Below are positions 1 to 64,000 of a stretch of DNA of 64,000 bases, in pieces; within the stretch, counting starts at the first letter, position 1, and each line of letters begins with the position of its first letter. The translations under genes and the position numbers were made by a program. Source of the stretch: Crossaster papposus (lineage: Eukaryota > Echinodermata > Asteroidea > Velatida > Solasteridae). The DNA lies in NCBI GenBank assembly GCA_037893245.1, contig JBAIAA010000697.1, positions 186,001-250,000 on the forward strand, given 5' to 3'. The notes beneath the pieces are model-generated. The model saw nothing but the letters and a program-made list of their open reading frames with translations. It made no database searches and was not told the DNA's origin.

Positions 1-249
1 TGGGGCATACACCTCCAACAGTTAATACAATTATAATCCTTATAAGTAAACACAAAGTAAGACAGGGTAATGAAATACCGAGGAGTAGCAAAATGCCCTA
101 CGGTGATTGGTCGCTGGGCACTGCTGATTATCTATGCAGTTACCGGGCAGAAGCTACGCGTCACTGATTATTTATAGGACGACTAGACTCGAACACGAGT
201 CGATGTATACAAATACACATACCCTGTTTCGTCACAGTATGCTGCGACC
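1..249. other. 5' flank of the duplicated segment, copy A
   Basis: No gene is seen. The stretch matches about 27,570-27,745, sharing the words 'ctacggtgattggtcgctgg' and 'cgaacacgagtcg'. It is the far upstream edge of the region duplicated with the NLR genes. Its last nine bases (241-249) are one copy of the target duplication of the element that follows. Confidence 0.6.
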
Positions 250-896
250 TAGCCTTTAAACAAGGCCACATGTCTGATAGACGCCGAGCGACTAAAAAGA
301 GACTAATCGCGAAAACCTGAGTGAACGCCAGTGCGAATTGCCCAGACAAGTGGCCTTTATCAATCTGGTTTGGATTTCTTATGTTAACCTTTGTTTCCGA
401 CTGGAATTCGCTACCGAAATGGTAGCGTCCAATCAGCGAACGTATCTCCGCGTGACGTCAGCTTATATTTGAGTTGGACTAGTTCATTTTACAAACAGGG
501 AATGTCCAATCATGTCACTTACAATATTTAGCTCAAATCATTAGTTGCTTCCTAATTTATTGCAATTTTGCATGTAAAATAGATTTAAATGTGATATCTT
601 GTATTTATCATTCATATATTCAACTCAGAAGCAACATTTATATAGGCCTACGTTTTTGTACCTTTTCTTACATGCTTTGATATTGAACGAATCACGAACG
701 AAGCCAACTGGGAGATCGCCGTTCTGATTGGGCGTATTGGCATGCTAATATGTATCTATGAATAATTCATACCGAGCAGTGAAACCTACATTGCAAAAGG
801 CCTCGTGACATTCGTCACTCGGTCGCGCGTTCACCCCGGGTATCTAGACTCATCTCAGCCGCTTAGCCAGAGTCACGAGGCCTTGTCAAAAGGCTA
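250..896. mobile_element. Non-autonomous DNA transposon with 9-bp TSD (Mutator-like)
   Basis: The element starts TAGCCTTTAAACAAGGCC and ends with the near-complement GGCCTTGTCAAAAGGCTA. It is flanked by the 9-bp direct repeat GCTGCGACC (241-249 and 897-905). The sister locus near 27,737 reads straight through this point with one copy of GCTGCGACC, so it is an empty site. A 9-bp duplication is typical of the Mutator superfamily; that assignment is inferred from TSD length only. No transposase reading frame is present. A second short inverted repeat (AGGCCTCGTGAC near 799, GTCACGAGGCCT near 871) sits near the right end. Confidence 0.75.
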
Positions 897-1280
897 GCTG
901 CGACCTGACTAGGAACAAACATAATATTTCCGCTAGCAAATTAATTGTGCAAATTAATTGATGTCGAAGAACCTTTCTAACAGAATGACGTAAATTGTCT
1001 TCATGTTTGCCTTTACTGACCCGCCCCCAATACATATCCACACTGATGGACCAAAATGGAGTGTCACCCCAATTCTTTAAATGATATTGAGAAACAAGTA
1101 CCCAGAAACATCACCAATGTTCTTGTATGGCTGAATGAATTGTAGTGAGATACTAAAGACAATTAAGTCCCAAAAGAACAGAAACATTATATTTTTTGTT
1201 GATCAAGGATACAAAATGTTTACCCCTTATATCGAGTCAAAATTGTGACATCAAGTGAAGGTAGTACAACATTTAGTGGA

Positions 1281-1667
1281 GTGTCGTGGCCGAGTGGTTA
1301 AGAGCGTGTGTTTTCTGTTCCACAGACCGTGAGTTCGAATCCCGGCCGGGACACGTGTGTCATTAAGCAAGGCAATTAAACCACTATTGCTTCGTCCTTC
1401 GGATGGGACGTAAAGTTGTAGGTCCCGTGTGTTGTATAATTTATAATGTGTGTATATATCTTTCCCATTATAACATTATAACATTGTATAATAATGCACG
1501 TAAAAGAACCCAGAACACTTATCGCTAAGAGAAGGGGTTTGCCCCGGTGCTCCTGGCTGACACAGCCTCTTTCTACGGGTTTCTTCTGGCTTACGAGCTA
1601 CAGTGCCTTGAGCACTTTTGAAGGATCCTTGGTTTCATTACCAGAAAATAATAATAATAATAATAAT
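1281..1667 (+). mobile_element. tRNA-derived SINE
   Basis: Bases 1,281-1,354 are tRNA-like: an A box (TGGCCGAGTGG), a B box (AGTTCGAATCC) and a mostly paired acceptor stem (GTGTC/GGGACAC), most like a Ser/Leu tRNA head but without a long variable arm. The body has the words 'cgtccttcggatgggacgta', 'ggtcccgtgt' and 'gcacgtaaaagaaccc', which I recognise from SINEs spread among marine invertebrates. The tail is an (AAT)n run at 1,646-1,667. The A and B boxes would give RNA polymerase III transcription. No clear flanking target duplication was found. Confidence 0.75.
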
Positions 1668-3242
1668 TTGGCTATAAAAATCACTTTCAAGTAAAAGTAT
1701 ATAGATTTTAGTGTTCCCTCGATTTTGTGTGAACAGTTTAATAAATATATTGAATACAATTTGCCTTGGTGTTTTTTTAAAGTTGTTTATGATAAAATAA
1801 AGTTATGTTATACGTACGAACAAATGTCCGTCCACTTTGTTACGTATGTGACCATCGTCCTCAAAAACAAATTGGCAACGTGATTTACTAGTTTAATGTG
1901 TTAATCTAATCTCAGCAGCACTATCACTAAAATAGTTTGATTTATGTCTCAAAGATGCGACCGCGTTAAGAAATAAAATCAAAGTTTTCCACCTTGTTAA
2001 TTTTCTGTCCACTTTTGTATACGTACGTAACAAGTCATTTCGGGCCCCGTCATTTGTTAAATAAGACCGCTGGATCCAAATTGGCTTTTGGTCCAGTTTC
2101 TGGGTGTGAAAAGTGGGGAAATGCAGGCGGGAACTGACGGCCATTCCCAAACTTGAAGCGAGTAAACGTCAATGTCTGTGGTCCGTCCATCAAAATTACG
2201 TACGTATAAACACTTACGTACGGTTGTTCTCAATTCTGATTATACCGTGAATATTGTAATTCTGCATTTATTTGACTAATCACGGTTTAAAGGCATGAAA
2301 AAGATGTGAATTAATGTTACTTTCGAACAACTTGAGGGACGATTTCGGTAATTGCAAACGATAATAATATATAGGACGGAAACGCACGCGAGTAAAGTGA
2401 CTACGTACGAAACACGGACGGACGGGGCGATGTCTGTCTTTGTACGTACGTAACTCAATGCACGTTGTCGCAGCAGACCATTTTTGTATTTCAGCATGGG
2501 CAAAAATCATCATCAACTACTGAAAAATGTCTCAAACTACCTAAAAAGTACAACTTTATTGCCAAATTTGTGTGAATACGATGTTAAAATTACCGGGCAA
2601 ACCACATTCGCTCGCAGTTAACACTGGCCCAGACGCGCAGTAGGATGTGAAAATGTTATACCGAATACAGCGCGGTTTCCTGCTATTATGTATACTAATT
2701 CTGCACGTGAACCAGCGACGCGGTCATTCTTATTATTTTCCCACTGCGTGTCCGGTCGATTGGGTGTAGGGTAGAATGGCACGACTGTGGCAACGTGCAG
2801 TGCGCGGTTACTGCCTACGATTAATTACGCACGGCAGGCCTATATATTTGACGTGTGTCTAGCTAAAGACGGAAATCGAGTAAACAGAACGGCCAAAAAA
2901 GACAACTAATAGCAAAATAATAAGATGAACTGAAAAACACTTAGAGAATTATAGACATTTATTTTTTTGATTTCAAATAAATCTAGGTTTTTAAATTGGG
3001 CCTGTGCCTGCCCTACTCTAAAATATTATTATAATTATAACTTAATGTGCAGACCCAGACATTCTCTTATTTATAGGTTAGTGGGAAGAAAATACAGCAT
3101 TTTTTCCCTTTTTTTTCAGGATTTTTGTCAAATCTATTTCAGAAAAGTTTAGATTTTCAACTTAAGGACAGTTGGTCGCTGTTTTCTATGATGGTCCACA
3201 ATTTCTTTATATTTATTATACATTTTGGTGGGTTTTTTGTTT

Positions 3243-3263
3243 GGGGGGGGGGGGGGGGGGGGG
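3243..3263. repeat. Poly-G tract
   Basis: About 21 consecutive G followed by a G/A/C-rich purine run to about 3,295. Similar homopolymers occur at 22,417-22,441 (C), 29,410-29,425 (G) and 44,848-44,867 (C). Their length is unreliable in assemblies. Confidence 0.9.
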
Positions 3264-4353
3264 CAGGGCAGGGGAGAGGGCGAGGGCGAGGGGGGTTTAT
3301 TGCAGGTGTTTTTATCTCAATATTAAAGCATATTCATAAAATAAAAATATTTTCTGGGTAAAATTGCTTGGCCAGTCATCATGCCACTTTGTCACTGTTT
3401 GTCTGTCCAATGTTACATACGTTACTAGACCATTGCATTTTAAGTGAACAGATGCAGGTAAACCTTGTAAAACAAACCTCAAAGTTTATAGGTTTGGGTT
3501 GAGCATTCACTTCAGTCCTACATTCACATACCGGTAACAAAGGACATTGTTACATTTTATGTTTCAGAATACATGTGTAAATCAAAGATAATCACATTTT
3601 GAACAGTGATGTACAGTATTGACATTTTTTCAAGTACACATACAATTTTGTGAGCAAAATTGAACAAATAGTAAGTTTTTATAAGCAGCCTGCATTGTAA
3701 TGACAATTTAAACCTGGCATCATATAAGATTTCCCTGGGTCAACTGCTTTACAAACTATCTTGTAACTCTGACATCATTTGTCCGTCCTGTTACATACGT
3801 TACTGCAACATGGCATTTTAAAGTGAACAAATAATAGGTCCACATATCAACATCTGTACTCGTGCTCCACTTTTTAGGGTTCTGTCCATTTAGTTTACAG
3901 CCTGATCAAACTGATTCAGTGTTTATGCATAACAGGTCTAGAGTTTCCCTAGAAAAAAAAAGAGTTTAAGTAAGCTTCTGTGAACTGAATGATTGCTATG
4001 AAGAATTAATCCTGCAACAAATGGTAATTCTTGAAAATTCTTTATTGTAACTGTGTTTGTTTCTTATAAATGAACAGGGAGAGCAGATGTAAACTTCAAA
4101 ATGGAACAAATGAAGCCATCTGATGTGGCTTTTTATGGCACTTTGTCTGTCCCCGTTACATACGTAAACACACTTGCACTCATGACATTCAAGTAACTGT
4201 ATAATATAAAGTAAGCTGAATGTTATCCAGCTGTATTGGATTTATAAAGAGTGCTGCTTAAGGGAGTTACAACAAGTGGAATTAGAGAAAACAAAACACT
4301 TTCAGTTTTTGGCCCTCATGTCACACCTTTTGGTCAATTAGTGTGGAAAGGCC

Positions 4354-5764
4354 CATGTAATAATATAATATTTTAACTTTGGAGGAAGTAATGGAAATAC
4401 ACGTGAATATATACATTGGTTTTCGCAATACACACTGGATTTAGTAAGTCATTGTTACACCCGTGAACTCGTCACGGCTTACTGCACACTTTTAACAAAC
4501 ACCTGCCGTGGAAGCAATTGCAAACAAATAAACTTTCCAAAGTCCTCTATGTGCTATTTTTGTCTTCTCGCAAAAGCCCGAGAGTGATGATTATTGATTG
4601 GCATTAATTGATACAGGCGCATACGGCCACACAGACCTGCCATTCTCGAATGTCAACATTTTCTTATCAGCTTCCCGCCAAAACAAGGCAAGCTTGCTAA
4701 ACGCAAGGGCGACTTGAACATGTTTATCGGGAAGTACAAAGGTACCAAATGTTATACAAAGGTATACTATTTTGATCTGATGACGTGATCTCAGCCGATA
4801 GCTTTCACTTTGGTTGGGAATCAGCGCCATATTCTACCAGTTGGTCTTTGCATTGTTTTAATGCAAACACGTGACATACAAGACTCGATATCTATTGCCG
4901 ATACGGAGGTTGAGATAAAGGTGAGATTGGGTTCATAATTATTGTAAGACAAACGCATTCTTGTAGGTTTTGGTGATACTTGCCACGCCTAGTCATTGGA
5001 ACTTTTGTGTTTCCACTGGAAGTGCGCAGTCACTGCCAATGCTGCGTCGTACGTGCATGGCCAACGTGTACCGTGGTACAGATGGCTGAGTGCACACAAA
5101 CACGTCTGGTTTGTTGTAGTATACGTTTGCCTATTTGTGACCCACTCCACAATAATGGGTATTATGCCACAAAATAGTGAAATTGAGTTATAAACATGAT
5201 TGGAAAGCCCACAGTGTAATTATAAGCTTCCAGTTGGTATATAATAGAGCTCTATAGCTACTCCCGTTCTGCTTTTGATTACTTCCTTGGAGTTCAAATT
5301 ACACAACTGAGAAAACAGGCTTTGAAAGAGCCGGCTTTGTTGTAGAACAACAGAACGATGAACACAAAATGGGCGTGTTTTCCACTTTAATCATCAAAAT
5401 CAACATTTCTTTAAATGAACACTGAAAATATTGGTGTTAAAGATGTCATTAATGGCAAAAAATGTAAATCACATTTTGATAAAATGTTTATCCTCTCAAC
5501 GTTGAGTAGTCCATTACATGATAATGCACAGCGCGACTTAATACCCTTTATTGCAGAGCCGGTCACATTTGTGACGGCGATCCGTACAGACAGGGATTGA
5601 TAGAAGCAACAATATTTTCATCGAACAATGTAATGGAATCGAAAGGCTTGAACTCATTATAGTTGCGCTCTGCGGAGAATCGATTCTAGCTTAGATTTTG
5701 GCTAATTAGTATCGAGGGTCGGTATTATGTTGAAATCATTTTAGTCGTAGTCGTACACACGTTA
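4354..5764. repeat. Dispersed repeat module R1 (first copy)
   Basis: This block recurs, whole or in part, near 26,400-27,110, 27,880-28,980, 45,770-46,145, 46,560-47,300, 49,130-49,870, 53,250-54,020, 54,440-57,420 (split by an insertion) and 58,530-58,880. Diagnostic words in order are 'gattattgattggcattaat', 'cttatcagcttcccgcc', 'gaggttgagataaaggtgag', 'gccacgcctagtcattg', 'tttgtgacggcgatc' and 'accaccgcgacta'. No frame is conserved among copies, so it is probably non-coding. Its superfamily is unknown. Confidence 0.7.
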
Positions 5765-6525
5765 TGGCTCAGTCACACGGCCACTTACGGTAGCTGCGGA
5801 TGCTTACGGATAAAAGTCCGTAAGCATCCGCAAGGATCCGTATCATCCGTAAGCATCCGTATCCATCCGTAATTCAATCCGCAGGATCCGCAGACATACG
5901 CAGATCCGCAGCGGAATTTTGAAAATCTCAAAATTTTGCTGCGGATGAAATATACGTAAGCATCCGTAACTCATACGTAAGATACGTAAACTCATCCGCA
6001 GGATACGTTAGATACGTAACTGATCCGCACACTTTGTCGGGTGTGCAGTTGCCTGCGGATACATAGGGGTACGTAAACATCAAAAAGATAGAGAAGAAAC
6101 TGTTGAATAACTGGAACTAGATCTCAGACTTGATGAAATGCGACTGAAGCAAGCTCCGATCCACGTGGGTTTATTTGCGGATGGTGCGGACGCCAGAGGA
6201 AGCCGACATGCGCAGACACGAGCGTAACTTATCCGTATCGTCCGTAAGTCATCCGTATCGTCCGTAAGTCATCCGTAAAATCCGTAAGTCATCCGTAAGT
6301 CGTCAGTAACATGTGCCAGCGGGTTGGCAGCGGATGGGTTCATCCGCAGGTTTTACCCGTAACATCCGTAATTCATACGTAACATCCGTAACTAATCCGT
6401 ATCGTCCGCAGAATATAGGTAACTTTTGCTCAAATTTCCGTATTGGGGTAAAAAATTACGCATTTTCATTATCCAAATATACGCAGGCATCCGCAGGTCC
6501 GTAACATGGCCGTGTGACTGTAGCA
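5765..6525. mobile_element. PIF/Harbinger-like MITE built from TMCGYA hexamers
   Basis: The ends are TGGCTCAGTCACACGGCCA and, as the complement of the right end, TGCTACAGTCACACGGCCA. TTA is duplicated at both sides (5,762-5,764 and 6,526-6,528). The empty site survives at about 28,853 ('cacacgttaccaccgcgac'). A 3-bp TWA duplication is the hallmark of PIF/Harbinger elements. The interior is almost entirely a degenerate hexamer T(C/A)CG(T/C)A (TCCGTA, TACGTA, TCCGCA, TACGCA), dozens of copies. Orientation flips near 5,818, and a less dense stretch lies at about 6,060-6,220. No transposase is encoded. Confidence 0.8.
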
Positions 6526-6724
6526 TTACCACCGCGACTAAGCCAATTTCTCGTACTCTAATACGATAATCTTGACCCAACATTGCACTTAAAAACAGTG
6601 TTGCTAATTTCTCGGCATTATCTTGTTTTCTCTCATATTTTAGGTAGAAACATCTGTCATCAGTTACATTTAGTCATGATTTGCAATGCGTACAACCCTC
6701 CAACAAAAATGTATTGAAAACCTG

Positions 6725-7291
6725 GGCCCAATTCCATAAAAGCATTCTAACTTAGTATATTACTAGGTTTTAGCAAGATTCCAAATGCCTAGTTGCTTGC
6801 TTGCAGCTTGCTAGAATGGTACATGGTCAGTTTGAGTTAACAATAGGGAAAGAGTTCAAATCAGGTCATGCTGTGGGTTGTATTGTCAATGCATTCCTCT
6901 GTATCCTATTAATGTATGTACATTTGTATCGCCTAAGCACATGTTTCAGAAATGGCTAATTCAGAGGGTGTTTCAACTCAAAAAAGGGGAAAGAAGCCTA
7001 ATTACTCGACTCAGGAAAATCTGTTCCTTGTAGAACGTTATGAGGAGTTTAAGGTTATCCTTGACTCGGCGCATAAGGATGTCAATACAAATTCCGAAAA
7101 GATGAAAGATTAAGGGTCACTTAGAATGGTGCTAAGGATTTATACATACCCTAAACCTATTCTAATTTTAGCAAGCAACTAGGAACCTTGCTAAGCGTAT
7201 AATGGTTTTATGGAATAGATTTAGCAAGGAACTAGAGATAAAAAGGAAGTTAGCAACCAACTAGGCTTAGAATGCTTTTATGGAATTGGCT
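6725..7291. mobile_element. Deleted Harbinger-like transposon with a Myb/SANT-like fragment
   Basis: The ends are inverted repeats: GGGCCCAATTCCATAAAAGC at the left and the complement of GGAGCCAATTCCATAAAAGC at the right. The sister sequence at about 30,250 lacks the insert ('gaaaacctggggttgaaac'). Inside lies a short frame resembling the Myb/SANT-like DNA-binding protein that accompanies Harbinger transposases. The transposase itself is absent. A clean target duplication is not visible. Confidence 0.65.
6952..7113 (+). pseudogene. Fragment of a Harbinger Myb/SANT-like DNA-binding ORF
   Basis: A 53-codon frame starting MANSEGVSTQ and containing the segment YSTQENLFLVERYEEFKVIL. This has the look of the first helices of the Myb/SANT-like (trihelix) domain of Harbinger accessory proteins, in which an aromatic-led 'F/Y-T-x-x-E/Q' is followed by a hydrophobic helix. 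It stops early, before the later helices and their conserved Trp, so it is a truncated relic. In intact relatives the protein binds transposon ends and imports the transposase. It is too short to call from homology alone. Confidence 0.5.
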
Positions 7292-7900
7292 CCTGGTATT
7301 GCCGACGATTTTTTAAAGGAGGTCACATATTCCCGCCTTTTCTTTTGAATTTAAATGTAGAGATTATCTTATTGGCTGATCATTTAAAATCAACATGATC
7401 AATGCAAACCTGCTTCTATAGGGATGATTGTCACTTTTGAAATTGGATCTACGACCATTGAAATAACAATAACTCCGCTCCGCAACATCGTATCTCAACA
7501 ATCGAGGTGTCAAACAAAATTATGCACTGGGTTATTTACTTCGATTAATCCATACCCTTTCGGGCCGTTAATTATTGGCTCATATTTTAGTGTCTCGATA
7601 CTTTTTGTGATGAATTTACATGTATACAGTATATACCTATAGCGTTGGGCTGTCAATATTTATCATGAAATAGCTAGATCACAAATTACAATAAAACCAA
7701 CAATTAAATCAACAAATAAATCATGCATCGAAATAGCTCTTTCATCGGTCTCATTAAGAATATAATGTCTAGAGAAAACCAGATGGGGATTAATTGTTGA
7801 AATGCACGTGCAACTTTGTCATGATAATACACTACGAGCGGCCTATGAGTTTATGATCTGTCCGTAAAGTATAACCTAAAATGTTACGGTTACTCAAAGC

Positions 7901-7910
7901 GAATATAAAC
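7901..7910 (+). promoter_or_regulatory. Possible TATA-like box, NLR gene copy A
   Basis: GAATATAAAC lies about 170 bp upstream of the proposed start codon at 8,081 and is conserved in copy B (30,869-30,878). The match to TATA is modest and no transcription start is known. Confidence 0.3.
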
Positions 7911-8080
7911 ACACATTTCACCATTAGGCCACTAGCAGAGAATGTTGATGCTTGGTCATTTTTACCACACACTTTATAGATGGTACTGTCTTATGCTTCG
8001 CTAAGAAATGGCACATTATCTTAATTAATTCGTTCAGGCTCCTCGGTGTACTGCAGTACTTGGACCTGATTACTACCAAG

Positions 8081-8316
8081 ATGCCGAAAAAGACCGTCCA
8101 GCAGTTGGATGCCTACATTAAGGCAACAGCCGTCGTGTACGACCACTCCAACACCAAACTCATCAACAGGAAGACTAAAGTCAAACCAAGCAAGAAACAG
8201 GCTTTCCTGTCTGTACTGCATTACAGGAAATCGACTTATGATGATAGCTGTGCAGAGAGACAACCATCAAAACGATGGATTCGAAGACAATCGAGTTGCA
8301 AGCCTGAAAGTCGAAG
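8081..8316 (+). CDS. NLR copy A, exon 1 (basic N-terminus)
   Basis: The start ATG at 8,081 (context ACCAAGATGCC) opens a 78-codon Lys/Arg/Ser-rich segment beginning MPKKTVQQLDAYIK. I recognise no domain in it. The exon ends at CGAAG|GTAAAA in phase 2, which joins in frame to the first UBL exon. Copy B has the same start and donor. The frame stays open further upstream (to 7,952), so an earlier start or an upstream exon spliced at 'cgttcag' (about 8,037) is possible. Confidence 0.6.
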
Positions 8317-8505
8317 GTAAAACAAAATCAGTTATTGTAACTCAATTTCGAAGAATGTTTTCAATCTTTGACACTTTCATGACACCCATATTAATGTGGC
8401 AGCTATAGTGGACGTTACTTTGAGAACCTAATCAAAATTAACTCTTCTATAATTGTAGAATAATGCGTTTCTAAAACTACACATGATTGTCCCTCATTTT
8501 CACAG

Positions 8506-9083
8506 TGATACCAAAGACGTAAAGCAGATACTGCAGGTATTTGTCAAGACTCCTCTCTCACATACACTCAAGACACTTTGTTTCCAACTTCATCCCGAGA
8601 CGACAGTCTCATTCCTAAAAGAAGAAATAGTCAAGAAGATCGGTGTCGAGGCACGATATCAGCAATTGTACACCAAGAGAGACATCCAGGTAGATATATA
8701 ATTTATAAACCGGACACTTCGTTGTATTTAAAATATCAAAATTTAGATTTGTTCATCGTGGGAGTTACAAATGTTGATCTAAAATGCAAAAGCTCAAATG
8801 TTCATGTTTGATTAATAATCTGTCGGTGTTCATGAAACTCCCACACACACAATAACGCTCAATTAATCCCCCACCTAAAGGGTTAAACGAATTGACTTCT
8901 CTAGATGTTTCAATTAACGATGCCCAACTGAAACCCAACACGTTTCTTAATTTAGTCTCTAACATTATTCACTTTGTCAGCTCTGTGACTTGCTCACACT
9001 TGAGGAGAATGGTGTCAGCAAGGATGAAATCATCTCACTCCGTCTATCATCAGATGACCAGAATAAAGATAATTTACCAACAG
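8506..9083 (+). CDS. NLR copy A, exons 2-3: ubiquitin-like domain 1
   Basis: Exon 8,506-8,689 encodes QVFVKTPLSHTLKTLCFQL..., a ubiquitin-like beta-hairpin, then the helix TTVSFLKEEIVKKIGV and the strand YQQLYTKR, which matches ubiquitin's 'QQRLIFAG'. After a phase-0 intron (8,690-8,980), exon 8,981-9,083 supplies LCDLLTLEENG...ISLRLSS, equivalent to ubiquitin 'LSDYNIQKESTLHLVLRL'. The C-terminal Gly-Gly needed for conjugation is absent, so it should be a fixed interaction domain rather than a modifier. UBL domain 2 is split at the same point. Confidence 0.7.
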
Positions 9084-9232
9084 GTAAATGACAAACTTTG
9101 GGAATAGAATATTCAAGTGAATAAACTACCTGCATGTAATATTTTCTGACTGATATTTTCTTACGTTGGTAACCTAAACAACACTGGACACTTTTAAAAA
9201 TGTTTCACTGAAGTCACACATTATTTTGGCAG

Positions 9233-9493
9233 ACAAAGTCAAGCTTGATGAAAAGTACCTTAAGGGCTTGTCCTTGAAAATTGAATCATCGTGGAAGGAA
9301 TTGGCCAAACACCTAGGATACAAAGAAGCTGAAATTGCTGACATCCAAACCACCAACGAAGGCAGCACTGAAGCGAGCCGTCACATGCTACTCACTTGGT
9401 GGGAAAAGACGACAGATCGCGACGAAGCAGCTCAGAAGCTGAGACGAGCATTGGAGGCCATCGGGTTGACTGAATTGGCTCAAGATGTACCAG
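9233..9493 (+). CDS. NLR copy A, exon 4: Death domain 1
   Basis: An 87-codon phase 1-1 exon. The Death-fold signature is clear: SSWKELAKHLGY (helix 2 with its Trp), AEIADIQTTN, HMLLTWWEKT (the Trp-rich helix 5 region), and LRRALEAIGLTELAQDV (helix 6). Death domains assemble by homotypic contact into signalling complexes. The exon is flanked by introns that recur with the next two exons at a spacing of exactly 396 bp. Confidence 0.85.
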
Positions 9494-9628
9494 GTGAGTA
9501 GAAGTAGACAAATTAGAGAGTATATTTTTGGTGTAGGTGTGAGAGATATCTGAATTGCTACGTTGGTAACCTATGCAACACCAGACACCTTTGAGAATGT
9601 TTCAAGAAGTCACACATTATTTTGGCAG

Positions 9629-9889
9629 ACAAAGTCAAGCTTGATGAAAAGTACCTTAAGGGCTTGTCCTCGAATATTGAATCATCGTGGAAGGAATTGG
9701 CCAAACACCTAGGATACAAAGAAGCAGAAATTGCAGACATCCAAACCACCAACGACGGCAGCACTGAAGCGAGCCGTCACATGCTACTCACTTGGTGGGA
9801 AAAGACGACAGATCGCGACGAAGCAGCTCAGAAGCTGAGACGAGCATTGGAGGCCATCGGGTTGACTGAATTGGCTCAAGATGTACCAG
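9629..9889 (+). CDS. NLR copy A, exon 5: Death domain 2
   Basis: A second 87-codon Death exon with only a few residue changes from the first (for example SSN for SLK, NDG for NEG). Its acceptor 'ttttggcag' and donor 'caggtgagtag' are also duplicated, so the repeated unit includes intron sequence. Being phase 1-1, it adds a domain without disturbing the frame. Confidence 0.85.
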
Positions 9890-10024
9890 GTGAGTAGAAG
9901 TAGACAAATTAGAGAGTATATTTTTGGTGTAGGTGTGAGAGATATCTGAATTACTACGTTGGTAACCTATGCAACACCGGACACCTTTGAGAATGTTTCA
10001 AGAAGTCACACATTATTTTGGCAG

Positions 10025-10285
10025 ACAAAGTCAAGCTTGATGAAAAGTACCTTAAGGGCTTGTCCTCGAATATTGAATCATCGTGGAAGAAATTGGCCAA
10101 ACACCTAGGATACAAAGAAGCAGAAATTGCAGACATCCAAACCACCAACGACGGCAGCACTGAAGCGAGCCGTCACATGCTACTCACTTGGTGGGAAAAC
10201 ACGACAGATCGCGACGAAGCAGCTCAGAAGCTGAGACGAGCATTGGAGGCCATCGGGTTGACGGAATTGGCTCAAGATGTACCAG
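10025..10285 (+). CDS. NLR copy A, exon 6: Death domain 3
   Basis: Almost identical to Death domain 2 (WKKLAK instead of WKELAK, WWENT instead of WWEKT). Its downstream intron differs ('gtgagctagcag') and matches the intron after the last Death exon of copy B's pair. This marks it as the original 3' member of the array. Confidence 0.85.
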
Positions 10286-10481
10286 GTGAGCTAGCAGTAG
10301 AGACTAAATTTAAAACAGACTCCGTAATTTCAAGAGTCATTATGCAAAAGACTTGAATACTCATTTAACCACAACCAAAACTTTACAAAACATAGTTTAC
10401 TTGTATTTTAAACAACAGGAATGTGATTAGTTTTCAAAACTAATTTAAACTGTAAAATGATATGTGTTGTTATTGCCTCAG

Positions 10482-10620
10482 TAACGAGCGAATCAAGAGA
10501 CGAAGCAGCTGGACCCGAACCAGAAAGGCGTCAAGATGCAGGAGAAAAAGAGGAGAACAAACAAAACGAAAATAATCCACTGAAAAAGGACGTCTGTGAT
10601 CAAGAAAAACCTGTTATCTG
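10482..10620 (+). CDS. NLR copy A, exon 7: charged linker
   Basis: A 139-nt exon encoding an acidic, probably disordered linker (SRDEAAGPEPERRQDAGEKE...). It enters in phase 1 and leaves in phase 2. The start of the next exon had to be placed at 'ctgacag' (10,839) because the alternative acceptor 'tttcag' would create a TGA at the junction. The same reasoning holds in copy B. Confidence 0.7.
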
Positions 10621-10839
10621 GTAAAACATGATTAAACGCTGCAATTTATAACGCACATTGTGTTTGAATAATTTAACTACATGTAATAGCCAAAAAGCTA
10701 AATCAGATTTGGTTTTGTAGATCATGCATAGACTGCCTTAAAATACATCTAGTAAAACTGTGTATACAAAATGTTTACAATGGTGGTCTTCATTCCTTTA
10801 TATTACAAGAGCTCTAACATAAACACCCCACTCTGACAG

Positions 10840-11388
10840 TTTCAGATACGTGACCCAGAAGCTACAAGTCTTTATCCGATGTCACCTCTCACACAAACCA
10901 CAGACTCTTTGTCTCCAACTGGATCCAGAGACATCTGTCTCGACCTTAAAGGAGATAATACATGAGAAACTTGAAGTCCAGCCTCAACAACAGCGACTGT
11001 ACATCCGGAGGAACTTTCGTAACTTTGAGGTAAAGATGGCTCCTCATATTTCATGTATAACTATAGGTACTAATTGACATGTCGAATTAAAAGCAACCCC
11101 AATTGTGCGTTTTAGTGACAACATATTGTTTAAAACCTACATGAGTGTGCTCAAATATTGCTGCTTCTGATGTCAGTACAATGGTGTTTTAAACACTTCA
11201 GTTTAGGAAACGATCAACGGTTAAAGTCAATCTCACTACACAAATAAATACAACCAAAAAAGTTACCTTATCCTTTTAATGTTGCCAGCTATGTAACTTG
11301 CTGACACTTAACGACTGTGGAATTCATCAGGATGAGAACATCTCACTCCGTCTGTCTACTGATGGCCTACTGGGCGGTGGACCAAAAG
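10840..11388 (+). CDS. NLR copy A, exons 8-9: ubiquitin-like domain 2
   Basis: Exons 10,840-11,029 and 11,289-11,388. The first encodes QVFIRCHLSHKPQTLCLQLD..., the helix SVSTLKEIIHEKLEV and QQRLYIRRNF; the second encodes LCNLLTLNDCG...ISLRLSTD. The phase-0 intron lies at the same place in the fold as in UBL 1, and the two UBLs resemble each other more than ubiquitin. They therefore arose by duplication of a UBL-Death unit. No di-glycine tail is seen. Confidence 0.7.
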
Positions 11389-11765
11389 GTGAATGCTAAC
11401 AAGAAACATTATATACTATTTCAAGTTGGGACTAACCCTGCGATCTTAGCCTGACAAATTAACTTCGAATCCGCATCCGCCTCTATTGTGTCAGCGTTAT
11501 ATTTTGTTTGTTAGCATTGTGAATACTAGCAGTTGTACACACACTTGTAGTGATACAGAGAGTAGATTAACGTGCGTACCACCTTCTTCTAAACATCTGC
11601 ACAAACAATTGAATCAGAAGGACATTAGATATAAACATATCGTGTGTTTTTTCTTCAACCAAACACTAATGTCTAACATGCATTCGTTATTTGCCCCTCA
11701 ATCTGAAAAGGCAGTACCCATTACATTATGCTGACAAAAAAACTGTTTTTTTTCTTTTTTTCTAG

Positions 11766-12984
11766 ACAAACACCCTGTTTGATGATCAATTATTTCGGGA
11801 CTTGGCTTTGAAAACTGAGTCATACTGGGAAAACCTGGCCACATCTTTGGGAAATGAAGAAGCAGTTATCAAACAGATCCAAACCACCTCCCAGGAGAAC
11901 AAAGAAAGGAGCCTGCAGATGCTAAACCTTTGGTGGAGTAAGCAAACAAATCAAGAGAAAGGATTTCGGAGATTGCGAGATGCATTAAATGCAGTCGGGC
12001 ACGCTGAGCTGGCGTTAACAGTGTCGTCATATGAGCAACAGTGGAAAGAACAGAAGGAACATGATCATCGACACCAACCTCAAACATCAGTACAAGTTGC
12101 AGGACATAAAGAACAGAGAAGGCACAAAGGGGATACGCCATCTAATGAACAAAAACAGAGACGGGTGGATGGTGATAGAGAACAATCACATCCAATTGTA
12201 CATGTGGAAGCTTCTCAGGAACAGAGACAGCAGAAAGGGACTACATCAACTGAGAACCAGAGATTAGAAGAGAGAGAAGTTAGTTCTCGAGACAAACGTA
12301 AGACTAAGGTACAATTGGGAGGGGCTAAAAAACGAAGCAAGCATAAAGGAACTACACTATCTGATGACCAGAGATCGAGACAGTTGGTTGGTGATCGAGA
12401 CAAACCTGCATCGGTACAAGTGGGAGTTACTCAAGCACAGATCAATCAAAAAGGGGCTACGTCATCCAAGGAACAGAGACCGACAAAGGAGGAAGTTAGT
12501 CTCCCAGAGGTTCAAGACGGAAGGGCTAAAGAACAGAAAAAGCAGAAAGATGTTACATCACCAGAGGATCAGGCGTCGAAACAGGAGATTTTCGCGCATC
12601 GAGACAAACCTCAATCAGAGGTACAAGAGGTAGGAACTGAAGAACAGAGCGAGCAGATGGTAAGTATATCACCGGAGGGAAACAGACCAGCTCAGGAAGA
12701 AGTTGCCCGTCAAGAAAAACGTAAAACAGAGGAACGAGTGGTTAAAGAACGGAGCAAACAAAGAGATGCAACACCATCTGATGACCAGATACCGGAACAG
12801 AAGGAAGTTACTCATCAAGACATCCGCCAACTATCGGTACAAGTTGGAGGCCCCAAAGAAAAGAGCACACAGAAAAGGACTGAGTCATCTGAGAAACGGA
12901 TACCGAAACCAGAGAACGTCGGGCATCCAGATGATCCTGAATTACCCGTACAAATGGAAGTGACGGAGACAGAAAACAAACCAG
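11766..12984 (+). pseudogene. NLR copy A, exon 10: Death domain 4 plus repeat region, frame-broken
   Basis: Residues after the break match copy B's Death domain 4 (YWENLATSLGNEEAVIKQIQ, LNLWWSKQT, LRDALNAVGHAELAL). A Gln/Lys/Glu-rich tail of about nine imperfect 36-39-residue repeats follows, with a VQVGG-KEQ--QKG-TSS-EQ theme. Compared with B, this exon has one extra T in the run 11,778-11,780, so the spliced frame meets TGA five codons in. Translation from the internal ATG at 11,802 would restore the Death frame. The repeat region is longer than in B by a net 49 codons. Confidence 0.75.
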
Positions 12985-13640
12985 GTAAATAGTTACACAG
13001 AATACAAAATGTCGTTCTTTCTTCAAGCTCTTGAATAGTTACGTAAGAGACGTTCAGCACCAATACATTGTTCACAATGGGTGAGAATAGCACAAAGACA
13101 CCAGACCATTTTGTGCTATAGCAACAGTGTCTTTAATCTGGATAATTTAAAGTTAAAACGTACCAAGCATTTGAAACAAGTCAGTGTGCCAGATGTTATA
13201 TACATTTCTCTATTCTGAATATTATTATTATTAGTATTATTATTTATTTGGCCTTCAACAACAGGTACAACGTACAAACAAACATGAACAACATACAATT
13301 CCAAATTACACTAAAATTAAAACAAAGACAACACTATCTAAGTTGGCCAGGACCGACAAAAGTATAAGAAATCACTTTGACTCAAAAGCCTGCCGATCCT
13401 AACTTGAAAAAATGACACACAGAATAAAATTAAATGTATTTAAAAATAAATGTATAAATAACTATAATTATGATGAATTTAGCTCAACAGAAAAACATTA
13501 AAAACAAATTAAAAATATTTACATATTCATATTAACAGAAATAGTATTACGGAGCAATCATTTAAAACAGGACATTAAACAAGGGATACTGTCCCACAAT
13601 CACATGTAATGACAAAGTCCTTTACTTTTCATCCAAAAAG

Positions 13641-14114
13641 GCTGCAAACACACTGACGCACTGAAAGAGATTGGATCTTCTGAGGAGCAGAGACAAAAGC
13701 AGCAAGGATCAGAGGAAACGGATCCAAACATTCAAACGAAGGAGACGATGCAATCATCAGAAGGTCCTCGATTGAAGGGGTCAACGCACCAGAAACCAGG
13801 CCATGGGCAAGTGGGTGCTACACCAAGCAATCCTTCAGAGATACAAGAGACAGTGGTAAGAGATGTGGCATCACAAGACCAACATCTAATGCCGGGTCCA
13901 AGCTCAGTTCAAGACATCGTACCTGCTGGTAGACACCAACTGGAAACATCACCCCTGTCATCAGCTGCTGTACTCGCACGTGGACCTGTGCAGCACCTTT
14001 CAGTGGATTCCTTGAATATACGTGGCGAGAACTGTCCTGTCTTTCTTGGGCCGGTTAACCAACCGACTATCAACATAAACGTTCGAAGTTTGAACGTGAC
14101 AGAAACCAGTTCAG
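13641..14114 (+). CDS. NLR copy A, exon 11: low-complexity linker with conserved C-terminal motif
   Basis: A phase 1-1 exon beginning after 'atccaaaaag'. It is Gln/Ser/Pro-rich, ending in SLNIRGENCPVFLGPVNQP and TININV. The last segment is far more hydrophobic and ordered than the rest and is conserved in copy B, so it is probably functional. Copy A has one unit of the QSSEGPRLKG...GHGQVGAT repeat where B has two. No catalytic domain is recognised. Confidence 0.65.
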
Positions 14115-14619
14115 GTACAGACATATTCTAAAAACCACTTTGTTTCTCACTTGCTTCCTGTATTTCAGTATTTAATCCTTTCTCGCTTTCACAGGTTCCT
14201 CGGTTATTTCAACCGAATATCGTGAAGCTCAATTTCAAAAAGTTACCAATGTATTTCGTTTGCAATTTAACTTCAATTTGTAATATTCTGAGTTCTCCCC
14301 AAATTTTTGAAATTCGTCTCGTGCAGGGTTAGGGTGATCGGCGTTAAATCTAAACGGGAATGTTTTTTGTTTCTTGAGGTAGTGTTTGTTTTTGTTTTGG
14401 GTTGTTTCTTTTGTGCTCACTTCTCAAATTTAAGACGAATCAGAATGCTACAAATTTGTACTGCACCTTAAATGAAATCCATTGATAATGTTTTGCAATT
14501 GATATCGAAAATTGGGCTCGGCGATGTTCGAGGACAAAATTAAAGTGCATTTAGTGACGAGTGTCAACATATTGAAAAACCCATATTAACCCTAACCCCC
14601 TAGCACCTTTTGCTGGAAA

Positions 14620-15130
14620 GTAACCTCAATCCTTTAAAAACTCACCCAAAAATCTTAACAAAAAAATGCTCACTGCCTCAATAAAAATCAACCAAAATTC
14701 TTTCAAATTTGGTGTTTGACAAATGCTCACTGCCTCAATCCTCCAATATCAACCGAAGTGTATTCACTCTAAAATGCAAGGGGTACGGATTGCCATAATA
14801 ATTTTTGTTTTACATGTACATACCTTGCATTTACAGGTGTACACAGCTTTAGTAACATACACATATAATTTACATTTTAGGTATAAACTACCTTGTGCCA
14901 AATGTTTCATTGATGTGGTAGTACATGTATGTAGGGTATACCGAGAAGTTCCTAAGCTTCAGTCCTCTAAAATCAATCTACATTTTCTAGGCCACATTCT
15001 ACCTCAATTATCCATAATCAACCAGAAACTTCTTGGGCCACAGAACCGCAATCCTTTAAAATCAACCAGAACTCGAAAAATGTTTACTGGGCGTATAACT
15101 TAAATCAACCGAAATCAACCAAAACTGCTT
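14620..15130 (+). repeat. Imperfect short repeats in a copy A intron
   Basis: The phrase CCTCAATCCTTTAAAATCAACC, or variants of it, recurs near 14,625, 14,670, 14,735, 14,960, 15,003, 15,048 and 15,105. Spacing is irregular. The whole intron (14,115-15,264) is absent from copy B. Confidence 0.55.
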
Positions 15131-15264
15131 GGTTGAGTGAGGAAGGTTAAGGTTAAAGAAGTATTGGTTCTGTTTGTGTGGGCTATTTGCTTGTTTTTTT
15201 AGCAGCTATTAAAACAAACAACTGGTTTTAATGTCGAGGATTCACGGTGTTCACTTGTTTTCAG

Positions 15265-15672
15265 AGCTTCCACGGTTGCCAATTGAAACGGAAGTCACAA
15301 GGAATGGGACGACAAACGACTATATGACTAAAATGCTCTGGCTAGCCATGAAAGCTTTAAATCAAGCCAAGGGAGCGAATTACATCCTCCATCAATTCTC
15401 AGCTTTCCTAAATTCAGGTGATGGCGAGCTTGAGCAAGTAAAGTCTGGATCTGTAACATTTGTTGTTCGTATCAAGAGTCGGGAGGGTCTGAACAAACTC
15501 TGGAGCATGTACACCACTGGAGACCTTGCCAAGAAACTGACGGAGATTCTCATCACGGATGAACTAACAACAGAAGATAAGAGTGACTTAGCTATCCAGG
15601 CGACTATACTGAAAAGCGACTACGAACAGGCTTGCAGATTCTTTGACGAGTTGGAAAAAGACCAACAGAAAG
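15265..15672 (+). CDS. NLR copy A, exon 12: TRADD-N-like domain
   Basis: A phase 1-1 exon of 136 codons after the acceptor 'cttgttttcag'. Key segments are SGSVTFVVRIKSREGLNKLW, YTTGDLAKKLTEILITDEL and YEQACRFFDELEK. This pattern (a beta strand, then 'L-LW-xYxxG', then 'LTDEL', then a closing helix) is the TRADD N-terminal-like domain found in many invertebrate NLRs, where it sits just before NACHT. In TRADD the related fold binds TRAF2. The exon has no counterpart in copy B. The domain call is from memory of the family pattern. Confidence 0.65.
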
Positions 15673-15773
15673 GTAGATGATATATAAATCCTATATCACT
15701 AAACATTTATGTACTTTTACAAGTTTTGCCAAACATTAACGCAACTCTTGCCGGTTAAATACTTTATTTACAG

Positions 15774-16197
15774 ATGAAGAGGACTCGGTAGGCATGAACG
15801 AAGCACAACTTGCAGGAAGCAGCACAACAACGACTGTCGGCAGCTCTGACCCGACTGAGCACGCTGCTGATAGATGTGAAGAAAAACTGAAGACATTGTA
15901 TATGACCACAGGTAGATATTCACAAATGGTTAAATGGGTGGACGGTGACACCAAGAAGGTTCTTTTGCCGAAGCTAACGTTGGTTAAGGCTCACGATCAG
16001 ATAGAGAACAGGGTAATATCATACGAAGATATGTTTATCGCGAAAACACGGGAGGGCGATTCAATTAATCCATTCTAAATGGGCCAGATGATGAACAAAA
16101 GTCCATTCTTTTGGAAAGCATTGCATATGATTGGGCAACTGGCTCCAATCCCACACTCAGTAACTTTTCTATGTTACAATTTGATGAATTTGGGTAA
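15774..16197 (+). pseudogene. Decayed NACHT exon (or alternative terminal exon)
   Basis: After the acceptor 'tttatttacag' a frame runs HAADRCEEKLKTLYMTTGRY... to TREGDSINPF and a stop at 16,076-16,078. It parallels the start of the intact NACHT exon (LAADKCEEALKDIYKSTGSY ... TREGHPIIG). Past the stop, in a shifted frame, ILNGPDDEQKSILLESIAYDW continues the resemblance through the P-loop (intact: SGGAGLGKTTLIAKFAHDW), with the GKT lost, to a second stop at 16,195. It is therefore a decayed duplicate of the NACHT exon. It could still act as an alternative last exon giving a NACHT-less protein ending in TRADD-N. Confidence 0.7.
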
Positions 16198-16691
16198 ACT
16201 GAGGAACCCTTTACTCGTATACAAAATGTCCACATAGTCGTTACAAATATATAACTACGCACTTGAACAATATATCATTTCGTGAATCAAGTAAATTTGT
16301 ATATCTAAAGTATTCACTTAAATATTTCTGCATCATTATAATTATAAAGCCACAGTTCGATACCCGGTGCCTGAAACATGGCCACACTCTAATGCTTTAA
16401 TAAATTCTGATAACACAATTGAATCTTGTTTTTTTTTTATTCATTGAGGTTGTCTCAATAGAATGAAACTGTTTATAATATTTAATTTGAGGGATTCTGG
16501 TTCGGGTTATAGTAGAGCATTGATAGCATTATGTACAAATAAAACCATCGTTTCTAATAGAAGTATTGTTACGTTAATTGCCGGCGACTCGACTCGACGT
16601 TCCAACTCGACTTGCTGCCGATAAGTGTGAGCTAAAATTAAAAAACCCGATTAACATGGTTTGATTTCGATTTATCTTTGTGTTACATTAG

Positions 16692-19600
16692 AAATGAGTC
16701 CGTCGAGTGGGAGGGGACCAGGATGCAGTACGACACAAGAGACTCGACTCAATTACCCAACTCAACTTGCTGCTGATAAGTGCGAGGAGGCATTAAAAGA
16801 CATCTACAAAAGCACAGGTAGCTATGTGCAGATGCTTCCATGGGTGGATGATGATAAAAAACACATCATGGACATCTACACAAAGCTACAATTAGAAAAA
16901 GGTGATAGGGATTTGAAGGGAGAGGTGAAATCGTATTGGGATATTTTCAAACTCAAAACAAGAGAGGGCCATCCAATTATAGGGGCAATTTTAAGCGGAG
17001 GGGCTGGTCTAGGGAAAACGACTCTTATTGCCAAATTTGCCCACGATTGGGCCTGTGGCACTGTTGATGCACTGAAAAAATACAAGCATGTTTTTGTGTT
17101 GAAAATGCGTTCCCTAAAACAAACGTCGGATGTGATAGATGCACTGTTTGATCAGTTGTTAGATGAAGAGACCATGAACAGGAAAGACTTGGAATCCTTC
17201 ATTGCAGCCAACCCTGACGACGTTTTGTTTCTGTTAGATGGTTTTGAGGAATTCAGGTCGACTGAGCTTGATGAGTCGGAGTTCGGTTCGATCCTCCAAA
17301 TGCTTAATCGAAAGGGAAAGTACGCAAAATGCAGTGTACTTGTGACAACCCGCCCCTCACACTATGACAAGCTGGTAAAGAACACTTTGATTCAGAGGCC
17401 GTTTGCTCGTGTGAATGTTTTAGAGTTTAGCGAGGTCGATGTTAAGGAATATGTGCACAAGTTTTATTTAGAAGAATCATCCAAAGCTGATGAACTTTTT
17501 GAGAGAATTGTATCCTCTAATGTTTTATTAGATTTGGCCAAAAGTCCCATGATGTTGTTATTGATGTGCTTGTTAGGGGAAGATAATTCTACACTCCCTG
17601 ACACCATGTTTCGACTTTATAATGAGGCACTGCGTTACATATTTAAACGTAAAACAAACGAAATGTCAGAAGAAGAGATTTCAAGGCTAGTTACTGCTAT
17701 TGGAAAGGTTGCTTTGCGTGGTCTACTTTCTTCTGATCAAAAGTTATCATTCCTAGAGGGGGATTTTGAGACAGATGACCTTAAAAAGGCCTTACGAGCT
17801 GGCATCCTCACCAGCGAGCGAGTCCGGAAGGGGATCGACACTTCCAAACCCGTTTATTTCATTCACAAGACGTTTCAAGAATTTTCCGCTGCGATATACT
17901 ACCAGAGTTTAACATTGGAAGACAAAACGCGTGAATTTGAAACGTTCTTTCGTCAAGTGTCTGATTTAGCTGGGTTTGAATATCTTCTGCGTTTTTGTTG
18001 CGGTGACAGTGATGGGCCACGGACAAATTCAATTTTGCAGATTTTATCGCATAAAGTCAAAGATGCAGGCGATTTAGACGATGAAGCCATACAAGTAGCC
18101 TTGAATTGTTACTTTGAAAGTCAGAGACAGACATTGCCACCGTTGGAGTTAATTAATTCCGTTATGGATTCAAATGTACATATTGGTGCTCTAGGGAGTG
18201 ATAATTCGACATCATTTATGTACTTCCTAAACAACGTTACTGATGACCAGAAAAAGGGTGGCAAAAATACTTGCCTCGAAAGGATACATACATTAACAAT
18301 GGATCCTAGAAGCTTTACACAGTTGGGTACAGAATACGTTAATTATGTGAACAGAATGACAAATCTTCAAAGAATTGAAGTACGTAACCAAATAGTTGGA
18401 TTTCCAGACACAAATATATATCTTGAAGACTGTACACGTTTCCTTTTGTCTCTACGTCTGAAGAAAATGACGCAGCTTCAGGACGTGACCTTCAATGACT
18501 GCAACCTAACAAGCAGTAACATGGAGCACATTGTTGGGCAACTGAGTAATCTGCCGAACCTCGTTGAATTGGATCTGTCTGATAATGAGATCCTTGCTGG
18601 ATCAGGTCGGTCATGGTCTCACTTGAAGGAAATCAAAACACTAAACAAACTAGACTTGGGTGAGTGCAGATTAGGAAGTGATGACTTGAAGGACATTGCT
18701 GTGGCGCTGAGTAATCTGCCCAACCTTGTTGAATTGGATCTGTCTGACAATGAGACCCTTGTTGGATCAGGTATTTCATGGTCTTACTTGAAGGAAATCA
18801 AATGCCTCAACAAACTAGACTTGAGTTCCTGTGAATTGGAAAGTGATGACTTGGAGCACATTGCGGCGGCGCTGTGTAATCTGCTCAACCTCGTTGAATT
18901 GGATCTGTCTAGCAATGAGACCCTTGGTGGGTCAGGTCGGTCATGGTCTCACTTGAAGGAAATCAAAAGCCTCAACAAACTAGACTTGAGTTCCTGTGAA
19001 TTGGAAAGTGATGACTTGGAGCACATTGCGGCGGCGCTGTGTAATCTGCTCAACCTCGTTGAATTGGATCTTTCTCGCAATAGGACCCTTGGTGGATCAG
19101 GTTGGTCATGGTCTCACTTGAAGGAAATCAAAAGCCTCAACAAACTAGACTTGAGTTCCTGTGAATTGGAAAGTGATGACTTGGAGCACATTGCGGCGGC
19201 GCTGAGTAATCTGCCCAACCTTGTTGAATTGGATCTGTCTGGCAATGAGACCCTTGCTGGATCAGGTCGGTCATGGTGTCACTTGAAGGAAATCAAAAGC
19301 CTCAACAAACTAAACGTGGGTTCCTGTGAATTAGGAAGTGATGACTTGGAGCACATTGCTGAGGCGATGGGTAATCTGCCCAACCTTGTTAATTGGATCC
19401 CACTTGGAATGATACCCTTGCTGGATCAGGTCGGTCATGGTCTCACTTGAAGGAAATCAAAACACTCAACAAACTAGACTTGTGTTTTTGCGGATTGAGA
19501 AGTGATGACTTTAAACACATTGCCGTGGCGCTGGGTAATCTGCCCAACCTTGTTGAATTGGATCTGTTTCGCAATGACACCCTTGCTGGATCAGGTCAGT

Positions 19601-19779
19601 CATGGTCTCACTTGAAGGAAATCAAAACACTCAACAAACTAGACTTGGGTTGGTCTGTCCTGACAAAAATGGAGCACCTCGGAAAGCTTTTTTTGTGGGA
19701 GTGTGATTTGACCGCTGACGATAGGGCAGAAATCACCGAAGCAGTGAGTCAAATGACCAGCCTGGAAGTGGAATATTAG
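16692..19779 (+). pseudogene. NLR copy A, exon 13: NACHT-LRR, 1-nt deletion in the LRR
   Basis: Entry is at 'acattag|AA' in phase 1. NACHT: Walker A GGAGLGKTTL (about 16,997), Walker B FLLDGFEEF (about 17,237), sensor-like LVTTRPSH, winged-helix PMMLLLMCLL, and the C-terminal FIHKTFQEFSAAIYY typical of NLR proteins. LRRs follow as seven 55-residue (165-bp) modules, each holding two repeats (NLPNLVELDLS.N and LNKLDLSSCEL.SDDL). A G is missing after 19,390 ('gttaattgg' for 'gttgaattgg'), so the frame stops at 19,448-19,450. The shifted frame runs on to a TAG at 19,777 with the expected SQMTSLEVEY end. Modules 2-4 are nearly identical to one another. Confidence 0.85.
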
Positions 19780-20067
19780 TCTCATCCATAATGGGCTCCG
19801 TACATGCAGCATTTTGAAAGTGCTTGGATCGTGCGCGTTTACGCGTACATAACTTCACTGCGGGATGGCGTTATACAATATTCTACTGACTTGGTATATC
19901 GGCAGCTAATGTCAGAAATGACTTCCCTAAGATAATTGATCATGAAAGTCTCTTTTCATAATTCTATTCAGTACACAGACGCGGTCTCAGAGAACAAAGG
20001 ACTAGAACAACTTGGTGATAGTTTGTGATGAAACAACCGTTAAAACCCAACGATTGCCAACTTTTCA

Positions 20068-20081
20068 AATAAACAAATAAA
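20068..20081 (+). promoter_or_regulatory. Polyadenylation signals of NLR copy A
   Basis: Two AATAAA hexamers (20,068-20,073 and 20,076-20,081) lie about 290 bp after the stop codon and are conserved at the same place in copy B. Confidence 0.5.
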
Positions 20082-22378
20082 ATACGGTTTCAGTTTGTTC
20101 ACCACCACTAACTTTTTCTCCGTCAACTTTTGGCCCCTCGTTAAACGACCAGTTCTTTATTACGTCATGCGGGTCGCTTTTCATGGAGCAATTCTCTGGT
20201 AATTTAAACATGCATATTTTGTCTCCCTTTATCCGCAAACAAACTTAGTGATTTATATACAATGTCAAGTAAGTAGACCCTTGAATAAATAGGAATAACA
20301 TGCGTTTCAAGAAACCACATATTTTCAAAAAGTTAGGAGAAACCTAGAATTCGGATCCCTGCAACACAATCAAAAGTACAGATTTAAAACCTGAGCTTAT
20401 TACGGCCAAAAGGTTCGATCTTCATTGTGATTTCTTTCCAGAGAAGTGAGTTGTGTGGGTCTGGAGGGGCAAGGAACGAGAGCTGCGTTGTTGAAAAAGA
20501 AAAGTATGACTGGCACAGATCTGACAAGATTATTGAGAAATAAACCGAGACAAGATGACGTCATGGTTGGTTTACACTCTCGAAATATTCTGGTCATTTT
20601 TGACTTGCAAAAACAGTCTCCAAACGTACCATAGCTGAATTCGGCTTTTTGAAGATGAACATCACACAAGCTAATAAACCACAGCCGACGTAAGCTTGGC
20701 ATAAATACAGAGTCGATTGAAAATTGCCAAACCTACAAACCCTATACTTCTGATATCACCCGAGATAACAATCCTGCTGGAATTCCCGCCAAGAATTGGA
20801 TGACCCTCTTGTAAAATTGTAAATAAATACTGTGCTGTTGTCGATTTATATTCTGTATAATATAAGCTGCATGTGTGTTGTGTTTATCGATGCGTGCATC
20901 GAACCAGTAACAGTGCCATGCATGATGCAAAATGTTTGTAACGTATAAGTTATGTATAAAATAAGACATTGTACATTAATGGGATTTTATTTGTGATGAA
21001 TTGAACATCAGATGTTCCACTGTCAAGAAAGTTTTAAAGTGAGGTTTACTTCGACATTTAATGTTCACCTGAGAGTGAAGCCAAGTGGTTTCATCTCGAG
21101 GCTTTATAGACTGGTGCATGTCCATCTGTTTGGAACTAGACTGGTCTCTTCATCAGTAGTCTGATGACAGACTAGGGAGAGATTTTGACACAGTTGACTC
21201 GGTACTAAAGGCGTGTTGGACTCGTTGTTGCATCTGCCAGTCTATTATCTTGTTTTGCATGTTTTCAGTACCGTAAGTTTTGAGACTCTCATACACAGTA
21301 TCGAGAGTCGCAAATTACTGGACTAATGTTAACCTTTGACACCCTGGGTATGGCACGCAAAGTAGGCAAAGGAATTAATTTTACAATAAAGAACAACTTG
21401 GGTGAACTTAGTACGTACCTAATTAAATGAAGTTTAAAACAATGGGTTCTGTTGTTGATGAAAGCATAATATCTTAGAAATTATCACGACTACAGTTTAA
21501 AATGATGCATCCCATTTTGGTGATCAGTTTATTGTGAAGCATTGCTTACAAAACAAAGGGGGAAAATGGTAGTTTAAATTATCTTAAAGGGAGGATACAC
21601 CATTTGCAGATATTGATTTTTTTTACTATACCGAATTATTGAGAAATATCCTACTTATTTGAAAGTAAATAATGATTAACAGATATTTCCATTTTTGTTG
21701 ATCGCTGCTCTCTATGTACATGTAATAATAACATCACAAATGACGTTATTTGCTGGTTAAAATGCTTTTCAAATATTCACGACTACAGTTTTTAAAATGT
21801 AGTTTGTCATGTAAATTTAGTTACTAAACAATGGAGAAATTGACTGGCTTAAATTATCTTAATTAAGCCTTTTGTAATAGTGCTATCACACTAAAGGTAC
21901 AAACATAAATATCTAGAGCGTTTAGATGTCGGTTTTACATACAACAGTTATATATCTTTTTGTATGAAGTTTTACAGTTTTAACACAGAGACTAGTGCAT
22001 ATTTACAACTTTGTCGGTCACTCTCTGTTGAGTAATAGTAACGCCACAAATGACGTTTATTTTCTGGTATTTAAAATGCTTTTTAAACGGTGACGTAAGT
22101 GCAACTGTAGTTATCTATGTGATCGCTTGAAGTTTATAGCATAAAACCTACCGAAGATATTTGAAAGGAACCAAAATAAAAATGTCTTTTAAAATTTGTA
22201 TCTCTTTAAAGTTCTGTTCATTCCATCGGTTTCTATGTCATTTCGTTTTGTTTCCTTTCCTTTATTTAATCTCACCGTTCGGTTTAAAAGTTAAAAATTT
22301 TCTTTGCTCATCAAAATAGAATACTTGCGTGAAATACGGACTATTCATCAATACCTGTGACAATTTAGCCCTCTAACG

Positions 22379-22441
22379 CAGTGGCGTAGACAGGGGTGCA
22401 TGGCCTGGGGCACCCTCCCCCCCCCCCCCCCCCCCCCCCCC
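22379..22441. repeat. CAGTGGCGTA-type end plus poly-C tract
   Basis: CAGTGGCGTAGACAGGGG followed after 20 bp by about 25 C. CAGTGGCGTA resembles the terminal repeat of many hAT transposons. The same unit is at 44,814-44,867, and a shorter one (CAGTGGCGTAACCAAGGG) is near 27,543. The other end of such an element was not found. Confidence 0.4.
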
Positions 22442-23168
22442 ACAGACTCCCGGTTCCCCTAGGTGCCCCCTACAACAAACTTGACATTTCCATTTTCTTC
22501 CTAAACCAAACAGAGACTCAACAGACCATATAACCTAGTGCTATGTGCATTTTCTAGAGTTTAAATGAAATATACATCATTTCGCTTGCTGTAATTTTCA
22601 AAAATGGATGGATTGGGGGCGGTGAGTATATTATAGCCAATATTGTTACACTGACTTTCTTTGGACGTTTTGGGTTCGTAGATGCTGGACAAAAATCAAC
22701 AAAAAAACAATCGTGTTTTTGTAGTCAGGTACCCTGACCCAATGATGAAACGAATCAATTTGTAAACGTTGGGGGGAATTGTAAGGTCTGAAAATCAGTT
22801 GTACGTCTTCACAGGTGTGTAATCAATTGCAAAAAAAATGTGGAATAACTAGATATGAACAATTAGAAGCAGTATTTGAAAAAGTTGTTTTTTCCTCCAA
22901 CGCTGGTCGGCCGACCAGCGTTGGAAATCGATACACAAATACCACTCTATACAAGGAGCCATGATTTTACAGGATGCTTCAGACTGCCATTACCTAACAG
23001 TCCAGAGTAAAGTGTTTTGTGATCATTTAGTAATTAATTTTGTTTGATGTTTGCAAATGCTGGGCATATTCCCTTTAAAGTTATAGTCTACCATTTGCCA
23101 GTTGAGCATTTTTATTGTATAAAACAGCAGAAGTTCTCAAAATCTAAAGAAAGGGGCTTGACGACTAA

Positions 23169-24534
23169 GGCCAAAAAAAAAAGTCTCCGGTTTCTGGTAT
23201 GGAGCTTGCCCCAAAAATGGTGCGGCGACGCGGCTACGCTGCTTGTATCGCGTCATTATCTATTTTTTTTGTCGCCGCGCCGGCAGCGATACCTGACATA
23301 CAAGCGATACAAGCAGGTAGCTATGACGACGCAACAATTCAAATTTTAACGGCTCTTACAAAAAAAATAGCACAATGACTACAATGACTGTGATATTCTT
23401 AGGCATTTCGTTTGGTGTTGACCTTTGCTAATGCGAGTTTTATTTTATAAAAACCTGGAAACACTCGAACATCGCGAACGTTAAGCAATTCCTCCAGTTT
23501 TTGGTCACGTGACATTGGCGGCTAAATAATAAATGAAAAATCACAAATAGTCAGAAATATTTGGTCTGGCAACCAGACTATAATAATCGAACACTACATT
23601 AAACAAAAACGACTTAGCGCGCATGCGGGGGCGAGTAGCTATTTGAGCTATGCTTGGAATGTCCTCGGAATTTTCCGGGTTCACGTGACGCTTGCGCCAA
23701 GACCAAGTTAGTGGATGAAATTCACCAATATGGCGATAATTAAGGGCGCCCTCAATAAGCCCAGATAATACGGACGGCGCGCCGCGGAACAAATGAACGG
23801 GCTAGCTTTGTCTTGACCAAGACTAGGATTAATAGTGAAAATGTACATAGACATGTTGTGGCTTCTAATGTTTGTTGAGAATAAATAAAAATGCCAAAGT
23901 ATGATCAGTCTCTTGTATACTCTTTATTTCACAAGTCAAAATGGGAAACTTGTTGAGTTGAAACTGCAAAGCGAATGTCATGCAATAGAAGAAATATTCA
24001 TATGGGGTGAAGAATAACATATTTTCCATTTCCAACAATTTGTTCACCTCATAGTAATATTTATTCTATTGCACTCCACATAAAACAAACTTAAAATAAA
24101 TAATCCTGGCAATGACGTACCGCGACTTCGACATCGTGCACATGTGTGCCGCAATGCTGGTATTAGTCTGCTCCTTTACATATTGCAGTTATTAAAAGCG
24201 GTTACAAGTTACAGATACACGACCTTCGCTTCCACTCACGTCTGGCTTCTATACACAAAATTACGAAAATACAACGCCATCTGCAAATGGTGCCCGACTA
24301 TTCTGTGCAAAATATGTGGAAGCCCAGACAGGCCACATAAAGCCTATACTCGATGGTAGCCCCATCTAAATACACGTTCAAATTATGCAGCAGCAGAATT
24401 CTAGACGAACCAGTGAGTTTGGCGGTTTTGAGTCATCGTCTTACATTAAAAAAAAAACTTTTTCATTTTGCCGACGCGCATGGCTACGGCGACGCGCGCG
24501 CATACCAGAAACCGGAGACTTTTTTTGTTTGGCC
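23169..24534. mobile_element. Harbinger-like element, GGCC ends, TAA target duplication
   Basis: The left end is GGCCAAAAAAAAAAGTCTCC, continuing GGTTTCTGGTATG. The right end is its complement, CATACCAGAAACCGGAGACT, continuing to TTTGGCC at 24,534. TAA flanks both sides (23,166-23,168 and 24,535-24,537). A 3-bp TWA duplication with GGC-type ends fits PIF/Harbinger. No transposase frame is present in the 1,366 bp. A 'gggcgccctcaataagccc' word occurs once inside (about 23,744) and once just outside (about 24,588), hinting at a nested or duplicated repeat. Confidence 0.75.
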
Positions 24535-24807
24535 TAATCTGACTTCAAAGCATATTTGCCACAGCACTAACAAATCTCGTGATAATCAAGGGCGCCCTCA
24601 ATAAGCCCGTTTTCGGAGTATTGATGATTGATGAACTGCATAAACGGACAGCGCGCGAATTTGTTTTCCGTAGATGGGTGAGTTAAAATTCACGAATTAT
24701 TTAGTAGTTGCATTGATCACTGTACAACACTTAGGTTCTAGGTCTCTTTTTTCCCTTAAATTAAAAATACTCCAAAGATATCAATTTGACTAGGCAAAAC
24801 GAGGTGA

Positions 24808-24872
24808 CCTACAGCAGGATTCGAACCAGGGATCTTTGATCCATAGCCCATCCCACTATCCACTACACTACG
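24808..24872 (-). repeat. Degenerate tRNA-like sequence with Pol III boxes
   Basis: On the minus strand an A box (TAGTGTAGTGG) and a perfect B box (GGTTCGAATCC) are about 35 bp apart. The T-stem has two mismatches and no acceptor stem pairs, so it is not a functional tRNA. It is more likely a SINE head or tRNA pseudogene. Confidence 0.45.
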
Positions 24873-25138
24873 TATAGCAGCTCGATAACAGCTGTTCTTT
24901 AAAGTGATTTAATGTACCTAGTTAACTAAATAACAACAATGCTGTGACGTCATGTTTTATTCCGATGAATAAACATAACTTCTTATCCAAACTACAAGTA
25001 CTGAATAATTCATTAATTTTGGCTCGCCCACTCCACCTACGAAAAAAAATCGCGGACGGCGCGCCCGGAACAAATGAACAACTCGGTCTTGAACAAGACT
25101 AGCCGACTGCAGGGAACAGTATTGTACCCACTAAAATA

Positions 25139-25674
25139 CACTAGGGTGCTTTAGTAACGAGACGGTACGCACAAGGAGACGGTAACGCCAGCGAAAAAAA
25201 CAAACTGCGCATGCGCCAACCTGAAATCTCTCCGTCCCGTTGATTTTCGGAACGGTACTCGGCCAACATAGCGTTCGTTCCCTAAACACGACGTAAGAGA
25301 GAGAGAGCTGAAAAAATTATTTGTATCTAGAAATATCTATGCTGACTATGGAGGGTACTACAATGAATGAAGATAACAACAGGGAATCAATTAGTGTTGG
25401 CGATGTCTGTTCGGTAAGTAGCTTATTCTATACCTCAATCTATATACAATAAATTGATGGTTTGGCCGTTTAGGCCCACTTTGGGGGCCCTTTTTCATCG
25501 TAATGCATGACGTGCCTGCACGCTGTGCACTGTGCACTTTGCGTCCCCGTCGCCTCTAGCACCACAGCGAAAGCGCTTAAATATCACGACGGTAACAAGA
25601 GTGCGGGACCCGTCACAGTTGGTTAAACACTGCGTCTCCTGTGCGTACCGTCTCGTTACTAAAGCACCCTAGTG
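25139..25674. mobile_element. 536-bp TIR element with CACTAG ends
   Basis: A terminal inverted repeat of about 42 bp, nearly perfect, starts CACTAGGGTGCTTTAGTAAC, continues GAGACGGTACGCACA, and is matched by the complement at 25,632-25,674. CACTA ends suggest the EnSpm/CACTA superfamily, but no 3-bp target duplication is evident. Inside, ATG at 25,339 opens a 25-codon frame (MLTMEGTTMNEDNNRESISV...) that runs into a good splice donor (TCG|GTAAGT). It may be a captured or ancestral first exon. Confidence 0.7.
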
Positions 25675-27569
25675 TTGGGCCGGCACGGGACCGATCCCAA
25701 TATACGTACCGAGCCAGAATCATTACTCAAATGGATCATTAATGACAAACTATATTGACCGTGTTGCAAGTTGGTCCAGTACAGGAAATCAGAAGTGGGC
25801 CTATACAACTACATGTACTGGGCAGATATCGGACCAATATCTCAATGTTTGCTGGGTAGGGTTTTCCCACATTCAGCTTTTATATGAGTACAATCTGTTT
25901 GTTGGTGCTTGTAAGTTATAGTCGTGTAGATGATCTATTTATAACGTCAGTTTAAAGAGCATTGCTTGTCAAATGCGACAGCAGTAAGAAATCCAAAAAT
26001 AGAAATTCAAAGATGACGTCACCGTGATGTCGAGTTTTGCCTATAGTAACATATTTTATAGGTTTGTGGAAATATCTATGTACCGACAAAACCTGTTACG
26101 ACTAGATATTTGGGTTCAGCATAATTTGTCATTATGACAAATTTATTAAATCTGTATAAAATCACGAGAGAACGTCATCATGACGTCATCGTGGCGTCAC
26201 CTGAATTGTCATCTATAACGTACATTTCCCTGGGCGCAACTAACCAGGCGGAAAAGACGAAAAAATAAATGTGTTTGTCGGGAACTATTACAGCTAGCAA
26301 ATTATTTGTGCAAAATAATTGATGTCGGTGAACCTTTCTTGTAGAACAGCAGAACGACGTAAATTGTCTTCATGTTTGCCTTTACTCACCCGCCCCCAAT
26401 ACATGTAATAATATAATATTTTAACTTTGGAGGAAGTAATGAAAAAACACGTGAAAATATATACATTGGCTTCCACAATACACACTGGATTTAGTAAGTC
26501 ATTGTTACACCCGTGAACTCGTCACGGCTTACTGCACACTTTTAACAAACACCTGCAAGGGAAGCAATTGCAAACAAATAAACTTTCCAAAGTCCTCTAT
26601 GAGGTATTTTTGTCTTCTGGCCGCACCAAAGCCCGAGAGTGATGATTATTGATTGGCATTAATTGATACAGGCGCATACGGCCACACAGATCTGCCATTC
26701 TCGAACGTCAGCATTTTCTTATCAGCTTCCCGCCATTTTCTTTTTACTTGCCACGCCTAGTCATTGCAACTTTTTTAGGTGCTGCGTCATACGTGCATGG
26801 CCCATGTGTACCGTGGTACAGATGGCTGACGAGTGTACGTCTGGTTTGGTGTCGTGTACGTTTACTTATTTTGTGACGGCGATCACGGGGTTAATAGAGG
26901 CAAACAAATGTCATCGAACAATGTAGGCCCTACTGGAATCGAAAGGCTGGAACTCATTATAGTTGCGCTTTGTGGAGAATCGATTCTAGCTTAGATTTAG
27001 GCTGATAAGTATCGAGGGTATTTTGTTTTTATCATTCTAATACGTCGTACACACGTTACCATGACCGCGACTATTGGCCAATTTCCCGTACTCTATTTCG
27101 ATATACTGACTTGATTTATCAAGGTGTTATATATCTTTTTGTATGAAGTTTCACAGTTTTAACACAGAGACTAGTGCATATTTACAACTTTGTCGATCAC
27201 TTTCTGTTGAGTAGTATTAACACCACAATTGACCTTTTTCTGGTATTTAAAATGCTTTTTAAACGGTGACGTACGTGCAACTATAGCTATCTATGTGATC
27301 GCTTGGAGTTTATAGCATAAAACCTATCGACGATATTTCAAAGAAACCAAAATAAAAATGTCTTGTCAAAATTTGTATCTCTTTAAAGTTCTGCTTATTC
27401 CATCTGTTTTCTCTGTCATTTCGTTTCGTTTCGTTTATTAAATCTCACCGCTCAGTTTAAAAGTCAGAAATCTTCTTTGCTCATCCAAATATAATGCATG
27501 CGTGAAATACGGACTATTCATCAAAACCTGGGACAATTTAGCCCAGTGGCGTAACCAAGGGAGACCTGG
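25675..27569. other. Intergenic, with a third partial copy of the 5' flank
   Basis: No gene is seen. Bases 26,289-27,110 repeat parts of 930-1,035 and 4,354-5,790, and 27,128-27,545 repeat 21,950-22,390. These show that flank material was copied more than once. CRE-like TGACGTCA words occur at about 26,013 and 26,182. Confidence 0.6.
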
Positions 27570-30266
27570 GAGGCACGCGAAATGCGCTACGGTGATTGGT
27601 CGCTGGGCACTGCTGATTATCTATGCAGTTACCGGGCAGAAGCTACGCGCGCCATTGAGTATTTATAGGACGACTAGACTCGAACACGAGTCGGTGTATA
27701 CGAATACACATAGGCCTACCCTGTTTCATCACAATAAGCTGCGACCTGACTAGGAACAAACATAATATTTCCGCTAGCAACTTCAACTGTGCACATTAAT
27801 TGATGTCGAAGAACCTTTACAACAGAACGACGTAAATTGTCTTAATGTTTGCCTTTTACTCACCCGCCCCCAATACATGTAATAATATAATATTTTAACT
27901 ATGAAGGGAGTAATGGAAATACACGTGAAAATATACATTGGTTTTCACAATACACACTGGATTTAGTAAGTCATTGTTACACCCGTGAACTCGTCACGGC
28001 TTACTGCACACTTTTTAACAAACACCTGCCGTGGAAGCAATTGCAAATAAATAAACTTTCCAAAGTCCTCTATGAGCTATTTTTGTCTTCTGGCCGCACC
28101 AAAGCCCGAGAGTGATGATTATTGATTGGCATTAATTGATACAGGCGCATACGACCACACAGATCTGCCACGAATGTCAACATTTTCTTATCAGCTTCCC
28201 TCCCGCCAAAACAAGGCAAGCTTGCTAAACGTAAGGGCGACTTGAACATGTTTATCGGGAAGTACAAAGGTACAAAATGTTGTACAAAGGTATACCATTT
28301 TGATGTGATGACGTGTTCTCAGCCGATAGCTTTCACTTTGGTTGGGAATCAGCGCCATATTCTACCAGTTGTCTTTGCATTGTTTTAATGCAAACACGTG
28401 ACATACAAGACTTGATATCTATTGCCGATACGGAGGTTGCGATAAAGGTGAGATTGGGTTCATAATTATTGTAAGGCAAACGCATTCTTGTAGGTTTTGG
28501 TGATATTAAGTTTTACTTGCCACGCCTAGTCATTGGAACTTTTGTTCCATTGGAAGTGCGCAGTCACTGCCAATGCTGCGTCGTACGTACATGGCCAACG
28601 TGTACCGTGGTACAGATGGCTGAGTGCACACAAACACGTCTGGTTTGGTGTAGTATACGTTTGCCTATTTTGTGACGGCGATCCGTACAGACAAGGGTTG
28701 ATAGAGGCAACAATATTCTCATCGAACAATGTACTGGAATCGAAAGGCTGGAACTCATTAGAGTTGCGCTCCGCGGAGAATCGATTTAGCTTAGATTTCG
28801 GCTAATCAGTATCGAGGGTCGATATTAGGTTGAAATCATTTTAGTCGCACACGTTACCACCGCGACTAAGCCAATTTCTCGTACTCTATTTCGATACTTG
28901 ATTTCGATACTTGATTTCGATACTTGATTTATCAAGGTGAAATTAATCTTGACCCACCATATTGCACTTAAAACAGTGTTGCTAATTTCTCGGCATTATC
29001 TTGTTTTTCTCATATTTTAGGTAGAACATCTGTCATCAGTTACATTTAGTCGTCATGTTTTCCAATTAATTAGGCAGATCACAGCATTTTATAAAGTTCT
29101 TCCAATGCCTTTAATATTAGGCTCATATTGTTCAGCTTGATAAAAGAAACAAAGAACTGAAAACCAAATTGAAATCCGACATTCAGTTCTCTTTTTATGC
29201 CAAAAATATTTTGCCGTTTAAAGCACCGTTTTAACCATTTCATTTTGGGCAAAAAGTGGAAAATACACTTTTTTCAATTTTTTCTTATAGTTTTCATTGT
29301 TTTTTCTTAATTTTAAAACCTGTTCGTGTTTCTTTTCTTATAGTACACAAGTCAAACCTACTTGCAAAAGAGAAATGGGGGTTCAATCACATTTCGTGTT
29401 TTTTCGGAAGGGGGGGGGGGGGGGGCCAAAGAAGTGCGCCACCAACGTTAAAATGTATCTCATTTATTCTTCCACGCTCACGAGCCGCACATCTCACACA
29501 GTAAATACGTATAGATCGCTACTCGAAGCGCACCATTGAAACACGTACAAATTTGCACTCGATGAGCTCCGTGCATCGCTCTTCGAATTCAGTGATTTAT
29601 CCAACGTCCGCAAAGCCAGACTCGTACAGTACAGGCATGGCGTAAACTTTCGCGTTTAAGAATTTGCAGAATTTTTTTTTTTTTTAAAAGGTCAAATATG
29701 TAGAGGATGTACCGAGGGATTTTTATTTAACTTTCAGGAATGAAAGATCTATTCCTAATTATTACGTTAGTGGAAACAAATCAGAGGATGAACGATAATT
29801 TTTGTTCACATTATGTCGATATTTGTAGCCATTTTAGGGTAGACGTTTTGTAACGAAATTCCCACCTGCTGGACCCATTCATACACGTTAGCTGCTGCAA
29901 TAAACCAACGGAAAATTGTCGGTAATATTTTGACGCATTTTATTTAAAACTAAGCACCTCAACAATTGAAAATACTCTTTCAATATAAACTATTATGTTT
30001 TCAGTGCTGTTAAAGAGAGAATTTTAACAGTATACATGCATTTTTTTGTTATGTTTAATGGTCCTCACTTTTTTTTAAAATGGAGTGTACCCAAACTGCG
30101 ATCGCAAATGATTGCGCAACACCCCTCCCCCACCCTTGTATTCGACCGTGTCACTCGGTCGCCGACGGTTGTACGTGTGGAATATGCATGGTCGGCTGAC
30201 ATGTTTTTCGTGCAGAGTGATCTGCCTACTTTAATACAAATGTATTGAAAACCTGGGGTTGAAACA
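27570..30266. other. 5' flank of the duplicated segment, copy B
   Basis: Collinear with about 100-7,296 of copy A but lacking its insertions: no 647-bp element at 27,737, no 3.3-kb element at 27,876, no TMCGYA element at 28,853. It has its own extra block (about 29,060-30,235) with a poly-G tract at 29,410-29,425 and no recognisable gene. Confidence 0.65.
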
Positions 30267-30868
30267 AAGAAAAGTATTGCCGACGAATCTTTACAGAATG
30301 TCACATATGCCCGCCGTTTCTTTTGAATTTAAATGTAGAGATTATCTTATTGGCTGATCATTTAACATCAACATGATCAATGCAAACCTGCTTCTATAGG
30401 GATGATTGTCACTTTTGAAACTGGATCTACGACCATTGAAATAACAATATTTCAACAATCGAGGTGTCAGTCAAACACAATTATGCACTGGGTTATTTAC
30501 TTCGGTTAATCCATACCCTTTCGGGCCGTTTATTATTGGCTCATTTTTAAGTGTCTCGAGATACCTTTTGTGATGAGTTTACATGTATACAGTATATACC
30601 TATAACGTTGGGCTGTCAATATTTATCATGAAATAGCTAGATCACAAATTACAATAAAACCAACAATTAAATCAACAAATAAATCATGCATCAAAATAGC
30701 TCTTTCATTGGTCTCCTTAAGAATATAATGTCTAGAGAAAACCAGATGGTATTGGGATTAATTGTTGAAATGCACGTGCAACTTTGTCATGATAATGCAC
30801 TGCGAGCGGCCTATGAGTTTATGATCTGTCCGTAAAGTATAACCTAAAATGTTACGGTTACTCAAAGC

Positions 30869-30878
30869 GAATATAAAC
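30869..30878 (+). promoter_or_regulatory. Possible TATA-like box, NLR gene copy B
   Basis: GAATATAAAC, 171 bp upstream of the ATG at 31,049, in the same context as in copy A. Weak evidence by itself. Confidence 0.3.
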
Positions 30879-31048
30879 ACACATTTCACCATTAGGCCAC
30901 TAGCAGAGAATGTTGATGCTTGGCCAATTTTACCACACACTTTATGGATGGTACTGTCTTATGCTTCGCTAAGAAATGGCACATTATCTTAATTAATCCG
31001 TTCAGGCTCCTCGGTGTACTGCAGTACTTGGACCTGATTACTACCAAG

Positions 31049-31284
31049 ATGCCGAAAAAGACTGTCCAGCAGTTAGATGCCTACATTAAGGCTACAGCCG
31101 TCGTGTACGACCACTCCAACACCAAACTCATCAACAGGAAGACTAAAGTCAAACCAAGCAAGAAACAGGCTTTCCTGTCTGTACTGCATTACAGGAAATT
31201 GACTAATGATGATAGCTGTGCAGAGAGACAACCATCGAAACGATGGATTCGAAGACAATCGAGTTGCAAGCCTGAAAGTCGAAG
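31049..31284 (+). CDS. NLR copy B, exon 1 (basic N-terminus)
   Basis: ATG at 31,049 in the context ACCAAGATGCC. It encodes 78 codons that differ from copy A at two residues (KLTND versus KSTYD) and end in phase 2 at GAAG|GTAAAA. No known domain. Confidence 0.6.
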
Positions 31285-34200
31285 GTAAAACAATTGTAAC
31301 TCAATTTCGAAGAATGTTTTCAATCTTTGACACTTTCATGACACCCATATTAATGTGGCAGCTGGACGTACGTTACTTTGAGAACCTAATCAAAATTAAC
31401 TCTTCTATAATTGTAGAATAATGCGTTTCTAAAACTACACAGGATTGTCCCTCATTTTCATAGTGATACCAAAGACGTAAAGCAGACACTGCAGGTATTT
31501 GTCCAGACTCCTCTCTCACATACAGCCAAGACACTTTGTTTCCAACTTCATCCCGAGACCACAGTCTCATTCCTAAAAGAAGAAATAGCCAAGAAGATTG
31601 GTGTCGAGGCACGATATCAGCAATTGTACACCAAGAGAGACATCCAGGTAGATATATAATTTATAAACCGGACACTTCGTTGTATTTAAAATATCAAAAC
31701 TTAGATTTGTTTATCGTGGGAGTTACAAATGTTGATGTAAAATGCAAAAGCTCAAATGTTCATGTTTGATTAATAATCTGTCGGTGTTTATGAAACTCCC
31801 ACACACACAATAACGCTCAATTAATCCCCCACCTAAAGGGTTAAACGAATTGACTTCTCTAGATGTTTCAATTAACGATGCACAACTAAAACCCAACACG
31901 TTTCTTAATTTAGTCTCTAACATTATTCACTTTGTCAGCTCTGTGACTTGCTCACACTCGAGGAGAATGGTGTCAGCAAGGATGAAGTCATCTCACTCCG
32001 TCTATCATCAGATGACCAGAATAAAGATAATTTACCAACAGGTAAATGACAAACTTTGGGAATAGAATGTTTCCAAAGTGAATAAACTACCTGCATGTAA
32101 TATTTTCTGACTGATAAGTATCCAATTCAGAACAAGAGTATATTGTTGGTGTAGGTGTAAGATATATCTTTATCGCTACGTTGGTAACCTATACAACACT
32201 GGACACTTTTAAAAATGTTTCACTAAAGTCACACATTATTTTGGGCAGACAAAGTAAACCTTGATGAAAAGTACCTTAAGGACTTGTCCTCGAATATTGA
32301 ATCATCGTGGAAGGAATTGGCCAAACACCTAGGGTACGAAGAAGCTGAAATTGCAGACATCCAAACCACCAACGAAGGCAGCACTGAAGCGAGCCGTCAC
32401 ATGCTACTCACTTGGTGGGAAAAGACGACAGATCGCGACGAAGCAGCTCAGAAGCTGAGACGAGCATTGGAGGCCATCGGGTTGACTAAATTGGCTCAAG
32501 ATATACCAGGTGAGTAGAAGTAGACAAATTAGAGAGTATATTTTTGGCGTAGGTGTGAGAGATATCTTAATTGCTACGTTGGTCACCTATACAACACCGG
32601 ACACCTTTGAGAATGTTTCAATGAAGTCACACATTTTTTTTGCAGACAAAGTCAAGCTTGATGAAAAGTACCTTAAGGACTTGTCCTCGAATATTGAATC
32701 ATCGTGGAAGGAATTGGCCAAACACGTAGGATACGGAGAAGCAGAAATTGCAGACATCCAAACCACCAACGAAGGCAGCACTTGGTGGGAAAAGACGACA
32801 GATCGCGACGAAGCAGCTCAGAAGCTGAGACGAGCATTGGAGGCCATCGGGTTGACGGAATTGGCTCAAGATGTACCAGGTGAGCTAGCAGTAGAGACTA
32901 AATTTAAAACAGACTCCGTAATTTCAAGATTCATTATTATGCAAAAGACTTGAATACTCATTTAACCACAACCAAAACTTTACAAAACATAGTTTACTTG
33001 TATTTTAAACAACAGGAATGTAATTAGTTTTCAAAACTAATTTAAACAGTAAAATGACATTTGTTGTTATTGCCTCAGTAACGAGCAAATCAAGAGACGA
33101 AGCAGCTGGACCCGAGCCAGAAAGGCGTCAAGATGCAGGAGAAAAAGAGGAGAGCAAACAAAACGAAAATAATCCACTGAAAAAGGACGTCTGTGATCAA
33201 GAAAAACCTGTTATCTGGTAAAACATGATTAAACGCTGCAATTTATAATGCACATTGTGTTTGAATAATTTAACTACATGTAGTAGCCGAAAAGCTAAAT
33301 AAGATTTGGTTTTGTAGATCATGCATAGACTGCCTTAAAAAAATCTAGTAAAACGGTGTATACAAAATGTTTACAATGGTGGTCTTCATTCCTTTATATT
33401 ACAAGAGCTCTAACATAAACAACCTACTCTGACAGTTTCAGATACGTGACCCAGAAGCTGCAGGTCTTTGTCCGATGTCACCTCTCACACAAACCACAGA
33501 CTCTCTGTCTCCAACTGGATCCAGAGACATCTGTCTCGACTTTAAAGGAGATAATACATGAGAAACTTGAAGTCCAGCCTCAAAATCAGCGACTGTACAT
33601 CCGGAGGAACTTTCGTAACTTTGAGGTAAAGATGGCTCCTCATATTTCATGTATAACTATAGGTACCAATTGACATGTCAAATTAAAAGCAATCCCAATT
33701 AATAAATACAACCTACAAAATTACCTTATCTTTTTAATTTTGCCAGCTATGTAACTTGCTGACACTTAACGACTGTGGAATTCATCAGGATGAGAACATC
33801 TCACTCCGTCTGTCTACTGATGGCCTACTGGGCGGTGGACCAAAAGGTGAATGCTAACAAGAAACATTATATACTATTTCAAGTTGGGACTAACCCTGCG
33901 ATCTTAGTCTGACAAATTAACTTCGAATCCGCAATTGAATCAGAAGGACATTAGATATAAACATATCGTGTGTTTTTTCTTCAACCAAACACTAATGTCT
34001 AACATGCATTCGTTATTTGCCCCTCAATCTGAAAAGGCAGTACCCATAACATTATGCTGACAAAAAAGCTGTATTTTTTTTTCTTTCTAGACAAACACCC
34101 TGTTGATGATCAATTATTTCGGGACTTGGCTTTGAAAACTGAGTCATACTGGGAAAACCTGGCCACATCTTTGGGAAATGAAGAAGCAGTTATCAAACAG

Positions 34201-37200
34201 ATCCAAACCACCTCCCAGGAGAACAAAGAAAGGAGCCTGCAGATGCTAAACTGTTGGTGGAGTAAGCAAACAAATCAAGAGGAAGGATTTCAGAGATTGC
34301 GAGATGCATTAAATGCAGTCGGGCACGCTGAGCTGGCCTTAACGGTGTCGTCATATGAGCAAAAGTGGAAAGAACAGAAGGAACATGATCATCGACACCA
34401 ACCTCAACCGTCAGTACAAGTTGCAGGACATAAAGAACAGAGAAGGCATAAAGGGGATACGCCATCTAATGAACAAAAACCGAGACGGGTGGATGGTGAT
34501 CGAGAACAATCACATCCAAGTGTACATGTGGAAGCTTCTCAAGAACAGAGACAGCAGAAAGGGACTACATCAGCGGTACAAGTGGGAGGTACTCAAGCAC
34601 AGATCAATCAAAAAGGGGCTACGTCATCCAAGGAACAGAGACCGACAAAGGAGGAAGTTAGTGGCCGACATACATCTCACCCAGAGGTTCAAGAAGTAAG
34701 AGCTAAAGAACAGAAACAGCAGAAAGATGTTACCTCACCAGAGGATCAGGCGTCGAAACAGGAGATTTTCGCGCATCGAGACAAACCTCAACCAGAGGTA
34801 CAAGATGTAGGAACTGAAGAACAGAGAGAGCAGATGGTAAGTATATCACCAGAGGGAAACATACCAGCTCAGGAAGAAGTTGCCCGTCAAGAAAAACGTA
34901 AAACAGAGGAACGAGTGGTTAAAGAACGGAGCAAACAAAGAGATGCAACATCATCTGATGACCAGATACCGGAACAGAAGGAAGTTACTCATCAAGACAT
35001 CCGCCAACTATCGGTACAAGTTGGAAGACCTCAAGAAAAGAGCACACAGAAAGGGACTGAGTCATCTGAGAAACAGATACCGAAACCAGAGAACGTCGGG
35101 CATCCAGATAATCCTGAATTACCCGTACAAATGAGAGTGACTGAGACAGAAAACAAACCAGGTAAATAATTACACAGAATAAAAAATGCAGTTCTTTCTT
35201 CAAGCTCTTGAATAGTTACGTAAGAGACGTTCAGCACCAATACATAATTGTTCACAATGGGTGAGAATAGCACAAAGACACCAGACCATTTTGTGATATA
35301 GCAACAGTGTCTTTAATCTGGAGAATTCAAAGTTAAAACGTACCAAGCATTTGAAACAAGTCAGTGTACCAGATGTTATATAAATTTAACACGCAAAACG
35401 CTTATTCGGTCACTTTCTTTTTAAATCTCCCTATATTTTTTTCGCACATGTTCCTTTTTTTTTTACCACAGCGTTGGGGGCGAGTTTCTATTCTGAATAT
35501 TATTATTATTATTATTATTTCAACAACAGGTACAACAGGTACACACATACATGAACAACATACAATTATAAATTACACTAAAATTAAAACAAAACAAAGA
35601 CAACACTATCTAAGTTGGCTAGGACCGACAAAAGTATAAGAAAACACTTTGACTCAAAAGCCTGCCTATCCTAACTTGAAAAAATGACACACGGAATACA
35701 ATTTAATGTATTTAAAAATAAATGTATAAATAACTATAATTATGATGAATTTAGCTCAACAGAAAAACATTTAAAAAAATAAAAAAATATTCACATTATT
35801 CATATTAACAGAAATAGTATTATGGAGCAATCATTTAAAAGCAGGACATTAAACAAGGGATACTGTCCCACAATCACATGTAATGTCAAAGTCCTTTACT
35901 TTTCATCCAAAAAGGCTGCAAACACACTGATGCACTGAAAGAGATTGGATCTTCTGAGGAGCAGAGACATAGGCAGCAAGGGAAGGAGAGAACGGATCAA
36001 AACATTCAAACGAAGGAGACGATGCAATCATCAGAAGGTCTTGGATTGAAGGGGTCCACACACCAGAAACCAGGCCACGGGCAAGTGGGTGCTACACCAA
36101 GCAATCCTACAGAGATACAAGAAAGAAAAAAAGGGACTTCATCTTCTGAGGAGCAGAGACAAAGGCAGCAAGGGGAAGAGGGAACGGATCCAAACATTCA
36201 AACAAAGGAGACGATGCAATCATCAGAAGGTCCTCGATTGCCAACGCACCAGAAACCAGGCCACGGGCAAGTGGGTGCTACAGGGAGCAATCCTTCAGAG
36301 ATACAAGAGACAGTGGTAAGAGATGTGGCATCACAAGACCAACGTCTAATGCCGGGTCCAAGCTCAGTTCAAGACATCGTACCTGCTGGTAGACACCAAC
36401 TGGAAACATCTCCCCTATCACCTGCTGTACTCGCACGTAGACCTGTGCAACACATTTCAGTGGATTCCTTGAATATACGTGGCGAGAAATGTCCTGTCTT
36501 TCTTGGGCCGGTTAACCAACCGACTATCAACATAAACGTGACAGGAAATAGTTCAGGTAAGACATTTTCCTTAACTTTTTGACTTTCTATAATTTGGTCT
36601 TAATTTTTTGTAAATCTTTTAGTTCTCGCCTGTAAAAGTGCTATACAAAATTTGCAAATATAAAAAACAAAACTACCAAAGTATTATGACACACATTGCA
36701 TCACGCACACCAAAAACTGCTGCATTAGAATGAAACTGAATCTGAATCTATACCTGCTCTACCCTTTCCAGATAAAACATGACACTTTTCTCGGATAAGT
36801 GCAGGAAATTTGCCCTCAGATAACACAAATGCGGATAAATTTGGAACCAACTATATTTTGTCTTATTTATCCATCCTATAAATATTAGAAAATGTGACAA
36901 CAGGTTAGGCGAGCCATGGTGTTTTTATTCCCCCATGGGCGATTATGCATGTTGCGTCATGTAATTATGCACGCAAAGTCACACGCGCATGCAAATGCAT
37001 CACAATTCTGCTCGGAATTTTCCAAGTGATTAGAAAAGATACAAGACGATCTTATCAAAGGTCATGTCGCATACGTTAGAGGACGCCCGCATCGGCAGCC
37101 TACGCGCGCTGCATACCGCGCGCGATTACACGCATGAATGCACACTGTACGCTGTGTACTGCGGGGTATCCAAGTCTACGGCCAGACAAAAGAGGATGAG

Positions 37201-40200
37201 TCATCCTTTTGCTACGTTAACATTATGTTCCCGGCGGCCACGGCAGCCCCGAAACGTAGCGCGCCGTGTGATTTTGGAATTTTTTTCTGCAAGTTTTGTT
37301 ACGGCCTATTACGTACTGTCCCGTTTGGTTGCGTTCACCCCGTTTTACTACGGCCTACTAGGTTTCTCATCCGAACCGTGACTGCCGTGGCAGATTGTTT
37401 GGCAGTTTAAAAATCTTGCCCGGCATCCACGGCAATCACGGCCTGTCACGTTTGCCCATTCCGTCCCCCGGCGTTGTCTCACGTCCATCCCGTTTTGTCC
37501 ACGGTGGCCTGAAACGTGATTGCCGTGGCCGCCGGGAACATAATGTAAACGTAGCATTTGTTGAATGTTTATTGCCCAGCAGTTCACTCCAGTATAGACG
37601 ATGTGCCCTCACTGCAGGATTAATTTAAATTGAAATGTGTATCGGGAGCCAAAAGTGCCAAGCGTCCCACGGTACTGTGAAACAGTTCACCTGCTTCCTT
37701 TTCGAGCGGGAGCCGATAACAGATGGCATGCTCAGATTATCGAAAGGCCCAGACTGCAAATAAAACTTAGCTGAGTCGCTGCCTGGTATGGTTAGTGCGA
37801 TATAGTTTCATGAGGTGACAGATGGAACGTTCTATTCCACGAGGCGAAGCAGAGTGGAACGGAACATAATCTGTCAACTCATGAAATTATTCTTACCATC
37901 GCACGAACGTGAAACATTCACTATTTGTTTTATACAACGCCTGAATAAATCCTCGCCATCTGATTGGTCAGACAGTGCGCGACCGTGCATTGCATCATCA
38001 GTTGGAGCGATGCCAAACGATTGTAACATAAATGCACAAGATATACCACATTATTGCATCATCAGTTGGAGGGATACCAAACATGGCCAATCTTAAACTT
38101 TCAGGCAATGTGGGCTTGGGTGGTAAAGCAGGAACGTTGGCGGCTAGTTTGCAGACGGTGACTCACCTGAAATCACTCGATTTATCTACATGTGACATAA
38201 ATAAACAAGATATACCACACATTGCTAAGATAAATACACGTATATATCAAATAGCTGTTTAATGTACAAATCTGATTCCATGTTTTACCTTTCGATTGCT
38301 ATTTTATAGCTTCTTTCTATGTTACAATTTGATGAATTTGGTAAACTAACGAACCCTTTACTCGTATACAAAATTTCCACATAGTCGTTACAAATATATA
38401 ACTGCGCACTTGAACAATATATAATTTCGTGAATCAAGTAATTTGGTATATCAAAAGTATTCACTTAAATATTTCTGCATCTTTATAATTAATGCTTTAA
38501 TACATTCTGATAACACAATTGAATCGTGTTTTTTGTATTCATTGAGGTTGTCTCAATAGAATGAAACTATTTATAATATTTAATTTGAAGGATTCCGGTT
38601 CGGGTTATAGTAGAGCATTGATAGCATTATGTACAAATAAAACCATCGTTTCTAATAGAAGTATTGTCACCTTAATTGCTGGCAACTCGACTCGACGTTC
38701 CAACTCAACTTGCTGCTGATAAGTGTGAGCTAAAATTAAAAAACCCGATTAACACGATTTAATTTCGATTTGTCCTTTTGTTACATTAGAAACGAGTCCG
38801 TCGAGTGGGAGGGGACCAGGATGCAGTACGACACAGGAGACTCGACTCGGTGACCCAACTCGACTTGCTGCTGATAAGTGCGAGGAAGCATTAAAATACA
38901 TCTACACCAGCACAGGTAGCTATGTGCAGATGCTTCCATGGGTGGATGATGACCAAAAACACATCATGGAAATCTACACAAAGCTACAATTAGAAAAAGG
39001 TGATAGGGATTTGAAGGGAGAAGTGAAATTGTATTGCGATATTTTCAAACTCGAAACAAGAGAGGGCCATCCAATTATACGGGCAATTTTAAGCGGAGGG
39101 CCTGGTCTAGGGAAAACGACTCTTATTGCCAAAATGGGTTACGATTGGGCCTGTGGCACTGTTGATGCACTGAAAAAATACAAGCATGTTTTTGTGTTGA
39201 AAATGCGTTCCCTAAAACAAACGTCGGATGTGATAGATGCACTGTTTGATCAGTTGTTAGATGAAAAGACCATAAACAGGAAAGACTTGGAATCCTTCAT
39301 TGCAGCCAACCCTAACGACGTGTTGTTTCTGTTGGATGGTTTTGATGAATTCGGGTCAACTGAGCTTGATGAGTCGGAGTTCGGTTCGATCCTCAAAATG
39401 CTTAATCGAAATGGAAAGTACGCAAAATGCAATGTACTAGTGACAACCCGCCCCTCACACTATGACAAGCTGGTAAAGAAAACTTTGATTCAGAGGCCGT
39501 TTGCTCGTGTCAATGTTTTAGGGTTTAGCAAGAATGATGGTAAGAAATATGTGCACAAGTTTTATTCAGGAGAATCATCCAAAGCTGATGGACTTTTTGA
39601 GAGAATTGTATCCTCGGATGTTTTATTAGATTTGGCCAAAAGTCCCATGCTGTTGTTATTGGTGTGCTTGTTAGGGGAAGATAATTCTACATTCCCTGAC
39701 ACCATGTTTCGACTTTATAATGAGGCACTGCTTTACATATTTAAACGTAAATCAAACGAAATGTCAGAAGAAGAGATTTCAAGGCTAGTTACTGCTATTG
39801 GAAAGGTTGCTTTGCGTGGTCTACTTTCTTCTGATCAAAAGTTATCATTCCGAGAGGGGGATTTTGAGACAGATGACCTTAAAAGGGCCTTACGAGCTGG
39901 CATCCTCACCAGCGAGCGAGTCCGGAAGGGGATCGACACTTCCGAACCCGTTTATTTCATTCACAAGACGTTTCAAGAATTTTCCGCTGCGATATACTAC
40001 CAGAGTTTAACATCGGAAGTAGAAACGCATGAATTTGAAACGTTCTTTCATGAAGTGTCTGATTTAGCTGGGTTTGAATATCTTCTGCGTTTTTGTTGCG
40101 GTGACAGTGAGGGGCCACGGACAAATTCAATTTTACAGATTTTATCGCATAAAGTCAAAGATGCAGGCAATCTAGATGACAAAGCCATACAAGTAGCCTT

Positions 40201-41500
40201 GCATTGTTACTTTGAAAGTCAGAGCCAGACATTGCGACCGTTGGAGTTAATTAATTCCGTTATTGATTCAAATATATATATTGGTGTTCCAGGGAGTGAT
40301 ATATTGACATCGTTTATGTACTTCCTAAACAACGTTACTGATGACCAGAAAAAGGGTGGCGGAAATACTTGCCTCGAAAGGATACATACATTAACAATGG
40401 ATCCTCGCAGCATTCGACAGTTGGGTACAAAATACGTGAATTATGTGAACAGAATGCCAAATCTTCAAAGAATTGAAGTACATGTTCATAAAGTCGAGGG
40501 AATGGGCGGAACAATTTTGGGGGACAATACACGTTTCTTTTTGTCTCTACGTCTGAAAGAAATGACGCGGCTTCGGGTCGTGACCTTCAATGATTGCAAA
40601 CTAACAAGCAGTTGCATGGAGCACATTGCTGGGCAACTGAGTAATCTTCCCAACCTTGTTGAATTGAATCTGTCTCGCAATAAGACCCTAGGTGGATCAG
40701 GTCGGTCATGGTCTCACTTGAAGGAAATCAAAACGCTCAACAAACTAAACTTGCGTCACAGCGTATTGAAAAGTAATGACTTGGAGCACATTGCCGTGGC
40801 GCTGGGTAATCTGCCCAACCTTGTTGAATTGGATCTGTCTGAAAATGAGACCCTTGCTGGATCAAGTCGGTCATGGTCTTACTTGAAGGAAATCAAAAGC
40901 CTCAACAAACTAGACTTGCGTCTGTGCGCATTGAAAAGTGATGACTTGAATCACATTGCCGTGGAGCTGAGTAATCTGCCCAACCTTGTTGAATTGAATC
41001 TGTCTGACAATAGGAACCTTGTTGGATCAGGTCGGTCATGGTCTCACTTGAAGGAAATCAAAACGCTCAACAAACTAAACTTGCGTTCGTGCAGATTTAA
41101 AAGTGATGACTTGAAGCACATTGCCGTGGCGCTGGGTAATCTGCCCAACCTTGTTGAATTGAATCTGTCTTGGAATGACACCCTTGGTGGATCAGGTCAG
41201 CCATGGTCTCACTTGAAGGAAATCAAAAGCCTCAACAAACTAGTCTTGGCTAGATGCACATTGAGGAGTGACGACTTGGAGCACATTGCCGAGGCGCTGA
41301 ATAATCTGCCCAACCTTGTTGAATTGAATCTGTCTTTCAATAAGAGCCTTGCTGGGTTATCAGGTCGGTCATGGTCTGTCCTGGCAAAAATGAACCACCT
41401 CGTAAAGCTTTCTTTGGGGTTCTGTGATTTGACCGTTGACGATCGGGCAGAAATCACCAAAGCAGTGAGTCAAATGACCAGCCTGGAAGTGGTATATTAG
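31049..41500 (+). CDS. UBL-Death-NACHT-LRR NLR gene, copy B (intact frame)
   Basis: Predicted exons: 31049-31284, 31464-31647, 31939-32041, 32249-32509, 32646-32879, 33079-33217, 33436-33625, 33747-33846, 34091-35161, 35915-36556, 38790-41500. They sum to 5,871 nt, 1,956 codons plus stop, with GT/AG sites and matching phases at all ten junctions. Domain order: basic N-terminus; UBL 1; Death 1-2; charged linker; UBL 2; Death 3; Gln/Lys/Glu repeats; linker ending in a conserved motif; NACHT (Walker A near residue 1,155, Walker B near 1,235); ten LRRs. No TRADD-N exon is present. By family it should be a cytosolic NLR that oligomerises through NACHT and signals through Death domains. The ligand is unknown. 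It lies 22,968 bp downstream of its twin and is the copy more likely to be functional. Confidence 0.82.
31464..32041 (+). CDS. NLR copy B, exons 2-3: ubiquitin-like domain 1
   Basis: Exons 31,464-31,647 and 31,939-32,041 around a phase-0 intron. The protein is as in copy A with small changes (QTLQVFVQTPLSHTAKTLCF; EEIAKKIGV). The differences are conservative, which suggests coding constraint. Confidence 0.7.
32249..32509 (+). CDS. NLR copy B, exon 4: Death domain 1
   Basis: An 87-codon phase 1-1 Death exon (DKVNLDEKYLKDLSS..., SSWKELAKHLGYEEAEIADI, HMLLTWWEKT, IGLTKLAQDIPG). It uses the same acceptor and donor as in copy A. Confidence 0.85.
32646..32879 (+). CDS. NLR copy B, exon 5: Death domain 2 with a 9-residue deletion
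   Basis: The exon is 234 nt, 27 nt shorter than every other Death exon here. EASRHMLLT is missing, so the sequence reads NEGSTWWEKTTD. That removes most of helix 5 before its Trp pair and probably weakens or abolishes the Death fold, although the frame is preserved. The next intron matches that after Death 3 of copy A. Confidence 0.8.
33079..33217 (+). CDS. NLR copy B, exon 6: charged linker
   Basis: A 139-nt exon, phase 1 in and phase 2 out, that keeps the acidic, Gln-rich character of copy A's exon 7. Confidence 0.7.
33436..33846 (+). CDS. NLR copy B, exons 7-8: ubiquitin-like domain 2
   Basis: Exons 33,436-33,625 and 33,747-33,846. Key segments are KLQVFVRCHLSHKPQTLCLQ, STLKEIIHEKLEV, NQRLYIRRNF, LCNLLTLNDCG and ISLRLSTD. 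The intron lies at the same position in the fold as in UBL 1. The phase 1 exit leads into the third Death domain. Confidence 0.7.
34091..35161 (+). CDS. NLR copy B, exon 9: Death domain 3 and Gln/Lys/Glu repeats
   Basis: Opens DKHPVDDQLFRDLALKTESY after 'ctttctag', then WENLATSLGNEEAVIKQIQ, LNCWWSKQT and LRDALNAVGHAELALTV: a Death domain in frame, unlike copy A. About 250 residues of imperfect 36-39-residue repeats follow, rich in Q, K, E, T and S and probably disordered. One and a half repeats present in A are missing (junction GTTSAVQVGGTQAQ), and GRHTSH is gained. Confidence 0.8.
35915..36556 (+). CDS. NLR copy B, exon 10: low-complexity linker with conserved C-terminal motif
   Basis: A phase 1-1 exon of 642 nt. 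It carries two copies of a module of about 56 codons (SSEEQRQRQQ, NIQTKETMQSSEG, QKPGHGQVGAT) where copy A has one. It ends SLNIRGEKCPVFLGPVNQP and TININV, like A, then GNSSG. Its phase 1 exit splices in frame to the NACHT exon. Confidence 0.65.
37211..37555. mobile_element. 345-bp GC-rich MITE-like element
   Basis: The ends are GCTACGTTAACATTATGTTC, continuing CCGGCGGCCACGGCA, and its near-perfect complement at 37,521-37,555. The interior is GC-rich with repeated CACGGC and CGTTTT words. No reading frame is convincing, and flanking TTT/ATT gives no sure target duplication. Confidence 0.65.
37795..37904. repeat. 110-bp foldback (hairpin) sequence
   Basis: The inner arms TTTCATGAGGTGACAGAT...TTCCAC (37,806-37,840) pair with GTGGAAC...ATCTGTCAACTCATGAAA (37,855-37,886) around a 14-nt loop. 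The outer GTGCGAT and ATCGCAC also pair. Probably a tiny MITE; a small-RNA precursor is less likely. Confidence 0.6.
38000..38230 (+). pseudogene. Decayed LRR fragment of another NLR-type gene
   Basis: The frame PNMANLKLSGNVGLGGKAGT ... VTHLKSLDLSTCDINKQDIP HIAK is a clear pair of LRRs of the ribonuclease-inhibitor style. The preceding stretch (CNINAQDIPH) is an earlier repeat in a shifted frame. The consensus differs from both local genes (GLGGKAGTLAASL instead of LGGSGRSWSHL), so it comes from a different NLR lineage. It reaches a stop at 38,260. Confidence 0.6.
38790..41500 (+). CDS. NLR copy B, exon 11: NACHT-LRR
   Basis: Entered in phase 1 at 'acattag|AA'. Walker A GGPGLGKTTL (about 39,095), Walker B FLLDGFDEF (about 39,335; canonical DGxDE), LVTTRPSH, PMLLLLVCLL and FIHKTFQEFSAAIYY. 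Five 55-residue LRR modules (NLPNLVELNLS.N, LKEIK.LNKLNLR, SDDLEHIA) end in a variant module and SQMTSLEVVY. The single large exon for NACHT through LRR is open to the TAG at 41,498. The unit is two LRR modules shorter than in copy A. Confidence 0.9.
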
Positions 41501-41788
41501 TCTCATCCATAATGGGCTCTGTACATGCAGCATTTTGAAAGTGCTTGGATCGTGCGCGTTTGCGTGTACACAACTTCACTGCGGGATGGCGTTATACAAT
41601 ATTTTACTGACTTGGTATATCGGCAGCTAATGCCAGAAATGACTTCCCCAAGATAATTGATCATGAAAGTCTCTTTTCATAGTTATATTCAGTACACAGA
41701 CGCGGTCTCAGAGAACAAAGGACTAGAACAACTTTGTGATAGTTTGTGATGAAACAACCGTTAAAACCCAACAATTGCCAACTGTTCA

Positions 41789-41802
41789 AATAAATAAATA
41801 AA
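41789..41802 (+). promoter_or_regulatory. Polyadenylation signals of NLR copy B
   Basis: Overlapping AATAAA hexamers in 'caaataaataaataaaat', about 290 bp past the stop, as in copy A. Confidence 0.5.
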
Positions 41803-44800
41803 ATACGGTTTCAGTTTTGTTCACCACCACTAACTTTTTCTCCGTCAACTTTTGGCCGCTCGTTAAACGACAAGTTCTTTATTACGTCACGCGGATCGCT
41901 TTTCACGGAGCAATTCTCTGGTAAGTTAAACATGCATATTTTGTCTCCCTTTATCCGCAAACAAACTTAGTGATTTACATACAATGTCAAGTAAGTAGAC
42001 CCTTGAATAAATAGGAATAACATGCGTTTCAAGAAACCACATATTTTAAAATAGTTAGGAAAAACCTAGAATTCCGATCCCTGCCGCACAATCAAAAGTA
42101 CAGGTTTAAAACCTGAGCTTATTACGGCCAAAACGTTCGATCTTCATTGTGATTTCTGACCAGAGAAGTGAGTTGTGTGGGTCTGAAGGGGCAGGGAACG
42201 AGAGCTGCGTTGTTGAAAAAAACAAGTATGTCTGGCACAGATCTGACAAGATTATTGAGAAATAAACCGAGACAAGATGACGTCATGGTTGGTTTACACT
42301 CGAAATATTCTGGTAACTTTTGACTTGCAAAAACAGTCCCCAAGCGTACCCTAGCTGAATTCGGCTTTTGGAAGATATACATCACACAAGCTAATAAACC
42401 ACAGCCGACGTAAGCTTGGCATAAATACAGAGTCGATTAAAAATTGCCAAACCTAAGAACCCTTGTTATACTTCTGATATCACCCGAGATAACAATCCTG
42501 CTGGAATTCCCGCTAAGAATTGGATGACCCTCTTGTAAAATTGTAAATAAATACTGTGCTGTTGTCGATTTGTATTCTGTATGTGCTTTGTGTTTATCGA
42601 TGCGTGCATCGAACCAGTAACAGTGTCATGCATGATGCAAAATGTGTGTAATGTAAAAGTTATGTATAAAATAAGACATTGTACATTAATGAGATTTTAT
42701 TTGTGATTAATTGAACATCAGATGTTCCACTGTCAAGAAAGTTTTAAAGTGATGTTTACTTCAACATTTAATGTTCACCTGAGAGTGAAGCCAAGTGGTT
42801 TCATCTCGAGGCTTTATAGACTGGTGCATGTCCATCTGTTTGGAACTAGACTGGTCTCTTTTCAGTAGTCTGATGACAGACTAGGGAGAGATTTTGACAC
42901 AGTTGACTCAGTACTAAAGGCGTATTGGACTGGTTGTTTCATATGCCAGTCTATTTTCTTGTTTTGCATGTTTTCAGTACCGTAAGTTTTTGGATTCTCA
43001 TACACAGTATCGAGAGTTCAACATTTCTGGACCAATGTTAACCTTTGACACCCTGGGTATGGCACGCAAAGTATGCAAAGGAATTCATTTTCAATGAAGA
43101 ACAACTTGGGTGAACTTATTACGTACTTAATTGAATGAAGTTTAAAACAATGGGTTCTGTTGTTGATGAAAGCATAATATCTTAGAAATTATCACGACTA
43201 CAGTTTTAAATGATGCATCCATTTTGGTAAACAGTTTATTGTGAAACATTGATTACAAAACAATGGGAACAATTTCTGGTTTAAATTATATTAAAGGTAG
43301 GATAGGCCTACACCATTTGCAGATATCGAAAATGTTTACTACCAAAATGATTAAGAAATATCTTACTTATTTAAAAGTGAATAATGCCTGTAGGCATCCA
43401 GCAAAATGAATGCGCGACTATTCTGTAATTGTTCCGAAGAACAACTAAAACCACTGCCAGACGCCGGTTGAAAACGAACGCCGTTCTTGCTTTTTTTCTC
43501 GGCATCCATGATTGTAAAACTTCGGACAGGTCAGTTAATCAATATTTACTATAAAATACAACCCCAAATCCACCCATTCATGATAGTTCAAGTAATTACC
43601 AATGATGTATCCTACCTATAATGAAGCTTGGCTTTTCGTAAGAGTGTTATCAAATCTAAGATACAAATGTATATATCTGAACCGTTATGCCGATTTTTAT
43701 ATAGGCCTAACAAATTATCCGTTTTACAGTTTTAACAGATATTTACAATTGTGTTGATCGCTACTCTCTAAGTACATGTAATAATAACACCACAAATGAC
43801 GTTATTTACTACAGTTTGTAAAACTTGTTACTAAGCAATGGAGAAATTGGCTGCCTTAAATTTTCTTAATTAAGCGTTTTGTATGGTATGGCACGCAAAG
43901 TATGCAAAGGTATGAATTTTGCAATGAAGAACAACATATCTTATAATATCTTATAAATTATCACGACTACAGTTTTAAATGATGCATCCCATTATGGTAA
44001 TCAGTTTATTGTGAAACATGATATTATATTAAAGGGAGGATACATCATTTGCAGATATCGAATTTGTTTACTATACTGAATTATTAAGAAATATCCTACT
44101 TATTTGAAAGTAAATAATGATTAACAGATATTTTATTTTTTGTTGATCGCTACTCTCTAAGTACATGTAATAATAACATCACCAATGACGTTATTTGCTG
44201 GTTAAAATGCTTTTTTTATAAATTAACGATTATAGTTTAAAAACAATATAGTTTGTCATGTAAAATTAGTTATTCAACAATGGAGAAATTGACTGGCTTA
44301 AATTATCTTAATTAAGCCTTTTATTATAGTGTTATCACACTAAAGGTACAAACATAAATATCTAGAGCGTTTAAATGTCGGTTTTACATACAACAGTTAT
44401 ATATCTTTTTGTATGAAGTTTTACAGTTTTAACACAGAGACTAGTGCATATTTACAACTTTGTCGATCACTCTCTGTTGAGTAATATTAACACCACAAAT
44501 GACGTTTATTTTCTGGTATTTAAAATGCTTTTTAAACGGTGACGTAAGTGCAACTGTAGTTATCTATGTGATCGCTTGGAGTTTATAGCATAAATTCTAT
44601 CGAAGATATTTCAAAGAAACCAAAATAACAATGTCTTGTCAAAATTTTTGTTCATTCCATTGGTTTTCTCTGTCATTTCGTTCCGTTTCTTTTCGTTTAT
44701 TTAATCTCACCGTTCAGTTTAAAAGTTAACAATCTTCCTTGCTCATCAAAATAGAATACATGCGTGAAATACGGACTATTCATCAATACCTGGGACAATT

Positions 44801-44813
44801 TAGCCTTCTAACG

Positions 44814-44867
44814 CAGTGGCGTAGACAGGGGTGCATGGCCTGGGGCACCCCCCCCCCCCCCCCCCCC
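44814..44867. repeat. CAGTGGCGTA-type end plus poly-C tract (second copy)
   Basis: The same unit as at 22,379, with about 20 C. Its presence at the same place in both flanks shows it predates the segmental duplication. Confidence 0.4.
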
Positions 44868-46493
44868 AACAGACTCCCAGTTTCCCTAGGTGCCCCCCAC
44901 AACAAACGTGACCTCCCCGTTTTCTTCCAAAACCAAACAGAGACTCAACAGACCATATAACCTAGTGCTATGTGCATTTTCTAAAGTTTAAATGGAATAA
45001 ACATCATTTCGCTTGCTGTAATTGTCCGAAATGGATGGATTGGGGGCGGGGAGTATGTTATAGCAAATATTGTTACACTGACTTTCTTTGGACGTTTTGG
45101 GTTCGTAGATGCTGGACAAAAATCAACAAAAACCAATCATGTTCTTGTAGTCAGGTACCCTGACCCAACGATGAAACGGATCAATTTGTAGACGTTGGGG
45201 GGAATTGTAAGGTCTGAAAATCAGTTGTACATCTTCACAGGTGTGTAATCAATTGCAAAGAAAATATGGAATAACTAGATATGAACAATTAGAAGCAGTA
45301 TTTGAACAAGTCATTTTTTTGTCCCAACGCTGGTCGGCCAACAAGCGTTGGAAATCGATACACAAATACCACTCTACCAGGAGCCATGATTTTACAGGAT
45401 GCTTCAGACTGCCATTACCTAACAGTCCAGAGTAAAGTGTTTTGTGATCATTTAATAATTTATTTTGTTTGATGCTTGCAAATGTTGCATATTCCCTTTA
45501 AGGTTATAGTCTACCATTTGTCAGTTGTGAATTTTTAGACAACCGTATAAAACCGTGTCAGCAGGAGTTCTTTAAATCATACAAAATTGTACTTAACAAC
45601 TAACCAGTCAACGTTTTAGCTCTGTGAATGCTTTAAACTTTGAGAAAATATGATATTCAAAGATTGCGATTTTAAACATAATTATCATGTTATTGACGTC
45701 AAGATGACGTCATCTAGTATCAGATTACAAGCGACCAAATAGTTTTAGATTTCCAATCAAAGTCCGAAAGTGATGATTATTGATTGGCATTAATTGATAC
45801 AGGCGCATACGGCCACACAGATCTGCCATTCTCGAATGTCAACTTTTCCTTATCAGCTTCCCGCCAAAACAAGGCAAGCTTGCTAAACGCAAGGGCGACT
45901 TGGATATGTTTATCAGGAAGTACAAGGTCCAACATTTTGATCCGATGACGTGATCTCAGCCGATAGCTTACATTTTGGTTGGAAATCAGCGCCATATTTC
46001 TATCAGTTGGTCTTTGCATTGTTTCAAATCACACTCGTGACATACAAGACTCGATATCTATTGCCGATACGGAGGTTGAGATATAAAGGTGAGATTGGGT
46101 TCATAATTATTGTAAGACAAACGCATTCTTGTAGGTTTTGGTGATACTAAATGTTACTTGCGTTAGAAATTATTACAAAAATACAACTCTACTTGAAAAT
46201 CATGATTTTACAGAATGCTTCAGACTGCCATTACCTAACAGTTCAGAGTAAAGTGTTTTGTGATCATTTAGTAATTTATTTGTATGATGTTTGCAAATGT
46301 TGTATATTCCATATGTTGGTTATAGTCTACCATTGGTCAGTTGTGCATTTTTATCGTATAAAACCGTGACGGCAGAATTCTCATATTCTAAGGAATTGTA
46401 CTTAACATCTAACCAGTCAAAGTTTTAGCTCTGTGAATGCGTTAAACTTAAAATATGATATTCAAAGATTGCGATTTTAAACATATTATGTTA

Positions 46494-46515
46494 TTGACGT
46501 CACGATGACGTCATC
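46494..46515. promoter_or_regulatory. Paired CRE-type palindromes, conserved in each array unit
   Basis: TTGACGTCACGATGACGTCATC holds two overlapping-spaced TGACGTCA sites, the full ATF/CREB palindrome. It recurs at about 45,695 (one change), 49,064, 53,178, 54,370 (degenerate) and 58,459. Retention in all units could be simple descent; function is unproven. Confidence 0.45.
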
Positions 46516-47740
46516 TAGTATCAGATTACAAGCGACAATATAGTTTCAGATTTCCAACCAAAGCCCGAGAGTGATAATTATTGGCATAATTTGATACAGG
46601 CTCATACGGCCGCACAGTTCTGCCAACATTTTCCTATAGCTTCCCGCCAAAACAAGGCAAGCTTGCTGAACGCAAAGGCGACTTGATTATGTCTATCCAA
46701 GTGCTAAAGTACAACATTTTGATCTGATAACGTGGTCTGAGCGCAGCCGATAGCTTAAATTTTGGTTCGAAAGCGGCGGCATAGGATATTTTTACCAATA
46801 TATCTTTGCATTGTTTTAATGCACACTCGTGACATACAAGACTCGATTTCTATTGCCGATACGGAGGTTGAGATAAAGGTGAGATTGGGTTCATGATTAT
46901 TGTAAGACAAACGCATTCTTGTAGGTTTTGGTGATACTAAATGTTACTTTCCACGCCTAGTCATTGGAACTGTTGTTCCCAATGGAATTAAGTGCTGCGT
47001 CATATACGTGCACACAAACACGTCTGGTTTGGTGTAATGTACGTTTGTTTATTTTGTGACGGCGATCACGGGATTGATAGAGGCAACACTAATTCGTCGA
47101 ACAATGCACTGGAATCGAAAAGCTGGAACTCATTATAGTTGCGCTCTGTACGTGGAGAATCGATTCTAGCGTAGATTTAGGCTGAGCAAGTATCGAGGGT
47201 ATTTTTGGTTAAATCATTTTAGTCGTACACACGTTACCACCGCGACTATTAGCCAATTTCCTGTACTATATTTCAATACTTGATTTATTAGGGTAAAGTT
47301 CAGACCCACATTGCACTTTAAAAAAAATAGCTTTGCGAATTTGCAACAACTATTGTCTGCTCGATGCTACGCAATGTTTGTTTACTGCCGGTCAAAATAC
47401 CTGATGATATTGACGTCTTTAACGGTTTGTTAGTTGCAATTCGATGCACCATCATTACAAATTATTGAAAATTTGCTACAAAATGTACGTTAGTGCTGCC
47501 GCCATTTTGTTTTGCCTGAGCTAGACAACTTCTCTTACGGCTACATGTTTGTGACGTTGTAGCCGTAGCTGTAGCTGTAGACGGCATTTTGCATATGGTG
47601 CATTTGGGGGGAATAATTTGGACGGTCGTGCTGAGTAGTAATACTGGTCACTACACGTACTACACGGTTGGTAACCTGACTGTTAGGTATTAATGCTGGG
47701 CGTTCAACGCTTACCATCGAATAGTCTGTGACCCATTTTA

Positions 47741-47900
47741 ATTGTATACAGTCCCTAGTGGCGTACACACGACTTTTATACCTTTTTCTATTAACCAAAA
47801 TTATTGGTTTATTATGCACCTAAATAATTTCATTTAGATAGGGTCTTATAGAAAAAGGTATAAAAGTTGTGTATACGAACAACTAGGGACTGTATACAAT
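47741..47900. repeat. 160-bp palindromic unit (first of three)
   Basis: ATTGTATACAGTCCCTAGT (47,741-47,759) is exactly complementary to ACTAGGGACTGTATACAAT (47,882-47,900). The inner CGTACACACGACTTTTATAC and CTTTTTCTAT pair with ATAGAAAAAGGTATAAAAG. The same unit is at 50,299-50,459 and 51,257-51,418, with right-arm-only repeats at about 50,480-50,580 and 51,440-51,640. It looks like a MITE amplified within the array. Confidence 0.65.
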
Positions 47901-47945
47901 TAACTGGGGACTGTATCCATTTTATTTTTCCTCAAAAAAGTAACT

Positions 47946-48185
47946 TTTTAGTTTGTACACGGTTCTATGGAGTAGTGATTTTATTCCCGTGTAGGATTTG
48001 TGTAGTGGTTTTTTGTGCACGGGTCTATGGAGTAGTGAGTAGGAAATTCATTTTCCATCTAAACGGAACTTTAAAGTTTGTATACGGTTCTACAGAATAG
48101 TGATTTGATTTTATTCTCTTGTAAGAGTTGGGTATCATTGTTTTGTACACTGGTCTATGGAGTAGCGATTTTATTCCCTTGTAAG
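47946..48185. repeat. 126-bp minisatellite, block 1 (about two units)
   Basis: The unit core TTTGTACACGGTTCTATGGA continues GTAGTGATTTTATTCCCGTG, then a related half TTTTGTGCACGGGTCTATGG and AGTAGTGAGTAGG. The unit is thus itself two diverged halves. Confidence 0.7.
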
Positions 48186-50602
48186 ATGTCGGAAATACGG
48201 TTCGAGTAATTGAAATAGTAGGTGTAGGGCTCGTTGTACTACTCAACACATATGGGCAAGTTCTTCCCCCCAATCGTGCAGGGTATCGCATTTCGGACAG
48301 CCTGATACCTACTGTGCTTAAGACACATTCAATAGATTGATATGAACCCAACATTTAGGCTTTTCTTAATTTTATTTTATTTGCTTCTCAGTAATTCGGA
48401 ATTCGGAGGCGAAGTCGAAGACGAAGCAAAGGTTCCGAAAATACGTTATGATGCAGCTGTGGCGAATGCATTGTGAATTTTTGACCATAAATACCGACTC
48501 GGTAAAAAGTATTGCGCATGCGTTGTGAACGTTCAACCAATAAAACGATAAGGCACTCTGTATTTTATAGGAGTCCAAAGTTCATATGACACTGGAAAAG
48601 TGTACATGTCTTTATCATACGTTTAATACCGGCCATGTTGTGGCATTAATATACACTGACTTCTGTGCACAGTTTGGGTTCGTAGATGCTCAGAAACTCA
48701 ATTGCCGACCAGCGTTAGAAATTATTACAAAAATACAACTCTACTTGAAAATGTCAGCTCACCAGGAGCCATGATTTTACAGGATGCTTCAGACTGCCAT
48801 TATCTAACAGTCCAGAGTAAAGTGTTTTGTGATCATTTTGTAATTTATTTGTATGATGCTTGCAAATGTTGTATATTCCATATGTTGGTTATAGTCTACC
48901 GTTGGTCAGTTGTGCATTTTTATCGTATAAAACCGTGACAGCAGAATTCTCATATTCTAAGGAATTGTACTTAACAACTAACCAGTCAAAGTTTTAGCTC
49001 TGTGAATGCGTTAAACTTAAAATATGATATTCAAAGATTGCGATTTTAAACATATTATGTTATTGACGTCACGATGACGTCATCTAGTATCAGATTACAA
49101 GCGACCATATAGTTTCAGATTTCCAACCAAAGCCCGAGAGTGATAATTATTGGCATAATTTGATACAGGCTCATACGGCCGCACAGATCTGCCAACATTT
49201 TCCTATAGCTTCCCGCCAAAACAAGGCAAGCTTGCTGAACGCAAAGGCGACTTTATTATGTCTATCCAAGTGCTAAAGTACAACATTTTGATCTGATAAC
49301 GTGGTCTGAGCGCAGCCGATAGCTTACATTTTGGTTCGAAAGCGGCGGCATAGGCTATTTCTACCAATTAATCTTTGCATTGTTTTAATGCACACTTGTG
49401 ACACACAAGACTCGACATCTATTGCCGATACGGAGGTTGAAATATAAAGGTGAGATTGGGTTCATAATTATTGTAAGACAAACGCATTCTTGTAGGTTTT
49501 GGTGATACTAAGGTTTAATTGCCACGTCTAGTCATTGGAACTGTTGTTCCCATTGGAATTACGTGCTGCGTCATACGTGCACACAAACACGTCTGGTTTG
49601 GTGTCGTGTACGTTTGTTTATTTTGTGACGGCGATCACGGGGTTGATAGAGGCACACTAATTCATCGAACAATGTACTGGAATCGAAAAGCTGGAACTCA
49701 TTATAGTTGCGCTCTGTACGTGGAAAATCGATTCTAGCGTAGATTTAGGCTGAGCAAGTATCGAGGGTATTTTTGGTTAAATCATTTTAGTCGTACACAC
49801 GTTACCACCGCGACTATTAGCCAATTTCCTGTACTCTATTTCAATAATTGATTTATTGGGGTAAAGTTCAGACCCACATTGCACTTTAAAAAAAATAGCT
49901 TTGCGAATTTGCAACAACTATTGTCTGCTCGATGCTACGCAATGTTTGTTTACTGCCGGTCAAAATACCTGATGATATTGACGTCTTTAACGGTTTGTTA
50001 GTTGCAATTCGATGCACCATTATTGAAAATTTGCTACAAAATGTACGTTAGTGCTGCCGCCATTTTGTTTTGCCTGAGCTGGACAACTTCTCTTACGGCT
50101 ACATGTTTGTGACGTTGTAGCCGTAGCTGTAGCTGTAGACGGCATTTTGCATATGGTGCATTTGGGGGGAATAATTTGGACGGTCGTGCTGAGTAGTAAT
50201 ACTGGTCACTACACGTACTACACGATTGGTAACCTGACTATTATGTATTAATGCTGGGCGTTCAACGCTTACCATCGAATAATCTGTGACCCATTTTAAT
50301 TGTATACAGTCCCTAGTGGCGTACAGACGACTTTTATACCTTTTTCTATTAACCAAAATTATTGGTTAATTATGCACCTAAATAATTTCATTCAGATAGG
50401 GTCTTAATAGAAAAAGGTATAAAAGTCGTGTATACGAAAAACTAGGGACTGTATACAATTAACTAAGGACTATATCCATTTTTTTATTGGTTAATTATGC
50501 ACCTAATTAGATAGGGCCTTATAGAAAAGGGTATAAAAGTCGTGTATACGAAAAACTAGGGACTGTATACAATTGACTGAAGACTGTATCCATTTAATTT
50601 TT

Positions 50603-50985
50603 CCTCAAAAAATAACTTTTTAGTTTGTACACGGTTCTATGGAGTAGTGATTTTATTCTCGTGTAGGATTTGGGTGGTGATTCTTTGTGCATGGTTCTAT
50701 GGAGTAGTGAGTAGGAATTTCATTTTCCCTCGAAAAATTACTTTTTAGTTTGTACACGGTTCTATGGAGTAGTGATTTTATTCCCGTGTAGGATTTGTGT
50801 AGTGATTTTTTTTGTGTACGGGTCTATGAAGTAGTGAGTGGGAATTTCATTTTCCCTCGAAAAATAACTTTTTAGTTTGTACACGGTTCTATGGAGTAGT
50901 GATTTTATTCTCTTGTAAGAGTTGGGTATCATTGTTTGTACACTGGTGTATGGAGTAGCGATTTTATTCCTTTGTAAGATGTCGG
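50603..50985. repeat. 126-bp minisatellite, block 2 (about three units)
   Basis: Same unit as block 1, starting at 'ctcaaaaaataactttttag'; successive cores are near 50,618, 50,744 and 50,868. Confidence 0.75.
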
Positions 50986-51639
50986 AAATACGGTTCGAGT
51001 CATTGAAATAGTAGGTGTAGGGCTTGTTGTATTACTCAACACATATGGGCAAATTCTTCCCCCCAAATCGTGCAGGGTATCGCATTTCGGACACATAATT
51101 ATGGTGCATCATTTGGTGGGGAATAATTTGGACGGTCGTGCTGAGTAGTAATACTGGTCACTACACGTACTACACGATTGGTAACCTGACTGCTATGTAT
51201 TAATGCTGGGCGCTCAACGCTTACCATCGAATAGTCTGTGACCCATTTTAATTGTACAATGTATACAGTCCCTAGTGGCGTACACACGACTTTTATACCT
51301 TTTTCTAATAACCAAAATTATTGGTTAATTATGCACCTAAATAATCTCATTTAGATAGGGTCTTATAGAAAAGGGTATAAAAGTCGTGTATACGAAAAAC
51401 TAGGGACTGTATATAATTAACTAGGGACTGTATCCATTTGTATTGGTTAATTATGCATCTAAATAATCTCATCTAGATATGGTCTTATAGAAAAAGGTAT
51501 ACAAGTCGTGTATACGAAAAACTAGGGACTGTATACGAACAACTAGGGACTGTATCCATTTTTATGGGTTAATTATGCACCTAAATAATCTCATCTAGAT
51601 ATCTTATATAAAAGTCGTGTATACGAAAAACTAGGGACA

Positions 51640-52290
51640 TTTTATTTTTCCTCAAAAAAACTTACTTTCTAGTTTCTAGTTTGTACACGGTTCTATGAAG
51701 TAGTGATTTCATTCCCGTGTAGGATTTGTGTAGTGATTTTGTGTGCACGGGTCTATGGAGTAGTGAGTAGGGATTTCATTTTCCCTCGAAAAATAACTTT
51801 TTAGTTTGTAGGCCTACACGGTTCTACGGAGTAGTGATTTCATTCTTGTGTAGGATTTGTGTAGTGATTTTTTGTACACGGGTCTATGAAGTAGTGAGTA
51901 GGGATTTCATTTTCCCTCGAAAAATTACTTTTTAGTTTGTACACGGTTCTATGGAGTAGTGATTTTATTCCCGTGTAGGATTTGTGTAGTGATTTTTTGT
52001 GTACGGGTCTATGAAGTAGTGAGTAGGAATTTTATTTTCCCTCGAAAAATAACTTTTTAGTTTGTACACGGTTCTATGGAGTAGTGATTTTATTCCCGTG
52101 TAGGATTTGTGTAGTGATGTTTTGTGTACGGGTCTATGAAGTAGTGAGTAGGAATTTCATTTTCCCTCGAAAATTAACTTTTTAGTTTGTACACGGTTCT
52201 ATGGAGTAGTGATTTGATTTTGTTCTCTTGTGGGAGTTGGGTATCATTGTTTGTACACTGGTCTATGGAGTAGCGATTTTATTCCCTTGT
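51640..52290. repeat. 126-bp minisatellite, block 3 (about five units)
   Basis: Cores near 51,669, 51,800, 51,929, 52,055 and 52,183, spaced 126-131 bp. Units here are more alike than between blocks, a sign of local homogenisation. Confidence 0.75.
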
Positions 52291-54540
52291 AAGATGTCGG
52301 AAATACGGTTCGAGTAATTGAAATAGTAGGTGTAGGGCTTGTTGTTCTACTCAACACATATGGGCAAATTCTTACCCCCAATCGTGCAAGGTATCGCATT
52401 TCGAACAGCCTGATGCCTACTGTGCCACATTCAATAGATTGATATGAACCCACAAGTTAAACCTTTATTTAATTTTATGTATTTGCTTCTCAGTGATTTC
52501 GGAATTCGGAGGCGAAGCCGAAGACGAACCAAAGGTTTCGAAAATACGTTATGATGCAGCTGTGGCGAATGCATTGTGAATGTTTGACTATAAATACCGA
52601 CTCGGTAAAAAGTATAGCGCATGCGTTGTGAACGTTCAACCAATAAAACGATAAGGCACTCTGTATTTTATAGGAGTCCAAAGTTCATGACACTGGAAAA
52701 GTGTTTAAGACCAGCCAGCTATGTCTTTATCATCCGTTCAATACCGGCCATGTTGTAGCGTTAATATACACTGACTTTTGTGCACAGTTTGGGTTCGTAG
52801 ATGCTCAGAAACCCAATTGCCGACCAGCGTTAGAAATTATTACAAAAATACAACTCTACTTGAAAATGTCAGCACACCAGGAGCCGTGATTTTACAGGAT
52901 GCTTCAGACTGCCATTATCTAACAGTCTAGAGTAAAGTGTTTTGTGATCATTTAGTAATTTATTTGTATGATGCTTGCAAATGTTGCATATTCCATATGT
53001 TGGTTATAGTCTACCATTGGTCAGTTATGCATTTTTATCGTATAAAACCGTGACAGCAGAATTCTCAAATTCTAAGGAATTGTACTTAACAACTAACCAG
53101 TCAAAGTTTTAGCTCTGTGAATGCGTTAAACTTAAAATATGATATTCAAAGATTGCGATTTTAAACATGTTATGTTATTGACGTCACGATGACGTCATCT
53201 AGTATCAGATTACAAGCGACCATATAGTTTCAGATTTTCAACCAAAGCCCGAGAGTGATGATTATTGATTGGCATTAATTGATACAGGCGCATACGGCCA
53301 CACAGATCTGCCAACATTTTTCTATAGCTTCCCGCCAAAACAAGGCAAGCTTGCTGAACGCAAAGGCGACTTGATTTAGTATATCCAAGTGCTAAGGTAC
53401 AACATTTTGATCTGATATCGTGGTCTCAGCGCAGCCGATAGCTTAAATTTTGGTTCGAAAGCGGCGGCATAGGCTATTTCTACCAATTAATCTTTGCATT
53501 GTTTTAATGCACACTCGTGACATACAAGACTCGATTTCTATTGTCGATACGGAGGTTGAGATAAAGGTGAGATTGGGTTCATAATTATTGTAAGACAAAC
53601 GCATTCTTGTAGGTTTTGGTGATACTAAATGTTACTTGCCACGCCTATAGTCATTGGAACTGTTGTTCACATTGGAATTAAGTGCTGCGTCATACGTGCA
53701 CACAAACACGTCTGGTTTGGTGTAATGTACGTTTGTTTATTTTGTGACGGCGATCACGGGGTTGATATAGAGGCAACACTAATTCATCGAACAATGTACT
53801 GGAATCGAAAAGCTGGAACTCATTATAGTTGCGCTATGTACGTGGGGAATCGATTCTATAGCGTAGATTTAGGCTGAGCAAGTATCGAGGGTATTTTCAT
53901 GTTAAACCATTCTATGTCATACACACGTTACCACCGCGACTATTAGCCAATTTCCCGTACTCTATTTCAATACTTGATTTATTAGGGTAAAGTCCAGACC
54001 AACATTGCACTTTAAAAAAAAATAGCTTTGCGAATTTGCGACAAAAATACAACTCTACTTGAAAATGTCAGCACACCAGGAGCCATGATTTTACAGAATG
54101 CTTCAGACTGCCATTATCTAACAGTCCAGAGGAAAGTGTTTTGTGACAATTTAGTAATTTATTTTGTTTGATGTTTGCAAATGTTGTATAATTATTTCCC
54201 TTGAGGTTATAGTCTACCATTTGGCAGTTTTATCGTAAAACAGCAGAAGTTTTCAAAATCGAAAGAATTGTACTTGACAACTAACCTGACAAAGTTTTAG
54301 CTCTGTGAATGCTGTAAACTCTAAGAAAATAATATTCAAAGATTGCGATTTTGAACCTGTTAATAAGTTTACGACGTCACGGTGACGTCATCAAGCTTCA
54401 TGTTACAAGCAACCAAAAATTGTTAAGATTTCTAGCCTAAGCCTAGCCCGAGAGTGATGATTATTGATTGGCATTAATTGATACAGGCGCATACGACTAC
54501 ACAGATCTGCCATTCTCGAATGTCAACATTTTCTTATTAG

Positions 54541-56994
54541 TCCAGGCAAAATACATAATTTTGTTTTGTTGACCTCAAACAAATTGCAACAAATTGTTTT
54601 TCACCACAGCGCACTTTTATTAGGTCCCTAGAATTACGTACTAAAAATCTACAAAAATCCAAGTGGTGGAAATATGTCTAATTTGCATAAATCGTTAATC
54701 CCTGCCGTGTAATATGTTTATTCCCATATTTATTCCCATATTTGCGTATATATTTTTATTTTATTTAAAGTTTATTTTGGCGATTATACTTAAACATCCT
54801 TACTTCAATAACATTTTCTTAAGCATGTAAGTGACCAAATAATTATGAAAATATAGTAATGGTCCAAAATGACTACAATTATACCCTATCATTTGCACGC
54901 ATTTACCGTGTCTCCAGATATCATCAAGTAGTCAGTATTGAAGTGCTTCAAATTCACCAAGTTGCTTACTCGCACAGTTATCCCAATAAAACCTTATGGA
55001 AAATCATATGAACAATGATAACATTGTGATATTTAGCCCAGCAAACAAAAACTTGGAAAAAATGATGTGTCCCTAAATTGGGCTAACAAGTAGGTGAATG
55101 GTTGCCTAAGGTGAGAGACTTGAACAAGTTCAAGGAACCCCCCCCAAAAAAAAAATAAAAAAAAAAAAAAAAAAAATAAGATTTTTGTTGCTGATGTGGG
55201 GAGATGGGTTTTGCGACTGGAACTACGTCTACTATGTGTACGTGTTGGCACGTACTTTCAATGAAGTTAGGGAGTCTTCTAATACAGGCTAATAGCTCCC
55301 TGTAATGATCCCTCTGTGCTTCCCTACTTACGGTACTGGAGACACCTCGTAGATGGAACACTGACAAATGATGTGGATTGATTAGATGGGATAATTCATT
55401 CTTTTAATTAGTATGATTTACCGTCAACATTGTTTAGAACATTAATAAATATGGGCTCACTTTGTAGTAATCCAAAAGGGGTATAACCGGAACAACGGAA
55501 CAGCCCATGCGGTCATATAGACGCGCTGGCCCGGCAACGCGAATCAAATGTACGGCCTCTTGCTGCTATCGCCTAGGCTTGGCAAGGAACTTGCATTCAT
55601 TTGTCCAGAAACTTGTGTAAGTTTGGCAAGCAGTCTGCTTTTATTCTTATATTTAAGATTGCAGAAGACTCTTTCAGCCAGTCTGCCATTACAGGCCGAG
55701 TTATTTGCTGCTCTGCACAATTACTGCACGTTATTTTATGGTGCAAAACTGTTCTGGAAGTTTCGGTGAGTTGGCGATAAGCGCTGTGTTCTTCCGTGCC
55801 TGTGCAAATACATGTATGTGTGTACATGTACGTGTACATGCACTGTGATACGTGAAACATGTACGTATTTGTATTACGTTGTGTAAATGTATGCCTTTGC
55901 TTTAGGCGCTGGGTAGCCGCCTTTCTGGAGCAAGACTTCATGCCGTATAAGCCGTGGGCTGCACCGTTGGCTGCACTGTTGGCGTTACTTTAAAAACAAC
56001 AGTAAAACCAGTGACCCGTGTCTGGGTAAGACTAAGTCGTATTAGCAGATTTATTTAAATATTCAAAGTGGGTAAACAATATTTTCCTTTGCTCACATAA
56101 TCGCAAGGAAATTTACAAAATGTATAAATTTCAGTAATGATATTACATAGTTTTATTTATTTATTTTGGATTTGCAGGGTCTTTCTTTTGGACGTAATTT
56201 GTACGTCTTGTGAGTTGTGTACGTCTTTGATGTAACTACAGAAACCCAAATAAAATCATCGCAATTGAACTGAAGGCTTTACTCCAGTGTGACTGCCCCT
56301 GTTCATTTGTGTTCCTCATCCTCAATAACTTGAGGGTCTGACCTGGACCCTGATCCAAGGACAGGGATTTCCCCACACTTACAATAATCATATCTACGTT
56401 AAAATGTATTTTGGGGATTTCCTTGAACTTTTTTAAGTCTTCCATGTTAGGCAACCCTTTAACTACTTTTTAGCCCAATTTATAGACACACCATTTTCCC
56501 CAAGTTTTTGTTTTCTGGGCTAAATATCACAATGTTATTATTGTTCATATGATTTTCATAAGGTTTTAATATGATAACTGTGCCAGTAAGCAACTTGGTG
56601 AATTTGAAGCTCACCAATACTGACTACTTGATGATATCTGGAGAAATGTGCGCACATTTATAGGGTCACGAAGTTGTCATTTTGGATAATTACTATGTTC
56701 TCATAATTATTCAGTCACTTATATGCTTTAGCAAATGTTATTGAAGTAAGGATATTTAAGTAGAATCACCAAAATAAACTTTTCAAAAAATAAAAATAAA
56801 ATATATACCCAAATATGGGAATAAACATATTACACGGCAGGGATTAACGATTTATGCAAATTAGACATATTTCCACCACGTGGATTTTTGTAGATTTTTA
56901 GTATGTAATTCTAGGAATCTTTTAGAAGTGCACTGTGGTGAAAAAACAATTTGTTGCAATTTGTTTGAGGTCAAAACTTATTTTTCCTGGACTA
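54541..56994. mobile_element. 2.45-kb foldback element with arms of about 550 bp
   Basis: The left arm (54,541 to about 55,138, starting TCCAGGCAAAATACATAATT) is the inverted counterpart of the right arm (about 56,420-56,994, ending TTTTTCCTGGA then C). Matching inner words include 'ctaatttgcataaatcgtta' and 'cttacttcaataacattt'. The element splits the R1 motif 'ttcttatcagcttcccgcc' that is whole at 4,660, 28,187 and 58,611. The left flank reads TTCTTATTAG and the right flank TATATCAGCTTCCC, so the target duplication is TAT or a diverged 6-8 bp. The central 1.3 kb shows no recognisable transposase. Confidence 0.75.
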
Positions 56995-58880
56995 TATCAG
57001 CTTCCCGCCAAAACAAGGCAAGTTTGCTAAACGCAAGGGCGACTTGAACATGTTTATCGGGAAGTACAAAGGTACAACATGTTATACAAAGGTATACCAT
57101 TTTGATCAGATGACGTGATCTCAGCCGATAGCTTTCACTTAGGTTGGAAACCAGCGCCATATTTGGTCTTTGAATCGTTTTGATGCACACTCGTGACATA
57201 CAAGACTCGATTTCATTATAGTTGCGCTATGTGAGTGGAGAATCGATTCTATCGAAGATTTAGGCTGAGCAAGTATCGAGGGTATTTTTATGTTAAACAT
57301 TCTAAGTCGTACACACGTTACCACTGCGACTATTAGCCAATTTCACGTACTCTATTTCAATACTTGATTTATTAGGGTAAAGTCCAGACCACATTACACT
57401 TTAAAAAAAATAGCTTTCCGAATTTGCGACAATTATAGTCTGCTCGATGTTACGCAATGTTTGTTTACTGCCGGTCAAAATACCTGATGATATTGACGTC
57501 TTTATCGGTTTGTTAGTTGCAATTCGATGCACCATCATTACAAATTATTGAAAATTTGCTACAAAATGTACGTTAGTGCTGCCGCCATTTTGTTTTGCCT
57601 GGGCTGGACAACTTCTCTTACGGCTACATGTTTGTGACGTTGTGGCTGTAGCTGTAGCTCTAGACGGCATTTCGGACAGCCTGATGCCTGTTGTGTTTCA
57701 GAAACATTCAATCGATTGATATGAACCCACAAGTTCGACTTTTATTTTATTTTATTTTATTTGCTTCTCAGTGATTCGGAATTCGGAGGCGAAGCCGAAG
57801 ACGAAGCAAGATTTCGAAAATACGTTATGATGCAGCTGGGGCGAATGCGTTGTGAATTTGTTACCATAAATACCGACTCGGTAAAAAGTATAGCGCATGC
57901 GTTGTGAACGTTCAACCAATAAAACGATAACAGCACTGCATTTTATAGGAGGCCAAATTTCATGTGACACTCTGGAAAAGTGTTTAAGACCAGCCAGCCA
58001 TGTCTTTATCATCCGTTTAATACCGGCCATGTTGTAGCACTAATATACACTGACTTCTGTGCACAGTTTGGGTTCGTAGATGCTCAGAAAATCAATTGCC
58101 GACCAGCGTTAGAAATTATTACAAAAATACAACTCTACTTAAAAATGTCAGCACACCAGGAGCCATGATTTTACAGGATGCTTCAGTCTGCCATTATCTA
58201 ACAGTTCAGAGTAAAGTGTTTTGTGATCATTTAGTAATTTATTTGTATGATGTTTGCAAATGTTGTATATTCCATATGTTGGTTATAGTCTACCATTGGT
58301 CAGTTATGCATTTTTATCGTATAAAACCGTGACAGCAGAATTCTCAAATTCTAAGGAATTGTACTTAACAACTAGCCAGTCAAAGTTTTAGCTCTGTGAA
58401 TGCTTTAAACTCTGAGAAAATATGATATTCAAAGATTGCGATTTTAAACATATGTTATGACGTCACGATGACGTCATCTAGTATCAGATTACAAGCGACC
58501 AAATAGTTTCAGATTTCCAACCAAAGCCCGAGAGTCATGATTATTGATTGGCATTAATTGGTACAGGCGCATACGGCCACACAGATCTGCCATTCTCGAA
58601 TGTCAACATTTTCTTATCAGCTTCCCGCCAAAACAAGGCAAGCTTGCTAAATGCAAGGGCGACTTGAACATGTTTATGGGGAAGTACAAAGGTACAAAAA
58701 TGTTATACAAAGGTATACCATGTTGTTCAGATGGCGTGATCTCAGCCGATAGTTGTCACTTTGGTTGGAAACCAGCGCCATATTAAGTTGGTCTTTGCAT
58801 CGTTTGGATGCACACACGTGACATACAAGACTCGATATCTATTGCCGAAAACGGATGTTGAGATAAAGGTGAGATTGGAG

Positions 58881-61800
58881 TAGTGCATATCGCTGGTACA
58901 GTCGATATGACGTCATCATTTTAGCCTCTCGACCAATCAGAACGCTGCATTTGAGCCTCATTAGCATAATTTGAGGAGCCAATTTGAGGAGCAGACGGGA
59001 CCGTTCCCATTCGTGTAGGAGGGGTGTTTATTCGCGTAAGCGAATGCAAATACAATACTAACAATAAATAATTGATTTAATCGTATGTAAAGAATGAGTT
59101 TTAATTTGTATGGATATTTTAGAAGAGACTGTTAGCGTCGCAGTAAAGAATCAACCATGAAATAACATGTCACTGAGCTCGACGCACATCGTTTAGAATG
59201 GAACAACCCGTATTGTGACTGACTCATAGTCGATGATTGTGCAATCGCATGGGCCAATTTTACGTGTACAGACATGACAAAAAGTGTATCGGTCGTGTTT
59301 GTGATCGCTGCACAAATTAAAGACGTGTTATATAACGGGGATCCTATGTAACGGTATTGAATATTGCTGGTACAATGTAAAAACACTCACCAGTAAACAG
59401 CCTACTCGCACGGTATTGCCCGATATTGTTTTAACTGGCACGTGATGTTCACGGTAAATTCTAGAGAGCTAATATAATAATCCACACGTCCGTACAAGAG
59501 TGGGGCGGGCCGGGCCGCGGGCCGGGCCGGAGTATTGGTCAGCCCATGGATTGGAGCAATAAGAAGGAACAGATGTGGTTTGCCCACAAATGGTCGCACC
59601 GATATTGGTCATGACATGGCCGCTAATCGGGAGAGAGACACCAGTCTCACGAAAAGTATACTCTGCAGTGCTGCCATAACCATTCAAGTAAAATTGTACG
59701 CAAAATACATGGTATCATGTGCGCGCGGTTGTAGAAAACACAGTACTCACCGGCAAAACAATAATCAACACGATATTTTCGTTTATTTGCACCGTAATAA
59801 TTATTGCGTAGTTTAGGATGTCTTCCAAAACCGCCGTTCTTGTCATACCATGGTGACAAAAGAGACATAATTACACAATAATGTGGACAAAAACATACCA
59901 TTTTGAACGGTCAAGTTTCGTTGTCTGCCATTTGTTGTTGGTTCCCGCCGCACTATATCATGCAATTTTTGATTACCAGCGCGACCAACAGCGGTAGGTT
60001 GGTCGCGAATAGTCGACTAGACTATTCCTCCAAGACTATAGACAGTCCATGATCGTGGACTAGTTTGCTCAGAGTTAGTCGAACCATAGCTCCATGGTCG
60101 AACTATGGTTAACCATGAAGGAAGGAATAGTCCTTGATCGAGCTTAATTGTTCCTGTATTGTGACGAGATTGTACCCTACGTGTTGTCCACGTACGTACG
60201 TACGTGTACACAACTTGTTATAATCGTGCATGGTTCTGGGTCTTAGAATTTAACGGGGGATCTCCACGCGTTATGTAACAGCGATGAGTCATTGAAGGGT
60301 GGTAAACATCCGGACTTGTTCGATTCTGTCCAGTCGTATGGTCTGGAATTCACGGTAATTTTAAACGTCCCCGTAGTGCGCAATCAGTGTTTTGAACGCA
60401 ATTGTACATTGAAGGAACGTGAACTATTTACACATTTGTATTGTTCGTTTTACTATTTTAGCTGTTCATTTACTATTTCTCGCTCCTTTTGCCCATTTAT
60501 TCATTTCGCGGTACCCTACAGTATGCGGTTTAGCCACTCCGCTACACATACTAATAGACTTGATAACGTCCCGTGTACATGTACAAACAAACACAACAAA
60601 GCTATTTGTCAGGTGATGTGGGTAATACGGTAATATTAACCCAGATTTCAGCCGTCGTGTAGATGCATTTTATTTTGCAATAAAACTCACGAAAAATTCA
60701 ATGTTTGTTTAAATAAATGTAAAATGTATATATTTATCTTTATTTTATTTATTTTTGCAAGCCTTGCCAATATTGAAAATTGCCTCATCGCCATTTCAGT
60801 GTTTTTATTCGACTACTAAATTTACACGACATATTTTAAGAAACATTCAGCGTTTCAGGGGCATATATAATGTATAACATACAACGTCCAAAAGGGTCGA
60901 CAGAAAGAGTGTTTTTTTTTTACTTCTTATAGGCCTATATGTTTATTCTATACCAGCTTTACACAGTTCTCGGGGTTAATCGATGACCTCGGATCATCAT
61001 TAGCAAACTTCTATTTTATATAACCGGATGATATCGACTACAGGTCTTGTGGTTTACCGTTATATGCACATGTATATGTAAACAACAATGAGCAAGAGCC
61101 GCTGCAAACAAAGTGATATCTTAATTTGTTATTCTGACGTCACTCGACCACTATGCAAGGCCAAAGAAAGAAACTTGTACAAACAATCTGCTTTTGGATT
61201 ACAGTTTGGACAGGAAAGGATGTTACTCCTAAACTTATACATGTATCACACTGAGAAGTACGTACAGAGTATAAAGAATACGGTATACGTAACAGGTTGT
61301 AAAAATGAACGAAATAAGGGTAATGCGTAAGGTAAACATTAAAATTAAACGTAACGTGGAATCTATAAAATTTTAAGTGTAACAAATAATGCGTAAACTA
61401 AACTAAAAGTTCAAAAAGTAAACATACAAAAACTCATAATAGAATATGAAACGATAAAACTCTCAACGACTAATGTAAAATACAAAAATAAATAAAAAAT
61501 ATTAACCTGCTTTTTGCACAAAAAGTAAAATTAACGTAAGTTTTAGACACAAATGTGCACAATGAAAATAACATTTCTCCTGTTTTGGTTGTTTGTGCGA
61601 AGTTATTGTATATTTTCTTTTTGGGTAGTGTAAATTTTGTATTTTTTATCGCTACTGTTATTTTTTTTAGGCCTGTACATGTGCAGTATAGGGTATACAA
61701 TATACATTTACTTATACATGTACATATACTTGGATTTGACCTATTTCATCCCACATAAGACCCAATAAACACATAGGGCCTACAAGAAACCAAACTAAAT

Positions 61801-62679
61801 TAAACAACTAAGAAAATATGGTGATTATCTACGAGAAGAAACTACGAGAAGAAATAATTACGTAAAAAATAAACGCATGACGGCGGATACAATAAATAGA
61901 CAACACGGGTGCCTAAAACCAACCGGAACTCACCAGAACATTCCTTAAGTGGTCAACGGGCAATATACAGTTTTAAGTATTTTATTTCAATCCCACTTCG
62001 AATAATACAATAACATTGACATTAATCAAACGGCAAAATAACTGATTCACAAAATGTTCAGCGTACGGAAAAAGATTATTCATACTTCAACATAACGTCT
62101 TGCAATCAACTTTATTTACGGCGTCTTCAACTTCGCATCCATAAAAAAAATAAAAAATGCTAAGACTTATTCGTACTACATTTATACTAAAGAATCTGAT
62201 TCATTAAAGAGAATGTAGATTGACGCTTTGTTATAAGATTGGACTCGATCAGCAAGTTGTTTTCTTTATTTTGTCTTAATGGAGGTAAACAAAGTTATCT
62301 CAAGCTTCTTCTTCTTGTTGGTAGTGTTTATGTAAGTTACACGCATTGGAGTAGAAATAATTTTAACAGTTCATCGAAATTGCGTCGGTCGTTTTCAGAT
62401 TTGTACGTAGTCCATGAAATTTAAAAAAAAACGAATACAAATTAAAGTGTGTTTGTAGGCCTAATTGCAATCGTCAATAATATTTGTTTTTGTCCATATA
62501 CATGTACATGTGTTCTTTATTTAGATAATGAGTTAGGGCATAGTTTTAAATAAATCTTTAAACTACTGGTAGATAAACGCTCAGTGAATGTATTTTAAAA
62601 CTTGATATGATTACAAAACCGTCGAATGAACAATAATGTTGTCGTAAACTCAATGTAGAATGAGCATATACACATCTAT
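58881..62679. other. Intergenic, no gene recognised
   Basis: AT-rich sequence with short unconserved frames on both strands; the longest, at 60,292-60,633, resembles nothing I know. Notable patches are a GC-rich run at 59,505-59,530 (GGCGGGCCGGGCCGCGGGCC), nested short dyads at 60,000-60,130, and an ACGT run at 60,190-60,205. Confidence 0.5.
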
Positions 62680-62686
62680 TGTATAT

Positions 62687-62826
62687 TGTCATATCGCCCT
62701 CTTGTGACTAGTATTGGTTAGGTGTCACATGTAAACACTTGGTGTAAGTTGCCATCTTGGATTTAGTCATGATACAATAAACATCGTACTCGTACTCTCA
62801 GTCAGAGTCTCTTGCCTATTATTACA
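62687..62826 (+). mobile_element. Candidate 5' LTR of a Ty3/gypsy-type retrotransposon
   Basis: Starts TGTCATATCGCCCTCTTGTG and ends TATTATTACA, directly before a TGG that would begin the primer-binding site. It contains an AATAAA at about 62,776. At about 140 bp it is short but acceptable for this group. The 3' LTR lies outside the window, so the left edge is a guess (a TG at 62,680 is the alternative). Confidence 0.5.
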
Positions 62827-62844
62827 TGGTGGCAGCGGTGATCT
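62827..62844 (+). promoter_or_regulatory. Candidate primer-binding site
   Basis: TGGTGGCAGCGGTGATCT follows the LTR's terminal CA. The TGG would pair with a tRNA's CCA end. I cannot name the tRNA. Confidence 0.4.
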
Positions 62845-62855
62845 CAACCTAAAAC

Positions 62856-64000
62856 ATGCCAACAACTCCACAACAAGCTGGCCAGCCACAGGTCACAACT
62901 CAACTCCCACTTCCGACTGAATTTGACGGCGGAAACGGACCTCAACAAAGCGAACTGTGGCCAAAATGGATCAGACGTTTCGAGCGGTATCGTGTTGCTT
63001 CGGGTCTTACAAAGAAACCGGACCACGAACAGGTTAGCACTCTTCTGTATGCTATGGGAGATTGTGCCGATGATATATTAATAACTTTAAGGATCTCGGA
63101 AGACACCGCAAAATATGATGAAGTGGTACAAGCATTGAACAAACACTATGAAGGTCGCCGAAACATTATTGTGGAGAGGGCTCGCTTCAATAAACGCAAG
63201 CAACAGCCAGGGGAACCGATGGATGTATTTATTCAAGACCTATACAGGCTCGCAGACCACTGTGAGTATGCTGAACTCAAAGATAGCTTAATCAGAGACA
63301 GGATTGTCGTTGGTGTCACCGATGATAAACTTTCTGATAATCTCCAATCCAAATCTGACCTCACTCTTGACAGAGCTGTACAGTTTTGCCGGCAAGCCGA
63401 GTCTCGTAAACAGAACCGAGATATTGTGAGAGGCGAAACACAACAGACACAAGTTGATCACCTCCGGTCCACTGCATCCTATCGCGAGAAAAAGGGAACG
63501 AGTACAACTGGAAAATCAAAAAGTGCACAGTCTAATTCACATCCCAGCCAGGACACTGCATGTCAATGGTGTGGGAAAGAACGACACAAGCGCTCAAATT
63601 GCCCAGCCAAAGATACAATTTGTGCTAATTGTAAAAAACAGGGACATTACAAGGCTGTTTGCCGCAGTGCAATGTACACATCGACAAGAGTACATGAAGT
63701 GCAGGATCACGAATATGACCATGAAGTGCAGGATCACGAATATGATGATGACTTGCCATTCCTTGGTGAAATCTCCAGTAATAAGGATTACTGGAATGCC
63801 GACATATCTGTCAATGGACACAACACACGCTTCAAGTTGGACACAGGAGCGACAGTTTCCGTTGTTAGCGACAATGAGCCATGGTTATCTGGACTAACAC
63901 TTATCTCGACAAGCCAATCCCTTCGTGGGCCAGGCAACACTCCGCTTCCAGTGCTAGGCATGCTCAACGCCACACTTCAGTATCGTCGCAAACAAATCAG
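62856..64000 (+). CDS. Ty3/gypsy-type gag(-pol) polyprotein, 5' part
   Basis: An open frame of 381 codons from the ATG at 62,856 (MPTTPQQAGQPQVTTQLPLP) to the window edge, without a stop. Gag: a capsid-like region with WPKWIRRFERYR, LLYAMGDCADD and FNKRKQQPGEPMDVFIQDLY, the layout of retrotransposon capsid domains. Two CCHC zinc knuckles follow (CQWCGKERHKRSNC at about 63,561 and CANCKKQGHYKAVC at about 63,621). Then comes a retropepsin-type aspartic protease with LDTGATVSVV (about 63,838). Gag and protease share one frame. An in-frame 10-residue tandem duplication (HEVQDHEYD twice) sits between knuckles and protease. The intact frame suggests a young element; reverse transcriptase and integrase would lie beyond the window. 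Confidence 0.9.
   Translation, partial: MPTTPQQAGQPQVTTQLPLPTEFDGGNGPQQSELWPKWIRRFERYRVASGLTKKPDHEQVSTLLYAMGDCADDILITLRISEDTAKYDEVVQALNKHYEGRRNIIVERARFNKRKQQPGEPMDVFIQDLYRLADHCEYAELKDSLIRDRIVVGVTDDKLSDNLQSKSDLTLDRAVQFCRQAESRKQNRDIVRGETQQTQVDHLRSTASYREKKGTSTTGKSKSAQSNSHPSQDTACQWCGKERHKRSNCPAKDTICANCKKQGHYKAVCRSAMYTSTRVHEVQDHEYDHEVQDHEYDDDLPFLGEISSNKDYWNADISVNGHNTRFKLDTGATVSVVSDNEPWLSGLTLISTSQSLRGPGNTPLPVLGMLNATLQYRRKQI

Follow-up and report, generated by a model that had tools for sequence, protein, structure and literature searches.

Introduction

Genes that combine Death and NACHT domains are common among marine invertebrates, including sponges, echinoderms, and amphioxus, according to text passages of three papers (PMC12909245, PMC8913654, PMC2575513). 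Such passages describe 25 Death-NACHT-LRR genes in the sponge Dysidea avara (PMC12909245) and death-NACHT cDNAs in amphioxus (PMC2575513). In the legend of Figure 2 of the sponge paper, UBQ (ubiquitin) is listed among the domains of the bona fide NLRs of D. avara (PMC12909245); by that legend, a ubiquitin domain in NLRs is already in print for a sponge. In addition, text of PMC8195603 describes TRADD-N proteins of marine invertebrates with fusions to polyubiquitin and to many other partners.

Here, we describe a locus at positions 31,049-41,500 (+) of a 64-kb window of Crossaster papposus DNA, the window being the whole stretch that was analysed. The locus is probably of the Death-NACHT-LRR type, and the alternation of its ubiquitin-like (UBL) and Death domains is probably its unusual feature. 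An NLR with alternating UBL and Death domains was not found in the literature searched. Nor was a UBL-Death-NACHT-LRR protein, in a search that covered running text, architectures being usually drawn in figures and supplements; the text on architectures in PMC8195603, PMC2575513, PMC8913654, PMC7159879, PMC9815663, and PMC12909245, so far as it was covered, contains no such protein.

Results

Gene model and domain chain

The copy of interest comprises 11 exons, A-K (31,049-41,500, +), whose spliced frame is open throughout and encodes 1,956 aa followed by a stop. All 10 introns have GT-AG borders, and the phases fit at every junction. The putative start lies in exon A (31,049-31,284), where an ATG at 31,049 opens a segment of 78 aa that matched no Pfam family above cut-off, so that the start of the gene is uncertain. 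Exon A is followed by UBL1 (exons B, 31,464-31,647, and C, 31,939-32,041), Death 1 (exon D, 32,249-32,509), Death 2 (exon E, 32,646-32,879), a charged linker (exon F, 33,079-33,217), UBL2 (exons G, 33,436-33,625, and H, 33,747-33,846), Death 3 with degenerate repeats (exon I, 34,091-35,161), further repeats with a short beta-prone motif (exon J, 35,915-36,556), and NACHT and LRR (exon K, 38,790-41,500), all on the + strand. Both UBLs, all three Death domains, the NACHT domain, and the LRR exceeded their Pfam cut-offs. A sequence-only reading of this DNA had proposed the same 11 exons, phases, and chain of domains, all of which were recovered by splicing and the Pfam scan. The domain chain is genuine and unusual, and it is probably carried by a single NLR.

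For the Death domains, the PF00531 scores were 49.9 bits (Death 1), 32.7 bits (Death 2), and 37.6 bits (Death 3), each above the curated cut-off of 22.6 bits. Exons D and E are both symmetric (phase 1-1), and Death 2 is 9 residues shorter than Death 1. The closest solved relatives of the Death profile in a PDB search were RIPK1 (E 1.5e-6), THOC1 (E 3.4e-6), and PIDD (E 5.1e-4).

For the NACHT-LRR body, exon K scored 88.6 bits against PF05729 (cut-off 26.7) and contains the P-loop GGPGLGKTT, as in an NLR. The same exon also carries the C-terminal LRR of an NLR (LRR_4, 41.4 bits; cut-off 27), in which TRF detected 165-nt tandem units, and it ends in a TAG stop. The nearest PDB relatives of the NACHT-LRR body were NLRP3 (E 4.9e-26) and NLRC4 (E 9.8e-24). 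No relatives of exon K were confirmed in the prokaryotic contig collection (0 of 13 pattern matches), and the viral collection gave no pattern match to exon K and no confirmed relative of the Death alignment (0 of 64 pattern matches); these collections, being prokaryotic and viral, are silent on animals.

Across the 64-kb window, tRNA and Rfam scans gave no match. Of the 129 ORFs of at least 65 aa that lie outside the main coding blocks, 10 were compared with Pfam, and none had a match at cut-off. The ORF at 62,853-63,998 showed gag-type and aspartyl-protease matches below the Pfam cut-off. Two other ORFs showed DUF4634, RRM_YTH1, and Peptidase_M48_N at E values of 0.02-0.1, likewise below cut-off.

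UBL domains and the segment before NACHT

UBL1 (31,464-32,041) and UBL2 (33,436-33,846) scored 30.0 and 33.6 bits against PF00240, both above the curated cut-off of 25.4 bits, and each is split by an internal phase-0 intron placed alike in the two domains. The sequence-only reading had assigned UBLs to these two intervals; its coordinates coincide with the exon borders, and the HMM scores bear out the assignment in both cases. In a phmmer search against the PDB, both UBLs matched ubiquitin, single ubiquitins giving values between roughly 1e-3 and 2e-2; polyubiquitin chains gave far lower values, in which the repeats are added up. A structure model of exon G, a single UBL exon taken unspliced, showed the strand-strand-helix-strand order found in the N-terminal portion of a beta-grasp (mean pLDDT 69.3), and the fold comparison was consistent with a beta-grasp at a level that is not significant.

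Aligned with ubiquitin by HMMER, UBL1 and UBL2 each carry Tyr at the position of Ile44, Ser at that of His68, and Arg at that of Val70, the hydrophobic residues at 44 and 70 thus giving way to an aromatic, bulky residue and to Arg. The C-terminal GlyGly of a conjugatable ubiquitin-like modifier is absent from both, the chains continuing into SSDDQ and STDGL. The changes at 44 and 70 presumably remove the core of the ubiquitin surface that is read by UIM, UBA, and proteasome receptors.

These residues bear on the view that the UBLs imitate ubiquitin and so draw ubiquitin readers or the proteasome to a Death complex, a role of this kind having been proposed in the sequence-only reading. Both domains do belong to the Pfam ubiquitin family, and a Leu near ubiquitin Leu8 may persist in both, at a position adjoined by alignment gaps. 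However, both UBLs have substitutions at the core of the hydrophobic Ile44 patch (I44Y, H68S, V70R) and lack the GlyGly end, so that the residues lend the proposal no support, and we consider mimicry very improbable. Most likely, the UBLs dock proteins non-covalently or act as spacers, and are neither ubiquitin mimics nor conjugated modifiers. The related proposal of fixed UBL spacers holds only in part: UBL plus Death forms a duplicated module, but the number of Death exons after UBL1 differs between the two copies in the window (described below). A further candidate for a signalling element is the region between Death 3 and NACHT. The repeat region of exon I consists of degenerate units, mostly of 36-37 aa and rich in Q, K, and E, and exon J contains another repeat, present twice at a spacing of 192 nt, and, before its phase-1 donor, the end segment CPVFLGPVNQPTININV, which adjoins NACHT in the predicted chain. 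This segment is N-rich and beta-prone by eye, and its place beside NACHT raises the thought that CPVFLGPVNQPTININV, or the VQVG elements of the repeats, might be a RHIM-like amyloid signalling motif; RIPK1, the closest relative of the Death profile, also bears a RHIM, as a passage of PMC9444067 states. In the exon I repeats, [VI]Q[VIL][GA] occurs three times, compared with a mean of 0.044 in 2,000 composition shuffles, a comparison that overstates the count because the VQVG copies share descent by repeat duplication; moreover, the element is altered in other units (VHVE, VQEV, VQDV). The RHIM core, given as G-(I,V)-Q-(I,V)-G in a passage of PMC7885112, is not present in CPVFLGPVNQPTININV, and all three segments holding CPVFLGPVNQPTININV matched no Pfam family at E values up to 10. 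The RHIM or amyloid idea is therefore weak, and we regard it as the least credible of the readings discussed here.

The tandem copy and selection

A tandem paralogue with the same part order lies at 8,081-19,776 (+), within a discontinuous tandem duplication that pairs about 88-23,168 with 27,577-45,603 of the window. It has three Death exons after UBL1, as compared with two in the copy of interest, and its 396-nt Death unit forms a tandem array. The last two units of the tandem copy differ by 1.5%, whereas the closest units across the copies differ by 3.5-4.2%, which indicates that the third Death exon arose after the gene duplication. In the tandem copy, the frame is also shifted where Death 3 begins and again within the LRR; barring errors of assembly, this copy is probably not intact. 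The sequence-only reading had overlooked this copy, its third Death exon after UBL1, and both frameshifts.

Between its exons J and K, the tandem copy contains a TRADD-N-like exon (15,265-15,672, +; phase 1-1), which scored 13.6 bits against PF20694, below the cut-off of 23.7, and a truncated NACHT start, NACHT' (15,774-16,078, +), with an in-frame stop. The model of the TRADD-N-like exon was poor (mean pLDDT 59.9), and Foldseek was uninformative. A tblastn search with this exon at E values up to 10 found no counterpart in 31-41.5 kb, and the copy of interest does not qualify as a TRADD-N protein.

Selection was estimated from Nei-Gojobori counts with the Jukes-Cantor correction. Within the copy of interest, UBL1 and UBL2 differ with a dS of 1.1 and a dN/dS of 0.33 (0.34 in the tandem copy), and Death 1 and Death 3 with a dN/dS of 0.42. 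These results indicate that the old UBL1/UBL2 and Death 1/Death 3 duplicates have been kept as proteins under purifying selection. Between the two copies, where the comparisons rest on few changes, dN/dS was 0.13 for exon A (Fisher p 0.02), 0.37 for the UBLs together (not significant, p 0.064), 0.48 for exon J, 0.82 for the LRR (308 codons compared), 0.96 for the Death domains together, and 1.03 for NACHT. The values for Death, NACHT, and LRR would fit relaxed as well as diversifying evolution.

The junction between exons J and K

Exon J ends in a phase-1 donor that agrees with the consensus at 8 of 9 positions, and exon K begins with a phase-1 acceptor with 12 pyrimidines of 16. The first Met of exon K in the copy of interest (SYVQM) falls inside the pre-NACHT region, so exon K would need an upstream exon. 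A scan of the J-K interval for ATG exons of at least 31 nt with a phase-1 donor of at least 7/9, a design blind to non-coding first exons and to weaker donors, detected no convincing rival coding first exon; the single candidate was a stretch of 12 codons with two overlapping starts. For comparison, the accepted donors of exons F and G score 6/9, as does the J donor in the tandem copy. AATAAA or ATTAAA sites occur in both places (5 in the 2.2 kb after J and 6 in the 1 kb after K), and they are not decisive for the number of genes.

The J-K intron of the copy of interest contains the LRR remnant of another NLR (38,053-38,259, +), detected by tblastn and matching LRR_6 below cut-off, and, closely upstream of K, a fragment of a NACHT-exon start (38,685-38,744, +), recognised as a direct repeat. 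The simplest history, as we infer it, is that another NLR body sat between J and K before the duplication and then decayed differently in each copy. Given the former presence of another NLR body in the last intron, K may originally have been part of a different gene: it may be a former neighbour captured by the UBL-Death exons, or it may be a separate gene still. The order common to both copies is no independent proof of one gene, because the whole block was duplicated together.

The question, then, is whether the product of exons A-J is a complete UBL-Death adaptor, ending after J, with K the NACHT-LRR body of a second gene whose first exon is unrecognised or lost. If the J donor were unused, translation would end 8 codons later (ORF end 36,582), and the leftovers of at least one other NLR body in the J-K intron also suit two genes. 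The tandem copy adds an ATG as the second codon of its exon K, and a TRADD-N-like exon between J and K with an ATG of its own (15,231) and a matching 7/9 donor. However, K has no early Met in the copy of interest, J retains its 8/9 phase-1 donor there, and the interval offers no convincing alternative coding first exon, so that two genes appear rather unlikely. On balance we favour, with some reserve, a single gene of A-J plus K; its J-to-K splice is predicted solely from the fit of phases, the quality of the splice sites, and the lack of a convincing rival first exon. A related doubt is whether either copy yields a working full-length receptor, since the locus might be a decaying tandem NLR cluster. 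Such decay would account for the two frame breaks in the tandem copy, the 9-residue deletion in Death 2, the NLR debris in the J-K introns, and the dN/dS values near 1 for NACHT and Death between the copies. Yet recent NLR duplicates under diversifying selection likewise commonly show dN/dS near 1, exons A and J are below 0.5 in the same comparison, and 1,956 codons read through in the copy of interest, with every splice site kept. These observations make decay of both copies a quite unlikely explanation.

Discussion

Taking A-J plus K as one gene, we propose a Death-type NOD-like receptor whose arm came from duplication of a UBL-plus-Death module, whose clustered Death domains nucleate adaptor assembly, and whose UBLs serve for docking or spacing, and we rate this proposal as evenly balanced between right and wrong. 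In the N-terminal signalling arm, the UBL-plus-Death exon module would have been duplicated first and single Death exons later; exons D and E are symmetric, and the tandem copy has gained one further Death exon. By analogy with NLRP3 and NLRC4, the LRR and NACHT would keep the receptor inactive, and a ligand would permit formation of a NACHT ring. With three Death domains on each subunit, borne by a long and flexible tether of repeats, the ring could then bring the arms together as a multivalent seed. On the clustered Death domains, a Death adaptor or kinase (a partner similar to RIPK1, FADD, or PIDD) might assemble into a helix, and docking or spacing within the arm would fall to the UBLs. 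Known NLRs are the basis on which both the ring and the Death assembly are inferred.

A bolder version, which we think improbable, is a receptor of modular build: a single UBL-Death arm, combined with NACHT-LRR bodies that can be exchanged, would form a mixed UBL/Death filament. The number of Death domains would be tuned by duplication of symmetric 1-1 exons (two here and three in the tandem twin, besides Death 3), the phase-1 donor of J might splice to any of several tandem NACHT-LRR bodies of the same phase (K, NACHT'), and, in the filament scaffold, the UBLs would accompany the Death domains as integral structural partners. No description of a mixed UBL/Death signalling scaffold for NLRs was found in the literature searched.

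If the locus encodes one protein, as we favour, it would exemplify a signalling arm enlarged by duplicating exons, in which Death domains are combined with ubiquitin folds that lack the core of ubiquitin's recognition surface. One could then test whether an NLR owes its activation threshold to how many Death domains it has, and which part a UBL plays in a Death assembly if it is unable to work as ubiquitin. With two genes, the product of the UBL-Death exons would be, beside its NLRs, an unusual adaptor with several Death domains.

Compared with NLRP3 and NLRC4, which carry one PYD or CARD, the NACHT-LRR body is alike, and the UBL-Death chain stands in place of the PYD or CARD. The TRADD-N multidomain proteins, as described in text of PMC8195603, similarly join Death-superfamily domains to fast-changing partners, and the tandem copy has a TRADD-N-like exon; they differ from the copy of interest, in which no such exon was found. 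The NLRs of D. avara share a ubiquitin-family domain with the present protein, in a legend that gives neither order nor copy number, and the text of that paper, as far as it was covered, does not mention a repeated UBL-Death module (PMC12909245). The locus is also close to the Death-NACHT(-LRR) receptors of sponges, echinoderms, and amphioxus, which, in the accounts drawn on here, likewise have one or more N-terminal Death domains with NACHT, have an LRR in the sponge set, and are numerous through lineage-specific expansion, with chromosomal clusters in some cases (Dysidea NLRX; PMC12909245). What sets the present locus apart from them is that two UBLs alternate with three Death domains and that a long repeat tether precedes the NACHT domain.

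In the tandem copy of the gene, a Death exon is arrayed together with its intron at 9162-10301, in nearly three copies of a 396-nt unit that are 97% alike. The number of Death domains here has changed recently.

Exon I, which encodes the third Death domain and degenerate repeats, carries the motif [VI]Q[VIL][GA] in its repeats (as VQVG, VQLG, or VQVA) three times in the copy of interest (34414-35025) and four times in the tandem copy (12090-12848). These counts far exceed those in composition shuffles; the occurrences, however, are related by duplication.

Between exons J and K, the tandem copy contains a TRADD-N-like exon and, after it, a truncated NACHT start (15265-16078), a pair for which no counterpart was found in the copy of interest. 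The J-K intron of the latter bears, in a GC-richer part, a 36-nt inverted repeat (37210-37556; arms 37210-37245 and 37521-37556, 97% complementary), perhaps a small transposon.

Elsewhere in the window, 45345-58878 holds several blocks of ~0.4-2 kb that recur multiple times and have relatives at 4354-5764 and 26286-28904; two ORFs of the region, at 48028-48354 and 55600-55989, matched no Pfam family. The ORF at 62853-63998, truncated by the window end, shows sub-threshold gag-type and aspartyl-protease matches and, by eye, zinc-knuckle-like cysteines, and is probably part of an LTR retrotransposon.

Immediately 5' of the splice to NACHT, the copy of interest encodes the segment CPVFLGPVNQPTININV (36500-36556), which is also retained in the tandem copy. 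Fish NLRs have similar strand-rich stretches, likewise short, ahead of their NACHT domains.
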